Part shown: positions 1-53,982 of the stretch, piece by piece
How positions within the stretch are numbered: position 1 is the first letter of the stretch
Layout: every line of letters begins with the position of its first letter
Virus record (IMG/VR): IMGVR_UViG_3300025109_000009
Location: 1 to 53,982 of that record
Length of the DNA: 53,982 bases
Direction: 5' to 3' (one strand)
Source of the DNA: a virus
Program-made: the position numbers and the translations under genes
Notes under the pieces: generated by a model
The model's database searches: none
The model's input: the letters and a program-made list of their open reading frames with translations, nothing else
Told to the model about the DNA's origin: nothing

Positions 1-289
1 TAGTTGTTTCCTTAAGAGCATTAACCACGGGCTCTGGTGCTTTTTCTTCTGGTAAAACACATTCAACAGATTGTTCTTCTACCTTCTGTATAGGTTCCGA
101 TATTTGGAATACTGCTTCTTCAGGTTCGATTGTTGGTTCAGGTTCCGGCTCTTCTTTCTGAACAACCGGCTCTTCGGGTACCGTTACTGTTGGTTCCGGT
201 GCGCTCTTCGCTCCGAATAATGCTGCTCGTTTTGTAGCATACTTTGCAGCGTATTTCGTCTTTGTTAATCTCTTTCTTGTTTTGCCCAT
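1..289 (-). CDS. Basic/acidic low-complexity protein, 3' end cut by window edge
   Basis: The frame opens at an ATG at 289-287 and stays open for 96 codons to the left edge, so the C-terminus lies outside the window. A good ribosome site (AAAGGAGT, 7-8 nt before the ATG) supports this start. The first ~28 residues are very basic (MGKTRKRLTKTKYAAKYATK...). The rest is Pro/Glu-rich (repeated EP and EE) with no hydrophobic core, so it is probably disordered. I do not recognise a family. It is the second gene after the major capsid protein and follows a terminator and a copy of the ACTATTTA element, so it looks like a separately transcribed late gene. A capsid-associated or DNA/RNA-contacting role would fit the charge pattern but is inference. 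Confidence 0.75.
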   Translation of the reverse strand, partial: MGKTRKRLTKTKYAAKYATKRAALFGAKSAPEPTVTVPEEPVVQKEEPEPEPTIEPEEAVFQISEPIQKVEEQSVECVLPEEKAPEPVVNALKETT

Positions 290-318
290 TGTAAACTCCT
301 TTGTTTAGGCTTGTATAA

Positions 319-326
319 TAAATAGT
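319..326 (-). promoter_or_regulatory. ACTATTTA element, candidate phage promoter (copy 1)
   Basis: On the minus strand this reads ACTATTTATTATAC. It lies 30 nt before the ATG at 289 and just after a terminator hairpin, so a promoter is needed here for the downstream gene. The same 8-mer recurs upstream of other starts. Function is inferred from position and recurrence. Confidence 0.45.
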
Positions 327-339
327 CCACACAATAGAA

Positions 340-365
340 AACCCCAAGCCATAAGACTTGGGGTT
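340..365 (-). terminator. Rho-independent terminator after the 396-839 gene
   Basis: On the minus strand AACCCCAAG and CTTGGGGTT form a perfect 9-bp stem with an 8-nt loop, followed by TTCTATT; with the stem's final TT this makes a short U-rich tail. It begins 31 nt after the stop codon of the 147-aa gene. Confidence 0.85.
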
Positions 366-395
366 GCTTCTATGATAAGGCGAGCTAATTGCTTA

Positions 396-839
396 TTAGG
401 CGAACGCTGGTGTGGTCGCTGCAGAAATGAATCCCTGAACGAGCCACCTTGTATTGTCCTTGTCGTAGACTACATCTACCCAGGAACCTTGCTCTGTGTC
501 CGCTGCGAGGGTCAACACATCATCATCAGTGGTAACACCGTCAGCCTTTATCTGATCCGTATCCCCTGCGGCATCGTCGTCGTCCCACGTTACCGCGCCC
601 TGGAAGGCGTCGGCTGCTGCGGCGGTGATCGTCACCGTGCCGCCTGTAACGTCGTCGATAATCCAAAACGAGTATCTAGTCCCGTTCTCCGGATCAGTTG
701 GCAGGGTGATGGCTACCGCGCCGCCTGCGTCGATTGCGTAAAGTTCCCCACTCTCATTTTTTGAAATCGTCTTGCTAGCAGTTACAACCTCTAATCTCGC
801 TCTGCTTGCTGAATATGCTGCTCTTCCTACTTTAGCCAT
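396..839 (-). CDS. Candidate capsid decoration/accessory protein, 147 aa
   Basis: ATG at 839, preceded by AAAGGGAG. The protein starts MAKVGRAAYSASRARLEVV, then has alternating short beta-type segments (ASKTISKNESGELYAID, AVAITLPT, TVTITAAAA) and an acidic patch DDDDAAGDTDQ near residues 95-105. It resembles small Ala/Gly/Thr-rich proteins often found next to major capsid genes in marine phages; this is recall, not a search. It sits directly downstream of the capsid gene but between two strong terminators and behind its own ACTATTTA element, so it is probably expressed as a single gene at high level. DNA at about 560-730 is visibly more G+C-rich than its neighbours, which hints at a separate origin. 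A decoration role is inferred from position only. Confidence 0.7.
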   Translation of the reverse strand: MAKVGRAAYSASRARLEVVTASKTISKNESGELYAIDAGGAVAITLPTDPENGTRYSFWIIDDVTGGTVTITAAAADAFQGAVTWDDDDAAGDTDQIKADGVTTDDDVLTLAADTEQGSWVDVVYDKDNTRWLVQGFISAATTPAFA

Positions 840-890
840 TTTTAAAATCTCCCTTTAATATATAAAAGCATTTCGCCTTATCACTTGTAG

Positions 891-898
891 TAAATAGT
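891..898 (-). promoter_or_regulatory. ACTATTTA element, candidate phage promoter (copy 2)
   Basis: The minus strand reads ACTATTTACTACAAG, 52 nt before the ATG at 839 and 13 nt past the terminator of the capsid gene. This terminator-element-gene order is repeated at copy 1. Confidence 0.45.
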
Positions 899-910
899 TT
901 AACAGTTTAG

Positions 911-937
911 AAAAAGCCCCCCAAATCAATGGGGGGC
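911..937 (-). terminator. Rho-independent terminator after the major capsid gene
   Basis: On the minus strand GCCCCCC and GGGGGGC form a perfect 7-bp G/C stem (916-922 with 931-937) with an 8-nt loop, followed by TTTTT (915-911). It lies 25 nt past the capsid stop codon, so it ends the long head operon. Confidence 0.9.
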
Positions 938-961
938 GATTCTTTTAGTTATCGGGACCTA

Positions 962-2722
962 TTAAGATCCTGCCTCACCTAAGAGACCGCGAACGATAAC
1001 AAGACCATACATATCTGGTCGAACCATTTTCTTCGCGTAACGGGTCATAACACCCTTACGTGGCACGAAATCTTCCGTACCGAAAATGGTCGGTGTGACC
1101 TGTAGAGGTACATATGGGGCGTATACATAGCCACTCTCAAGGAATGAACTACCCTTACGTCCAACTAGGATCACGTTTCTTGGGAAATAAGGATCAACAA
1201 AGACCTCAAACTTCTTAGAAAGTGCGCCGACCTTTACAGCACCGATATCACCCTTGTCTTGATCAGCAGTTACGCTTGCGCGGAAACCACTGGTGAATTC
1301 AAGAATGTTGGCCACTTCTGGCGAGCAAACAACGAAGTTTGCGCCACCGCGAAGCGTCTTGCGGTGAATCTGAGCACTAACATCATTGATAGTCTCGATG
1401 AGAGTCTCATACCATTCACTGACAGTACCAGTGAAGTCAGGAGCAGCAGATGTTGCCCCAAGCTCATTACCATTACTGTCAACAAACAAACCAGGAGCAC
1501 GACTCCAGTAGCGAGTACCAGCTTTTGCACCTACGATAAGATCACCGAGAATTTCCTGATCGATTTCTAGAGCAATCTGCTCCGAAAGAATACCAGTCAA
1601 CTCAACTTCTGCATCAAGGTTGTGATAGGCATTGAGATCTTGTCCCAATTCCGGTGACCACTTAGCCTTGAGCTTCTTTGTGATAGCCGTCACAGCGATA
1701 CTGTCGACCTTGATGTCGATTTCAGGTATACGTTGCTTATTGGTGCTCGATCCGACCTCGCCAGTAGCGTCATCCGGCTCTTCAAGCCCCCATGTGTCGT
1801 TGCCAACAATCGAACCAAGAGCGTCAGCTGCGCCTGCGCCTGCGCCGCCGCCTTCAAACTTATCTGTACGTGGATACGTAATAGCAATGGTATCAAGACC
1901 TTCCGGGAGTTGCTCATCGGCTGCGCCGTGGAAAACCAGCTTAAGATTGCCAGAAGAGTCCAGAGCAGTCAGTCTTCGCACCAAAGTACCACTAGCACCT
2001 TCTGCGCCCGAAACAACGGTAAGAGCCGTAAGGGCGTTTCTGTTAAGATCAGCAGGTAGTGCAGAAGCAGAAACCATCACGACAGCGACCTTTTCGGTCG
2101 AAGTGGCTGCAAGGATATCCGGGTCAAAACGAATAGCTTTCTTTTGATTCTCCGATAAGGCGGAAATTGTAACTGCGCTATTTCGTCCAAAGCTAGAATT
2201 TTCACCCAGTTGACCAGCAGTCCAAGTACCGGACCCAGTAGGCGAAGTGTATCCCGTTCCGAGATCATAGAACCCACCAGGACCGGTGCGGTCTGACGGA
2301 GCAAGATTCACACCACCAGTGATTTGACGACCGATGACGTTGCCGCCATAAACCGACTCACCGGGGGAGACACCAGCCTTCTCGTGAGTATGCGTAAAGT
2401 CAAGGAAGAAGATGAGACCACTTGGTAGGCTCATCGGCTGTACCGAGACTAGATCATTAGCAATCAATCCACCGAATACTCGACGAACGATTGGAAAAGC
2501 AACTGCTGCGAAGCCTTCGACATCGCCAGCTGCCATTGAAGAAGCCTCACGTAGAAGCTCCTTGGCTTGGTTCTCAAGAAGAACCGCCATATTATTTTTA
2601 GCACCATCATTACCGAGACCCTCTAAAAGACCAGTCTTTTCCCACTTGTTGAGAATAGCTGCGCCCTCTCTAGAGACATCGCGTTGAATAATGCCTTCAG
2701 TTAATTTTTGTAAAACAGACAT
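962..2722 (-). CDS. 23: Major capsid protein, T4 gp23-like
   Basis: 586 aa; this is the shell subunit of the head. Two stretches are typical of the gp23 family: DLNAYHNLDAEVELTGILSE with the following EIDQEIL in the second half, and the C-terminal run YAPYVPLQVTPTIFGTEDF followed by RKGVMTRYAKK. The N-terminal ~59 residues end in ENQAKELLRE-A, which matches the gp21-type cleavage rule (hydrophobic-X-Glu before a small residue) and is close to residue 65 where T4 gp23 is cut, so a propeptide removed after E59 is likely. Start: ATG preceded by AGGAGG. It follows the scaffold gene after 13 nt and is closed by a strong terminator. A Gly/Ala-rich segment (FEGGGAGAGAADALG, around residue 285-300) is a probable surface-loop insertion. 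Confidence 0.96.
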   Translation of the reverse strand: MSVLQKLTEGIIQRDVSREGAAILNKWEKTGLLEGLGNDGAKNNMAVLLENQAKELLREASSMAAGDVEGFAAVAFPIVRRVFGGLIANDLVSVQPMSLPSGLIFFLDFTHTHEKAGVSPGESVYGGNVIGRQITGGVNLAPSDRTGPGGFYDLGTGYTSPTGSGTWTAGQLGENSSFGRNSAVTISALSENQKKAIRFDPDILAATSTEKVAVVMVSASALPADLNRNALTALTVVSGAEGASGTLVRRLTALDSSGNLKLVFHGAADEQLPEGLDTIAITYPRTDKFEGGGAGAGAADALGSIVGNDTWGLEEPDDATGEVGSSTNKQRIPEIDIKVDSIAVTAITKKLKAKWSPELGQDLNAYHNLDAEVELTGILSEQIALEIDQEILGDLIVGAKAGTRYWSRAPGLFVDSNGNELGATSAAPDFTGTVSEWYETLIETINDVSAQIHRKTLRGGANFVVCSPEVANILEFTSGFRASVTADQDKGDIGAVKVGALSKKFEVFVDPYFPRNVILVGRKGSSFLESGYVYAPYVPLQVTPTIFGTEDFVPRKGVMTRYAKKMVRPDMYGLVIVRGLLGEAGS

Positions 2723-2735
2723 TTATAGTAACCTC

Positions 2736-3833
2736 CTATGTTTTTTTAATTCCAGCCAAACGCTGAAGTCGCGCTGAAAAGGGGTCTGTAGAATCTTTTT
2801 CCCTATTTCGTTGCGAGTGAATAAGCAATGAAGAATTTCTATTAACTGCTTCGCTAAGTGATTTCGGCACAGAACGTTTTTCTGTACTTCCCACGGTGCT
2901 TTGAAGTGTTTCATAAATAACCTTCGCTTCCTTAGTCGATTCGGCCTTAGAAATCGCTTCGACAATCTTTCTTTTTTGTCGCTCATTCAGGGAGGAATTT
3001 TCAAGTGCCTTGTTGATATACAAGAGTTTCGCATTTGAAACATTTACCATATCAACCTTCTCTTTTAAAATCATTACTGCTTCCATAAACTTGCTATTTT
3101 CTTCAGCAAGTTTTTCTTTTTGATCTGTGTTTTTCTTAAGGGATTCTTCTAATTCTTTGAGTCTCGACCTTAAGGCTTCGTTTTCTTCTTTGACTTCATC
3201 ATCACTTTCTTGGGCGAGAGCCATATCAGCATACTCTTCCATCTGACTCTGCGGTGTACCGGCGGAGCCGCTCATCTTGGGATCGATGTCGACTTTGATT
3301 CTTTCTAATATATCTTCCAACAAGGATTCATCAATCTCAATATCCATTTCCTCGTCTATCTCTTCCGACTCTTCAGTCAAAGGAGAAACTGCTTCGGGAG
3401 CAGCTGCTACAGCAGGTTCAAGGTTTTGAGCCACCGTTTCGTGAGAAACCTGATCAGGTGCGAGAACATCCGATGCGTCCTGTCCAGTTTCAGATTCCAA
3501 ATTGTCTATCTGTTGTCGGAGACCATCCAAATCCAATTGAACGATGTCGGTGTCGCTTACCGGTCCGGCAGAATCAGGAAGGTCTTCTTCGAGTGCAGGC
3601 GGGACCTGAGCCAAAGAAGGATCTGTCGCTGCCTCCATATCTGGTTCAACAGGAGAATCCTCCGCAAATTCGTCTTCTTCTGCGAAGGGATCTTCTTCCT
3701 GCTCTAGCAAAGCAGAAACCGCTTCCTTTATTTGATCTGAGTATCTTTCAACAACTATTGCTTCTGCATTTTTGATTGCTGATTCTTTGAGTGCTTTCGC
3801 ATCAACTATCGCTTGTTCTAACATGGATGACAT
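2736..3833 (-). CDS. 22: Prohead core scaffold protein, gp22-like
   Basis: 365 aa, very acidic. The N-terminus is helical (MSSMLEQAIVDAKALKESA); residues ~45-175 are Glu/Asp/Pro-rich and probably disordered; ~213-262 form a coiled coil (EENEALRSRLKELEESLKK); ~285-315 (ERQKRKIVEAISKAESTKEA) and the C-terminal DPFSARLQRLAGIKK are the parts I associate with gp22-type scaffolds of T4-like marine phages. The role is to form the internal core around which the capsid protein assembles, later degraded by the prohead protease. Position between protease and capsid genes agrees with the T4 order 21-22-23. Start: ATG preceded by AAGGGG; a second ATG three codons in is possible. Confidence 0.85.
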   Translation of the reverse strand: MSSMLEQAIVDAKALKESAIKNAEAIVVERYSDQIKEAVSALLEQEEDPFAEEDEFAEDSPVEPDMEAATDPSLAQVPPALEEDLPDSAGPVSDTDIVQLDLDGLRQQIDNLESETGQDASDVLAPDQVSHETVAQNLEPAVAAAPEAVSPLTEESEEIDEEMDIEIDESLLEDILERIKVDIDPKMSGSAGTPQSQMEEYADMALAQESDDEVKEENEALRSRLKELEESLKKNTDQKEKLAEENSKFMEAVMILKEKVDMVNVSNAKLLYINKALENSSLNERQKRKIVEAISKAESTKEAKVIYETLQSTVGSTEKRSVPKSLSEAVNRNSSLLIHSQRNREKDSTDPFSARLQRLAGIKKT

Positions 3834-3871
3834 ACATTTACCCCTTAAAAAGTAGAAATATTTCTCAAAAG

Positions 3872-3879
3872 TAATTAGT
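3872..3879 (-). promoter_or_regulatory. ACTAATTA element, one-mismatch copy before the scaffold gene
   Basis: The minus strand reads ACTAATTACTTTTGAG, in the only real gap (3834-3910) inside the late head operon and 39 nt before the scaffold ATG. Its downstream flank CTTTTGA matches that of the copy at 6031-6038. An internal promoter here would boost scaffold and capsid expression. Inference. Confidence 0.35.
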
Positions 3880-3910
3880 ATTTAAATTTGTTAAATGACA
3901 GGAAATTATA

Positions 3911-4093
3911 TTACTCTGCTTTAGTGCGGATGCGGATTGTTGGAACGCCCCTGAAACCCAGTATAAATGGGGGTGGCTGCAGATTTTCTTTTGTGTCTGC
4001 TCCCTGTTTTGTGGCTATCGGGGTGTATTGACGTTTTACGTCAAAAGTTTTGATTATGTAATCTGATGATTTTTTAATATTAGACCTTGCCAT
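3911..4093 (-). CDS. Small basic protein, 60 aa
   Basis: I place the start at the ATG at 4093 because AAGGAG lies 6 nt before it and the gene then no longer overlaps its upstream neighbour. The longer frame to 4159 has no such site. The product (MARSNIKKSSDYIIKTFDVK..., ending RGVPTIRIRTKAE) is soluble and basic with no known motif. It lies between the 129-aa gene and the scaffold gene, in the head operon, so a minor capsid or neck role is possible but unproven. Confidence 0.7.
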   Translation of the reverse strand: MARSNIKKSSDYIIKTFDVKRQYTPIATKQGADTKENLQPPPFILGFRGVPTIRIRTKAE

Positions 4094-4103
4094 GATAGTC
4101 TCC

Positions 4104-4493
4104 TTAAAAAGTTGAAAGCAAGGCGTAAGCCCTGTTCCCTTCAGAACCATCATTGGCAACAGTTACCCTGATTTTATCAACACCTGCAATCTCAATTATT
4201 CTAGTCATGGCTGCAGCGACGATAATGGACTGGGTGCCAGAGCCCGGCCCGCCGTCGGCGTCTACCGCTTCAACCAACTCGGACCACACACCTGTGCCGT
4301 GATAATAAACCTCTACCTTGGTAATGTTAGCGGTACCATCACAAACAAGATGTAAGAATCTTTGATTTTCTGTAAAATATGCGGTAGTGCTAGTAATATG
4401 TGTAGTACTGCTTGCGCCGTTTACATTCTTTGGTCTGCGGGTTCTACCCCAACTTGCATGGGTATGAAATCCCGAACTTGTACTTTGTGCCAT
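4104..4493 (-). CDS. Small beta-rich head-operon protein, 129 aa
   Basis: ATG with AAGGAG 8 nt upstream. The N-terminus MAQSTSSGFHTHASWGRT is Ser/Thr-rich and polar. The rest alternates short beta-type strands (FLHLVCDGTANITKVEVYYH, SIIVAAAMTRIIEIAG, IRVTVANDG) with Gly-rich turns, as expected for a single compact beta domain. No catalytic motif. The composition resembles small phage head decoration or fibre proteins. Neighbours are the S21 gene upstream and the 60-aa gene downstream, both within about 12 nt, so all are co-transcribed. Function inferred from context only. Confidence 0.7.
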   Translation of the reverse strand: MAQSTSSGFHTHASWGRTRRPKNVNGASSTTHITSTTAYFTENQRFLHLVCDGTANITKVEVYYHGTGVWSELVEAVDADGGPGSGTQSIIVAAAMTRIIEIAGVDKIRVTVANDGSEGNRAYALLSTF

Positions 4494-4504
4494 CTTTTAA
4501 CTCC

Positions 4505-4738
4505 TTAATTATTAAACTTAGCATTATGCTTGTTTGTTATTTCGCGAGAAACTTTTAACTTTCTCTCACGTTTTCTCTTTCTCTTAACTGAAGGCTTTTC
4601 AAAAAATCTTCTTTTCCTAACTAAATCCAAAATCCCATTTTTCTTAACTTTTCTACAAAACTTTTTAATTAATCTTTCGTTTTCACTAGCATACCTAGTA
4701 TTCGCTTCGACTAACACATGAATTGGTCCTTTTGACAT
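4505..4738 (-). CDS. rpsU: Ribosomal protein bS21 homologue, phage-encoded
   Basis: 77 aa, the usual size of bS21 (about 60-75 aa). The central part RLIKKFCRKVKKNGILDLV followed by RKRRFFEKPSVKRKRKRERK aligns with the bS21 core (ALRRFKR...EKAG...RRREFYEKP...RKRK). The EKPSVKRKRK block is the clearest mark. A ~15-residue tail (VSREITNKHNAKFNN) goes past the conserved core. bS21 sits on the 30S platform near the anti-Shine-Dalgarno end of 16S rRNA and helps initiation; phage copies are known from aquatic phages, including pelagiphages. The gene lies inside the head operon (GAGGG site before the ATG; 13 nt from the upstream gene), so it is probably made late and could favour phage late mRNAs by entering host ribosomes. 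That last step is inference. Confidence 0.88.
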   Translation of the reverse strand: MSKGPIHVLVEANTRYASENERLIKKFCRKVKKNGILDLVRKRRFFEKPSVKRKRKRERKLKVSREITNKHNAKFNN

Positions 4739-4751
4739 TACGCCCTCACTT

Positions 4752-5162
4752 TCATAATAACTTTGTCCACGCTTTTCCGGCGACCGACAAAAGTCCGTCT
4801 ATATTAACCCCGGGGTCACCAGGGGCATAGGAAGATAGCGGACTCGATGGGGTGGGAGAACCTCCGACAGACCCACCTTTGGACAGCGGCTCTGTACTTT
4901 CGAAAACATCTACTCCGTTATAAGCGTCCTTTGATATCGCTGCAAATAATTTCTTCTTTGTTTCTTTTATCTTTTTGCTTTTTCTCTCTTCTAACATCCC
5001 GTCACTTGTTCTCGACTCAACAATTGGTTGAGCTTGAGGCGTTGTAAGCCCACCTACAACTTCCGTGATTATACCAGACAGCACCCCCTCTTCGAAGATG
5101 ACTTCCTTTATGCATTGTTTAATCAACGGTTTGAGTATTTCTCTTAATTCGCTCTTCTTCAT
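4752..5162 (-). CDS. Conserved head-operon protein of unknown function, 136 aa
   Basis: The first ~40 residues are helical and amphipathic (MKKSELREILKPLIKQCIKE, then VIFEEGVLSGIITEVVGG). The start recalls the KxxLxxIIKEE-type leader seen in many small marine-phage proteins, including the 63-aa protein at 16483-16674. The middle is basic (ERKSKKIKETKKKLFAAIS) and the C-terminus Pro/Ser/Gly-rich (GGSVGGSPTPSSPLSSYAPG). It lies 3 nt after the prohead protease gene. Position and the leader-like helix suggest a prohead core or internal head protein, in the place where T4 has small core genes, but this is a guess. Confidence 0.7.
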   Translation of the reverse strand: MKKSELREILKPLIKQCIKEVIFEEGVLSGIITEVVGGLTTPQAQPIVESRTSDGMLEERKSKKIKETKKKLFAAISKDAYNGVDVFESTEPLSKGGSVGGSPTPSSPLSSYAPGDPGVNIDGLLSVAGKAWTKLL

Positions 5163-5165
5163 AAT

Positions 5166-5759
5166 TTACTCTTTAATGATGCTGTTCAGCAATCTGTTAA
5201 TCTTATCAGCTTTTGTAAAAATATTTGATCTTTCTTTGGCTTCTGTCACCATAAAGGCACCAGGTGTCGAAGGATCAGAAACCATATCAAAACAAATCAA
5301 TTGAAAATCGTCTTCCACTATCGTTAACCCATTCTCCTGCCTTGTCGAACCCATTCCTCTAGAAGAAATACCAAGAGGGATGCGATTTTGAACAAGATTT
5401 CGAAGAATGTTGCCAGAAGGAGTGTCGAGGACTTCTATCTTTCCCATACACTTGTTACCATCCATATATATATTTGTCACCAGGTGCGAAACATTTATCA
5501 AATTCACAACTGAAGTATCAGGATGATCTAATTCGCCCAATGCTCTTCTCTCATCTACCATCTTGCGATAATTATTCACTTCTCTCTCTAAGATGGACTG
5601 GGAATAAACTCTATCGTTATGATTCTTGGTTTCGGCCATTTGCATAACGCCCGATAGAATTATAGCACCATCGGCGACGCGGCGTTTTTCATCTTCCGTA
5701 AGAAGGTCTTGGCATATGCCACCTTCACAAAGTTCATAATATTCTCTCAATAGTTTCAT
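5166..5759 (-). CDS. 21: Prohead core protease, gp21-like
   Basis: 197 aa serine protease that matures the capsid by cleaving scaffold and capsid propeptides. From the chosen start, the conserved parts are HNDRVYSQSIL (47-57), GELDHPD (75-81) with catalytic His79, and LGISSRGMGS (129-138) with the nucleophile serine at 132 or 133. These match the T4 gp21 family His/Ser pattern. A TTG 17 codons further upstream would give a longer form, but the ATG at 5759 has AAGGAGAG before it and overlaps the stop of the 33-codon ORF as ATGA, so I prefer it. A likely substrate site (LLRE-A) is visible in the capsid protein. Order protease-scaffold-capsid agrees with T4. Confidence 0.92.
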   Translation of the reverse strand: MKLLREYYELCEGGICQDLLTEDEKRRVADGAIILSGVMQMAETKNHNDRVYSQSILEREVNNYRKMVDERRALGELDHPDTSVVNLINVSHLVTNIYMDGNKCMGKIEVLDTPSGNILRNLVQNRIPLGISSRGMGSTRQENGLTIVEDDFQLICFDMVSDPSTPGAFMVTEAKERSNIFTKADKINRLLNSIIKE

Positions 5760-5857
5760 GTCTCTCCTTGTGCGGGGGCCACCCGCTTCGACCAGGATCC
5801 CTTGCAACAATTAGCTACTGGGCGGATATACCACCTTATAGTGACAAACGGTTTCAC
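5756..5857 (-). CDS. Putative 33-aa microprotein coupled to the prohead protease
   Basis: A GTG at 5857-5855 is preceded by a perfect AGGAGG with 6-nt spacing. This is one of the best ribosome sites in the window, and otherwise it would have no gene to serve. The frame runs 33 codons (M-KPFVTIRWYIRP..., two adjacent cysteines NCCKGSW, basic, ending APAQGET). It stops at TGA overlapping the protease ATG as ATGA, the same coupling used elsewhere here. It fills the only gap between the membrane protein gene and the protease. T4 has small core-protein genes (67, 68) in this place, but I see no sequence match. The main doubt is length. Confidence 0.55.
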   Translation of the reverse strand: MKPFVTIRWYIRPVANCCKGSWSKRVAPAQGET

Positions 5858-5860
5858 AGT

Positions 5861-6214
5861 CTACCTCCTAGTGCGCACGCCGTTATTGCGATTTAATGAG
5901 CGCGTTTGAATCTTGATTCCCTTATGATCTAACCTAACTCCATCGTCGCCAAATAACATATTCAAAACGTAACTTGTTCCAGAACTGAGACAGCCCAGGA
6001 GCATACCAGTAACAAGATAATTATCAAAAGTAAATAGTGTTGTGTAACCGTTTAGAGCCCATAAAAGAACGCCCACCCAGAAACCCACACACATAGGGCA
6101 AGATATGAGTTCCTTCATAAATCCCCTAGTGGGGCGGAGCTTGTCCAGTATTTTTGCATATACCAGAATTTGTGTTAACCCGTAAGAACAAAGCACAAAA
6201 TATAGTAGATTCAC
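5861..6214 (-). CDS. Three-helix inner membrane protein, DUF1360-like
   Basis: 117 aa. Three hydrophobic segments are visible: ~2-22 (LLYFVLCSYGLTQILVYAKI), ~38-58 and ~66-88. The sequence LISCPMCVGFWVGVLLW at the start of the second helix resembles the Cys-X-X-Cys plus GFWVG signature of small DUF1360-type membrane proteins; this is recall. The C-terminus is basic (RSLNRNNGVRTRR). It starts at GTG with GAGGAT upstream and overlaps the preceding stop as GTGA. A membrane protein between portal and prohead protease could help dock the prohead initiation complex at the membrane, the job of gp40 in T4, but no similarity to gp40 is seen. Confidence 0.75.
   Translation of the reverse strand: MNLLYFVLCSYGLTQILVYAKILDKLRPTRGFMKELISCPMCVGFWVGVLLWALNGYTTLFTFDNYLVTGMLLGCLSSGTSYVLNMLFGDDGVRLDHKGIKIQTRSLNRNNGVRTRR
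6031..6038 (-). promoter_or_regulatory. ACTATTTA element inside the membrane-protein gene (copy 5)
   Basis: The minus strand reads ACTATTTACTTTTGATAA, a near match over 16 nt to the site before the scaffold gene (ACTAATTACTTTTGAG). It is ~170 nt before the 33-codon ORF and could serve the protease and downstream genes, or be a chance coding match. Confidence 0.25.
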
Positions 6215-6819
6215 TTATCCTCGCTTTCTCTAAGAATTGAATACATGTATTGGTAACCATACGGTCTAACACGATGATCCAGAGATCCCTTACTATCTGA
6301 ATGGGGTACTTCTCCCAGCTCTGTGCTGTCTTCTTCGTCAGGGTCGAGCATATGAGTCATCATATCGTAGTTTAGATGCTTGCGAGCCTTAATATCGGGT
6401 TCTTCCTCTCTTAGAAACAGACTAGTCGCGAAAATAGCACTTTGGACCGAGTCTATACCCTCTAAAATAGAATCATAAATTTTAGCTTCCATTGAAGAGA
6501 ACACGTTACCCGATTGGACACTCGAAGGGTCTATTACACCCTTTGTTCTCAAGAATCTATAAAACCTATCCTGAACAGGATAAACTTCCCTTTCCATTAG
6601 CTTCTTTGGGAATGTTGTTATTTTGCTTTTTGCTGGAGATATCACTATATCTACCAAATCATGATCGAATATCATGATATCCCCGTTCAATGCTCGGCGA
6701 GCAATTAACTCTACAGATACAGCGTCGGGTTCTTCTGCAATTATTTGTATTTTTATGTTGCCTGAAGGGGCTGTTTCCGATACTCCTTCAGTAGGGACTA
6801 TTTTTATTTTAACCGTCAT
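6211..6819 (-). CDS. Head-operon protein of unknown function, 202 aa
   Basis: Not recognised. It begins MTVKIKIVPTEG with beta-type segments (NIKIQIIAEEP), then ARRALNGDIMIFDHDLVDIV, a middle rich in charged helix, and an acidic C-terminal part (MLDPDEEDSTELGE) before a Tyr-rich end (RPYGYQYMYSIL). No membrane segment or catalytic motif. It overlaps the gene upstream by 11 nt and the one downstream by 3 nt, so expression is coupled to the portal-protease cluster. A role in prohead assembly is likely from place alone. Confidence 0.75.
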   Translation of the reverse strand: MTVKIKIVPTEGVSETAPSGNIKIQIIAEEPDAVSVELIARRALNGDIMIFDHDLVDIVISPAKSKITTFPKKLMEREVYPVQDRFYRFLRTKGVIDPSSVQSGNVFSSMEAKIYDSILEGIDSVQSAIFATSLFLREEEPDIKARKHLNYDMMTHMLDPDEEDSTELGEVPHSDSKGSLDHRVRPYGYQYMYSILRESEDK

Positions 6820-7636
6820 CTCTTTCTAACTCTTCTACTAAACTTTGTATTTTCAGCACCTCTTCGATCATCACTATGTCGATCTCTTTGTCTCTATAGC
6901 TCTCTAAAAGGCTCAAAACCTTTCCTGTTTTGGCTTCCATTTCTTTATCAGAAGAAACTGCCGAATGGCTCTCCATGGAGCGTATTTTTTCCTTAAGAGT
7001 CCCTATCTCTTCATTCATGATGATTTTTAACTCTAGTCCGCCATCTACAAAAGATGTGACGTACTTTGTCAACAACGTTTTTTGACTCTCATTGAGCTTG
7101 TTTTGGTACCTTTCATTAAATCTTTTCACGAAAGACTTATAAACTAGGTTATCTATGGGATCCTTTGTTTCTTTTTTCTCGGGCTCTTTTGTCAATGCCT
7201 CAACAACCTTCCCTTCCAAGAGAACCTTGTCCTTGATTCCGATAGAGTCATTAAACATCGAATAAATACTGGCCAGGTTCTTGTAATTTGGAACAAAATT
7301 AGCGAAAACAGAAGTACCCAAAGTCTTGTTTATCACCCTGATGAGAGAACTCTGCTCTCTGAACACTTCTTTTTTGCTTATCTTGGAATACGCAATTTTC
7401 GCTTCAATGATCATCTTCTCTGCTAAGTCTCTTTCCAGTCCATGAGTTTCATAAAGTGGCTTAAAAACCTTAAGCTCTTGCTTCAAAGAAGAATCTTTCG
7501 CAAAGTGCTCTTTAATTATCCCCTTTATTATCTTCATTTTATTTTTATCGTTCTTGATAGCACTTTTTGTCAACTCTCGAACAAGTGCCTCGTAAACAAA
7601 TGCGGTGTTTCTTTTCTTATTGTGTTTTAGTCTCAT
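6809..7636 (-). CDS. Head-operon helical protein of unknown function, 275 aa
   Basis: A TTG at 7654 would give six more residues, but GAGGGG lies correctly before the ATG at 7636, so I use that start; it overlaps the portal gene by 20 nt. The protein is Lys/Glu-rich and almost wholly helical: a basic N-terminus (MRLKHNKKRN), then VYEALVRELTKSAIKND, a central SSLIRVINKTLGTSVFANFV, and a heptad-like C-terminal third (GTLKEKIRSMES ... KVLSLLESYRDKEIDIVMIE). It lies directly after the portal gene, in the place of T4 core genes 67/68, and a scaffold-type or portal-binding role is plausible. No family match recalled. Confidence 0.75.
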   Translation of the reverse strand: MRLKHNKKRNTAFVYEALVRELTKSAIKNDKNKMKIIKGIIKEHFAKDSSLKQELKVFKPLYETHGLERDLAEKMIIEAKIAYSKISKKEVFREQSSLIRVINKTLGTSVFANFVPNYKNLASIYSMFNDSIGIKDKVLLEGKVVEALTKEPEKKETKDPIDNLVYKSFVKRFNERYQNKLNESQKTLLTKYVTSFVDGGLELKIIMNEEIGTLKEKIRSMESHSAVSSDKEMEAKTGKVLSLLESYRDKEIDIVMIEEVLKIQSLVEELERDDG

Positions 7637-9581
7637 TCTTTCCCCTCTTTTCAAGATCTTGAATCAGTTTCCTCACATCAGAATTAATTTCTGTGATTAA
7701 AATTTCTTCCCTATCATAAGTAGATTCCTGTTCTTCGTAAATGCCCCTAGATAATGAAGTCAACCCTGCTAAACTATCAAAACCCTTCAAGGTGTTCCTT
7801 CTAGTCGACGAAGCCACCTCTCCTGCGTACTGACCCTTGTAAGAGCGTTTACGTGCGCCAGAGGGTCTCTTATCGACCTTAGACGCGGTCTTAGCATACT
7901 CTTTTCTACGATCCGACTTCGTTCTACCTCTCTTGTCTGTCCAGATGTCGTCGTCTCTTTTACCAGGAGCCGCTAACAACATGGAGTCATCTTCTGGGGG
8001 CTCTTCGCCGCCTTCTTCACCTCCAAGTTCTGGCTCCAACCCGGGTGATCCCTCACCGCCAGGTTCGAATTCGGAACCCTCTATATCATCCATTCCGGTT
8101 GACGGCATTATTTCTGCCTGTTCCATTTCTCCAGCTGTTTCTAGCACAGCCTCAAATTTACGATCATAAAACATTTCACGTTGATTCCTGATGAATTCTT
8201 CTTCAGAAAGATTGAACACCTTCGTGGCTATCCACCTCTTGCTAAAGAATCCTTCAGTTGCTCCAGAAGCAGTTTCGAACTTAACCTTCCAGTGCTCTAG
8301 CTCTTGCAATTCTGCTATCTTTGATGGATTTGCTAGCTTCAAAGAAAACGATGTTAAATCTTCTCCGCGATATCCCAGTATATAAAGGTGCACTATTCCA
8401 ATTTTTTCAAGCTCAGTTATAACAGACCTCTGCAGCCTGTTGACGGTTCTCGCGAATCTAATATCTTTTTGAGCCAAAGTTGTTTTATCTTCTTCGGACC
8501 CTTCGGTTTGTGAAAGATAAGATGGCGGGATCTTCAATGCTGAAAATAACTTGTCTCTTAAGTACTTAACATCATCAATGTCTCCCGTATATGTCCCACC
8601 AGGCAAACTCTCAACCCGAGAAGAAGCATCCCCTCGCACTGGAATGAAATAATCTTCGTCTACAGACATCGGATTATAGCGGAGGTCGACACGACCGGTG
8701 TTTGGATCGACGACTTGGTTCCTCTTCATCTGAGTCATGACCTTTTGCATATATTGCTCTACGTCCTGTGGCGGTATACTGCCGACATCGATATAAAAAA
8801 CTCTTCGTTCGGGCGATCTAACAATGCGATAGGCCATCATTGCGTCTTCCAAGAGGGTTAATTGACGCCAGATTCTTCGTGCGGGTTCTAGTGCAGAAGT
8901 CCCATATGGAGCGTGCTTATCATTTCCCAATATTCTGAAATGTGCCATTTGCCAATTCTCAAAAGTCATTCCTGCGGAATTCCACTGAAACTGGACGTAA
9001 TTTGGATTAGTTTTGTCTTCCCCTTCTAGCCTTTCTACTTCTTGGGTCGGCAAACCAATAACACTTTGGATACCAATGGTTTCATCCATATCCAAATATA
9101 AGAAAAAGTCCCCATACTTGCACATTGTGCGACACCAACCAAATAAATTAAATTCCAAATTTAATATATTGTGATACAAAGAATCTAAAATACTTTTTAT
9201 CTCGTCATTAGGGCAATCAATAGTGAGTAGCGGTTGCAAGTTGGTAGATGTCGTCATCTCGTCGGCATATATATCCAAAGCTGAAGCAATCTCTGGTGTG
9301 TATTCCATTTGGTCAAAATCAACATATCGCTCCAAACGATTTTGATTTTGCATGACGTTCGCCATCAAGTTATCGAAAGGGTTGTATTCCGTCTTTTTGA
9401 ATTGTTGCCCACTGGCAGAGCGAAATCTGCGAGAGTACTTATCTAGTTGTCTTCTTCTTAATCTTCTGGCGGTTTGTGTTCTGTAAGTTACTAGCGGTCC
9501 AGATAACAATTTTGTTAACTTCTTAAAAAGTTCGTTTTGGCTATTTACAGGATTTTTTGTATTTTTGTTTTTTCTGGCCAT
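7617..9581 (-). CDS. 20: Portal protein, gp20-like
   Basis: 654 aa; forms the dodecameric ring at the head vertex through which DNA enters. Recognisable parts: PEIASALDIYADEMTT near residues 95-110, LFGWCRTMCKYGDFFLYLD, APYGTSALEPARRIWRQL, RSPERRVFYIDVGSIPPQD, and RGDASSRVESLPGG followed by LRDKLFSALKIPPSYLSQTE, all typical of T4-type portals. The C-terminal ~130 residues are unusual: a Gly/Glu/Pro-rich acidic linker (ELGGEEGGEEPPEDDS) and then a Lys/Arg-rich stretch, which look like an added flexible tail. Start ATG with AAGGAT upstream; 5 nt after the terminase stop. T4 length is 524, so the extra tail explains most of the difference. Confidence 0.95.
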   Translation of the reverse strand: MARKNKNTKNPVNSQNELFKKLTKLLSGPLVTYRTQTARRLRRRQLDKYSRRFRSASGQQFKKTEYNPFDNLMANVMQNQNRLERYVDFDQMEYTPEIASALDIYADEMTTSTNLQPLLTIDCPNDEIKSILDSLYHNILNLEFNLFGWCRTMCKYGDFFLYLDMDETIGIQSVIGLPTQEVERLEGEDKTNPNYVQFQWNSAGMTFENWQMAHFRILGNDKHAPYGTSALEPARRIWRQLTLLEDAMMAYRIVRSPERRVFYIDVGSIPPQDVEQYMQKVMTQMKRNQVVDPNTGRVDLRYNPMSVDEDYFIPVRGDASSRVESLPGGTYTGDIDDVKYLRDKLFSALKIPPSYLSQTEGSEEDKTTLAQKDIRFARTVNRLQRSVITELEKIGIVHLYILGYRGEDLTSFSLKLANPSKIAELQELEHWKVKFETASGATEGFFSKRWIATKVFNLSEEEFIRNQREMFYDRKFEAVLETAGEMEQAEIMPSTGMDDIEGSEFEPGGEGSPGLEPELGGEEGGEEPPEDDSMLLAAPGKRDDDIWTDKRGRTKSDRRKEYAKTASKVDKRPSGARKRSYKGQYAGEVASSTRRNTLKGFDSLAGLTSLSRGIYEEQESTYDREEILITEINSDVRKLIQDLEKRGKNETKTQ

Positions 9582-9586
9582 TTAAT

Positions 9587-11173
9587 TTATCCTTTGAAGA
9601 GCCACGGAAATTGTTCGTATTGACTCTTTGTTTTCTCTATTTTATCAAATATGCTCTTATTTTTATAGCTATTTTGACCTGGAATTGTAGTATCCAGTCT
9701 AGAATTCGTTACAATCATAGAATCCAGACAAGCTTTTTTATATTCCGTGTTTCTCTGATTTTCCACCAATGCAGTATCCCTTATCCAACAACCAATTGAG
9801 CATGCCATAACCAGATCATCATTATAGCTTCTCATTGCTTCAGGTTTGCCGTTATTCCATATAAAAGTCTTCATTTCATTAAGAAGACGCGCAGAATATA
9901 TTTTAATTAGTTTGTTCCTTACGAATTCCTCCATCTTAGCGATAACTAATGGTCTAGTTTTAGAAGAAGTGGTGAATCCTGCGACGGCATTTGATTTATT
10001 TTCTGCCTGTATCTGGTCTATGTATTCATGGGTAGATTTTATCGAGTGGTAAATATTGGGATAATTCTTTTCTCTAAGCTTCTCTAAAACAGAATATCCT
10101 ACCGAATTGTTTTCCACTGTTATCATGCAGCTGCCGTACTCTTTTCCAGCATTCAACAAAACATCTGAAAAGACATCGGGCGTTACTTTTCCCTGATATT
10201 CTGCGATGATCTCCATTGTCGCCAACTTAATAAGATGAAAAACTGAATAGTCTCTTCCATCACCTCGTGCCACATCGGCACTTATCATATAATCACTATC
10301 GTGCTTATACTCTTCCCAAATCCAATAATTTCTATCAAACCCAGTTCTATACTTGGGTTCTCTTACCATGTTTTCTACCCAGGCAATGTCCTCTCCATGA
10401 AAGACAGTCTCTCCAGACATATTAAAATTACATTCTAATTCTTGTGCGATTTCGCGTCTGGACATATTTCTCGTTTCTTTTTCAAACCACGTTCTATCTC
10501 TATCCGGGTGCCTATCCCACGGAAGTTTAGTTGATTTAAAATCGTTGATTGACTGCTCCGCCTCCATATAAGCTTTGTGAAACCAATTGCCAACACCATT
10601 TGGTGTTGATAGGGCGATACAGCGGCCGCCAGTAGAAAGAGTGGGATACAGCCCAGTCCAAAGATCGTCTAATCCGTCTACGTGAGCGGCCTCATCTACA
10701 ACCAATAAAGAAAGAGCCTCTGACCGTCCAGCGTCACCACTAGTTGAAGATGCCTTTATTTGAGACCCGTTTGACAACTCAAAAGAAGTTCTGTTGTCAA
10801 TTGTAACGTGTGCGATAGTTAACCATTCTGGTATATTTTTTAAAATATTTTTAACTTTTTTCACTAAATTGGATGCAGTTGAGAATTTAGTTGCGATAAC
10901 GAGAACGTTCTTTTCTCTATGGAAGAGCATCATCCAAACGACATAAGCAGCAGTTATTGTAGATATTCCTAATTGTCTGGCTTTTAAAATGACGTTAAAA
11001 CGATTGTCTAGGAAGTCCTCAACCAAATCTTCTTGAAAATCATATAAATGAAACGGAATTAGCCCTTTTTGTGGATGGGTAATGCGAGCGTAGCTATTAA
11101 TGAAATAAACAGGATCCTTGCCACACTTAACAATCTCCCGCATTATTTCCTTCTTGGTTAACTGGAAAGACAT
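9587..11173 (-). CDS. 17: Terminase large subunit, gp17-like
   Basis: 528 aa packaging motor and headful nuclease. ATPase part: adenine-binding region FHLYDFQEDLVEDF (~41-54), Walker A variant KARQLGIST (64-72), Walker B SLLVVDE with D160-E161, and coupling motif ALSTPNG (~187-193). Nuclease part (RNase H fold): D300 in MISADVARGDGRDYS, E354 in MITVENNSVGYS, and D452/D453 in SYNDDLVMA, matching the acidic triad of T4 gp17. It is a little shorter than T4 gp17 (610 aa). No small terminase subunit is recognised next to it; the 199-aa gene upstream is in the right place but shows no helix-turn-helix. Confidence 0.96.
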   Translation of the reverse strand: MSFQLTKKEIMREIVKCGKDPVYFINSYARITHPQKGLIPFHLYDFQEDLVEDFLDNRFNVILKARQLGISTITAAYVVWMMLFHREKNVLVIATKFSTASNLVKKVKNILKNIPEWLTIAHVTIDNRTSFELSNGSQIKASSTSGDAGRSEALSLLVVDEAAHVDGLDDLWTGLYPTLSTGGRCIALSTPNGVGNWFHKAYMEAEQSINDFKSTKLPWDRHPDRDRTWFEKETRNMSRREIAQELECNFNMSGETVFHGEDIAWVENMVREPKYRTGFDRNYWIWEEYKHDSDYMISADVARGDGRDYSVFHLIKLATMEIIAEYQGKVTPDVFSDVLLNAGKEYGSCMITVENNSVGYSVLEKLREKNYPNIYHSIKSTHEYIDQIQAENKSNAVAGFTTSSKTRPLVIAKMEEFVRNKLIKIYSARLLNEMKTFIWNNGKPEAMRSYNDDLVMACSIGCWIRDTALVENQRNTEYKKACLDSMIVTNSRLDTTIPGQNSYKNKSIFDKIEKTKSQYEQFPWLFKG

Positions 11174-11176
11174 TTC

Positions 11177-11776
11177 CTACTTTAGATTTTTGTTTCTAGC
11201 ACCAGTTTCCATATTAAACGGATCGAATGGTTTATAATTATCTTTTTTAGATTTATCGTTCTTGGCGCGGGGGCTCTTTTTACCAAGTTCAAGAAACTTC
11301 TTAAAAGTGTCGTCTAGACGATCCTTACTTCCGTCTTTTGCGCCGTCCAGACCCCTCAGTGGATTGCCGCCTATTTTGTAGTGCTTCTTAGCAGTGACGG
11401 TTGTTCTAACGCTGGAGATGTATTGTACAAGAACATCTATTTCGCCTTCCTCCGTTAAAGAAAGAGTGTTTTTGGTCAACTTTTTATATTCCTTTTTAAT
11501 AAATTTGACAACGTCATTTATCATTGATTCGATATTAGACTCAAAATTATTCTTGTGGACATCTTTTAGTTTAGGGTCACACTGATATGAGACGCAGATT
11601 TTATCCCCATAAAACCGCACAGAAAACCCATCCATAACTCTAGAATCAATTATCGGGTCGCCCTCTTCTCTTTTAAGACCCAACTCAACACGATTGCCGT
11701 CGGAGTCAGTCGCGCCGTCATGTGTGTTTGAGCATACTTGAGATATACCGTTTATGATGTTTAATATAGTAGCCAT
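11177..11776 (-). CDS. Unknown protein preceding terminase, 199 aa
   Basis: ATG with GCGAGG upstream and a copy of the ACTATTTA element 21 nt before it. The N-terminal half has mixed alpha/beta character (MATILNIINGISQVCSNT, GFSVRFYGDKICVSYQC). The middle is a helix (IESMINDVVKFIKKEYKK). The C-terminal ~65 residues are Lys/Asp/Gly-rich and likely disordered (GLDGAKDGSKDRLDD, SPRAKNDKSKKDNYK). It is 3 nt from terminase. A terminase small subunit or head-completion role is possible by place, but no motif supports it. Confidence 0.75.
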   Translation of the reverse strand: MATILNIINGISQVCSNTHDGATDSDGNRVELGLKREEGDPIIDSRVMDGFSVRFYGDKICVSYQCDPKLKDVHKNNFESNIESMINDVVKFIKKEYKKLTKNTLSLTEEGEIDVLVQYISSVRTTVTAKKHYKIGGNPLRGLDGAKDGSKDRLDDTFKKFLELGKKSPRAKNDKSKKDNYKPFDPFNMETGARNKNLK

Positions 11777-11796
11777 TTAAAATCCTCGCTTTATAC

Positions 11797-11804
11797 TAAA
11801 TAGT
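11797..11804 (-). promoter_or_regulatory. ACTATTTA element, candidate phage promoter (copy 3)
   Basis: The minus strand reads ACTATTTAGTATAAAG in the 32-nt gap before the 199-aa gene, 21 nt from its ATG. It would drive the packaging and head operon (terminase, portal onward). Confidence 0.45.
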
Positions 11805-11808
11805 AGTT

Positions 11809-12207
11809 TCATTTCATAATTGCCATAGTATTCTTATCCGGACGCCAACCTGACCTCCATCGTGCTTCACGTCCTTCAACGTAGTGAATGTAGCAATCAA
11901 AACAACATTGAAACTTGCTCATATAAAGGTCGTCTTTCATTGCAAAAGAATATTTTACACACACGGGACACTCTCTATTGCTCTCTTTTTCTAGAATTCT
12001 TTTAGAGATTAAAATGCCACCTTCTGTGCGCTGTCTCTCTGATTCTCTTTTCTCTGTTTCTCGTGAATAAAATTCTTTTAAATCCTTCAGATATTTTTGT
12101 TCCTTTTCCTTGTTCCATAACTTCTTTGGATTCTGAATTGCTTCTTCGCCGTATTTTTCACTTATAGCCTTTTCTAACTTTGCGACGTAATTCGGATCAT
12201 CGCTCAT
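11809..12207 (-). CDS. Small zinc-binding protein of unknown function, 132 aa
   Basis: The N-terminal ~75 residues are charged helix (KLEKAISEKYGEEAIQ ... KEKEQKYLKDLKEFYSRE). A zinc site is likely: C80-P-V-C83 and C101/C102 with C105 (QCCFDC), 17-20 residues apart. The C-terminus is aromatic/basic (EARWRSGWRPDKN). No catalytic domain is visible, so nucleic-acid or protein binding is the safest reading. It starts 1 nt after the preceding stop, at the junction between the membrane cassette and the packaging genes. Confidence 0.75.
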   Translation of the reverse strand: MSDDPNYVAKLEKAISEKYGEEAIQNPKKLWNKEKEQKYLKDLKEFYSRETEKRESERQRTEGGILISKRILEKESNRECPVCVKYSFAMKDDLYMSKFQCCFDCYIHYVEGREARWRSGWRPDKNTMAIMK

Positions 12208-12208
12208 T

Positions 12209-12697
12209 TTAGAAACTCGCTTTTAAATCTATTGCAACCCAACTAATAACTATAGTGATGGCAACTCCGGTAACGAAACCTCCCGCAGCATACCACATTC
12301 CCTTGTTGGTCGGTCTGTCCATTGCGATTTTGCCAAGCTTAAGATTTTCTTCTTTTAAAGCAAACAAAACTTGCTCGTGAGATTCTTTCAATGATATTAT
12401 ATGAGCTTTCAAAAGCTCTATCTTTAAATTAAATTTTGCTTTTTCCTGTGTGATTTTTAATTCTGACACCAACTCGCACCTAGCCTTCGCCCTAGAAGCA
12501 GCAGTCAACAAGACCATATTTGCTTCGTCGTCGTAACACCAAGCACCCGAGTCGGCATCTGGAAAGTTTACTGGAAGCTTCCCCCCGGGCGGGATGTAGA
12601 TGTAACTGCCCACTACGCCTTCGACCGGCTGGGCACACACAGGAAACACCAGAGCAGAGATTAGAAGACATACTATTATCTTATTCAATATTTTCAA
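12209..12697 (-). CDS. Exported coiled-coil protein with C-terminal membrane anchor
   Basis: No ATG is available. I choose the TTG at 12697 because AAGGAG lies 7 nt before it; a TTG at 12715 has no such site. The 162-aa product has a signal peptide (basic start, IIVCLLISALVF core, probable cut after VCA), then GSYIYIPPGGKLPVNF, a Cys pair in AWCYDDEANM and KARCELVSEL, a coiled coil of ~50 residues (EKAKFNLKIELLKAHI...), and a C-terminal membrane helix (GGFVTGVAITIVISWVAI). No lipobox, so it is not a classic o-spanin. Proteins of this layout occur in many phage lysis cassettes. It overlaps the next upstream gene by 17 nt. Envelope disruption or holin control is inferred. Confidence 0.7.
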   Translation of the reverse strand: MKILNKIIVCLLISALVFPVCAQPVEGVVGSYIYIPPGGKLPVNFPDADSGAWCYDDEANMVLLTAASRAKARCELVSELKITQEKAKFNLKIELLKAHIISLKESHEQVLFALKEENLKLGKIAMDRPTNKGMWYAAGGFVTGVAITIVISWVAIDLKASF

Positions 12698-13094
12698 AAC
12701 CGAACTCCTTTTCAATCATTTCTTTAATCACTTCCGGGTTACTTTTAGACTTTACAATCATTTCTCTCACCACCCTTTCGTGATCTTTCTTAAGGGTCTT
12801 TTCCCTCTTTGCAAATTCCTTTTCAATTTTAGAGATTGTCTCGTTGTATTCGCTGATGAGGTCGTCTCTCTTAATAATTTCCTTGTTATGGGCATCTTTA
12901 ATCGCCGAGATTTGGTCCTCATAAGACTTCGATCTAGCCTCCATAACCTCTTTCGCAGCATTGAAATCCTTTCTTGCGAGTACCCAAACCAATATAGACC
13001 AAGCGACCAAGAGGGGAACAACCCAATAGGTTTTTAACCACACCCAAACCTTTTTTAGTTTAAATAACGCTGCCATTGTCACCACCAGGTCCAT
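12681..13094 (-). CDS. Membrane-anchored coiled-coil protein, i-spanin-like
   Basis: 137 aa with one N-terminal membrane helix (WVVPLLVAWSILVWVLA, ~24-40) followed by a ~75-residue charged coiled coil (AKEVMEARSKSYEDQISAIK, DDLISEYNETISKIEKEFAK). This topology, a cytoplasmic stub, one helix and a periplasmic coil, is that of inner-membrane spanins (Rz type). It overlaps the holin-like gene by 35 nt, and the downstream exported protein overlaps it in turn, as in nested lysis cassettes. Start is uncertain: ATG at 13094, or ATG at 13076 (MAALFKLKK); both have weak ribosome sites. Spanin identity is inferred from topology; no sequence match claimed. Confidence 0.65.
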   Translation of the reverse strand: MDLVVTMAALFKLKKVWVWLKTYWVVPLLVAWSILVWVLARKDFNAAKEVMEARSKSYEDQISAIKDAHNKEIIKRDDLISEYNETISKIEKEFAKREKTLKKDHERVVREMIVKSKSNPEVIKEMIEKEFGFENIE

Positions 13095-13281
13095 GTTTCC
13101 ACTGAACGGCCATATCTACCAAAGCTTGAGTCCCTATGTATGCTAGAGTGATCGCTGTCCAGTTATCACTAGTAACCACACCATAAGCACACAATACTGT
13201 TGCCGTTACCCAAGCAAGAAATTTTCTAGATATAAATTTTTCTGTATATTTATCCGCGAAAGCCTTTATCTGTGTCACCAT
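13060..13281 (-). CDS. Holin-like small membrane protein, 73 aa
   Basis: Strong start: ATG preceded by AGGAGGG with 5-nt spacing. Two hydrophobic segments, ~22-37 (RKFLAWVTATVLCAYGVV) and ~43-58 (AITLAYIGTQALVDMA), flank a short turn (TSDNW). A basic N-terminus (DKYTEKFISRK) and a polar Gly-rich C-terminus (KHGPGGDNGS) complete a class-II-holin-like layout. Small proteins with ISRK...(V/T)AT...G...W...A.AY.G.Q are often annotated as phage holins. It heads a cassette with two coiled-coil membrane proteins. No endolysin gene is adjacent; the only wall-related domain seen is the peptidoglycan-binding-like segment of the giant protein at 53168-53312. Confidence 0.65.
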   Translation of the reverse strand: MVTQIKAFADKYTEKFISRKFLAWVTATVLCAYGVVTSDNWTAITLAYIGTQALVDMAVQWKHGPGGDNGSVI

Positions 13282-13290
13282 GATACCCTC

Positions 13291-16200
13291 CTATACGTTG
13301 ACATGAGCAAAACCAGATTTTCTCTCGATACTTATTTGCATGTCCACACAGTCTTTGAGGGTATCCAGATGGGAAATGAGAAGCACAGTTTTAAAATACC
13401 CCTTAACCATATCTAGAATCCTGACAAATCCTTCCATGTTCTCTTCATCCAAAGCAGTACCAGGTTCGTCTAATATAAATAGGTCCGATTTTGGTAAACT
13501 CGACACAGTTAAGAAAGCTAAACGAATAGCCATTGAAGCAATCGTCTTTTCAGCTCCGGAGCCCATTTCTAATGGTCGCGGGTCGTGTTTTGGATGCTTT
13601 ATGAAGATATCCAACTTTTTATCATCGTTTTGAATAAAAATCTCAAACTCAACAATATTAGTTAATATTTTAGCGATCTCCTGATTTATGATGGGTAGCC
13701 GCTCCTTAATAATATCATACGAAATACCGTTTGCATGAGAACAAGTCATAAGAAGATCATAAGCTGCAAAGTCTGTTGCTAACGTTTTGTATTCCGCCTG
13801 TTGTTCGCCTAATAGTTTTAATCTTTCCTCTAGAGAGCCGTGAGATTTGTGAAAAGACAAGGTATCCTCATAACATTCTTTATATTCCTTCTCCTTTTTG
13901 GAGAGGGACCTTTTAATTTCGTTTCTCTTTTTTATTAGAATTTCTAAATTTTCAATCACCTCGCGATTGTCTTCGTAATCTTTTTCCTTTTCCAAAAGAT
14001 CTTTCAAAAAAACATTTGCCTGGATTAGGGCAGTTTTGCCTTTGGCCATTTCGACTTGCAAATCTGCCATTCTATTCGCAGTAATGTTTTTCTTGTCTAA
14101 AAGCTGATTGTATTTGTCAATATGCTCTTCTATCTTCTTATAATCAATCTTTCTTATCTCTGCGCCTGTGTTATTAATGCTAATAGAAGTATCCTTTATG
14201 CTTCTTTGCGAAATCTGTATTAAATCAATCGCCTTGTAAGCATCCTTTATAAACTTACAATGAGAGTACTCAGAACCACATGGAACCTCCTGTAAGAGTC
14301 TCTCTTTGTCGTGATATGTGTTCAGCTTTTCCGACTTCCGCTTCATCTCCGAAAGAAAATTAGAGAGCTGCTCTTCCTTTTCTTCGTAAAGGTCCTTTTG
14401 CTCCAAACATTCAGCAATATCAAAGTCCTTCAAAAAATCTTCCATTTTTAAATAAAGTGATTGATCATCCTTTAGCTTTTCCTCCTTAATATTTTGGTTA
14501 TTTGAAATACTTTTAATATTACTTTTTTTATTTCTTATTTTCTCCTTCAAAGAAACAATATCAATTATTTCCGCCGGTACAGAATCTATCTTTTCCTGCA
14601 AAGACTTTATTTCTTCCCCCATATCTGCGGTGTCTTCTTGGAGGGTCTCGCAAATTGCCTTATTCCTAACAATCGCTAGTTCACTTTTGATAATCTTATT
14701 CTTTACTTCCTCTATCAAAGATTCATAATCTATATCTTCTAGCTTTTTAAGAGCACCTTTAGTCAGAGAGCTATCCTCTTTTGCCATCTTAAATTTCTTT
14801 TCAAATATCTCCAAGTCAAGGAACTTCGCTAAAATTTCTTTTCTTTTTGTAGACCCCTCGTTTATAAACGCAAGAGAGTCCAGTTGGCTTGACATAGATG
14901 TCAGCAAAAAATCATCAATTGACCCAAAATATTTTCTAACATTCTTGTCGGTATCCTGGCGGGATGTGCCGTTCAAGCTTGTTACGTTTCCCAGCAAATC
15001 CACAGAACTAAATTCTAAATTTGTTTTAGCTTCCAAGGTTTCTTCGCCCTTAAGTTTTTTAATATACTTCTCAGATGTTCTTTCAGCAGAATAAATCGTG
15101 TTATCAATCTCTAGAGTGGCGCGTGATAAGCACTTGTCCTTATTTTGGTTAATAATGTTAAGATTTTTACGAACAGACTTCGAAGAAGAATTGTAAAGAG
15201 CGTACAAGAGAGAATCAACAATTGACGACTTGCCTGAAAAGTTTTTTCCAAAAATCCCAACAATACCCTCTAATTTCGAAAAATCTATCCTGTTACCTTC
15301 GCCGTAATTAAAGAGATGATCCCATTCAAGCGACTTTAAACTCCAGCTTATATTGCGATAAGTGTCTTCTTGGCGTTCAATATCTTTATTATACTTTGAG
15401 TTTAAGTCCAGCACCCTGTTTAACACTTCTTCTGAAACTTGAAAATCTTTAAGATAATCCTTTATTAAGTCCTCTTGTGTCTTTATGTCTCTCAGGTCCT
15501 TCTTCGCAAATCCCGAAGCAGATTCTAAAGATATCTTTTGCCCAGCGGCGCGGTTAAGATAGGTCACAGATTCTGGATTGTGTCTGTACTTAATGATTTC
15601 TACCGCTTTTCTCATCTTATCCAAAGAAACATTATTATCAGAAACGATTCTTAAACGTGCTCCAGACGGAACGCTTATCTTTCTAGGCAAATTGCCCTTC
15701 TTGGTAAGAGGAATGGTAATGAACGGCTTTGGATTATCAAATGCAATATGACGTGTAGTAAACGTTTCTTTATCTTCGATGTCCCAAAGTAAATATCCCT
15801 TATCTAGTGATTCTCCAAAGTTCTGCTGGACTGTTGATCCAGCATACCATACACGACCCTCCTTGTCTAGATTCTGCGTCTTGTGGATATCGCCAAGCAA
15901 AGCGAAATCAAAATTATCAAAGATCCCAATATCATGATCACCCCCCAATGTCCAGTCTAAGTCAGTCTTAGACTTATCTATCGCCCCATGATAAAGAGCA
16001 ATATTAATCATTTCAGTATTCGTCGGTTTTATCCAATTTTCCTCATCAAAAACAGAAAGAATATTTAAACAAAAATTCTCATCCAAAACAACTTCTCTGG
16101 CATTCTTAATTAGGTGAAGATTGGGAGATTTTAATGCTTTAACAATCGGAGTTAAAGCATCTTGCCTACTACTATTACGTAAATTGCCGTCATGATTCCC

Positions 16201-16431
16201 TAAAATTATATAAGTCGGAGCAATATTGCTTAAATTCTCAAAGAAATCACGGCACAGATCAACAAATTCTGGTGATATTTGTGTCTTCGTATGAGCGATA
16301 TCGCCGCAATGAATAATATAATCGACGTTTTCTTCCTTTAGGGAAGAATAAAGTTGCTTAAAAATTTCTCGATATTCAAAATGATATTTCAGATTCCTGA
16401 TGTGTGTGTCCGCAATATGCGCAAAACGCAT
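13291..16431 (-). CDS. Fused SbcD (gp47) nuclease - SbcC (gp46) ATPase, single polypeptide
   Basis: 1046 aa. Residues 1-~300 are a Mre11/SbcD phosphoesterase: DTH (D8, H10), GDIAH (D44), GNHD (78-81), YHGA (H148), GDIH (D181, H183). Residues ~365-1046 are a Rad50/SbcC ATPase: Walker A GKNFSGKSS (395-403), long coiled coils either side of ~718-725, signature MGSGAEK (956-962), Walker B LFILDE (D988, E989), H-loop ISH (H1021). T4 makes these as two genes, 47 and 46; here they are joined through a linker near 330-365, with no internal stop. The hook is CGSEYSHC (C718-X6-C725) rather than CXXC. In T4 the pair resects ends for recombination-dependent replication and host DNA breakdown. ATG with TGGAGG; own sigma70-like promoter at 16458-16486. 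Confidence 0.93.
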   Translation of the reverse strand: MRFAHIADTHIRNLKYHFEYREIFKQLYSSLKEENVDYIIHCGDIAHTKTQISPEFVDLCRDFFENLSNIAPTYIILGNHDGNLRNSSRQDALTPIVKALKSPNLHLIKNAREVVLDENFCLNILSVFDEENWIKPTNTEMINIALYHGAIDKSKTDLDWTLGGDHDIGIFDNFDFALLGDIHKTQNLDKEGRVWYAGSTVQQNFGESLDKGYLLWDIEDKETFTTRHIAFDNPKPFITIPLTKKGNLPRKISVPSGARLRIVSDNNVSLDKMRKAVEIIKYRHNPESVTYLNRAAGQKISLESASGFAKKDLRDIKTQEDLIKDYLKDFQVSEEVLNRVLDLNSKYNKDIERQEDTYRNISWSLKSLEWDHLFNYGEGNRIDFSKLEGIVGIFGKNFSGKSSIVDSLLYALYNSSSKSVRKNLNIINQNKDKCLSRATLEIDNTIYSAERTSEKYIKKLKGEETLEAKTNLEFSSVDLLGNVTSLNGTSRQDTDKNVRKYFGSIDDFLLTSMSSQLDSLAFINEGSTKRKEILAKFLDLEIFEKKFKMAKEDSSLTKGALKKLEDIDYESLIEEVKNKIIKSELAIVRNKAICETLQEDTADMGEEIKSLQEKIDSVPAEIIDIVSLKEKIRNKKSNIKSISNNQNIKEEKLKDDQSLYLKMEDFLKDFDIAECLEQKDLYEEKEEQLSNFLSEMKRKSEKLNTYHDKERLLQEVPCGSEYSHCKFIKDAYKAIDLIQISQRSIKDTSISINNTGAEIRKIDYKKIEEHIDKYNQLLDKKNITANRMADLQVEMAKGKTALIQANVFLKDLLEKEKDYEDNREVIENLEILIKKRNEIKRSLSKKEKEYKECYEDTLSFHKSHGSLEERLKLLGEQQAEYKTLATDFAAYDLLMTCSHANGISYDIIKERLPIINQEIAKILTNIVEFEIFIQNDDKKLDIFIKHPKHDPRPLEMGSGAEKTIASMAIRLAFLTVSSLPKSDLFILDEPGTALDEENMEGFVRILDMVKGYFKTVLLISHLDTLKDCVDMQISIERKSGFAHVNV

Positions 16432-16457
16432 GTAACCTCCAATGCTTCTTAACTTAT

Positions 16458-16486
16458 ATTATAGTATACTTTGACAAGGAAGTCAA
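16458..16486 (-). promoter_or_regulatory. Sigma70-type promoter for the SbcDC fusion gene
   Basis: On the minus strand TTGACT (16486-16481), a 17-nt spacer and TATAAT (16463-16458) give a near-consensus host promoter, with the ATG about 27 nt past the -10. The -35 sits in TTGAC-TTCCTT-GTCAA, an inverted repeat that might bind a repressor or simply be chance. It overlaps the stop codon of the 63-aa gene. This implies early, host-polymerase expression of the recombination nuclease independent of upstream genes. Confidence 0.8.
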
Positions 16487-16674
16487 ATGTTTTCTTGATT
16501 TAGAAATTTAACAAATCTAGATAAGAAAACTCGTTGGTCACTCAAAGGTAGGTTTTTGAATTCTTGGATAAGATTGTCAGCCATTTCTTTTCCGACGGTG
16601 GCTTCTTCCGCGATGGTCATTCGTTCTACTTCTTCACGAATTATTTTCTTTAATTTTCCTTTAGTAATTTCCAT
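16483..16674 (-). CDS. Small helical protein with KxxLKKIIREE leader, 63 aa
   Basis: MEITKGKLKKIIREEVERM is the short amphipathic leader common in small proteins of marine T4-like phages. The rest (AEEATVGKEMADNLIQEF, LSDQRVFLSRFVKFLNQ) is two more helices. No known function. GGGAGG lies 11 nt before the ATG, rather far. An ACTATTTA element lies 37 nt before the start, in the tail of the primase gene. It is the last gene before the SbcDC promoter. Confidence 0.7.
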   Translation of the reverse strand: MEITKGKLKKIIREEVERMTIAEEATVGKEMADNLIQEFKNLPLSDQRVFLSRFVKFLNQENI

Positions 16675-16689
16675 ATTGTAGTAGCCTCC

Positions 16690-17646
16690 CTAAAACTTTA
16701 AACACTGATATAAATAGTGTATCGAATCAATAATGGTAGATTCTTTCTTTCTCCTGTCGAATTCTGCTTTTGTCATGCTTCCAACATCTTCATAAGGAGA
16801 AACGTCTATCTTATGTACCTTTATATCATATTCCAGAAGAGAATTAATTATTCTTTTCTCTTTCTCTGCTGCATCCGGGTCTAGAGCCATATATACCGTC
16901 GCCTTATTCCTCACGATTTTCTCAAACAACGCTGAACCTTCTTTGAGAGTCGAGCCCAATATGGGGACAGCATTGTCTGCTACAATTGCATCAAAGACAC
17001 CCTCCACTAACACTATAGGAGCATCCCAATCTACATACAAGTCGTTGAATACGATATCACGACTTACTGGCGGGTTCTTATATTTGGGAAATTGCTTCCC
17101 GTATGACCTGGCTATAAAGTAATTTAAATCACCGCTCTCATCAAAGGAAGGAATGCAGATCCTGCCCGAATATTCTCCGTCGGGGCAATACCCTATCTTC
17201 CATCTCAAAATGTCCTTCCTTGTTATGCCACGAGATCTTAAATAAGAGTGCGCGTGCCTAGAATTAAATGATTTGTCACGACCCGTTAAAGTAACGAAAG
17301 ATTCCGGAAGAGAAACCTCATCCCTCTCTGGGACGGCTGGTGAAAGGAATAAATCTTCGAAAGACGAAATATCAACACTACCGTCTATCTCAGCCCACTT
17401 CGAATGACTGGACAGGGTTCCATATCTTTTAACAAGATTTGCTATTTTGAGTCCAGAATAATCACAGACCCAACACTTAAAAACACCCTTGTCTAAGTTA
17501 ATGGAAAGTTTTCTCTTTTCATGTTGGCATTTAGGGCATTTAAAAAGATGTTCTGACCCCGACTGGTAGTACCTGCCAAGGATATCTTTTAAGATTCCGA
17601 GTTTTTCTCTTTCCACGTGATTAGTCCCGATTTTGCGATAACCCAA
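16690..17646 (-). CDS. DNA primase with zinc ribbon and TOPRIM, gp61-like
   Basis: 318 aa, close to T4 gp61 (342 aa). Zinc ribbon: C37-P-K-C40 and C58-W-V-C61. TOPRIM: LVEGVFDAI with E215 and ALDPDAAEK with D256/D258. Region ~128-185 (HSYLRSRGITRKDILRWKIG; GRICIPSFDESGDLNYFIAR) is typical of DnaG/gp61 catalytic cores. It makes RNA primers for lagging-strand synthesis with the phage helicase, which is not in this window. Start is uncertain: TTG at 17646 overlaps the RuvC-like gene by 58 nt; a GTG at 17616 would overlap by 28 nt. Either leaves the zinc ribbon whole. Confidence 0.88.
   Translation of the reverse strand: MGYRKIGTNHVEREKLGILKDILGRYYQSGSEHLFKCPKCQHEKRKLSINLDKGVFKCWVCDYSGLKIANLVKRYGTLSSHSKWAEIDGSVDISSFEDLFLSPAVPERDEVSLPESFVTLTGRDKSFNSRHAHSYLRSRGITRKDILRWKIGYCPDGEYSGRICIPSFDESGDLNYFIARSYGKQFPKYKNPPVSRDIVFNDLYVDWDAPIVLVEGVFDAIVADNAVPILGSTLKEGSALFEKIVRNKATVYMALDPDAAEKEKRIINSLLEYDIKVHKIDVSPYEDVGSMTKAEFDRRKKESTIIDSIHYLYQCLKF
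16711..16718 (-). promoter_or_regulatory. ACTATTTA element before the 63-aa gene (copy 4)
   Basis: The minus strand reads ACTATTTATATCAG, inside the last codons of the primase gene, 37 nt before the ATG at 16674. The 3' flank departs from the nTA pattern of copies 1-3. Confidence 0.35.
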
Positions 17647-18128
17647 CTATCTGCTCGGTCATAAACACCGGGCTTTGGATTATTAAACTTAGTATATTCT
17701 ACCTCAAAATCAGGTATGTTGTCAAGGATAAACTTCAATACTTTTTCTTTTGCCTTCTCTCCGCGAGAAACCTTAATGCCACATATTTTCCTTGCAGCTG
17801 TTGCCTTGAAATATTCTGGCTTCACACCTAGCATTCTAAACGCTGCCCAAGAAACCATCCCGTTGAATGTCTGCAAAGTTGACATTGTTTTAGCGGAAGA
17901 CCCACCAGAGTTAAAAAACATGAACGGTTCTTCTATGTATATCTTTTTCACTTTATGTCTGAGTGCTATCTCCAAGAGCCACAAACGGATACCGCTCGCC
18001 TTATCAAACAAATCCTTAAAACGCTTCTTGTCCCTCATATCCCAAGCCTCACAAAAAACTATCTCGCCATTTTCGTCTAGAAGGGTCGCCCCCGTTATAC
18101 TCGTAGAAACATCTAATCCTAATATCAT
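17589..18128 (-). CDS. RuvC-like Holliday junction resolvase
   Basis: 179 aa, about RuvC size. RNase H-fold acidic residues are visible: D6 in GLDVSTSITG, E66/E67 in KKIYIEEPFMF, and D157/D160 in YDRADSWVIA, which corresponds to the DxxDA end motif of RuvC. A K/R-rich segment (ATAARKICGIKVSRGEKAKE, ~109-128) fits DNA contact. It would cut four-way junctions and branched DNA before packaging. T4 uses the unrelated gp49 for this, so a RuvC-type enzyme is a replacement. Its ATG overlaps the J-domain stop by 4 nt; the ribosome site is weak. Confidence 0.85.
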   Translation of the reverse strand: MILGLDVSTSITGATLLDENGEIVFCEAWDMRDKKRFKDLFDKASGIRLWLLEIALRHKVKKIYIEEPFMFFNSGGSSAKTMSTLQTFNGMVSWAAFRMLGVKPEYFKATAARKICGIKVSRGEKAKEKVLKFILDNIPDFEVEYTKFNNPKPGVYDRADSWVIAKSGLITWKEKNSES

Positions 18129-18736
18129 TTTATGTGACTTTCATATACATGCTGTATATATCTTACCATAATTTCATCCTTTTTTTCATCCAAAGAGTGA
18201 TACCAATGCCAAGCTGATGTCTCTTTTATTTGTTTTATTTCATTTTTTATGTCTTTTATGTTCTTTTCGAGCGTGTCGATTTGACCTTCTTCTGGTTCTG
18301 GTAGTTCAACATCCAAGACTCTTGCAATATCAAATAAATTCAAAAAGTCCTGTTTCTCCATTGCACTCTGTGCTTCTCTAAATAATTGTTTTTTGATATT
18401 TGCTTCCACTTCTGGAATGTTTACAAGCTTGTCGGGGTGTGATCTTCTCGCTATTCCCTTATAGATCTTCTTTATACTTTCCGGATGATGTACCTTTCTT
18501 TCTTGCTTAATTTTATCATTGGGTACTTTTTCTTTTTTAATTTCCTTCTTCTTTGATACTTTTTCTAAACTCTCTCTCTGTTCCTTTGTTAATATCTCTT
18601 TCACTCGTTGATTAAAAGATTCAGAAAAAGATTTTTGGGACTCTTCATAGGTTTTTTTGTCTACTTCTAATTGTGCTCTGAGATATCTGGCCTGCAATAT
18701 TAGCAATTCGAACTCTTGCCGATGCTTGGCGGACAT
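18125..18736 (-). CDS. J-domain (DnaJ-like) co-chaperone protein, 203 aa
   Basis: Residues ~85-145 form a J domain: helix II KKIYKGIARRS, the HPD tripeptide at 100-102 (SHPDKLVN), and helix III LFREAQSAMEKQDFLNLFDIA. Unlike DnaJ, the J domain is central, after ~80 residues of charged coiled coil (ARYLRAQLEVDKKTYEE, KKKEIKKEK) and before another coil (IDTLEKNIKDIKNEIKQI). J domains stimulate host DnaK ATPase, so it may recruit host chaperone to replication proteins or to virion assembly. It stands between the last tail gene and the RuvC/primase genes and overlaps RuvC by 4 nt. No Gly/Phe or zinc domains of full DnaJ. Confidence 0.85.
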   Translation of the reverse strand: MSAKHRQEFELLILQARYLRAQLEVDKKTYEESQKSFSESFNQRVKEILTKEQRESLEKVSKKKEIKKEKVPNDKIKQERKVHHPESIKKIYKGIARRSHPDKLVNIPEVEANIKKQLFREAQSAMEKQDFLNLFDIARVLDVELPEPEEGQIDTLEKNIKDIKNEIKQIKETSAWHWYHSLDEKKDEIMVRYIQHVYESHIK

Positions 18737-18737
18737 T

Positions 18738-20003
18738 TTAAAAATCTAGCTTTATTTTAAAAGTATATTCTCGGTCCTCAGTCTTTCTGACGGGGTTCGC
18801 TAATTTTGCTATAGCGATAAGATTTCTATTTTCATCATATATTCCGATCTTCGATATATATGTTTGCTTTTTAAATGATCCGGTTGGATCTGAATACGGA
18901 GTATGTTCTAGATTTTTTATTTCCACCTTATCGTATTCTTCGAAGTGAACACTTGAAGTAGAGGGATTAGTATGCTGTCCTTTTTTAATGTATGTTGGGT
19001 TAGAAGAATTGTTTAGAACCCCTTTTGGCGCGTGTGTTAACATTGTTATTGTTGGAACGTAATTCACTCCTTCGAAATCGATTACAAAAGTTGACCCGGT
19101 CAAAACTCCTGCGGCAGTGCCATCATTTGTTCCAACTCCAAAGTATTTCCATTTTGGGGTATAAGAATCGCTGCCTATATATTTGTCCGTGAAAGCATCG
19201 TTGATGTCCCAGGACCCAGTTAGTGCCAAAAACCCTTCGTTATATAACACAACTCCTGCCACCTTACCATCATCAGTCGAGGCGTTATACGTTCCCGATA
19301 CCTGTATAAGTTCTCCATTTCTTTTCGTGTCTCTTAGTTCGGCGGCCAATGTTCCCGTTACGTAGAATTTAAGAGCTACCGACCCCTTCTTTATCGAGGA
19401 TCCATAAAAAATAGATGGAATCTCAATAAGGGACATTTCCTGGGTTCCCTTATCCCAATTGACGCCCTTTAAGTTTGTAGACGAAGTGTTGAAAGCATAA
19501 TGCTCGCTTAAGTGAGTATACTTATCAAAAGTGTTTTTCAACGCTGTAATATATTTTCTATTACCGGTAAGCTTTTTAAACGAGCCAATATCCTCAGTTA
19601 CATCAACAGTTGAAGCACCAACTGACGCAAAGTATGTTCTTTTAATACTAGATGTCAAAGGGTACTTGCCCTTTATAGTATCTCCATAAGAATATTGGTC
19701 TAGACTGTCAAATTCGCTGGTGCTTATCGTCCTAAACGCTGTTCTTGCTCCCCCCTTTGTCACAAAAGGAAAGATAGATCCGCTACCCGGAGGGGCTCCA
19801 GACTGGTCGATGGCTCTATCGACGTTCAGCTCATAAAGACTTAGGTACCCCTGAGTTGTTGCATTGACGTTGTTGAATTTTGCTTTAGAATTTTTAAACC
19901 CGCTTATATAAACCTTTGAATCAAAGATTACAAAGTTTTGTTGAGGAAAGGTCTTTATCCTATTGTAGAGCAAATCTCCTGATTTGAATCTATAATATGG
20001 CAT
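18738..20003 (-). CDS. Virion structural protein, 421 aa (paralogue A)
   Basis: Beta-rich and Ser/Thr/Gly-rich, no catalytic motif. The C-terminal ~70 residues (SSNPTYIKKGQ ... YISKIGIYDENRNLIAIAKL, ending YTFKIKLDF) match in pattern the end of the next upstream gene (SSNPTYLTES ... YITTVGLYSPDNELLAAAKV, ending LTLRVRLDY), so the two are paralogues at least in this part. Its N-terminus (MPYYRFKSGDLLYNRIKTFP) recalls baseplate-attached proteins that display YDF/IYLSG-like segments (FVIFDSKVYISGFKNSK). Probably a tail or baseplate-attached component. Not assigned to a T4 gene. Confidence 0.75.
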   Translation of the reverse strand: MPYYRFKSGDLLYNRIKTFPQQNFVIFDSKVYISGFKNSKAKFNNVNATTQGYLSLYELNVDRAIDQSGAPPGSGSIFPFVTKGGARTAFRTISTSEFDSLDQYSYGDTIKGKYPLTSSIKRTYFASVGASTVDVTEDIGSFKKLTGNRKYITALKNTFDKYTHLSEHYAFNTSSTNLKGVNWDKGTQEMSLIEIPSIFYGSSIKKGSVALKFYVTGTLAAELRDTKRNGELIQVSGTYNASTDDGKVAGVVLYNEGFLALTGSWDINDAFTDKYIGSDSYTPKWKYFGVGTNDGTAAGVLTGSTFVIDFEGVNYVPTITMLTHAPKGVLNNSSNPTYIKKGQHTNPSTSSVHFEEYDKVEIKNLEHTPYSDPTGSFKKQTYISKIGIYDENRNLIAIAKLANPVRKTEDREYTFKIKLDF

Positions 20004-20009
20004 ATCACT

Positions 20010-21305
20010 TTAATAATCCAACCTAACTCTTAAAGTTAGTTCGTTGGTCGGATCTTTTCTCAAAGGTTCTGAGACCTTTGCCGCCGCTAACAATTCGTTA
20101 TCTGGCGAGTACAATCCAACTGTAGTAATGTAACTTACAGGCATGTCGCTTGGAACATTCTTGACCCTGACTTGACTCTCCGTTAAATAAGTTGGGTTAG
20201 AGCTGTAGTTGAATTCATTGTGATGTGCTCTACAGAAATACACTGTTGAGTTAAGCTCTGTAGAGTTATTAAATGAGACATTAAGTATTCTATGTCGCAA
20301 AGAATCACAAGCTGTTTGAATGGAAGATCCTGTAAATAGAGAATAGACATCAGAGTGAGCCAATGCTGTTATGTCACTCGTGGCAGAATCTGCGATTTGC
20401 CTATGCATCATACAGCTAGCAGAGTTAAGTATGCCGCCTGTCAAGTGATAGACTACTCCGGATGAAGCCGTCACCTGCCTGACTCCAGCGGGTCCGCCGC
20501 CGTCGTGGCTTGCTCTAGCAAACATTCTAGCATCTAATACGGCTATGCCTGCTTGATAAAATATCAAACCAATGTTTCCTGGCAAAGTTGGGTGGCTTGA
20601 ACCGGTCGTCAAACCGTGCGCAATTGGGGCGACTATAGCGTTAGCAGTACCGCCAGAAGAGGCTGATAGTATGCCGTATTCACCCGCTGGTGAGTTGATT
20701 CTATATTCGTTAGCAGCGTTGGTGTCTGCGATTGTAATATACCGTCCAGCATATTTTCGCAAGTCGCCGTGAGTTTCTTCAGGAGAAGCAGGATTTCCGT
20801 AATGAGGCGAAACACCTATCTTCATATTGAAGGACCCCTTCTTTATCTCATCCTTTGTGAGAAGGCGAGCGAAATTAACGAAAAACGCTTCGTGAATCTT
20901 TCCTGTCTTTGGGTTGCCGGTTACATCGCCGTCTTGGTCAAATGCTCTAATGTTTCCGTCTTTATCGTGACCCATCAAAACTTGTGCCATCTGATTATAA
21001 ATTTGAATCTTCTTTTCTTGATCGGTTCTGGCTACTTGCTTAACGTTTCCAGACAGGACAGAGCCAGTAGAGTAACCAGCAGTAATGTCGAATATATGAT
21101 TCGCAGAAGAACTCAGATATGGATAATCATAAACAGACTGGAACATCTTATGGGAATAATTTTTAATATTTAATTCTGTCCCAAGACTCCCGTCCCTGTT
21201 GTATGTCCCTGACACTATCGCACCAGTAATGGGAATAGCCTCATGAAGTAGAGTCTTTGTTGTTACGATATCGCTGTTGAGAAATGTCTTGAAAGTTGTA
21301 GCCAT
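20010..21305 (-). CDS. Virion structural protein, 431 aa (paralogue B)
   Basis: ATG with AAGGAT upstream. It begins MATTFKTFLNSDIVTTKTLLHEAI. The middle (HEAFFVNFARLLTKDEIKKG, KIGVSPHYGNP, GLIFYQAGIAVLDARMFA) looks like a series of beta domains. The C-terminus is homologous in pattern to the 421-aa protein downstream (RVKNVPSDMPVSYITTVGLY; EPLRKDPTNELTLRVRLDY). The two stand in tandem, 6 nt apart, as a duplicated and diverged pair. Composition (Ser, Ala, Gly, Thr) is that of tail or baseplate components. Exact place in the virion unknown. Confidence 0.75.
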   Translation of the reverse strand: MATTFKTFLNSDIVTTKTLLHEAIPITGAIVSGTYNRDGSLGTELNIKNYSHKMFQSVYDYPYLSSSANHIFDITAGYSTGSVLSGNVKQVARTDQEKKIQIYNQMAQVLMGHDKDGNIRAFDQDGDVTGNPKTGKIHEAFFVNFARLLTKDEIKKGSFNMKIGVSPHYGNPASPEETHGDLRKYAGRYITIADTNAANEYRINSPAGEYGILSASSGGTANAIVAPIAHGLTTGSSHPTLPGNIGLIFYQAGIAVLDARMFARASHDGGGPAGVRQVTASSGVVYHLTGGILNSASCMMHRQIADSATSDITALAHSDVYSLFTGSSIQTACDSLRHRILNVSFNNSTELNSTVYFCRAHHNEFNYSSNPTYLTESQVRVKNVPSDMPVSYITTVGLYSPDNELLAAAKVSEPLRKDPTNELTLRVRLDY

Positions 21306-21320
21306 CTTATAATCCTTGTA

Positions 21321-22334
21321 TTAAGTTGTTCCTTGTTTCTTTATATATCGAACTGGTATGTCGATAGAATACCCAGTCGTTGCCGCCGTAACTCTCACGT
21401 ATGAGTCAATATAATAATACGTCTTACCACTTCTGAATCCGGTGAGTGGGGCGTCATCTGCCGTTTGAGTAAATGTGCTCCCCAACTTTTCGAAAAGATA
21501 TGTCGAAGTTGTTAGGTTTATACTGGGTTTTACTCTGAAGTTTAACACTCTTCCTCTAGGACCGCGGATTCTATGTGCGGTTGGGCTCCCGCGCTCTTCA
21601 GTGCCGCGGCGAGTATCATAACGATTTCGTATTAGCCCTCCAGAATCCATCCCTGAGTTTGCACTAATGTAATAGCTGGCAATCTGGTCATCATCTATAA
21701 ATGAAGCAGGTAGAGATGCTCCTTGACTAGGAGAAAACGGAGGTCCCGTTAAAGACCCAAGCCTATCATCCATCTCTATTATAAATTGTGTTTCTTGCAA
21801 ATTGGCGGGGACATCCAACGAAGGCGGAATCTTCAATGTATCCAGCCCTGTTTCAACTGCAATGTAATTGGGTCCGCCGCCGCGCAGAGCACCTAAAAGC
21901 ACGCCCTTCCCGTTAACATCTGGCTCCTTTAGCGAAGTATCAGAGTCCTCAGTATTTGAGTCCACAGTCACAACATACGTTCCGATGTTTGCTAGTTTTG
22001 AAAAAAGCAGTTCTGCTGCGGTACCCTTGTACCCGCCGTCGGATAGTTTCAAGATCGGTAAATGAAGTATGTTAGTATTGGTGATGGTCATGAGTTTTGA
22101 CTTCATGAGAGAAGTATTGTTCGTAAAAGATTCTAATACCGGTGTTTTTAAGATTTCTAAATCGTAATAAGAGGACCCGCTTGGGTGATTTCTATTATAA
22201 AGGGAATAATCTACTTCGTCGTCACCAAGCGCAAACTTTGTTATTTTGAAATCCCCTCTTGCCATCCGGAAGCGTCCAGTATCCGTTAACACTGCATCTA
22301 ATATAATATCTCCGGAATTATCAAGAAAAGCCAT
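21321..22334 (-). CDS. Virion protein with GR-x-x-x-x-G-x-F N-terminal domain, 337 aa
   Basis: Strong AAGGAG site before the ATG. The N-terminal ~65 residues (MAFLDNSGDIILDAVLTDTG, RFRMARGDFKITKFALGDDEV, DYSLYN) form a domain I know from structural proteins of marine T4-like phages. The same pattern, more diverged, begins the 319-aa protein at 29505-30464 (LTQYGKYLLSKGRF, YAFSDDEVLYDASYG). The rest is beta-rich; residues ~225-255 carry an Arg/Gly patch (RNRYDTRRGTEERG), and the C-terminus (GKTYYYIDSYVRVTAATTG, IDIPVRYIKK) is Tyr-rich. Baseplate or tail role inferred from the cluster. Confidence 0.75.
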   Translation of the reverse strand: MAFLDNSGDIILDAVLTDTGRFRMARGDFKITKFALGDDEVDYSLYNRNHPSGSSYYDLEILKTPVLESFTNNTSLMKSKLMTITNTNILHLPILKLSDGGYKGTAAELLFSKLANIGTYVVTVDSNTEDSDTSLKEPDVNGKGVLLGALRGGGPNYIAVETGLDTLKIPPSLDVPANLQETQFIIEMDDRLGSLTGPPFSPSQGASLPASFIDDDQIASYYISANSGMDSGGLIRNRYDTRRGTEERGSPTAHRIRGPRGRVLNFRVKPSINLTTSTYLFEKLGSTFTQTADDAPLTGFRSGKTYYYIDSYVRVTAATTGYSIDIPVRYIKKQGTT

Positions 22335-22389
22335 ATTTTTTACTCCTTACTATTCTACTATCTAATTAGGATTCAATAAAAAAGAAAAC

Positions 22390-25300
22390 CTAACATTTAT
22401 TATTAATATCTACATTATTCTGAATTTCTTCTTCTATTTTAGTATACTTCTTTTTAAATTTAAAGTTTATATCAATTTGTTTGCCCGTAGAGCGCGACGT
22501 TATTCGACATTTAAACTGCTTACCCCACAATGTTTCGCGTGGATTTTCGGCAGTACCAACATCCCCAACTGGTTGACCTTCTGCATCCCAAGTTTCTAAA
22601 CTGCCGTTCGATGGCATCGGAAGCACCCTTTGCAAGGACGATGGTGAGATTTCTATTTTATGGTCAAAGGACATCTTTCTAGGTTCAATCTCTTCTTTAA
22701 AATTGAAAATATCCATCTTCAAGAACGTCATCTCATCATCAGCCACCAATTCCACCTGATAAATGTGAGAAGGGTTGGATGGATGACCGTGGATATCTTC
22801 TGTTCTAAATGCATAATAATATTTTTTATTCGGACTTATCACGTCAACATGCGAAGCATTTGTGGCCTCTGATTCTATCCTCTGTATTTTCTTATCAAAG
22901 AATGACTCCCACGAAGTGGGTTCTTCGTCCGTCCTAAAAATTTCGAATACTTTAACTGGATCGTCGTTTCGAAAGTGAACTATTTGATCCCTTATAATGT
23001 GCCGTCTTCCGCGCCAAAAGCGGCCGGACGGATACTGAGATCCCACGACAGTACGAAACTGGTCATAATCATCCTCTTCTAATATCACGGGGTTTGCAGC
23101 CATTTCCCCGGTTGTGCCATTCAAATTAAATAATATCCTGTTTTTAACACCCTTGAATGGGATTATGTTAACATCCGGAGGTATAGGGGGCTTGTCAATG
23201 ATTGTTACACTTCTTTCTTGCATCGGGACCTCCACGACGAGGACGCTTGGTTTGTGCATAACTCCGAAAAACATTTCTGAAATTCTACGGGGGTCACGGG
23301 ATTGATTATAGAAATTCTCAACTGCGGCGGCTGTCATACAATCAACATACGCATATTTTGTTCCTACCACTAGAGATATGGCGTGAACCTTATAAGAATA
23401 TTGTTTCCCATATTCAACCTGACTGTCTAAATACCTGACTATCTCCACATCATTGTTTGTTGCGAAAAAGAAATTCTGTATTGGAGTGCCATTCACAAGT
23501 TTTTCTACCCTATATGCCAATATCTCGGAATGTGCTGGTTTTCCGTTTAATACTTGCGTAAACTTCTCTCTATAAGTTTGTTCAATTATTTGCTTAATCC
23601 TAGATTTTATAACGATTTTACCAATCAAGCTTCTAAATCTATCCTGCGGTGACAACGCCACATCTTCTTGCTCTTGTGCCGCTTCTTCCTCTTGGCTCAA
23701 CCACTGCATCCACGCCTCCAGAGACATAGACCGGACATTGCGCTTAAAAACATCCGACATAGAGACTGTTGTGTCGGCGGATAAAGATCCTATATTCCAT
23801 GTTCTAGCGCGCTCTTCTTCCTCTTGCGAAGTGCCCCCGCCCAAGAATTGTGTAACAACCTTCATTGGTAGATTATTTATTAATTGCCTGTCCATCGGTT
23901 CACCGGCACCATCAGAAGTCCTTGCAAGAGGGACCATTATTTCTCTCATGAAATTCTTTTCTGATCCCATCTCTAGAGATTCTACAAACAAAGATCTTTC
24001 GTTAGATGTGAATTCAATTTCCGCGTACATTGGAAATACTCGGCGTTCATCATATATTGTTTTAAATTCTTCCAAACCCGGATTCTCAAAAACATCCCAT
24101 GTATTAACAACAGGATGACCAATTGGATCAAATACTCCATAATTTTCTATTGCTTTGCGACGGATAATTTCCTGCTGTCTACTTCCCTCGTCCCCAGACA
24201 TACTTTCTGCAATATTTTTCCGGAAGTATTCCTCTGTAACGGTATTCCTTTTATTCCTCTTTTCCGGTCTCATCCTATAATAATTGGGAAGACGGTTTTC
24301 TGTATAATTGGGAGAAATTAGTTCTTCATACACACAATCATAAAAATTATAAACCCCTCTCACATCCGAATACAATCCTGGATTGAAATCTGTCTCTTCT
24401 AGCTCTTCCTTTGTCATGAAGTCCGGGATGTTTGTAGCGTGATCAAAGAAGATTAATCCTCCGGCGTGTGGTGGTCGAAAAGACGGATCTCGAAAAGCAG
24501 CACCGTCAGGGTCGTCCCACAGACTCATATCTCCAAAAAACGGTATCACCGGAAACAAATTTTTTGTATATGATGCGTCGCCCCAATTGGGCCAGGTGAG
24601 TAAAGAATCCGGACCAGATGGTAAAAACCTAGGATCGGTCCTCGCATGAGTTCGGCCGAATTCTAGGGTCTCAGCACGACTCAATGTACCAAGTTCTGAA
24701 AGATGTCCTGCTAATCCGTACATGTAATCTCTCCACTTCCACGAGGACCACCCTCCTGGTTCAGGATGTGGCGGGAATGTAATTTTAAACGACTCATGAA
24801 AAATTGGAAGGTCTAATCCCCCTTCTGTCTCTCTCCAGCTGGTGAAAGAACTTAACACTAAATCAGAGTTTAACCACTCTTCTTGAGGGAGGACTCTGAC
24901 ATCATTTGGATCAGCTTTGCTTAAAGTGTGTCCGGACCCCTTGCACAAAGTGTTTGAAGAATTATAATATGAGAATTCTGGCTTACCATTCCAAACGAGC
25001 CCTCTTCGCCAATGAGAAGGTTGTATCCCCTCGCCGTGGCCACGGTGGAGCCAAAATTTGCCACTTACATACCTAAAGGTATCTACAGGTCCGTGAGAAT
25101 CTTCGTGTACCATATCTTGCGCGGGGACGTTTGCCGGGAAAGAGTTGTTGGCTAAAGGGTCCTGACTTAACGGAAAGAACCTAATGACTGGGTCATGTTG
25201 ATTACCAGGAAGAAGATTTGGGTCTATTAACCACTTGCTTTTCCCGGCAGAAAAATTATGTCCAGCGTGGTCCTCTTCTATTTCTTCAAAGTCTGCTTCA

Positions 25301-25491
25301 GGCTGGGCGTAGAACAAAGCTGGATGTATTCTCTCTATTTCAACCGGAGTGGGCTCAGGCGGAAGAGGTTCTACGTGATTCCGTGGGTCATCCATATAAC
25401 CAGGACTCGGCGTGCAACCTGCACGCCATGGAGGACAATACGCTGGCGGATCACAAGAGTTGTTGTTTCCGTTATTATTTTCTTCAGACAT
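22390..25491 (-). CDS. Large tail/baseplate structural protein with FN3-like modules, 1033 aa
   Basis: The N-terminus is Asn/Pro-rich (MSEENNNGNNNSCDPPAYCP) and probably flexible. The first half has many Trp/Pro/His (HRGHGEGIQPSHWRRG). Two segments look like fibronectin-III folds: ~645-720 (ILAYRVEKLVNGTP, then VEYGKQYSYKVHAIS) and ~830-905 (VKVFEIFRTDEEPTSW, then NKKYYYAFRTEDIHG). The C-terminus contains GKQFKCRITSRSTGKQIDIN and a Lys-rich tail (KFKKKYTKIEEE). Not recognised as a T4 protein; FN3 and beta modules point to a tail-tip or fibre-attachment component. ATG with AAGGAG. Confidence 0.75.
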   Translation of the reverse strand: MSEENNNGNNNSCDPPAYCPPWRAGCTPSPGYMDDPRNHVEPLPPEPTPVEIERIHPALFYAQPEADFEEIEEDHAGHNFSAGKSKWLIDPNLLPGNQHDPVIRFFPLSQDPLANNSFPANVPAQDMVHEDSHGPVDTFRYVSGKFWLHRGHGEGIQPSHWRRGLVWNGKPEFSYYNSSNTLCKGSGHTLSKADPNDVRVLPQEEWLNSDLVLSSFTSWRETEGGLDLPIFHESFKITFPPHPEPGGWSSWKWRDYMYGLAGHLSELGTLSRAETLEFGRTHARTDPRFLPSGPDSLLTWPNWGDASYTKNLFPVIPFFGDMSLWDDPDGAAFRDPSFRPPHAGGLIFFDHATNIPDFMTKEELEETDFNPGLYSDVRGVYNFYDCVYEELISPNYTENRLPNYYRMRPEKRNKRNTVTEEYFRKNIAESMSGDEGSRQQEIIRRKAIENYGVFDPIGHPVVNTWDVFENPGLEEFKTIYDERRVFPMYAEIEFTSNERSLFVESLEMGSEKNFMREIMVPLARTSDGAGEPMDRQLINNLPMKVVTQFLGGGTSQEEEERARTWNIGSLSADTTVSMSDVFKRNVRSMSLEAWMQWLSQEEEAAQEQEDVALSPQDRFRSLIGKIVIKSRIKQIIEQTYREKFTQVLNGKPAHSEILAYRVEKLVNGTPIQNFFFATNNDVEIVRYLDSQVEYGKQYSYKVHAISLVVGTKYAYVDCMTAAAVENFYNQSRDPRRISEMFFGVMHKPSVLVVEVPMQERSVTIIDKPPIPPDVNIIPFKGVKNRILFNLNGTTGEMAANPVILEEDDYDQFRTVVGSQYPSGRFWRGRRHIIRDQIVHFRNDDPVKVFEIFRTDEEPTSWESFFDKKIQRIESEATNASHVDVISPNKKYYYAFRTEDIHGHPSNPSHIYQVELVADDEMTFLKMDIFNFKEEIEPRKMSFDHKIEISPSSLQRVLPMPSNGSLETWDAEGQPVGDVGTAENPRETLWGKQFKCRITSRSTGKQIDINFKFKKKYTKIEEEIQNNVDINNKC

Positions 25492-25503
25492 TATTCATAC
25501 TCC

Positions 25504-28500
25504 TTAGTACCCCTTCCCGCCGCCGCCTGGGGAGGGTAATGACATCGGAGACATCGCTGGAACGCCTGCAGGTGCAGCACGAAGAGGAGCTGCCGCCCTT
25601 CCTGTAATCGCTGGTGCTGCCCTAGAAGACTTAAAGGGGCTAGGAGGGGTGGATTTTCCCAACTTCACCTTTCCTTTTCTTCCCTTTTTCTTATTCGCGA
25701 TGGGAGTCTTAGATGCACGAATCTTAGACCCCGTTTTTATCACTTGTCCGGACTTGCTCTTAATTCCAGATGGTGCCATATCTCTTGCCGTCTTTTCTAT
25801 TTGTTCAAAGTTTGATTTAGCTTTCGGAATCTTCTTTTTTGATTTAGATTCAATGTTGGTGGGCTTCTCAACTGTAAAGAACTTCTTGCCGGTAGAGACC
25901 GGTGGCTTCTCTATTCCCAATTTAGAATCCTCAAACGTTTCTAGCTTATATTTTCCAGGCGGGAGACCTGCCTTAACCTCCGAAACCTTTACATCCCTGT
26001 ACTTGGGGGCTGACAGGATCGGTTTACCCGATGCATCCTTTGTAAATCCATCTAATTTCTTTATCTTCTGCACCGTTCCAAACAAAGTATTGGATGCCTT
26101 AAAGTTTGTTGCACCAATTGGCTTTATTCCATCCGCCAACTTCTTTATTTGAACCGGCGGATTAAAGGTGTTTTTTTCCTCATCTGTCTTCAGCACAGAC
26201 GGCTTATTGGACAAAATTTTCTCTATTTTTGGAATCCTAATCTGCCTAGACTCCATCTCCGATTTGTCACTCATAGCAACTGATGCTTTTCTTACCATCT
26301 CTGTTATTATAACCGCCCTATCCGTAATCTCAAACTCTGGAGCCGACTCGGGGGAGAAGTCCGGAATAAACTCTATTAAGTTTTTATCCTCAATCGCCAC
26401 TGCGTCACAAAGAACCTTCATGCTGTCTTGAATTTTATCCGCTAAACTCCGCTTATTAGACTCCATAATTTCGTCAAGATTTCTTACAAAGTACGCCCCA
26501 TTATTTTCCGTTACTAATTCAATATTCAACTTTTTTTCCATCTTGTCCAAGATTGATTGGTTGACCGCAGCGGAGATTCCCTTGTTTTTCATCGGTTTGG
26601 GTGGTCCGGTCCTCCATGAAGAGAAATTTGAATTACCACTATCATTCTTCTTCTTATTAATAAGAGTATATTCTACGTGCTTGTCTATAATATCAAGCTG
26701 CTTTCCACTAATTCCAGAAGACCGCCTCTTTCTACCGCGTGCGCCGCGGCGGGATGACTTCTTTTCATATTGTATTATAAAGTCCTCTTCTGCTCCATTT
26801 TCTGTTCCAGTCCCAAAAGTAAAGGTGGGTTGGTTTTTGCCCATCTTGTATGAATTCATAGTAAAAGCAGCTGGTGCGTTGTTAAATTTTTTTCCATCCG
26901 ATTCGGCGTCAATCCCGAATTTATCTTCCTCCAGAAACCACATTTCTTTTACCTGCTCGCTGGTAACGCGATGAGACCCTCGACGGCGGCGGCGACCTCT
27001 GTAATTCTTTCCTCCCGCAGCCAGTCTTACCTTCTCAGTTGTAACCGCAGTTCTGTCCTCCATCTCATATTCCACTGGTCCCGGTCCGGTGAATTGGTCA
27101 AGCAATTCCACATCGGCTGCGAGGTCGCCTACATCGGGGCCCAAATCTCTTATGCCTGTATTGCCCACGAGGTCCGTCCCGAAAACAGAAGCATCGTCCA
27201 CAGCAGATATCTGTGTAGCTTTCCCTATAAGATCAAAAATTCCTGGGGCTGCAACTGGTAAATATCTTAAATCGGCACTTACAAAGTCATCCGCTTCGGA
27301 AAACCACTTCTTAACCCTCATTATCCTGGGGTTTCTACCTGCAGACCCTGCTTCCGATGGGGTCAACCTAACATTGGAAGCGTCTTTTATTAAATCTATG
27401 TCTAAAATGTCTTCCAGTAATCCGTGTAATTCCTGGAATGATCTTAAAATCTCCAATATTTGTTCCGGCCGAGAGTTCTCAGGTCTCAGTAGTGCTACAA
27501 CATTGTCGAGATTAAATCCAGATAACCTCGGAGAATCACTAGGATTTAGATTTCCAATCCTAAAAATTGCGTCAGCGTACACAACGTTAACTGCTTCAAA
27601 GTATGCCCTTGCCATTTCCACGAAACTATATCTTTGTCTGGCAGAATTTACAAAAGCAGGATCGAAGGTTCTTGTTATGTGGTTGTAGTTTCCCCTGCTT
27701 TCTGTTCGTTCAACGTTTTTCTCTCTATAGTCCGGATATAACTCATCCGAAGTCGGACTAGAGAGTCCGGATCTACTAAAATATTTGGACGTAGTAACTG
27801 GGATAGAACATTCATTGTAATATCTCTCTAGTTGCTTTGTTTGGTCTCTGAGAACAATAAGAATCTCCTGTAAATATTTTTCTAATCCGTCCTCATACGA
27901 TAACTCAATACCATATTGATATACTCCATCGTAAACACTATCCAGGGACTCGTCTGTTCCTATAAAATTTCTGTAGAAAGGAAACGGGGGCATCCCGTCA
28001 TTTGCAATAGGCAGAGGAGTTCTAGGAGAATTTTGAAACCAAGTCGTCAAGTGCCCGTAAACTTCCCAAGCCAAAGTGCCAAATGGTTCGTCCGAAACTG
28101 AACCATTACTGGATTCACGAGGCACCAATAGGTCATTTGTATCAAATGTGCTGGCTCGATAAGCAGTTGATGGTCTTTCGCCAGATTGGACAACTATAAA
28201 CTCTGGTGTTTCTCTGTCGAACACGTCTTTCGCTCCGAATCCCAGTCTATTAACTCCAAGGTCTCTTTTGGTCATTCTTCTTCTAACAATTTTTAAGTTA
28301 GTCAATCTAAAATAATCTCTAGAGCGCATTATCTTGTATTTTGAACGATTGGGCAAATTGCTATAAAGATGTCCATATTTAGAATTGTTAACAAATATCT
28401 GCTCTTGGTCTACCAAAAACTCAAGACTAACATGACCAGTGATAGGATCGTGATCTATCTCTGCTCTTGCATTAAACTGATTTGCTCGAATGTCATCAAG

Positions 28501-29505
28501 ATATTTCGTTCTCTTGTTCTCCTGCAGAAAACTAGGCAAAGTTTTTGGCAAATACATGTCTTTTTCCGATCTCTGAAACCTTCTAAAGTCCTGAACCTTG
28601 ATGTTGGGAACCATAATGCTCGTTAGATATTGTTCTGGGTCTCCAGCATCTGCTTCATGAAACCTCCCCTTCATATAGGACCCGTCCTGCATGACGTGAT
28701 AGGGACCAGACCAAGGAGTGCCTCTTGAATCAAGCAAGACCATACTGTGAGGATTTAGCGAGCCGTTCTCTATTACCTTGTTATACGACAATTTTCCATA
28801 CATGTTATTCAAAAAGGTCATCTCGCTTGGGTCCATCTCCAGGTCAAAAATATTGAAATCCATAAACGTGAACGCATAAATATGCAAACTATTAATGTTG
28901 TTCCCTATTTCTGGTAATGAAAAGGTCTTATAAAGCTTGTGCACTTCGTTTCCATTAACATCGTATTCCTTGAGATGATCTGCTGCGGCTGCATAATATT
29001 GTTCTGCGCCGGTTGGTTTGGCACCATCTTGAAAGAAGAAAATGTCCTGCCGTCTATTCGCCAATCCCTGCATCGCTTGGGCGATGGAAGATTCCAAATA
29101 TTCAAGCCCTCTTGACGTAATCTGTCTTAAGCGATCTTGAAAATTTGCCACCTGACCTCGTCGAGAAAAAAGTCTTTTTATCACTATATTCGCTGCTTCG
29201 CTTGTTGCCACCACAACACAAACCTTTAAAGCCTCGTCTATTACAGACATGGATGATTTGGACCCCACTACAATATTTCTTGCGTGGCGGCCGCGACCCA
29301 TTTGACGACGGACTACAGTTAAATCTTCATCAACTGCTTTTGCGGTGGCGTTTTTGATATCTTCGTCCAGTACGTCGTCGATGACCAAGTCTACCATTAC
29401 TGCCATGTCTTCTTCTGAAGCAGACTCTAGCGTGATTCTACGTATTCCCACGTTTGGCAAGAAATCTCCGATAATGTCATCTTTTGAAAAATCTACTCTA
29501 GACAT
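25504..29505 (-). CDS. Large virion protein with basic disordered C-terminal third, 1333 aa
   Basis: The first ~800 residues are globular, starting MSRVDFSKDDIIGDFLPNVG, and contain SLHIYAFTFMDFNIFDLEMD and a long Tyr-rich beta region. Two basic patches follow, near 832-850 (KNYRGRRRRRGSHR) and 915-933 (KKSSRRGARGRKRRSSG). The last ~300 residues are Lys/Pro/Ser-rich with repeats such as KSKKKIPKAKSN and IANKKKGRKGKVKLG, ending in an Ala/Pro/Gly tail (APAITGRAAAPLRAAPAGVP). No known family. It overlaps the upstream gene by 1 nt (TAATG). The basic tail could bind DNA or an acidic virion surface; inference only. Confidence 0.75.
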   Translation of the reverse strand: MSRVDFSKDDIIGDFLPNVGIRRITLESASEEDMAVMVDLVIDDVLDEDIKNATAKAVDEDLTVVRRQMGRGRHARNIVVGSKSSMSVIDEALKVCVVVATSEAANIVIKRLFSRRGQVANFQDRLRQITSRGLEYLESSIAQAMQGLANRRQDIFFFQDGAKPTGAEQYYAAAADHLKEYDVNGNEVHKLYKTFSLPEIGNNINSLHIYAFTFMDFNIFDLEMDPSEMTFLNNMYGKLSYNKVIENGSLNPHSMVLLDSRGTPWSGPYHVMQDGSYMKGRFHEADAGDPEQYLTSIMVPNIKVQDFRRFQRSEKDMYLPKTLPSFLQENKRTKYLDDIRANQFNARAEIDHDPITGHVSLEFLVDQEQIFVNNSKYGHLYSNLPNRSKYKIMRSRDYFRLTNLKIVRRRMTKRDLGVNRLGFGAKDVFDRETPEFIVVQSGERPSTAYRASTFDTNDLLVPRESSNGSVSDEPFGTLAWEVYGHLTTWFQNSPRTPLPIANDGMPPFPFYRNFIGTDESLDSVYDGVYQYGIELSYEDGLEKYLQEILIVLRDQTKQLERYYNECSIPVTTSKYFSRSGLSSPTSDELYPDYREKNVERTESRGNYNHITRTFDPAFVNSARQRYSFVEMARAYFEAVNVVYADAIFRIGNLNPSDSPRLSGFNLDNVVALLRPENSRPEQILEILRSFQELHGLLEDILDIDLIKDASNVRLTPSEAGSAGRNPRIMRVKKWFSEADDFVSADLRYLPVAAPGIFDLIGKATQISAVDDASVFGTDLVGNTGIRDLGPDVGDLAADVELLDQFTGPGPVEYEMEDRTAVTTEKVRLAAGGKNYRGRRRRRGSHRVTSEQVKEMWFLEEDKFGIDAESDGKKFNNAPAAFTMNSYKMGKNQPTFTFGTGTENGAEEDFIIQYEKKSSRRGARGRKRRSSGISGKQLDIIDKHVEYTLINKKKNDSGNSNFSSWRTGPPKPMKNKGISAAVNQSILDKMEKKLNIELVTENNGAYFVRNLDEIMESNKRSLADKIQDSMKVLCDAVAIEDKNLIEFIPDFSPESAPEFEITDRAVIITEMVRKASVAMSDKSEMESRQIRIPKIEKILSNKPSVLKTDEEKNTFNPPVQIKKLADGIKPIGATNFKASNTLFGTVQKIKKLDGFTKDASGKPILSAPKYRDVKVSEVKAGLPPGKYKLETFEDSKLGIEKPPVSTGKKFFTVEKPTNIESKSKKKIPKAKSNFEQIEKTARDMAPSGIKSKSGQVIKTGSKIRASKTPIANKKKGRKGKVKLGKSTPPSPFKSSRAAPAITGRAAAPLRAAPAGVPAMSPMSLPSPGGGGKGY

Positions 29506-30464
29506 TAGTCACACACCTGCTCGTCTTCTATTCCGATGTGTCCATAAAAAGTTTCTCCTTCAAAATCTTCTGGTATGCCCAGCCCAGCATGCTCATCAAA
29601 CAAAACCTCTACATATGTCGATAACTCGTCTCTCATGGTTGAATCAAAGTTGGCATCCACCTTTAATGATAAAAGTTTTTCTTCCTTTACCGTTGTTGTT
29701 CCTTCTAGAAACTCTTCCTCATCCTCAACCAAAAAAAATTCAACATCGAATTTATCATCAGAAGTGGAAACATTCTTTTCTAATACTTCTAAAGTGATAC
29801 TCTCAGTATCAATAGTTAATTCATATCCGTCAACAAATCCTAGAACTTGACCCATACCGTCCTGCTCAAAGTATTCATTCATTGTTATGGTATCTCCGAC
29901 TTCTACCTTTTCAGCCTCCATGTTATAATCAACAATCAAGTTTATCTGTGGTCTTCTCATTCCTATGTTGGGACCAGAAGAGCTTAATTGTATCGGGCTC
30001 TCAAATTCTTGATCATTCAAGCTATAAACGCACCATGCAGGAGCGTATTTGTTGCCCACCTCTGAATTCCCTAGGATGTTTCTCATCAACTTCCTATCAT
30101 CCGGAACCATTGCGGTGTCGTTGACATAGTCTTTCCCATAAAGATTACCAGCGACCCTCTTTTGGGATGCTCCTATGTTTCGAAAAAGATTTGCCAACAT
30201 AATATGCTTGTTTGTTCTGGTGACACGAGTTTCCGCTCCCTCGTGTTCGTACAAGGGTCTCATCCTTACTGTGTCGTTCTGTATCCTCTCAAACGATGTT
30301 TTTGCGGTTTCATTCACATTCTCTCCGTAAGACGCATCATAAAGAACCTCGTCATCTGAGAAGGCATAGAATTCTGGCTTAAATCGCCCCTTAGAAAGAA
30401 GATACTTCCCGTATTGAGTAAGCTGAACCTCCATCACTTCTTCTTTTTTATTGAAAAACGACAT
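29505..30464 (-). CDS. Virion protein sharing N-terminal domain with the 337-aa protein, 319 aa
   Basis: The N-terminal region (KKEEVMEVQLTQYGKYLLSK, GRFKPEFYAFSDDEVLYDAS) is a diverged copy of the domain that opens the 337-aa protein at 21321-22334. Next comes MRPLYEHEGAETRVTRTNKH, then a central beta part (NIGMRRPQINLIVDYNMEAE) and a strongly acidic C-terminal half (VEFFLVEDEEEFLEGTTTV; EVLFDEHAGLGIPEDFEGET). It is tied by TAATG overlaps to the giant protein gene upstream and the 1333-aa gene downstream, so the three are made together and probably assemble together in the baseplate. Confidence 0.78.
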   Translation of the reverse strand: MSFFNKKEEVMEVQLTQYGKYLLSKGRFKPEFYAFSDDEVLYDASYGENVNETAKTSFERIQNDTVRMRPLYEHEGAETRVTRTNKHIMLANLFRNIGASQKRVAGNLYGKDYVNDTAMVPDDRKLMRNILGNSEVGNKYAPAWCVYSLNDQEFESPIQLSSSGPNIGMRRPQINLIVDYNMEAEKVEVGDTITMNEYFEQDGMGQVLGFVDGYELTIDTESITLEVLEKNVSTSDDKFDVEFFLVEDEEEFLEGTTTVKEEKLLSLKVDANFDSTMRDELSTYVEVLFDEHAGLGIPEDFEGETFYGHIGIEDEQVCD

Positions 30465-33400
30465 TATTCATCCTCTTTTGGGAACAAATTCTTGAAGTCG
30501 ACCTCTTGTTCCCCTTCTTCGTTCTCTTGTGGCACCAATCCAGCAACAGCTCTTGCGGTTTGTTCTGCCTGTTCCGGTGTTAAGGGTTCTACTATGTCCC
30601 TATCCTTCGCAAAAGACACTCCAGCATCAATTTTAACTAGTTCAACCAACGAGAAATAATCATAAGGCCAGTTGTATCCATATTCAAAAATATCGTTTTC
30701 AACGGATAACTCCCTTTCAGGGTGACCGACCGGTAGTTTGTCTCGTGATATCTTCTTAAAATAGTTTGTTTCAGCTCTTTGTTTAACTTTGAATACCATC
30801 CATTTTACATTTTTGTTAAAGCTGCCACCTAAGAGATCTGTTGCGCCTCCCAAATCATGAGAAACTACAGATTCTGCTTGCAGTGTATCATCATCATTGT
30901 TATGAAAGTCGTTCAATGCAACATCTGGCGGGAGATTCTGCCACATATACGCCAAATCCGACTTAGACAAAGTATGCTCAAATTCAAAGATGTACATTGC
31001 AAATGGGTGCACAAATTTTTCTTCCTCATTGTTATATTTTAAGAAATTCATTTTTGGAGGAATAACATATTTAAGCATCTTTCCTACCATTGTTTGAATA
31101 CTTGTCCGGGATGATATGGGGTTTGCCACGACTTCTGTGGTTGTCCCCTTGTTACGACCGCGACCGTGTCTAAGTCTTCGTCCCTCAACAGTATCAATAT
31201 ACGCTTTCTTGTAATTTGGATACCCCTCGTTCTGGACAGCCTTATATACCTCGTTCTTTGGAATGTTAAAGAACTTTCTGTTGCCACTCTCATCTTCCAC
31301 AAACGGAATCGCAACAACCGCTTCCGATACTTTACGCTCTTCTGGCAATTGTCCGATAGAAAGGGCTCTTTGCTCCTTTATTTTTCGCTCACCTTTTCTA
31401 AAATGAACACCTAATAAACTTGACAAATCTTCAGACCCATCAATTGGTGGCATAATTTCTATAAACGAACTGGGATCATCATACGCTCCTGTTTGGTGCC
31501 ACATCCCTTTCGCAGTGGTTATATAATGAGGCTTTGCTTTTGCAGGGGTGGTCTTACGAAAATCCATATTTGGGGTTTCCCACTTACTCTGTATAACCCA
31601 CGATTTTCGAAGAATGTCCCTATCTCTTTCTGTTCCCTCAAATATTGGAACCAGGCTTCCTTGTGCCAAATCCATACCATAAAAACTAGCAGACAATTGC
31701 ATCGCATGTGTTTTATTTAAAGATGCAGTCGCGGCATTGATACTTTGAAAATCAGTACTGATGCCTGGACCCGACACATAATCACTATTTGTAATTCCTG
31801 AAATTCCAAAATTGTTTTTTGAACCAGTACCCTGAATATACCTATTATAGTTAATGGTTGCGGTGCCCAAACTATTTTGTTCGGTTATCCTGTTAAGAAC
31901 ATCTTCTATGGTCTCATATGAGACGCCAACGGACGGATTGAATATATATTCAACCTCTGCATAATTGTCATAATGAGGTGGAGTATACGGGGCGAATCCA
32001 TGACCTACGTAGTTCTGTGACCGATTCAATCCATGATCACCAGGTCCTGCGTTGATTGGTGGTCCAAATGCAGCCGCACGATTATACATCGGAAAGTCCT
32101 GCGTATTGGGACGATTTAACCTCAATCGGAACTTGTATGTTTTACTCGGATCTACAGCAGTCTGTAACGTATCTTCGGATGCGATAGTTGTAGTATGTCC
32201 CCCCTCCAAAAAGAATCTTGAACTTTCAGCAAAAAAATTGTTAGCTGCCTTCGAGTATGTCGTGTCACTCAAGACCCGCATTCTCGACAAACTAAAACTA
32301 GCGGTCAACATAGAAGAGGTTATCGGTGTTTGGTGTGTCGCCCCCCAGTATGTTTCCGGAACCACAGTTGAAAGATGGGGTAGGTGTCGAGCACCAGTAT
32401 CTGCCGATCCAGATGACCTACTTCTCAAGAATGAGCATGGCTGTAAACTGGCACTTGGGTGTGGCTCCATTTCGTAAAAGGTGAACCTCTCGTCTAATCT
32501 TGCAACATTTCTGGCTGTGCCAATATTTTTAACTGTATTTGTGACCAAGCGGGTTGGATCAATAATTACCTCAAACGGAAGTCTTTCAACACGTTGGACG
32601 CCCCATGTACCAAAATTTCTTCCATAATCTCCCTGAGTCCAATAAGACGTTGCTTCCGCCAACTCTGGGTCTGCTCCTTTCGCCTGATGTTCCCCCCAGC
32701 TGGCAGAACCGATGCGTGGTATGCCGAAATCAGATGTTTCGTTAAACGCGGAACCAGTGATGTAGGAAGGATATTGAAAAGCCCCTGTTAGTTCCATGTT
32801 TGTGTCTACGCCGTTTTCTCCCAACAATGTAATTCCATATCCAGTTTGGGCACCAGCTGACCAAGCATCTGTAAATCCTACAAATTTGCCCTTAGTCGTG
32901 GTCTCGACTCCAGCCAAAGAACCTTTGCCGCCGCCGACAAGAGTCTTCCTGTACAGAGGCATAGCATGATTATTTAATCCAAGATTGTTTGTCATTGTTA
33001 TAGAACCAGAAGTTCCAGCCATGACATAACCAGTGTCGTTTCCCATTCGGAACCACCCTATTAAGTTATCCACATGAGGCTGTTCCACACACAAATCTGG
33101 TCGCCAGGGTCCACGCTGCCTGACGCCGCCGCCGAAGAGTCCTCTAACAGACTCGTCCGTCAACTTTGTATTGAAAATACTGACTTCAGAAATAGCAACT
33201 TCCATTGCGTTGAGAGCATGATTAGTGTTGGTGTGCCCATATCTGTGATTTCCTATGGTACAATTTCCGGTTGCTGTTGTGCTATGACCGTCCATGTTAA
33301 CGGACGTTTCCGTTAAACTCCCGGCGGTGCCAGTTATTCCCGCAGCGGTAGCAGCCCCTTGAGTTTCGATTTGTACGCCGTCGATATAAAAATCTGGTGT

Positions 33401-36400
33401 AGATGTATCAAATTTCTTTGCGACGGCGACATGGTACCATTTATCTGCAGTTGTTAAGGACTTATATGGCTTTGTCCACCACTTTTTATAATTTGATGCA
33501 TCGGTGTACATCGATAGCATCAGGCGGCCGCCATGTTTTGTAAAATGAATACCCTCTGTAGCATTATCATCATCCTTGAATACCAACAAGCTTCCGGAAG
33601 TATCAGTGTTGCCGTCTGCATCAGGATCTTCATCAAAATAAACCCACATCGATATACTTAATCCGGAATTGGCAGCGGATGAATTTTTACCATGACTTCC
33701 AGATATAAGCTGCGCCCATTCGCTGGCTTGTCCTATATTAATATGATTGTTGTCTTGTTTGTCGAATGTCGTACAAAACAAATTAAACTTTCTATCTCTG
33801 TTGGGAGTAAAGACAGGATAATCAACAGCAATGCCAGATTTTATAGAATTGTAGGCGATTCCTGGAGCGTAAAAAGGTTGTAAAGCTGTTCTCCAACTTC
33901 CATAAGGCTCGTATCCTCCCTTCGTCTGCCCGAATTTTTCAACCGCAACATTAGTTTGTGGACCGTATGATTCACTAAACATAGTTGCTAACTGCAAAGT
34001 TCTCTGTGCTGGATATATTCCTTCATATGGAAGAAACTTTTTCATCGCTTTACACCTGAGAGTTAGACTGTTCTCTGACATTGCCAGTTCTTTATGCCCT
34101 TCCTTCACAATGTCAAAGTATTTTATAAAGTCACTATGTCCGTAGACTTTGAAAAAATCTGATTTACTACTATCAGCAAAATCATCCAGTGCTCCGGTCA
34201 TCTGCAAAAAATCTGCCTGTGGGCATGAAAAATAGGGATCCGCTGCGGCTCTACCAATATAGTTTGGCATTTCCTCACTAATTCTATATTCAGGAACTAT
34301 AGAATAATCTTTTCCAATTAATCTCATCTGCATCGCGTAATCATCATAATCCTTATAATTAAAAGGATCGCGTCCTGCCATCTCACCAGCTTCCCACTTT
34401 GCTGCACCAGCCAAATAAGTGCTAGTATTGGAGGACGCCGATAGAAAAACGGGGCTCGTGTCGAGGTAGCCGATCATGATTTGACCATCGATGGTGAAGT
34501 CAGAATATTCATCCGCCAAATAATCACCGCCGACATAAGAATTGTCCCAAGTGCCCTTAAAATGTAGACTAAGTTTATTGGTGCTTGATTCTGCTTTTGC
34601 AACTTTTTTAAATATAGAATTACTATTAAGCCCATCTTTGACAGCTGATGCGAGTGTAGTTGTTGTATAGCTACTTTCCGAAAGGGGGATCCATATTTTG
34701 TTAGCTCCGACGGCGATGTCAGCCGCATTGTTTACGCTTGCAGTCTCGGCAGTCCTACAAAAATATATATAATGCACCACGGCAGAGGCTTCAGGAGGAT
34801 AAAACTGTATGTAATATGATGTATGATCGCCGTCGCTTGCGCCGCCCCAGTATTTTTCTGTAACTGTCGTATTAAATGTTAAATTAAATATATAATTTTC
34901 TTCTGGAAACTTTCTAGCATACATGGCTGAAGCGGTTGGATATGCGCCCAAGCCAACTCCACCTGAACGAAACAAACAATAAGAAGACATTAATTCACCT
35001 TCTCCGAAGGCTCCCGGGATGTCTGTGCCCAGAGCTATTTCGTTAGATGTTCCAAAATTTGTTTGTGCATCGAGTGGCCACATGCTGCTAGTTAATCCAA
35101 TGTGTAATCCCTGAGAGTTGTGCTTATCTATAGTTCGCCTGTCCGCTCTCTTTGGCTTCCACCAGTCGATGATAAAATTTTCTCTTCCTCTAACTCTGTT
35201 TGAATAAGAATTGGAATCTCTCGGATATATTGTTTCAGAATATAGCGACTGAATAATGTCCGCTCCAATTTTATCTCTCAACGGAGTGGCTGATGCTTTT
35301 TCGTCTATTTGTAAAAAGTTTACCAGTTCCGGGTTTGAAAAAGTGACTAAATCGTTTCCGTGCGTAACCTTTCCCCCTACAGAAATTTGGGTACCACCAG
35401 CAGAATGAGCGTCCCTCCAGGACCCATACGAATTGGCTAGTCCAGCTACAGACTTGCCTATCATTGTTGTTTTGAGGGGTCCGAATTTTGATGTTACTGC
35501 AGATTCTGTAAAGCGATATCTTTGAGCACTAATTGTCCTGCTTGTTCTTGCTCTCTGGTGGTCTATATTATCTGGCCAAGAATAATCACCTCTAGTAAAA
35601 TAAGCAGGCGAGAATGAGTTTACTAGTGCGTTATCCCTTTCCACAATAGGTGCCATTATGTTGTCCCTTCGAAGCTTTCTAGCAACTGGATGCTGCCCTG
35701 CTCTCAGTTGCTTCCAAGAAGGATAACCGTATGGACCGTTTCTGTTTGACAAGATCGCATTTAAGAGATGTGCGTCCCACTTAAACACATCTGGCGACAG
35801 CGTGCCGTGCGCTACATTAGAGCGAAAACGTGCGCCGTCATCTCGGGCTGCTAAATAATTTACTCTCGAATAAACACCGCCAACAGATTTAACACTCACA
35901 TCATCATATCCAAGCAGATTATAGCTTGAAGATATCGGCTCGACAACTATAAAATTTAATCCAGCAAAATCTACTGGCTCGAATCCCACCAGCGATGAGC
36001 CTCCACCAAGGACATCAGGTCGAGTAGTGAGGACCCTGCCGTTAGCACCATAATGACCAAAGCCCATGTCACTTGCAGAAACAAACCCTGGAGAGTCAAA
36101 ATCGACGGCGTTTGCTTCATTGGTTTCGTAAACCGTCTGATCCGATTGTGCTTTTGGGTATGTAAACTTAGATTCTAGTCTTGCATAACTGCAGGTAGTC
36201 TCTGTTGTAGAATTCTTTATCCAAGCATACCCTAGATCACTCTGAGGTATCTGATGTTGCACAAACTGGTTGTCGTGTTTTATTCTGCATTCCACTCCGG
36301 ATTCCCAACTTGCAGTAGCGACGTATCGAGGGTTGTGATAAACCTTGTGATACGATGCGGTCGGACTAGAGGCGGTTATTGAACTGTTACTAACATGTCC

Positions 36401-39400
36401 AAACTTGCCTGCCCTGTCCATTGACCACTCGTCCAGTGCCATTCTCGGCATCATGTTTCTATAGTTTAGTGAATTATAAACAGAATATTGATTTGTCGCT
36501 ATATCAAGACCTGGTCCACCGTGGGCGTCTCCAGCGGTCTCTGGTCCGCCTGGTGCTGAAAATCTATTTACGAAAACGTTCTTTCTGGCAGCGCGATGAG
36601 GTCTGACACGATCATCAATTTCAACAAAATATTGTGATGGAAACTTTTGCTCAATTGTGCCCTTGGACGTAATCTTAACCTCATCAACGCCCCAATGATC
36701 ATAATCTCCATTTGACAACATCCTCGTGATCCAGCGAAGAGCAATGTTGTCTCCGCTTATTGTAGAGGCGGTTGCAGGCGTGAATCCGGTTCCGTACTCG
36801 CTCTTTACATATAGTTGTTGTAAAGTAACCCAAGAACCCGTATGACCTAACTGATATTGAAGATATAGGGATTCAGGATTACTATCTCCAGCTTCTGGTG
36901 CATTAGTCAGTCCGTATTTATATCCCAAGTGCGAAGTTGTAGAAGAAGCCATTATAAATTTATAGTTAATTGTAAGTTGTCCATTGAATCTTTTATCCAA
37001 TTGTGCCCATCTATAATATCCGCTATCAACCGGAGGATCTGTTATCGATGAATACGCCGTGCCCGAGCCAGTAAACGCCAAAATTTTCAATGAAGCATCA
37101 TCAGCATGCTGTTTTATTCCTGGGGTTCCGCTCGTTAACCACCCGCTGGGCGGGTTGGAGTATGGGGCGGTGTCAAAACTACTTGAGTACTCTGTCCTAG
37201 CTCCAAAAAGAGTGTTGTGGTTATCTATTAAAAATGCGGGACTCATCTCCACAGATGTTCCCTGAACAATCTCGTATGGATGCTTGTAGTTACCAATATT
37301 TAAAACCGTATCTTTCGCGTATTCACTAGCTGTTGTCTTTATATTTCTTATATTGACCGGTCTCTTTGCTAGAGGCTCTCTTAGTATTCTCGACCTGTTA
37401 TGTGTACTAGATGTAAGAGAGACATTAAATGTTCCTGGTGGCTCATGATTCAAGGCATACAAGTTTGGAGAGGTAACATATAGTTGTCCCTGAGACATTG
37501 TAAGATTAAATCCCTCGAACCTGCGTCCAGCGTGGTCTAGACTCATTGTGATGTTTTGCAATCCTGGGTCTGCTTGCGGTATCTTCGGACGCATCATATT
37601 TAAATGTTGATGCCTATGGGAGTGACCCCCTACCCAATGTTCCGTGAAAGGAGACTGAATTGGGATCTCCCTATCATCCCCATAAGCATCCGAATGAAGA
37701 TTCGTTATATCCACACCCTTCTTGAAATTATCATAAATCTCTGCCTTGTAATCTTTAGGATCGTCTATAGAACTGCTATAGAGACTAAACGGTGCTATTG
37801 TACTAAGATCGTGGTCAGAATTTGTGTTACTAATGTCTGCTTTTGCAAATGCCTTCTTCTTTTCGATGACAGTGCCACCGCCTGCTTCGCCTGTAGTTGT
37901 AGTTGAATATGGTGCTCCAAGATTTATTCTTGGATTATAAACGTCAGTACACTCTCCCCCGGCGAAGGTCACATCGGAACCACTGATACGGATGAAATCC
38001 AACGCACCAGGATTCGAGGTTCCAAGATAAAGATCCTTTTTCTTATTTAGGTGAAAATTATCACCGCCATGAAGCACCGGCTGCAACTCTAATTTAAATC
38101 TATATGGCTTTGTCAATCTTCTTAAAGCATATGTCGACCCTGAAACGTCTGCAATCGCGACCCTTCTAAGCGTTTCTCTTTCTGCATCGGTTGCAGCGAT
38201 ACCGGTAGTAAGAGGTGCGTCCTTCCTGCTTGCGCGCTCACTCCACCAAAGGCAGTTTTCGGTTTCAGACCTATTATTATCTGTGCCGCCAGTAAAATTT
38301 GCTTTAGTCATGCCAGCAGTACCACTATCTGTCAAAGTAACGCTCGTGTTGCCCGCGGAGCCTGGTGTTGCCTGGGTTACAGTTACAACTGCTCCATCAA
38401 CGGTGGCAGTAAACCTTGCCCCTGCTGGTCCCGATGAAGTGTTAATAACATTCATCAGGTTAGTTGCTGTTTGCTCGTTTGATGTAGTAGCTTCAAATGT
38501 GCCGTTGACAGAACTTTGGTCGCCTTGTTCAAAATCATAACTAGTGCCATCAGCAGCAACCAAGTTTACCTTGTCCCCGGCGTTGAGTTCGGTGTACGCC
38601 GTGATGGTTATTGTTGCGGTGGCTGCAACCGGGCCGGTGGCTGACGGCAATGGCGCGTGACCGTATCGCCAATTATACAACATCTCATTAACTGACTTTA
38701 TTTGTCCTGGCTCTGGTTCCGCTTGCTTCCCTTCAAGTGTTGGAAATTTTGTCCAATATTTGTTCCTTTCAAGTACGTGACTCTCTATCATCGTTCGAAC
38801 ATCTTCTGAGAAGTTAGCACTTGCTGGTTTTAGTTGGTCCAATACTTGCGAGATAGAAGCATCTATCCACTTATAAAATTCAATATACTTTTCTATGCTT
38901 GGAGTATTCTCAACCCTCTCGAAAAATAAGCTTCGAAGCTTTTCCATCGCCTTATAATTCGGGCGATAACGATTTACAGGGTCTCCAATAAGATTGCTAA
39001 AATCTTTAATTGTTGCGAACATATCCAGCATTTCTTCTGAAATCGCCTGATACATGCTCTTCTCTATTGAAAAGAAGTGATTGACCGGTCGAGACTCTCT
39101 TGTATATGTTGTGTCATCCCTTGTTAATACCCTAATCATGTCAGAGCTGTGAACGTTTTCGAGAATCTGTTGTCTAGCAGTTTGCAAGTAGGCAACAGAC
39201 ACGCTTGCAGTTGTCTCAGAAGGAAAGAAGTTGCCGCGACCAGGATGATTAGAAGAGATAACGTCACCTATCCATCCGTAATCTCTCTTGTTCTTAAGAG
39301 ACCCAGAAGAAAAATCTCGTATAATAAGTTGGCCGCCCTTTGTAGACCCAGTTACTGTGTTGAAACCCCAGTCTAACGCTAGTGTCTCTATTGTCGGTAC

Positions 39401-42079
39401 CGGATTATCCAGACCTGGCATAAAAGTATAAGCATTCCTCATTGGGTGTGGAACACCGTATGACTTAGGATCCAGAGCGTGTGACCTGATTGTTTCATTA
39501 TCCAAGTAAGACATCCAATGTCTCAAGGAAGATAGCTGGACATCAGATAAATCAATCGTAGATCCTGTGAAGTTGCGTCTATGTGCACCGGCATATAATC
39601 TCTTAGAATACTGATGGAACCTCTGTCCTTGAGCATTGGTTAGAGAAGAAGTTAAGAGAAACTCCTCCTTTACCTCCCCAGCATCCGTCTTCACTCCAAA
39701 GAGTTCTAAATTATAAGAGTTCGTTGAACCAGAAATTGTATTTCCGAAGGTTCCCTTTGGGGCGACCCTCACTGCAAAATTCCACTTGTTTCCATCGTAA
39801 ACATCATAATATATGCCAGTTTCTACTGGTGCTACAATGCCAGAAGTTGATTTAACAACGAATTTAGCATGCCTAGAATCTTCTCTGTCTTTAACTGCGT
39901 ATACTTCAAAGTTGGCAAAATCTTTTGCTGCTGCCTTCCACGTTAAATCATGCGTGTCGCCGTGACTATCCAAGACTGTATGTGCGCCGAAAAGAGAACT
40001 AGAAATAGGCGTGTCAAAATGAAGGACGGTACCGGCGCGGTGGCGGATCGGGAACACCACTTCTGCCTCTGTTGTGAAAGAGAGTCCAACAGCGGAATCG
40101 TTTGCGTGGGCACCCGTTATGTATCCGGAAACAGGAAACTCTGATGATTTACCCGAATGATGAAGACTCGAACTATATTGATAAATCGTCGATGAAAAAT
40201 TAGCTGGTCTATTGAAATTAATGCACCTTGTCTTAAAACTGCCAACACGATAGTTTTGCTCAACTGGATAATCCACACCGTCAGCATAAACATTTATCTT
40301 AATTACCTCTTCATCAATCCCATAACAGCGAAGCAAATTGCGGAAAGCTTTTTCTGTTCCTTTGGATTTGTATATGTGGATTAAGTTATTGTATATATTT
40401 TGATATATAACATTCTTAACATCTTCAAGTCTTTGTTCAAACTCTTTTTCTTCGTCACGAGACGCCAAACTCGCCAGGACATCGGCATCAATAAATATTT
40501 CCGGTGTTTCAAACCCCATAGACCTAAGAACCTTATCCATAAACGGCAAGGGCTTCTTGTTATAGTTCTCACTCTTTACGTGCTTGAGTTTAGATAAAGA
40601 CTGTATTTGCATAAACAATTCATCAAAATAAGCTCCCATTATTTGAGTTAATTGTTTTAACTCCCCCTCGTCATCCTCTTCTAATATCCATCCTGGCACA
40701 GACTTGTATATGGAAGAGTTGTTGTTGATGTCATAATTTCTTCCCTTCTCCAAGATATCGTCCAGATATTCATTAACTTTGGGATTTTCTGTGTGGATTA
40801 TCGGTTCTGCAAATTCCGTTAAAGAAGCCGACGATTGAATCATCGCAGATTTAGTGCTCCTGCTATCAGAACTATATCCTGTCCAACTACCATTAGAAAT
40901 TCTACCAGAATAATCTAAAGCAATTTGGTCTATGCTGCTTGTTAAGGTTATGCCTTCGTTAAACTTGTAATACACCCCTAGATCTGTGTTCGGGTCATCT
41001 GTGTTGGTCCCTCCATGTACTTGAGTAAACCAATACCTTCCTATATCTTTAGAGGATCTTTTTGCTTTCCAAAATCTGAATTCGTCTATAGAGCCGGAAA
41101 GCTTACCAAAACCAAGACCAGGATTGGTCGTAGTCGATGGACCCAGACGTGGTTGTGGATCTGAATCCTTTGCTGCGACCAATGCGCCGATGTTTGCAAC
41201 TATCGCAGTATTCAAATTTCCTATCGAAGAACCAGTCAATACAGAATGATTTAAATCGCCGTCGACATGTAGCCTAAAGTTAACTTGGCTACCAGTATTC
41301 TGAAAACTGAATGCATAGTGATGCCACTCGCCGTCTGATGCGCTTGCATACAAGCCTGCCGTGCCGGAAACATAAAGGTTCTTAACGCCGCTTGAAGCAG
41401 ATTGATAAGTAACTACCCAAGGAGAGTCTTCTTGTGGTCTCGTCCTGTCCAGCTCTATAGTTAGGCGACCGTATTGGTGTCCCGAAGGAACAGAGCCTGT
41501 TGTCCAAGCGTCGAAGACAACTTCTCTCTTTGTCAATGTTTGGAAAGCAGATTTTTTAAGCCAAAATTCTACTGTGTTGCCCTTGTTGCCATCTATTTCA
41601 AGGTTGGATGTTCTGTTGCTTGCCGTATGCCAAATGTTGTCAACGTTGGGTCCACCTTTAATGTAGATGTATTCTTTTGTTGCTGGATTACCATAGTTCC
41701 CCGACAATGATGTTCTAGACCCCCAACCTGTGGGTGAAAATCTAGCATGTCCGTGTGTTCTGGGATATTCGTTATCAAATACGTAAAGATCTAAACCGTT
41801 TGAATTGTTGATCCATTTAATCTTTTCATATGAGGATCCGTCGTAAGGATAAGTCTGATAGATTCTTCTTGCCGCAGAATCATAATATTCCTCGGCTAAT
41901 CCAAATCGAGCAAAGTTCGAAGCGGTGGCGTAATCAATGTGAGGTAAGAATCTAGCCTTTCTCTTTATGTATTCATCAATGTACCGGCCAGACTCGATGT
42001 CCTCCAGAAGATCATTGACACTTGACTCTGGCAAAATATGTTTTGAGCTAATTTTGCTAAAAAGGTTCTTTAAACTCAT
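30464..42079 (-). CDS. Giant baseplate protein, 3871 aa: tail-protein-I-like region plus LamG domains
   Basis: One uninterrupted frame of 11.6 kb. In order: N-terminal helical part with YIDEYIKRKARFLPHIDYAT; LamG/concanavalin-like domain ~165-345 (VEFWLKK, DGEWHHYAFSF, GSIDEFRFWK); a region ~555-590 with IYKSKGTEKAFRNLLRCYGID, the KGT motif of P2 tail protein I and related wedge proteins; a GC-rich beta insert ~1150-1266 (ATITITAYTELNAGDKVNLV); many beta segments; a second LamG ~2800-2985 (LSISMWVYFDEDPDADG, DKWYHVAVAKK, AISEVSIFNTKLTD); and a C-terminal part with KSDLAYMWQNLPPDVALND and an acidic end. Following W(gp25)- and J(gp6)-type genes, it holds the place of gpI or T4 gp7. LamG modules may bind host glycans. 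Membership of the baseplate is well supported; exact equivalence is inference. Confidence 0.85.
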   Translation of the reverse strand: MSLKNLFSKISSKHILPESSVNDLLEDIESGRYIDEYIKRKARFLPHIDYATASNFARFGLAEEYYDSAARRIYQTYPYDGSSYEKIKWINNSNGLDLYVFDNEYPRTHGHARFSPTGWGSRTSLSGNYGNPATKEYIYIKGGPNVDNIWHTASNRTSNLEIDGNKGNTVEFWLKKSAFQTLTKREVVFDAWTTGSVPSGHQYGRLTIELDRTRPQEDSPWVVTYQSASSGVKNLYVSGTAGLYASASDGEWHHYAFSFQNTGSQVNFRLHVDGDLNHSVLTGSSIGNLNTAIVANIGALVAAKDSDPQPRLGPSTTTNPGLGFGKLSGSIDEFRFWKAKRSSKDIGRYWFTQVHGGTNTDDPNTDLGVYYKFNEGITLTSSIDQIALDYSGRISNGSWTGYSSDSRSTKSAMIQSSASLTEFAEPIIHTENPKVNEYLDDILEKGRNYDINNNSSIYKSVPGWILEEDDEGELKQLTQIMGAYFDELFMQIQSLSKLKHVKSENYNKKPLPFMDKVLRSMGFETPEIFIDADVLASLASRDEEKEFEQRLEDVKNVIYQNIYNNLIHIYKSKGTEKAFRNLLRCYGIDEEVIKINVYADGVDYPVEQNYRVGSFKTRCINFNRPANFSSTIYQYSSSLHHSGKSSEFPVSGYITGAHANDSAVGLSFTTEAEVVFPIRHRAGTVLHFDTPISSSLFGAHTVLDSHGDTHDLTWKAAAKDFANFEVYAVKDREDSRHAKFVVKSTSGIVAPVETGIYYDVYDGNKWNFAVRVAPKGTFGNTISGSTNSYNLELFGVKTDAGEVKEEFLLTSSLTNAQGQRFHQYSKRLYAGAHRRNFTGSTIDLSDVQLSSLRHWMSYLDNETIRSHALDPKSYGVPHPMRNAYTFMPGLDNPVPTIETLALDWGFNTVTGSTKGGQLIIRDFSSGSLKNKRDYGWIGDVISSNHPGRGNFFPSETTASVSVAYLQTARQQILENVHSSDMIRVLTRDDTTYTRESRPVNHFFSIEKSMYQAISEEMLDMFATIKDFSNLIGDPVNRYRPNYKAMEKLRSLFFERVENTPSIEKYIEFYKWIDASISQVLDQLKPASANFSEDVRTMIESHVLERNKYWTKFPTLEGKQAEPEPGQIKSVNEMLYNWRYGHAPLPSATGPVAATATITITAYTELNAGDKVNLVAADGTSYDFEQGDQSSVNGTFEATTSNEQTATNLMNVINTSSGPAGARFTATVDGAVVTVTQATPGSAGNTSVTLTDSGTAGMTKANFTGGTDNNRSETENCLWWSERASRKDAPLTTGIAATDAERETLRRVAIADVSGSTYALRRLTKPYRFKLELQPVLHGGDNFHLNKKKDLYLGTSNPGALDFIRISGSDVTFAGGECTDVYNPRINLGAPYSTTTTGEAGGGTVIEKKKAFAKADISNTNSDHDLSTIAPFSLYSSSIDDPKDYKAEIYDNFKKGVDITNLHSDAYGDDREIPIQSPFTEHWVGGHSHRHQHLNMMRPKIPQADPGLQNITMSLDHAGRRFEGFNLTMSQGQLYVTSPNLYALNHEPPGTFNVSLTSSTHNRSRILREPLAKRPVNIRNIKTTASEYAKDTVLNIGNYKHPYEIVQGTSVEMSPAFLIDNHNTLFGARTEYSSSFDTAPYSNPPSGWLTSGTPGIKQHADDASLKILAFTGSGTAYSSITDPPVDSGYYRWAQLDKRFNGQLTINYKFIMASSTTSHLGYKYGLTNAPEAGDSNPESLYLQYQLGHTGSWVTLQQLYVKSEYGTGFTPATASTISGDNIALRWITRMLSNGDYDHWGVDEVKITSKGTIEQKFPSQYFVEIDDRVRPHRAARKNVFVNRFSAPGGPETAGDAHGGPGLDIATNQYSVYNSLNYRNMMPRMALDEWSMDRAGKFGHVSNSSITASSPTASYHKVYHNPRYVATASWESGVECRIKHDNQFVQHQIPQSDLGYAWIKNSTTETTCSYARLESKFTYPKAQSDQTVYETNEANAVDFDSPGFVSASDMGFGHYGANGRVLTTRPDVLGGGSSLVGFEPVDFAGLNFIVVEPISSSYNLLGYDDVSVKSVGGVYSRVNYLAARDDGARFRSNVAHGTLSPDVFKWDAHLLNAILSNRNGPYGYPSWKQLRAGQHPVARKLRRDNIMAPIVERDNALVNSFSPAYFTRGDYSWPDNIDHQRARTSRTISAQRYRFTESAVTSKFGPLKTTMIGKSVAGLANSYGSWRDAHSAGGTQISVGGKVTHGNDLVTFSNPELVNFLQIDEKASATPLRDKIGADIIQSLYSETIYPRDSNSYSNRVRGRENFIIDWWKPKRADRRTIDKHNSQGLHIGLTSSMWPLDAQTNFGTSNEIALGTDIPGAFGEGELMSSYCLFRSGGVGLGAYPTASAMYARKFPEENYIFNLTFNTTVTEKYWGGASDGDHTSYYIQFYPPEASAVVHYIYFCRTAETASVNNAADIAVGANKIWIPLSESSYTTTTLASAVKDGLNSNSIFKKVAKAESSTNKLSLHFKGTWDNSYVGGDYLADEYSDFTIDGQIMIGYLDTSPVFLSASSNTSTYLAGAAKWEAGEMAGRDPFNYKDYDDYAMQMRLIGKDYSIVPEYRISEEMPNYIGRAAADPYFSCPQADFLQMTGALDDFADSSKSDFFKVYGHSDFIKYFDIVKEGHKELAMSENSLTLRCKAMKKFLPYEGIYPAQRTLQLATMFSESYGPQTNVAVEKFGQTKGGYEPYGSWRTALQPFYAPGIAYNSIKSGIAVDYPVFTPNRDRKFNLFCTTFDKQDNNHINIGQASEWAQLISGSHGKNSSAANSGLSISMWVYFDEDPDADGNTDTSGSLLVFKDDDNATEGIHFTKHGGRLMLSMYTDASNYKKWWTKPYKSLTTADKWYHVAVAKKFDTSTPDFYIDGVQIETQGAATAAGITGTAGSLTETSVNMDGHSTTATGNCTIGNHRYGHTNTNHALNAMEVAISEVSIFNTKLTDESVRGLFGGGVRQRGPWRPDLCVEQPHVDNLIGWFRMGNDTGYVMAGTSGSITMTNNLGLNNHAMPLYRKTLVGGGKGSLAGVETTTKGKFVGFTDAWSAGAQTGYGITLLGENGVDTNMELTGAFQYPSYITGSAFNETSDFGIPRIGSASWGEHQAKGADPELAEATSYWTQGDYGRNFGTWGVQRVERLPFEVIIDPTRLVTNTVKNIGTARNVARLDERFTFYEMEPHPSASLQPCSFLRSRSSGSADTGARHLPHLSTVVPETYWGATHQTPITSSMLTASFSLSRMRVLSDTTYSKAANNFFAESSRFFLEGGHTTTIASEDTLQTAVDPSKTYKFRLRLNRPNTQDFPMYNRAAAFGPPINAGPGDHGLNRSQNYVGHGFAPYTPPHYDNYAEVEYIFNPSVGVSYETIEDVLNRITEQNSLGTATINYNRYIQGTGSKNNFGISGITNSDYVSGPGISTDFQSINAATASLNKTHAMQLSASFYGMDLAQGSLVPIFEGTERDRDILRKSWVIQSKWETPNMDFRKTTPAKAKPHYITTAKGMWHQTGAYDDPSSFIEIMPPIDGSEDLSSLLGVHFRKGERKIKEQRALSIGQLPEERKVSEAVVAIPFVEDESGNRKFFNIPKNEVYKAVQNEGYPNYKKAYIDTVEGRRLRHGRGRNKGTTTEVVANPISSRTSIQTMVGKMLKYVIPPKMNFLKYNNEEEKFVHPFAMYIFEFEHTLSKSDLAYMWQNLPPDVALNDFHNNDDDTLQAESVVSHDLGGATDLLGGSFNKNVKWMVFKVKQRAETNYFKKISRDKLPVGHPERELSVENDIFEYGYNWPYDYFSLVELVKIDAGVSFAKDRDIVEPLTPEQAEQTARAVAGLVPQENEEGEQEVDFKNLFPKEDE

Positions 42080-44017
42080 TTACTTCTCAACTCTAAATTT
42101 AAAAATCTTATCCTGTACTGTGTGTTTGCCGTCCGTATCATAAGCCAGCTGAATACCGTAAGCGTAGTCCGACTCAAAAAGGGACATTTCTAAATCAAAA
42201 TAATTACCATTCTTATCATACGACATTCTAGTGTATTTCGATTGGGCTCCGCTTCCGGTACCAAAAGGAATTACATCAAACTGATCTATCAATCTGAATA
42301 CTCTGTAATATGCGTCTTTAATTATCGATGGTTCCGCTTTCTTCGACGCCACAGTATATATGTTTGGTTGCCAGTCCTTTGGGCGAACAAACAATCTTAT
42401 TCGCACCTTGTCACTCTGCGAGTAAGATGATTTGAGATTCTTTAAAGTTGTGATATATGTGGTACTTGGATTATAATCATAGGTCTTGTGCTTATTCACT
42501 TTAAACGTCGACCCCGTAACTAATTGTATTCCCTGTACCACCTTCGTTGGCTTACTCCAGACATCGAATATTTCACTTTCTGATCCCGTAAAAGCAAAGG
42601 ATGCGGAATATATGCCGGTGCTCACCCAACCGCCAGTTATAACAGTCGCCGCATTTACAGTCACACCGCCACCGATTGGAAGTGTTTTTGGCTTTATAAC
42701 TTGATTTTTCACATTCCCAGACGGAAACACTTGTACATTTATTTGTGTATAAGCGTTATTACTCCCGGATGCGCCGCCCAAGACAGGAATATTCTTTAAC
42801 TTTCCGTTCACTATATTATAAAGATACAAGGTATTCAAGTTGTCTTCGCCCAGTAATAAAGAACTACTCAAATAAAAATTTGATCTGTCATCTCTTTTCG
42901 AATCATCCCATCTGGCCTCAATTATCGGTCGCTTGTAAAAGAACTCGGACCCTCTCGCAAAAAACTTCTTTGTATAATAAGAACGGTTTCTAGTGCCATC
43001 TTCATAAGATCCAGACATTTTTAGCATAACGCCATAATTTTCTCTATCCGGATCGTCTGCTGACTCAGCTGCAATCCATTCTTCTACTAGTGCTGTTATA
43101 TTAACTTCTAGATTCTCTGTTCCGTTTTGAAAGTTCTTAACATAGTGAGGAAGGTTTCTTCCTGCTGTGTACCCCACTTCATGATAGTCACCACCCGCTG
43201 TCGTCCATTTCGTTTTGCCACCCTCTTGCACAGTCGTTAAAGATAAATGATCTGTGGATACGGTGCCCTGATATGATCCAGATTGACCGGACGAGCCGGT
43301 CGTGGTTACTCTAATTGTCGCTCCCGATGTATCAGATGTGTCCTCTGCAGAAATTGAAGCAGAAAGACCTGTTTCATATACGTTTATAGAAGCACTAAAA
43401 ACGCTAGCTATATCTTTGACGGCGGACATGTTCCCCGTCAATGGCACAACTATTTCAATTCCCGGCAGTGATCCCGAGAATGTCTCTCCCACTTGTGTTG
43501 TAAAAACAAAATTGTATCTTGTATTTGACGAATTATATAAGGTAAAATATTCTTGTTTTAAGAGTTGTTCATTAGTCGTCAAAAATTTGACATCTGTTAT
43601 TTGTGGTCTTTTGGTCGCAGAAGCCATTACCCAATTAGCTTCGTCTTCATCCGTGTATTCTTCCATATCAAGACCCTGTCCTTCGGACCAAGACCTGGAA
43701 AGGGGCAAAATTTGCATATCATATTGTTTCGGAAGTGTCTGACCGTGAGGACAATTAAAAACTCGTAAATAAAATTTAACACTTCCAGATTCTGGGATAT
43801 TTCCATTACTCCTGTCTGTGTTGATTGTGCCTACGGGAAATTTAAGTAGTGCTCTTGTTTTCTCCACAGAACTAGTTGAAGCCTGACCAAGAATGGAGAA
43901 TACCTCCAGCACATCAGACTCACCCATGTTAGATCCGGTGCCACGAGTTGACAAGTTCATCTTATAGGCATTAGTTATTGTAGTGTCTGCATTAGCAAGA
44001 TATCTCTTAATAGCCAT
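42080..44017 (-). CDS. Beta-rich baseplate/tail protein with DNRLRE-like N-terminus, 645 aa
   Basis: The N-terminal ~140 residues (ADTTITNAYKMNLSTRG; KTRALLKFPVGTI; VKFYLRVFNCPHG; QILPLSRSWSEGQGLDMEE) follow the DNRLRE/carbohydrate-binding pattern of a beta-sandwich with a sWsEg turn. Residues ~160-280 (FTLYNSSNTRYNFVF, VKDIASVFSASINVYETG, ATIRVTTTGSSGQSGSY) look like a diverged relative of the beta insert in the 3871-aa protein. The second half is beta with Gly/Ser loops, ending IQLAYDTDGKHTVQDKIFKF. It is coupled by TAATG to the gp6-like gene. Host-surface contact or wedge extension is plausible. Confidence 0.8.
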   Translation of the reverse strand: MAIKRYLANADTTITNAYKMNLSTRGTGSNMGESDVLEVFSILGQASTSSVEKTRALLKFPVGTINTDRSNGNIPESGSVKFYLRVFNCPHGQTLPKQYDMQILPLSRSWSEGQGLDMEEYTDEDEANWVMASATKRPQITDVKFLTTNEQLLKQEYFTLYNSSNTRYNFVFTTQVGETFSGSLPGIEIVVPLTGNMSAVKDIASVFSASINVYETGLSASISAEDTSDTSGATIRVTTTGSSGQSGSYQGTVSTDHLSLTTVQEGGKTKWTTAGGDYHEVGYTAGRNLPHYVKNFQNGTENLEVNITALVEEWIAAESADDPDRENYGVMLKMSGSYEDGTRNRSYYTKKFFARGSEFFYKRPIIEARWDDSKRDDRSNFYLSSSLLLGEDNLNTLYLYNIVNGKLKNIPVLGGASGSNNAYTQINVQVFPSGNVKNQVIKPKTLPIGGGVTVNAATVITGGWVSTGIYSASFAFTGSESEIFDVWSKPTKVVQGIQLVTGSTFKVNKHKTYDYNPSTTYITTLKNLKSSYSQSDKVRIRLFVRPKDWQPNIYTVASKKAEPSIIKDAYYRVFRLIDQFDVIPFGTGSGAQSKYTRMSYDKNGNYFDLEMSLFESDYAYGIQLAYDTDGKHTVQDKIFKFRVEK

Positions 44018-45810
44018 TAAACAATTTTACCTTTTATATCAACTTCCGGATATTTTAATTCAAAGACCGCAGTACGAGGAGCGTATATTACTCTCCCATC
44101 TTTTGACGAATTTCCTTTAATATCATAATCAAGTGATGAATACGGTGATCCGGATTTATTAACCACCCTAACACTAACAACATCCACTATTTCCTCTACA
44201 TCTTTTAGTGCTTTAAAAAAGTCGGAAACCACTATTGGCTCTCCCATTTCTCTTTGCAAGAGAAACTGCTCTTCTATCGCCAACTGTGCCATTCTCAATA
44301 CTTCATACTTATTAGCGTTTTCTTCTATTACTATATCAAACTCTACGCCAACATTTATAATAAAAGCGTCTAATATATCAATAGTATCATTAATCATTCT
44401 AACACCATTCAGCCATGTTTTTAGGTTTTGTTTTATAGTATTGTTTGCTCTCACCAAGTGTCCCTCGGCGTTCTCAGAAATAACATACATATTTAGATTT
44501 CTCTTAAAAGAGTCGTTATCTCTGAAAATGGTGCATCGCTTTATTGCGCCGAAGTGCCCTGGCATTGCATACGCCATACTTATATAATCTTGTCTTGTAA
44601 CAGCTCTATTCTGGGCAGAGAAGTTCCCCAGTGCCCGGATTTTCAGTTCCTCGACGCCGGGAATGCTTATATCTCCGACTATTGGATCCTCATTCGAAAC
44701 CTCTATTGAATTTACAACATATCGCCTTATATCCTCATTCAAGGAAGCAACATTGTCAAAGTCCACTACAGCATCAACGACTCGATTTACTTGGCCAGAA
44801 CCCGCGTTAACATTCTCAGAAGTATTAGATCGGTATACGACTGATAGCATAGTGTTCGCAGGTGCTACGCCAAACTTATCAGTAGAAGTAAGTTTTGTAG
44901 GGTCGATACTTGTATCTGATATATATTCTCTTGCGTGTCTCTTGAGGGCAACGTTTGCGGGGTCTGCGATTGAGCCACTCACCAGTTCGTTCTCAGATCC
45001 ATATCCGAATTGAATAGTGGTTGTGTCGTCGAGGTGTTCCACTGCAAATCTTCTAGGGACTGCTATCTTCTTCAGGATGTTTGGAACCGAATCGTTTTTT
45101 GCGTTCTTGTTTGTCACAGGCTTATAAATAGAATTTTGCGATAAATGCTCAACCTCAAAATATTCGTGACCCTCGGAGTCCGTTACTTGAACAATCGCAG
45201 AAACATTATCTCCCGGGATGACCACCTTAAGAAATCTTTCGAATGCGTCAACCGTTTCCACGTGTTCCAATAATTCCCCAGATACGATTCTACCTTCCGC
45301 TTTAACAGCAAAATATGTAGGTGCCCCGGTGTCATCGTTCACTTTTGCTACAATAACTTCGTTAACCGAGTCTGCAAAAGACACATCATCAAGTAGTGTG
45401 AAGGACACACCTCCAGCAGTAGCTACCGTAGATCCCGCCTTCAAAGTTGGTGAATATCTAGTATCCGGGCCCCCAGTGGCTACTGATACAGGTACCAAAG
45501 CATAAAACTGACACGTTCCGTAGGAAGAGGGTGCCTTGTTAAAACTAAATCCTAAAAATTTTGACAACTTGAGAACATTCTCATACTCTGCTGCTGTTTC
45601 CAAAAATGACTCATTTGCCTGGTAGTCTAAATAAAATGATAAAACATCGCCGACGTAAGACACCGTATCGATCATTAAGGAGCCAAAACCAGCTTCGTTA
45701 AAATCCCTATACGTATTTGGATAATACCTTTTTGCATGTTCCAACAATGATTCTCTTATCGAAGAAAAGTCTCTATTGGTATATTTTATAGGAATTATTT
45801 TTTTTGGCAT
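44017..45810 (-). CDS. 6: Baseplate wedge protein, gp6 / J-like
   Basis: 597 aa, near the length of T4 gp6 (660). The N-terminus PIKYTNRDFSSIRESLLEHA followed by FNEAGFGSLMIDTVSYVGDV and DYQANESFLETAAEYENVLK is the standard gp6/baseplate-J opening. The later part has SIPGVEELKIRALGNFSAQN, AVTRQDYISMAYAMPG and GAIKRCTIFRDND, also typical of J-family proteins. It forms the dimeric core of each wedge, holding the baseplate ring. It comes directly after the gp25 gene, as in T4 and P2 (W then J). ATG with GAGGGG 10 nt upstream. Confidence 0.93.
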   Translation of the reverse strand: MPKKIIPIKYTNRDFSSIRESLLEHAKRYYPNTYRDFNEAGFGSLMIDTVSYVGDVLSFYLDYQANESFLETAAEYENVLKLSKFLGFSFNKAPSSYGTCQFYALVPVSVATGGPDTRYSPTLKAGSTVATAGGVSFTLLDDVSFADSVNEVIVAKVNDDTGAPTYFAVKAEGRIVSGELLEHVETVDAFERFLKVVIPGDNVSAIVQVTDSEGHEYFEVEHLSQNSIYKPVTNKNAKNDSVPNILKKIAVPRRFAVEHLDDTTTIQFGYGSENELVSGSIADPANVALKRHAREYISDTSIDPTKLTSTDKFGVAPANTMLSVVYRSNTSENVNAGSGQVNRVVDAVVDFDNVASLNEDIRRYVVNSIEVSNEDPIVGDISIPGVEELKIRALGNFSAQNRAVTRQDYISMAYAMPGHFGAIKRCTIFRDNDSFKRNLNMYVISENAEGHLVRANNTIKQNLKTWLNGVRMINDTIDILDAFIINVGVEFDIVIEENANKYEVLRMAQLAIEEQFLLQREMGEPIVVSDFFKALKDVEEIVDVVSVRVVNKSGSPYSSLDYDIKGNSSKDGRVIYAPRTAVFELKYPEVDIKGKIV

Positions 45811-45828
45811 TTTATGTTTTCCCCTCTA

Positions 45829-46224
45829 TTAAGTAGTTTCGGGCATACTTATTTCAAGAATATCCGCAGTATTCAATCCCGGTACCGTATATTGTATTTG
45901 TATAGACAATGGTACGCCACTTGATATAAAAGTGTTGTCATCCGGTCCTCTAATCGCTATCCCCAAAATCTTTATAAATGGTAACCACTTCCCCACCTGC
46001 GATGTGATCGTTGTTCTGATATTGTCGTAAGTATGTTCGTTGGCTAATTCAAATAAAAACCTCTTTAGACCAACACCGAAGGTCGGTTCCATAACTCTCT
46101 CTCCGGGTGATGTCAAAACGACCATTTTAAGATTCTGTTTTACTGCTTCTAGAGTTGTCTTGTTTAGGGCATATCCATCTTGAGCGTCGCGCTCTAATGG
46201 CAATTTTACTGATATACCAGCCAT
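45829..46224 (-). CDS. 25: Baseplate wedge protein, gp25 / W-like
   Basis: 131 aa, the same length class as T4 gp25 (132). The family signature TSPGERVMEPTFGVGLKRFLFE-type segment lies at ~38-59; before it AVKQNLKMVVL, and after it the pattern TITSQVGKWLPFIKILGIAI, as in GPW/gp25 proteins. gp25 links the wedge to the tail sheath and is needed to start sheath assembly, although the sheath gene is not in this window. Very strong GGAGGAG site; 2 nt gap after the giant upstream gene. Confidence 0.95.
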   Translation of the reverse strand: MAGISVKLPLERDAQDGYALNKTTLEAVKQNLKMVVLTSPGERVMEPTFGVGLKRFLFELANEHTYDNIRTTITSQVGKWLPFIKILGIAIRGPDDNTFISSGVPLSIQIQYTVPGLNTADILEISMPETT

Positions 46225-46226
46225 AA

Positions 46227-49200
46227 TTAATCTCCTCCTGTGAGACCCTCAACCTTGGCTGCATATGCTGCAGCAGCTGCTGATTCATTTTCCTCTTCAC
46301 TAGTAAGTATGTCTTCATGATCTTCTTCACATATCTTAAATTCCTTAGTGCCCCGCCTCTTTCTCGTCCGATCTCTTTCACCAGACAACTCAGGCATTGA
46401 CAGCCCAAGAAGACCCACCGGGGTCATGAACTTTCCGTATCGGTTCTCACCTCTACCGGTTACGGCGTTTTCAAGATGTTCATAAATTGTTGCTAATTGG
46501 TCAGTAGCTATAGCGGCACCAACGACGTTCGCAGAAGATACAGATGCGGCTAACATACCCATAGCAAGCCCGATATCGATTGGGCCCTGAAAGTTAAACG
46601 GCATATAGTCCTTGTCGGCAGCGAAACCATTTACTAATGGAACGCTATCACCAGTTGGTGAAAACAACAGATCGTGAGATAACGACGACATATTCAACCC
46701 ACTCCTCACCTTCGCAGGGTCGGCATCCCAAACCTTCTTCATGTCCTTGTAAGCAGGGTCCAATGCCGCTGCGCCGCCCCTGACTAGCGATGGAATTGTA
46801 TTTTTCACCATTTTCCAAGCTATTTTGGCGAAATCAGCCATTATCTTATCGGCGATATTTCCAAATCCAAACGAAGTTTGATCTGAATTTAATATATTGA
46901 AAAGATCTCCGGGTGGTGCTGCCGAAAGGTCGGTCGATCCTGCTGGGTTTTTCAGTCCCAAAACCAATCTTCTTACCGCTCCCCGTGTTGGGTCCATCAT
47001 CGTTGATAATTCTTGATCAGGGTCCAATATTACTTGATTGTATATCATGAATAAAGCCTGGTACCTGTCAAGCGGAAATATAAAATCAAACAAATATTCA
47101 ATCTTTGAGTCGGGTGATGCCTCTATTCTTCTAATGTGTTGTCGGTCATCTCCAACAGTTATCTCTTGTTTGCGACCCAACCCGAACATTGCTGCCGCCA
47201 GGACATCGTCGGTGCGGTGATACTCTGGTCTCATCTGCCTTGGATTATCGATAGTGAGAAGCATCTGTGCAAGTTCTTTTGGGCAATAATCCAGTTCTAC
47301 TTCCACTAATGGAGTTGGAAACATAATGTTTTGTGGTTTACCAGCAGTCATAATACCCACTTGTTCTGAGTCTGTCACCTCTCTTGTTACTACACCCTCG
47401 TCATTAGCAGAATAAGTTGCAGTCTCTTCCATCTTTACAAGATGAGACGTTCCCATCGCATATGCGGGGTCCGTTTTCCACCTGATTGGGTCTTGAGTTT
47501 GGCGGTTCATCTCACTGATGACATCCTCGCCTGATTCGTCGCGCTCAACAATATAAAGATCTTCCTCTATAATTCTAGGACCTCGAATATACCCAAATCT
47601 AGGATTTGTATCCGCTATATACGATCTAGTTTTTGTTGTCAATCCATGAAGACTCATATTTAAAGTTTTTAGATTGTTTATCAATCCCCATTGGCGTGCG
47701 CCCTCTGCCACAGCGTTGATAGCAGCCTGTGCTTCCAGAACGCGACCTTGCAGGAAGAGTGCCTGAATCTCAGCCGGGGATAACTCTGACCCCGGAATAA
47801 GCTCTGGGTCGATCTGGAATTGCTCTATCATGTCCGGTGCCCAGAATTCCTCGGAGTCAATGCCGCCATTGCCAAAAATGTCTGTTTCGTTTATCGGTTT
47901 TAAAGAAGGGTCTGGGTCTATCCGCTCCATGGCTCTTTGAGAATATTCTTCAGTACTGGGGACAAACACCAATCTTAATCCGACCTTTAAATTTCCGAGA
48001 GTGTACATGCTATCCACAAATTCAATCTCATCCGGATATGTCGTGCGCCAGGCTTCAAGTGCTGGACCTTCTAGGTTCATTGATCGGTCTATGTGGTCCG
48101 AGAAAAGTTTTAATAACTCATTCAATTCGTATTGATTAAATACTCCCTTATATGCTTCTATGCTTATCTCAAAATCAGGGTCAGCGTCAATCATCTTTTG
48201 AACAACACTTCGTGGTGGCGCATCGCCGGGGATGCCGAAGGATGGGAGTCGAGGAGAGATGTGCGTGTTGATAACATTTTCTGAAAATCTGAAATACTTT
48301 TCTAGAAAGAAAGTTGGTTGACTTAAATCTTCAGGGTCTTCGTAGACGCCTCCAAAACTAGAATGTAGTGGAACCATTCCTCTGCGATATCCCCTGTTCT
48401 CATATCTACTCGGTGTTATGTGTTCTAATGATTGAACGGCACGAATATTTGAAGTCAACTCATTAAAAAAGTCTTCTTTAAAAGAATTGCATCTTGGCTT
48501 GAAGATTTTGTTTGCTGCTTCTATGATCTCTTCTTCGTCGAGAACACTATCGATAAGCACAGAAACTGCTCGGTCGAGGTCAGTGCGGTTTGCCAATTTT
48601 AAAATTTCTGATTCGAAAACTTCCTTACTAAGCTCGTCAAGAGTCAGATCCGCCTTTAAAGAAGATATGAGGTAGCTCTTAAGATAATCATTAACGATGG
48701 GTTCTCCACTTAGCATGCCTGCCCCAAATCTAGAAAAAACGTAAAGACCCTTCAACATAAATTCTATAATATAAGTCTTAACATAAACATATGTTAATTG
48801 AGAAGTCATGCTGTTTTCGAGAGGACCGGAAGAAGAAAAGTCTCTTTTTATTGGATCATTCTCTGGGAGATCCAGCATCTCCTTATACTTGTCCATGATT
48901 TCTTGTCTCATTTTCTTAAAACTGATTACATTTCTATTCCTTGCATAACAAACAACTTGTTCATCTTCAGAAACAGGTATAAATTCTGCAGAGATTCTGT
49001 CTGCCAAATCTTTTATTTGCTCTACATCAAAATATCTGGAATTTCGAATACCTTCTCCCACCTTGTCTAGTAGCATATTCGCAGTCACCCTGTAAGAGTC
49101 TTGCGGATGGGTGACCGATTTTCCAAGACCACCATTTAGTTTATTCCACAAACTATTTCCGTGTCCGTTTACCCTTCTTGCAAGGTCGAGGCGGCCGCCT

Positions 49201-52200
49201 TGTCCCATATTCGGATAAACTCTTTGAAGAGTATTTGACCAAGAACTTAAAAACATTTCTGAAAAAGCACCAGAACGTAAGTGTTTTGGGCCCTCTTGCC
49301 TGGAGATGTCTCTTGCTAGCAATCTTGTATTAATAGTCTCTTCTGACAGGTATCCGTTGTAGGTTTTATTCTCCCAAAGCATCTCCGGTTCTCCCAAGTT
49401 AAAAAATAGTCTACTTGGTCTTTCCAAGCTAAAGCAATCTCTTATGTCTTCACCTTCAAAGTAATTTTCTTGATAAATCATATCTTTTTCAGATGGAAGC
49501 TCAAACTTGACGAATCTCTCTTGTATTTCTTGTAATTGCTCTTGTTCTAGTATGCTCCTCAACACAGGAGACGGCTTTACCTCATCTTTGAGATTCCTCA
49601 TGGGAAAAGTTAAAATATCTTGCATAAGAGCACTGTCAGAAGGGTCGGACAAATCGAAGAAAGCTGGCTCTTTATCCTCACCGGCCCCCGTTTGAAGCTG
49701 CTCAAACGTCACTACTTTATGTCCTGCGACGCGATCAACATCCATTCGCCCTGGCTTGGGGATACGCTGCACATCGGCAGTCTCTTGTGTGATTACCTCC
49801 TCCATCTTTGCGATGGCGGCGGTGCGACCGGCGTTATCATTAGCCCAAGCCCCGCTGCCTGTTTTCAAGATGTTCGCACCTTTCCAATATATTGCAAAGC
49901 CGTTGCCTTTTCTGCCAATCGTAAACCCTAGTTGATTAGCGTCGTTTATGTCAGCCGCTTCGCCCTCTGCTGTTTTGAATCGGCCGATGCGCTGGGTGGT
50001 GCCGATGGACTCATAGGTTTCCCATTCATAATGATATAGGTTTTCTCGGGCTCCAGTGTCCGGGTTCACGAGGTCTAAACCAACAGTGTCGTTGTAATCA
50101 CTCAGAGAATTGACAAGGGTACTAAGGTTCCTGACTCCGGATGCGCCTGCCGTCGACAAAGCCGCGACAGCTTCTCTGATTTTTGTTACACTCTGGACTC
50201 TAGGAAGTGTCGACTTAATGTGGTTTGCTACAAACTGGTACCGTCCGCCCTCGACAGGATTATATCCAGGGTCGCCGGGAACCTTCTGGGACGTATCCAT
50301 TTCAAACAAAGAAGGAACAAAAAATGATAAATCATTTTTAAAAACAATCGCTATATTGCGTACAACAGACTCTATTGCTAAACTTGCCATCTTATTTGAG
50401 CTATCCGTATCATATGGTCCTGGAAGGTTCATTTTTTCGAGAAGAGAGTCCAAAGGATTATTCTCCATCAATTCCTTTAAGGCGGCGCGACGCTTCTCCG
50501 AATCGACAATGGCACGAGAAACTTCTTCCGGAGTGGCGTTTTGAGATAACAATTGGTCCCTCAACGTAGGGGATTCGATGTCAGGACAAAGATCACCGAC
50601 GACAACGTTAGCAGAGTTTGAAAGCTTTGCGCATAATTCCGGATCTATAAACCGACCCAACAATCCAAAAAACTCTGCAATTAAAGATTCATTCTTTAGG
50701 TGCTCACTTAGTCCTGAATAATGCTTTTCCATCAATTCTTTTACTATTATTAATGTCTCTATATCTGCCTCTCCTTCCAACAAAGAGCACATTTCCGGTG
50801 GCGTAAGAGCCTTTGCGAGAGTATCAAATAAATCCGCAAGGTCCGAATAAGATTCGACTGGAAGGTCCATTTCATCCAGTGCGTTGGCGGCGTCCTTCAT
50901 CACTAGCAATTTCTTATCTGTGCCTTCTTTCTTCCCCCATGCATCGTCCCACAAAGAGGCACCGTAGTCCAACAAGTCTGAACAACTGGGGAATTTAATA
51001 AGGTCCAATATTCCTCTTACCAAGCCGCACAAAAATGCGATTAACATTTCTAATAATGCTGCTTCAATCATTGGAATGAGTATCCTTAACGGATCCCAAC
51101 GGGGCATTTTCGGCATTGGTGGCATTTTCCAATCAAAATCCCAGTCAAACTTTATCGGCCACGGGATTGCTGGTATACAAGACGCATAACTACAAAATAA
51201 TGCCGCGAAATCAAACTTATCTAGAAACTCCTGATAAAGCTCTTCTAAGGTACAAAGGTCTTCTTTCGGGATCGGATCAATAATACTATATGTCTTTCCC
51301 TTTTCGAACCTTATCATCCCGTCCCTGAATAGTGTTGATTTTGGATTCTTGCCGTCTAAATTCCAGTCTTCGTTTGCCTTGTCTTGCCATCTCTTTATGG
51401 GTCCAAAAAATTTTGCCTCCGATGGTAAATTAATTTGCGATTTTGCATTAGCCTTCAGTATTATTACATACGGAGTTGTGAATTGTTGGATAACCTCAAA
51501 CATATTCTCTCTCGGTGCTCCCAGAAGCTCTTCAAAGTCCTCTAGGCATATTCTTGCGTCCTCAATTGCCGCCTTATATAAATCGTCCAAATTCATCAAA
51601 TAATTCATTGTTCGTGGATTATTCCACGGATGTTTCTTGTGCATATTTTTTGTGGCTCGCTGAAGAATCTTTTGCACTTCAAATTCTCCAGGCTTCTTAT
51701 ATGTGATCATGACAGGAACTACACCGGCACGATCCTCGACCGTCTTAAGCGGTTTTTTAGAGACCTTTCTTTCCATCAACACTTCTTCAAAAGTAATCTC
51801 TATTTCGTCACCCATCTTTGGGTTGGAGTATCCGTTAGCTCTTAGGATTGTTTTAAGGGCAGTGAAAGCCTCCTTAAGATTATCGGCTTCCTTCTTAAAA
51901 TCAATTTGAGGGCGCATGCGGCCGCCTTTAATCCTCCACGTCCAAAGGTCCGCGCTATATTTCAAAAACAGATCTCTTATTTTCTCAATTTTGTCTTCCA
52001 TATACCTTGGTTCATATGTGACCGTCGATGGAAGGCTTTCCCTTCTTATATCCATCGATGCCAATGCTGCCTGAAATGCTCTTTCCTGCTTCCTACTGAC
52101 TCTGTCTCCGAATCCACTCAATTGCTTGAGAGCTTCCGCCTCTGCGTCGCGAGCGTACTTTTTTGCCATCCCGAAAGCTGCTCCGACGCCCTTCTTTACT

Positions 52201-53982
52201 GCTTCGGTTTTGTTTTCTGACACCCAATCAATGCCCTCTGTTACTGCCTTTCCTGCGTTATTAACTGCATCGATGGCGTCGTTTGCTCTATCGTGGGCGG
52301 CCGAAGCTAGCTCTTCAGCCATTTCATCAGCTGCAGAAACCGCTTCAATAATCCGCTTACCAGTTTCTCTTATTTCCCCAATTAGTGCCCCAAGAGTCAT
52401 AGCTTGAGTTGGCCCAGGAGGATAAGTAACTTGGTCTAGCATCTTCTTGTTGACTCTTATTGTAAACTTAAATTTTGAATTTGGTCTCCTAGTTGGGCTA
52501 TGAATTTTGTGGATAGAGGCAAATATAGTCCATGCGCCTTCTTTCAAATCCTGACCAAATAAAACGTCTACAGGTGTGTCTTGACCCGCCAAAGCCACGT
52601 TTGCAGCCAACGGCAGTTGCTTTATCGTTAACGTATATTCTTTGTCTTTCGGAATAGCCGTTGTTTCTATTCTATTCTGGTAATATAACACAGGCGCATA
52701 AACATTGTGAGACGACTTGCTCCCCTTCACTACCCAAGAAGTGTATTTCCCATAATGGTCAAAGATTTTCTCTGTCCCTTCTCGCAAAGCAATTTCGGAC
52801 TGCTTTCTTAAGAAGTTCTCGTAAGATCCTTCACGAGCGGAATTGATATCTCTTCTGGTTGCGTTAGAGAACCATGTACAGTAATAGTAATCAGGATCCT
52901 CCCACGGATCAGACTTAACGTCTCCGGGCTCTCGCTCTCCCAATATTGCTAGAGGGTCAGCGGCTGTTCCCCTAATCGACCCTTGAATGTCTCCTAGTTC
53001 ATCTAAAACCTCTGTAACCGCAGATGTTAGACCCTGCCTCTTCATAATAATGTAAGATAAGGTGTCCACTCTCCCGCGTTGAGTGATCCACAACGGTGAC
53101 TCAACAAAGTGCGGGTCATGAAAATCCGTAGTATATTCACCCTCGTCTTGTTCTAGTCCCAGAATATCCTTGCTGTTGTCCTGTTGCCACTTCTGTAATC
53201 TCTTCTTTGTTTCCTCATCGAAGATGTCGCCGGATGAAAACGGTAATCCCAAGAATTTTTTGATAACTAAAACTTGAATACTTTTATCGTTCTTTTTAAT
53301 CGGCAGTTTAAATTCTAGACTTCTCTGTTTAGAATCAACAATGATGAATCTTTTTGTTGCCAATATCGACTGCTTCTTGCCTAATATTTCTTGTATCTCT
53401 TTGTCTGATTCGTCATAAAGTTCTTGAAGTTGAGCTTGTAGTTGCTCTCCTAAAATTTTATGTGGTTCGACTAGTTCACGCTGTTCTTCCACTTTGGAAA
53501 GTATGCTTCCGCGAGCCTCACCGTCGGGTTCTCTATTCGCCCGGGATGCAATGTTATCCAGTTTTCCAATGATCTCACGAACCTTCTTCAATATTCCGGC
53601 TTCAAGAGGGTCATCTGCCATAGATAACTCGTCGAGTTCAATAATCAATACATCAATATCTATTAATTCCTCTTCCAGTCTGGCCATCACTACATCGTTT
53701 CTATGAGCCTGACTCGTAGCTAGCGAAGGAACACGGATTCTATTTTCCGGAATGAAGGTTTTGGATGTTTGCTGAGAGCCGGTATATCGATTCGGTTCTT
53801 CATATACGACATTAATTGATTCAACATGATCCCACGCCTCACTTATCGGAGATCGCCTAATGGTTATCATGGATATTCCGTAAGCAGCATACTCGGGACT
53901 AATTTGACGAGCTGTTTGTCCTCCGTCTAAATCAGCCTGTGACTCGTTATAATAGTGAATCAACCTTTCAATTTCTGCTTCT
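46227..53982 (-). CDS. Giant tail/baseplate protein, 5' end cut by window edge (at least 2584 aa)
   Basis: The frame stays open to the right edge. The codons before the TTG at 53963 read EAEIER with no stop, so the true start is outside. Visible parts (counted from 53963): charged coil ~95-200; a peptidoglycan-binding-like fold ~218-265 (VLVIKKFLGL ... DIFDEETKKRLQKWQQDN); a helical Ala-rich region ~540-620 (AVSAADEMAEELASAAHD); a Trp/Pro-rich stretch near 51050-51180 (WPIKFDWDFDWKMPPMPKMP) followed by a hydrophobic helix (IEAALLEMLIAFLCGLVRGI); the C-terminus ends in Ala/Glu-rich EESESAAAAAY-type sequence. It is just upstream of gp25. It could be a wall-contacting tail protein with a membrane-active segment; no T4 protein matches its length. 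Confidence 0.8.
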   Translation of the reverse strand, partial: EAEIERLIHYYNESQADLDGGQTARQISPEYAAYGISMITIRRSPISEAWDHVESINVVYEEPNRYTGSQQTSKTFIPENRIRVPSLATSQAHRNDVVMARLEEELIDIDVLIIELDELSMADDPLEAGILKKVREIIGKLDNIASRANREPDGEARGSILSKVEEQRELVEPHKILGEQLQAQLQELYDESDKEIQEILGKKQSILATKRFIIVDSKQRSLEFKLPIKKNDKSIQVLVIKKFLGLPFSSGDIFDEETKKRLQKWQQDNSKDILGLEQDEGEYTTDFHDPHFVESPLWITQRGRVDTLSYIIMKRQGLTSAVTEVLDELGDIQGSIRGTAADPLAILGEREPGDVKSDPWEDPDYYYCTWFSNATRRDINSAREGSYENFLRKQSEIALREGTEKIFDHYGKYTSWVVKGSKSSHNVYAPVLYYQNRIETTAIPKDKEYTLTIKQLPLAANVALAGQDTPVDVLFGQDLKEGAWTIFASIHKIHSPTRRPNSKFKFTIRVNKKMLDQVTYPPGPTQAMTLGALIGEIRETGKRIIEAVSAADEMAEELASAAHDRANDAIDAVNNAGKAVTEGIDWVSENKTEAVKKGVGAAFGMAKKYARDAEAEALKQLSGFGDRVSRKQERAFQAALASMDIRRESLPSTVTYEPRYMEDKIEKIRDLFLKYSADLWTWRIKGGRMRPQIDFKKEADNLKEAFTALKTILRANGYSNPKMGDEIEITFEEVLMERKVSKKPLKTVEDRAGVVPVMITYKKPGEFEVQKILQRATKNMHKKHPWNNPRTMNYLMNLDDLYKAAIEDARICLEDFEELLGAPRENMFEVIQQFTTPYVIILKANAKSQINLPSEAKFFGPIKRWQDKANEDWNLDGKNPKSTLFRDGMIRFEKGKTYSIIDPIPKEDLCTLEELYQEFLDKFDFAALFCSYASCIPAIPWPIKFDWDFDWKMPPMPKMPRWDPLRILIPMIEAALLEMLIAFLCGLVRGILDLIKFPSCSDLLDYGASLWDDAWGKKEGTDKKLLVMKDAANALDEMDLPVESYSDLADLFDTLAKALTPPEMCSLLEGEADIETLIIVKELMEKHYSGLSEHLKNESLIAEFFGLLGRFIDPELCAKLSNSANVVVGDLCPDIESPTLRDQLLSQNATPEEVSRAIVDSEKRRAALKELMENNPLDSLLEKMNLPGPYDTDSSNKMASLAIESVVRNIAIVFKNDLSFFVPSLFEMDTSQKVPGDPGYNPVEGGRYQFVANHIKSTLPRVQSVTKIREAVAALSTAGASGVRNLSTLVNSLSDYNDTVGLDLVNPDTGARENLYHYEWETYESIGTTQRIGRFKTAEGEAADINDANQLGFTIGRKGNGFAIYWKGANILKTGSGAWANDNAGRTAAIAKMEEVITQETADVQRIPKPGRMDVDRVAGHKVVTFEQLQTGAGEDKEPAFFDLSDPSDSALMQDILTFPMRNLKDEVKPSPVLRSILEQEQLQEIQERFVKFELPSEKDMIYQENYFEGEDIRDCFSLERPSRLFFNLGEPEMLWENKTYNGYLSEETINTRLLARDISRQEGPKHLRSGAFSEMFLSSWSNTLQRVYPNMGQGGRLDLARRVNGHGNSLWNKLNGGLGKSVTHPQDSYRVTANMLLDKVGEGIRNSRYFDVEQIKDLADRISAEFIPVSEDEQVVCYARNRNVISFKKMRQEIMDKYKEMLDLPENDPIKRDFSSSGPLENSMTSQLTYVYVKTYIIEFMLKGLYVFSRFGAGMLSGEPIVNDYLKSYLISSLKADLTLDELSKEVFESEILKLANRTDLDRAVSVLIDSVLDEEEIIEAANKIFKPRCNSFKEDFFNELTSNIRAVQSLEHITPSRYENRGYRRGMVPLHSSFGGVYEDPEDLSQPTFFLEKYFRFSENVINTHISPRLPSFGIPGDAPPRSVVQKMIDADPDFEISIEAYKGVFNQYELNELLKLFSDHIDRSMNLEGPALEAWRTTYPDEIEFVDSMYTLGNLKVGLRLVFVPSTEEYSQRAMERIDPDPSLKPINETDIFGNGGIDSEEFWAPDMIEQFQIDPELIPGSELSPAEIQALFLQGRVLEAQAAINAVAEGARQWGLINNLKTLNMSLHGLTTKTRSYIADTNPRFGYIRGPRIIEEDLYIVERDESGEDVISEMNRQTQDPIRWKTDPAYAMGTSHLVKMEETATYSANDEGVVTREVTDSEQVGIMTAGKPQNIMFPTPLVEVELDYCPKELAQMLLTIDNPRQMRPEYHRTDDVLAAAMFGLGRKQEITVGDDRQHIRRIEASPDSKIEYLFDFIFPLDRYQALFMIYNQVILDPDQELSTMMDPTRGAVRRLVLGLKNPAGSTDLSAAPPGDLFNILNSDQTSFGFGNIADKIMADFAKIAWKMVKNTIPSLVRGGAAALDPAYKDMKKVWDADPAKVRSGLNMSSLSHDLLFSPTGDSVPLVNGFAADKDYMPFNFQGPIDIGLAMGMLAASVSSANVVGAAIATDQLATIYEHLENAVTGRGENRYGKFMTPVGLLGLSMPELSGERDRTRKRRGTKEFKICEEDHEDILTSEEENESAAAAAYAAKVEGLTGGD

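Follow-up and report, generated by a model that had tools for sequence, protein, structure and literature searches.

A ribosomal protein bS21 gene conserved among the head genes of a clade of uncultured phages

Introduction

A ribosomal protein gene lying among the genes for a virus head raises the question of what its product does there: whether it enters host ribosomes while the structural genes are being expressed, as the original prediction for this locus held, or serves some other end. The gene considered here is found in IMG/VR virus record IMGVR_UViG_3300025109_000009, of which positions 1 to 53,982, the whole stretch of 53,982 nucleotides, were analysed (the window). Late expression together with the head genes, followed by entry into ribosomes, is plausible for this phage, and the combination has already been proposed in print for other phages.

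Identity and predicted fold of the gene product

The open reading frame (ORF) list of the window includes a minus-strand frame with an ATG start and 77 codons at exactly 4505–4738. The coordinates and the 77-aa product agree with the original prediction, which did not give the strand; a plus-strand reading of the same positions runs into several stops. An SD-like GTGAGG is located a few bases 5' of the ATG. The protein matches Pfam PF01165 (Ribosomal_S21) with an E-value of 1.3e-12 and 47.6 bits, above the curated Pfam cut-off of 27 bits for this family, with residues 21–60 aligned to positions 11–50 of the 55 in the profile, and it also matches PHROG 21469, "ribosomal protein S21" (E 6.2e-8). 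The bS21 identity that had been read from the letters alone is thus upheld by a profile search of the family, and this ORF is the single bS21 match in the whole window. A profile of our alignment A1 matched 38 distinct PDB sequences, all of them named S21 or bS21 and including plastid and mitochondrial proteins. Judged by its sequence, 4505–4738 encodes a phage bS21 (rpsU-like), with a C-terminal tail at about residues 62–77.

An AlphaFold2 model of the protein, made with an input alignment (A2) of 42 sequences, has a mean pLDDT of 84, a pTM of 0.48 and three helices, at 17–34, 36–44, and 49–76. Foldseek returned six matches in the PDB, the top four of which are chains of the small ribosomal subunit. 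Two of these, 5mmj_u and 9h90_u, are named S21 in the PDB profile search; the other two, 8cai_U and 8cgr_U, are bacterial 30S chains whose length and chain letter lead us to take them for bS21. The model superposes best on 8cgr_U, with a TM-score of 0.90 on the target and an rmsd of 0.6 across 44 columns. The Foldseek E-values are weak (0.05–1.1, the lowest being 0.054), as may be expected with a short helical protein. Based on its best matches, the modelled fold appears to be of the helical bS21 kind. A bS21 of the Bacteroidia type would be expected to have an aromatic residue where F. johnsoniae has Tyr54. Residue 54 of 7jil_z, the place of this Tyr, falls on profile position 63, at the uncertain end of the local match; at this position and with the same uncertainty of alignment, the residue is V in the window protein and L, V, or R in most of the phage set.

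The head-gene cluster

On the minus strand, the gene order is terminase, portal, three genes, protease, p4752, bS21, p4104, p3911, scaffold-like, and capsid, with intergenic gaps of -38 to +77 bases from the terminase to the capsid gene and of 13 and 11 bases flanking bS21. The cluster encodes a large terminase (9587–11173, minus strand; Pfam and PHROG), a Gp20-like portal protein (7617–9581, minus; Pfam E 6.4e-80), a prohead core protease of the Peptidase_S77 family (5166–5810, minus; Pfam E 6.5e-26), whose start was called as TTG and may in reality be further in, and the Gp23 major capsid protein (MCP; 962–2722, minus; Pfam E 1.7e-73), which has the strongest SD of the run. The location of bS21 among capsid assembly genes, as originally described, is therefore correct, and it lies within ten genes of the protease, capsid, portal, and terminase genes in the window and its relatives alike. 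A weak Pfam RNA_pol match within the large terminase frame (9587–11173; E 3.7e-5; 23.2 bits, the cut-off being 22) is most likely spurious.

The gene upstream of the capsid gene (2736–3833, minus) had no match in Pfam or PHROG, and the scaffold-like role that we give its product comes from position only, although this position is conserved. The immediate neighbor of bS21 on the upstream side, at 13 bases, encodes p4752 (4752–5162, minus; 136 aa), a conserved protein with no assigned function, with the N-terminal sequence KKSELREILKPLIKQCIKEVIF and the C-terminal sequence GVNIDGLLSVAGKAWTKLL. On the downstream side, p4104 (4104–4493, minus; 129 aa) begins after 11 bases and is variable among relatives; it is followed by p3911 (3911–4093, minus), a small protein of 60 aa present in some relatives. 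A terminator-like hairpin with a T tail, predicted by a consensus scan, lies directly after the capsid gene (916–937, minus). This tight, co-oriented run would fit one late transcript; its status as an operon, which the original prediction took for granted, we infer from spacing and orientation.

Occurrence and order in relatives

Nearly the whole window matches part of a 190,183-base record, in two stretches with identities of 98.5% and 99.0%. A segment of about 650 bases (36587–37236), inside a 3,871-aa ORF (30464–42079), has no megablast match in this record.

An initial scan with bS21 identified 16 contigs, and a profile scan identified 26 loci. Where relatives reach far enough, bS21 shares the strand of its neighbors, with the protease or p4752 gene on one side and the genes for the scaffold-like and capsid proteins on the other. 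We also sampled relatives independently of bS21, by scans with the capsid protein and with the protease, taking the best 80 matches of each. Among the best 80 protease matches, 65 loci have 2 kb or more of downstream sequence, and all 65 contain bS21 in the orientation of the protease. Of the 73 loci with 1 kb or more, 68 contain it; the five others, in which only 1.3–1.9 kb downstream is covered, have no bS21 within that distance, and in some relatives bS21 is up to 4.3 kb from the protease. Among the best 80 capsid matches, all 17 loci with the protease in view contain bS21.

When all scans are combined, including the best-80 scans with capsid protein and protease, bS21 is found in 107 of 175 distinct contigs. 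The remaining 68 are no clear absences, because 59 have a capsid gene but no protease and nine have a protease with less than 2 kb downstream. Fifty of the 59 protease-less contigs extend less than 6.9 kb upstream of the capsid gene. For the nine that extend at least 6.9 kb, the full records contain a bS21 match in seven cases (six above the cut-off) and a protease in five, and in each of the five protease-bearing records bS21 comes after the protease, in the same orientation; in two of the nine, neither bS21 nor protease was found. The strand of bS21 is the plus strand, that of the fetching query gene, in all 132 loci with a match, a count that includes duplicates and Microcystis phage Mel-JY01. 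Across 81 slots, a count that includes duplicate loci and loci fetched via bS21 itself, there is one absence, in Flavobacterium phage immuto, which has the head genes and no bS21 in the slot.

The upstream neighbor is nearly as regular: p4752 has a tblastn match in 102 of the 107 bS21 contigs, and in 98 no more than 120 bases separate it from the bS21 frame that follows. On the other side, p4104 is about 33–36% identical, or not found, in more distant relatives and is a fast-changing or swapped gene, while p3911 is 78–93% identical in several distant relatives where its neighbor p4104 diverges. Four relatives (L245, L199, L154, and L046) carry inserts of approximately 2.7–5.3 kb in the protease–capsid stretch, before or after bS21, with the flanking gene order retained. 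bS21 seems to have been settled in the head module for a long time.

Sequence evolution of the core and tail

Pairwise distances between bS21 proteins correlate with those of the protease (r 0.47; 73 taxa), p4752 (0.71; 72), the portal (0.61; 53), and the capsid protein (0.43; 34), p4752 having the strongest covariation of the four proteins tested. None of 2000 permutations for the protease, or of 1000 each for the other three, reached the observed r. These correlations indicate that bS21 travelled with the head module and was not often captured from hosts.

By its median pairwise identity, 36% compared with 68% for the protease, bS21 evolves fast. Pairwise dN/dS values are 0.05–0.21 in 15 of 28 pairs, the other pairs not being computable; apart from two, these 15 pairs are close to saturation at synonymous sites. 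On these values the gene looks to be under purifying selection. Across 81 distinct phage proteins (82 less one of at most 60 aa), the core positions F27, K32, and S50 are conserved in 100%, 99%, and 96%, respectively. Two other positions differ from the cellular proteins that we sampled, a set of 80 chosen by similarity to the query and mostly from Gemmatimonadota: E at position 47 is found in 100% of these versus 36% of the phage proteins, and P at position 49 in 100% versus 72%.

The tail of about 15 residues, which had been described as non-conserved, proved otherwise in close relatives: alignment A1 is gap-free over the final 15 residues, with clear similarity, in L008, L009, L010, L013, and L014, but not in L015. 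A tail motif composed after inspecting the tail sequences, [ERK][ASICV]T.{2,5}[KR][FY] within the last 24 residues, is found in 20 of 81 phage proteins versus 0 of 80 cellular proteins. As far as these sequences indicate, the tail is retained in part of the phage clade and not in the whole clade.

Translation and transcription signals

The original prediction had bS21 enter ribosomes at the time when structural mRNAs with strong AGGAGG sites are made. Among the 12 genes from the terminase to the MCP, the MCP gene alone is preceded by AGGAGG at normal spacing, so the generalization about strong sites fails. The second AGGAGG of the run (5864–5869) encodes the last two residues of p5861 and is some 50 bases ahead of the called protease start. 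Outside the run, AGGAGG occurs at normal spacing at 13287–13292, before the ORF start at 13281, and at 46234–46239, before that at 46224. In the window as a whole the hexamer is rarer than expected, with 14 occurrences versus a shuffle mean of 26.3.

SD energies were calculated with the anti-SD CACCUCCUUA, which we take to be the usual form and which may not be that of the host. The capsid leader (2722–2742, minus) contains AGGAGG and has an energy of -11.4 kcal/mol; over 126 relative contigs the capsid-gene SD likewise has a median of -11.4 and exceeds in strength those of the other head genes that we tested. Within the window, the genes ahead of bS21 have weaker SDs, whereas bS21 and the genes after it have strong ones. 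This step is not general, because the medians across relatives are -5.6 for bS21 and -11.4 for the capsid gene. In the 190 kb relative, with genes and starts called by script and all genes beyond 120 kb counted as late, SD medians are -5.6 kcal/mol for early and -7.05 kcal/mol for late genes (internal ATGs, -2.9), and the difference in SD strength between late and other genes has a p-value of 0.057 (42 versus 114 genes). Special SD use by late genes was rejected as not significant. The link that had been drawn between phage bS21 and late mRNAs with strong SDs is accordingly weak: it applies chiefly to the capsid gene, the SD of which is consistently very strong across relatives.

The motif TATAAATA, which we take to be the T4-type late promoter, occurs four times in the window versus 3.02 expected, with none in the head cluster. 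Sigma-70-like sites are not enriched (24 in the window versus 21.9 in shuffles), and terminator-like sites, at 13 versus 9.3 expected, are hardly above shuffles.

Host

In a genome scan, bS21 similarity pointed mostly to Gemmatimonadota, among the 80 matches retained out of 205. We rejected this as a host assignment, because the scan was seeded by short query motifs and its matches do not name the host. The window has no tRNAs and the 190 kb relative has two, which indicate no host. The SD-like leaders of the 190 kb relative do not suggest a host of the Bacteroidia type, in which the anti-SD is occluded.

Possible functions

We favor, with a probability of roughly 0.55, a reading in which a bS21 long resident in the head module is transcribed late and replaces host bS21 on the 30S subunit, favoring late mRNAs. 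The clade would be a large, uncultured one of T4-like phages, with bS21 long settled in the head module and most likely transcribed late in infection together with the neighboring head genes. The core of the phage protein would then sit where bS21 binds on the host 30S, beside the 3' end of the 16S rRNA, the loosely held host bS21 would be displaced, and 30S subunits with phage bS21 would favor the late mRNAs of the phage at initiation or keep their initiation going. This reading is preferred because of the Pfam match, the bS21-like model, the kept core positions, and the low dN/dS, together with the presence of bS21 in all 65 protease-selected loci with 2 kb or more downstream (among the best 80 matches), the distance covariation, and the tight packing. 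It also draws on other phage bS21 proteins, for which the accessible portions of Chen et al. 2022 (PMC9723584) and Mizuno et al. 2019 (PMC6375957) describe late expression and entry into 70S ribosomes, respectively. Against it count the activity of about 5% in E. coli given in the same portion of PMC6375957, the late-SD p-value of 0.057, the strand and operon difference from the phages of PMC9723584 as far as that portion describes them, the frequent changes at positions 47 and 49, and the near-saturation of synonymous sites. A stronger form, in which bS21 is obligatory in the head module and not an optional auxiliary gene, and in which the lineage-specific tail and p4752 tune a phage-type 30S to initiation on capsid mRNA, the only one of the cluster with a consistently very strong SD, we regard as doubtful; if true, every infection would end with a phage-type 30S population.

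The same conserved core, and the want of a clear SD signature of late genes, would also suit a simpler role, in which phage bS21 refills a loosely bound host pool during heavy late translation and leaves the choice of mRNA unchanged. Exchange of bS21 between ribosomes, discussed in the available text of PMC6375957, would make such supply feasible. We nevertheless consider it somewhat unlikely, as bS21 has diverged beyond apparent need (36% median identity versus 68% for the protease) and some members of the clade carry a tail that is absent from the sampled cellular proteins. Host shut-off, with phage bS21 poisoning host initiation, is very unlikely: with bS21 of a pelagiphage, the activity of E. 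coli ribosomes in vitro fell to about 5%, according to the available text of PMC6375957, but E. coli was a mismatched host in this test, and placement among head genes suggests an expression that would come late for shut-off and would halt phage synthesis too.

The regular position between protease and capsid genes could instead reflect a small basic protein that is packaged in the head or aids assembly, perhaps delivered with the genome for early action on ribosomes, and the accessible part of PMC9723584 does suggest encapsulation of bS21. We think this quite unlikely for the window protein, which retains the core positions of the ribosomal type, and the related phage immuto has head genes and a slot without bS21. 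A site of the (L/I)xE type, which is presumably the kind cut by T4 gp21, is visible by eye as LVE in the N-termini of the window and L008 proteins, but not in those of L009, L010, L013, and L014. The locus shows that bS21, far from being a stray host gene, can belong stably to the core of a phage head module and share its orientation, and the clade supplies many natural bS21 variants for asking whether phages retool ribosomes late in infection.

Comparison with known systems

The closest published counterparts are the bS21 phages of freshwater Bacteroidetes described by Chen et al. (PMC9723584). In the portions of that paper available to us, bS21 is located within the head region, RNA evidence for its late expression is given, a late takeover of ribosomes is proposed, and in 388 of 900 published bS21 phages one or more of six core structural genes lie no further than ten genes from bS21. 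The window resembles those phages in the proximity of bS21 to terminase, portal, protease, and capsid genes, and we count as a further likeness their conserved, function-unassigned neighbor, described there as having a tree resembling that of bS21. In contrast to the window, in which bS21 is on the strand of the head genes, it is on the opposite strand in clades a–e, and the same portions state that the bS21 region is not transcribed as one operon; late timing is thus not simply transferable from those phages to this clade. They also report that bS21 is no longer seen at terminase similarity below about 70%, whereas in the window clade it persists next to proteases with only about 44% identity to that of the window, although this is a different protein and measure and the most distant contigs were fetched via bS21 itself. 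Our literature searches did not find the co-oriented, regular arrangement of the window clade described; the 900 phages of Chen et al. may include it.

Among cultured or named phages, Microcystis phage Mel-JY01 (PP395634) is similar in having a protease, a small gene, RpsU, three genes, and capsid all on one strand. Its RpsU is homologous to the window bS21 by profile, its terminase is 44% identical, and its bS21 is without the tail motif. Homology of p4752 to the Mel-JY01 gene upstream of RpsU was rejected (profile probability 1.6). Pseudomonas phage PA5oct (L307) has an annotated ribosomal protein S21 with a weak tblastn match to the protein of a relative; for 7 kb in each direction, that gene is surrounded by ClpX-, Hsp20-, and ClpS-like and metabolic genes and not by head genes.

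Pelagiphage HTVC008M, like the window, provides a myovirus bS21 (for the pelagimyophages, see the accessible part of PMC7029224), and its protein was found in E. coli 70S ribosomes, which kept about 5% of their activity in vitro, according to the available text of PMC6375957; viral ribosomal protein genes are there described as being under purifying selection. Replacement of the host protein by phage S21 is proposed in the accessible portion of PMC7162821, which describes N-terminal extensions, and phage bS21 and anti-SD control are discussed in that of PMC9976891. Thus, from what these four sources (PMC9723584, PMC6375957, PMC7162821, and PMC9976891) state in the portions available, both the kind of system and the hypothesis are already known. 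The window bS21 is a real, conserved further example, not a new kind of system; what is new here is its regular, co-oriented conservation across a large uncultured clade.
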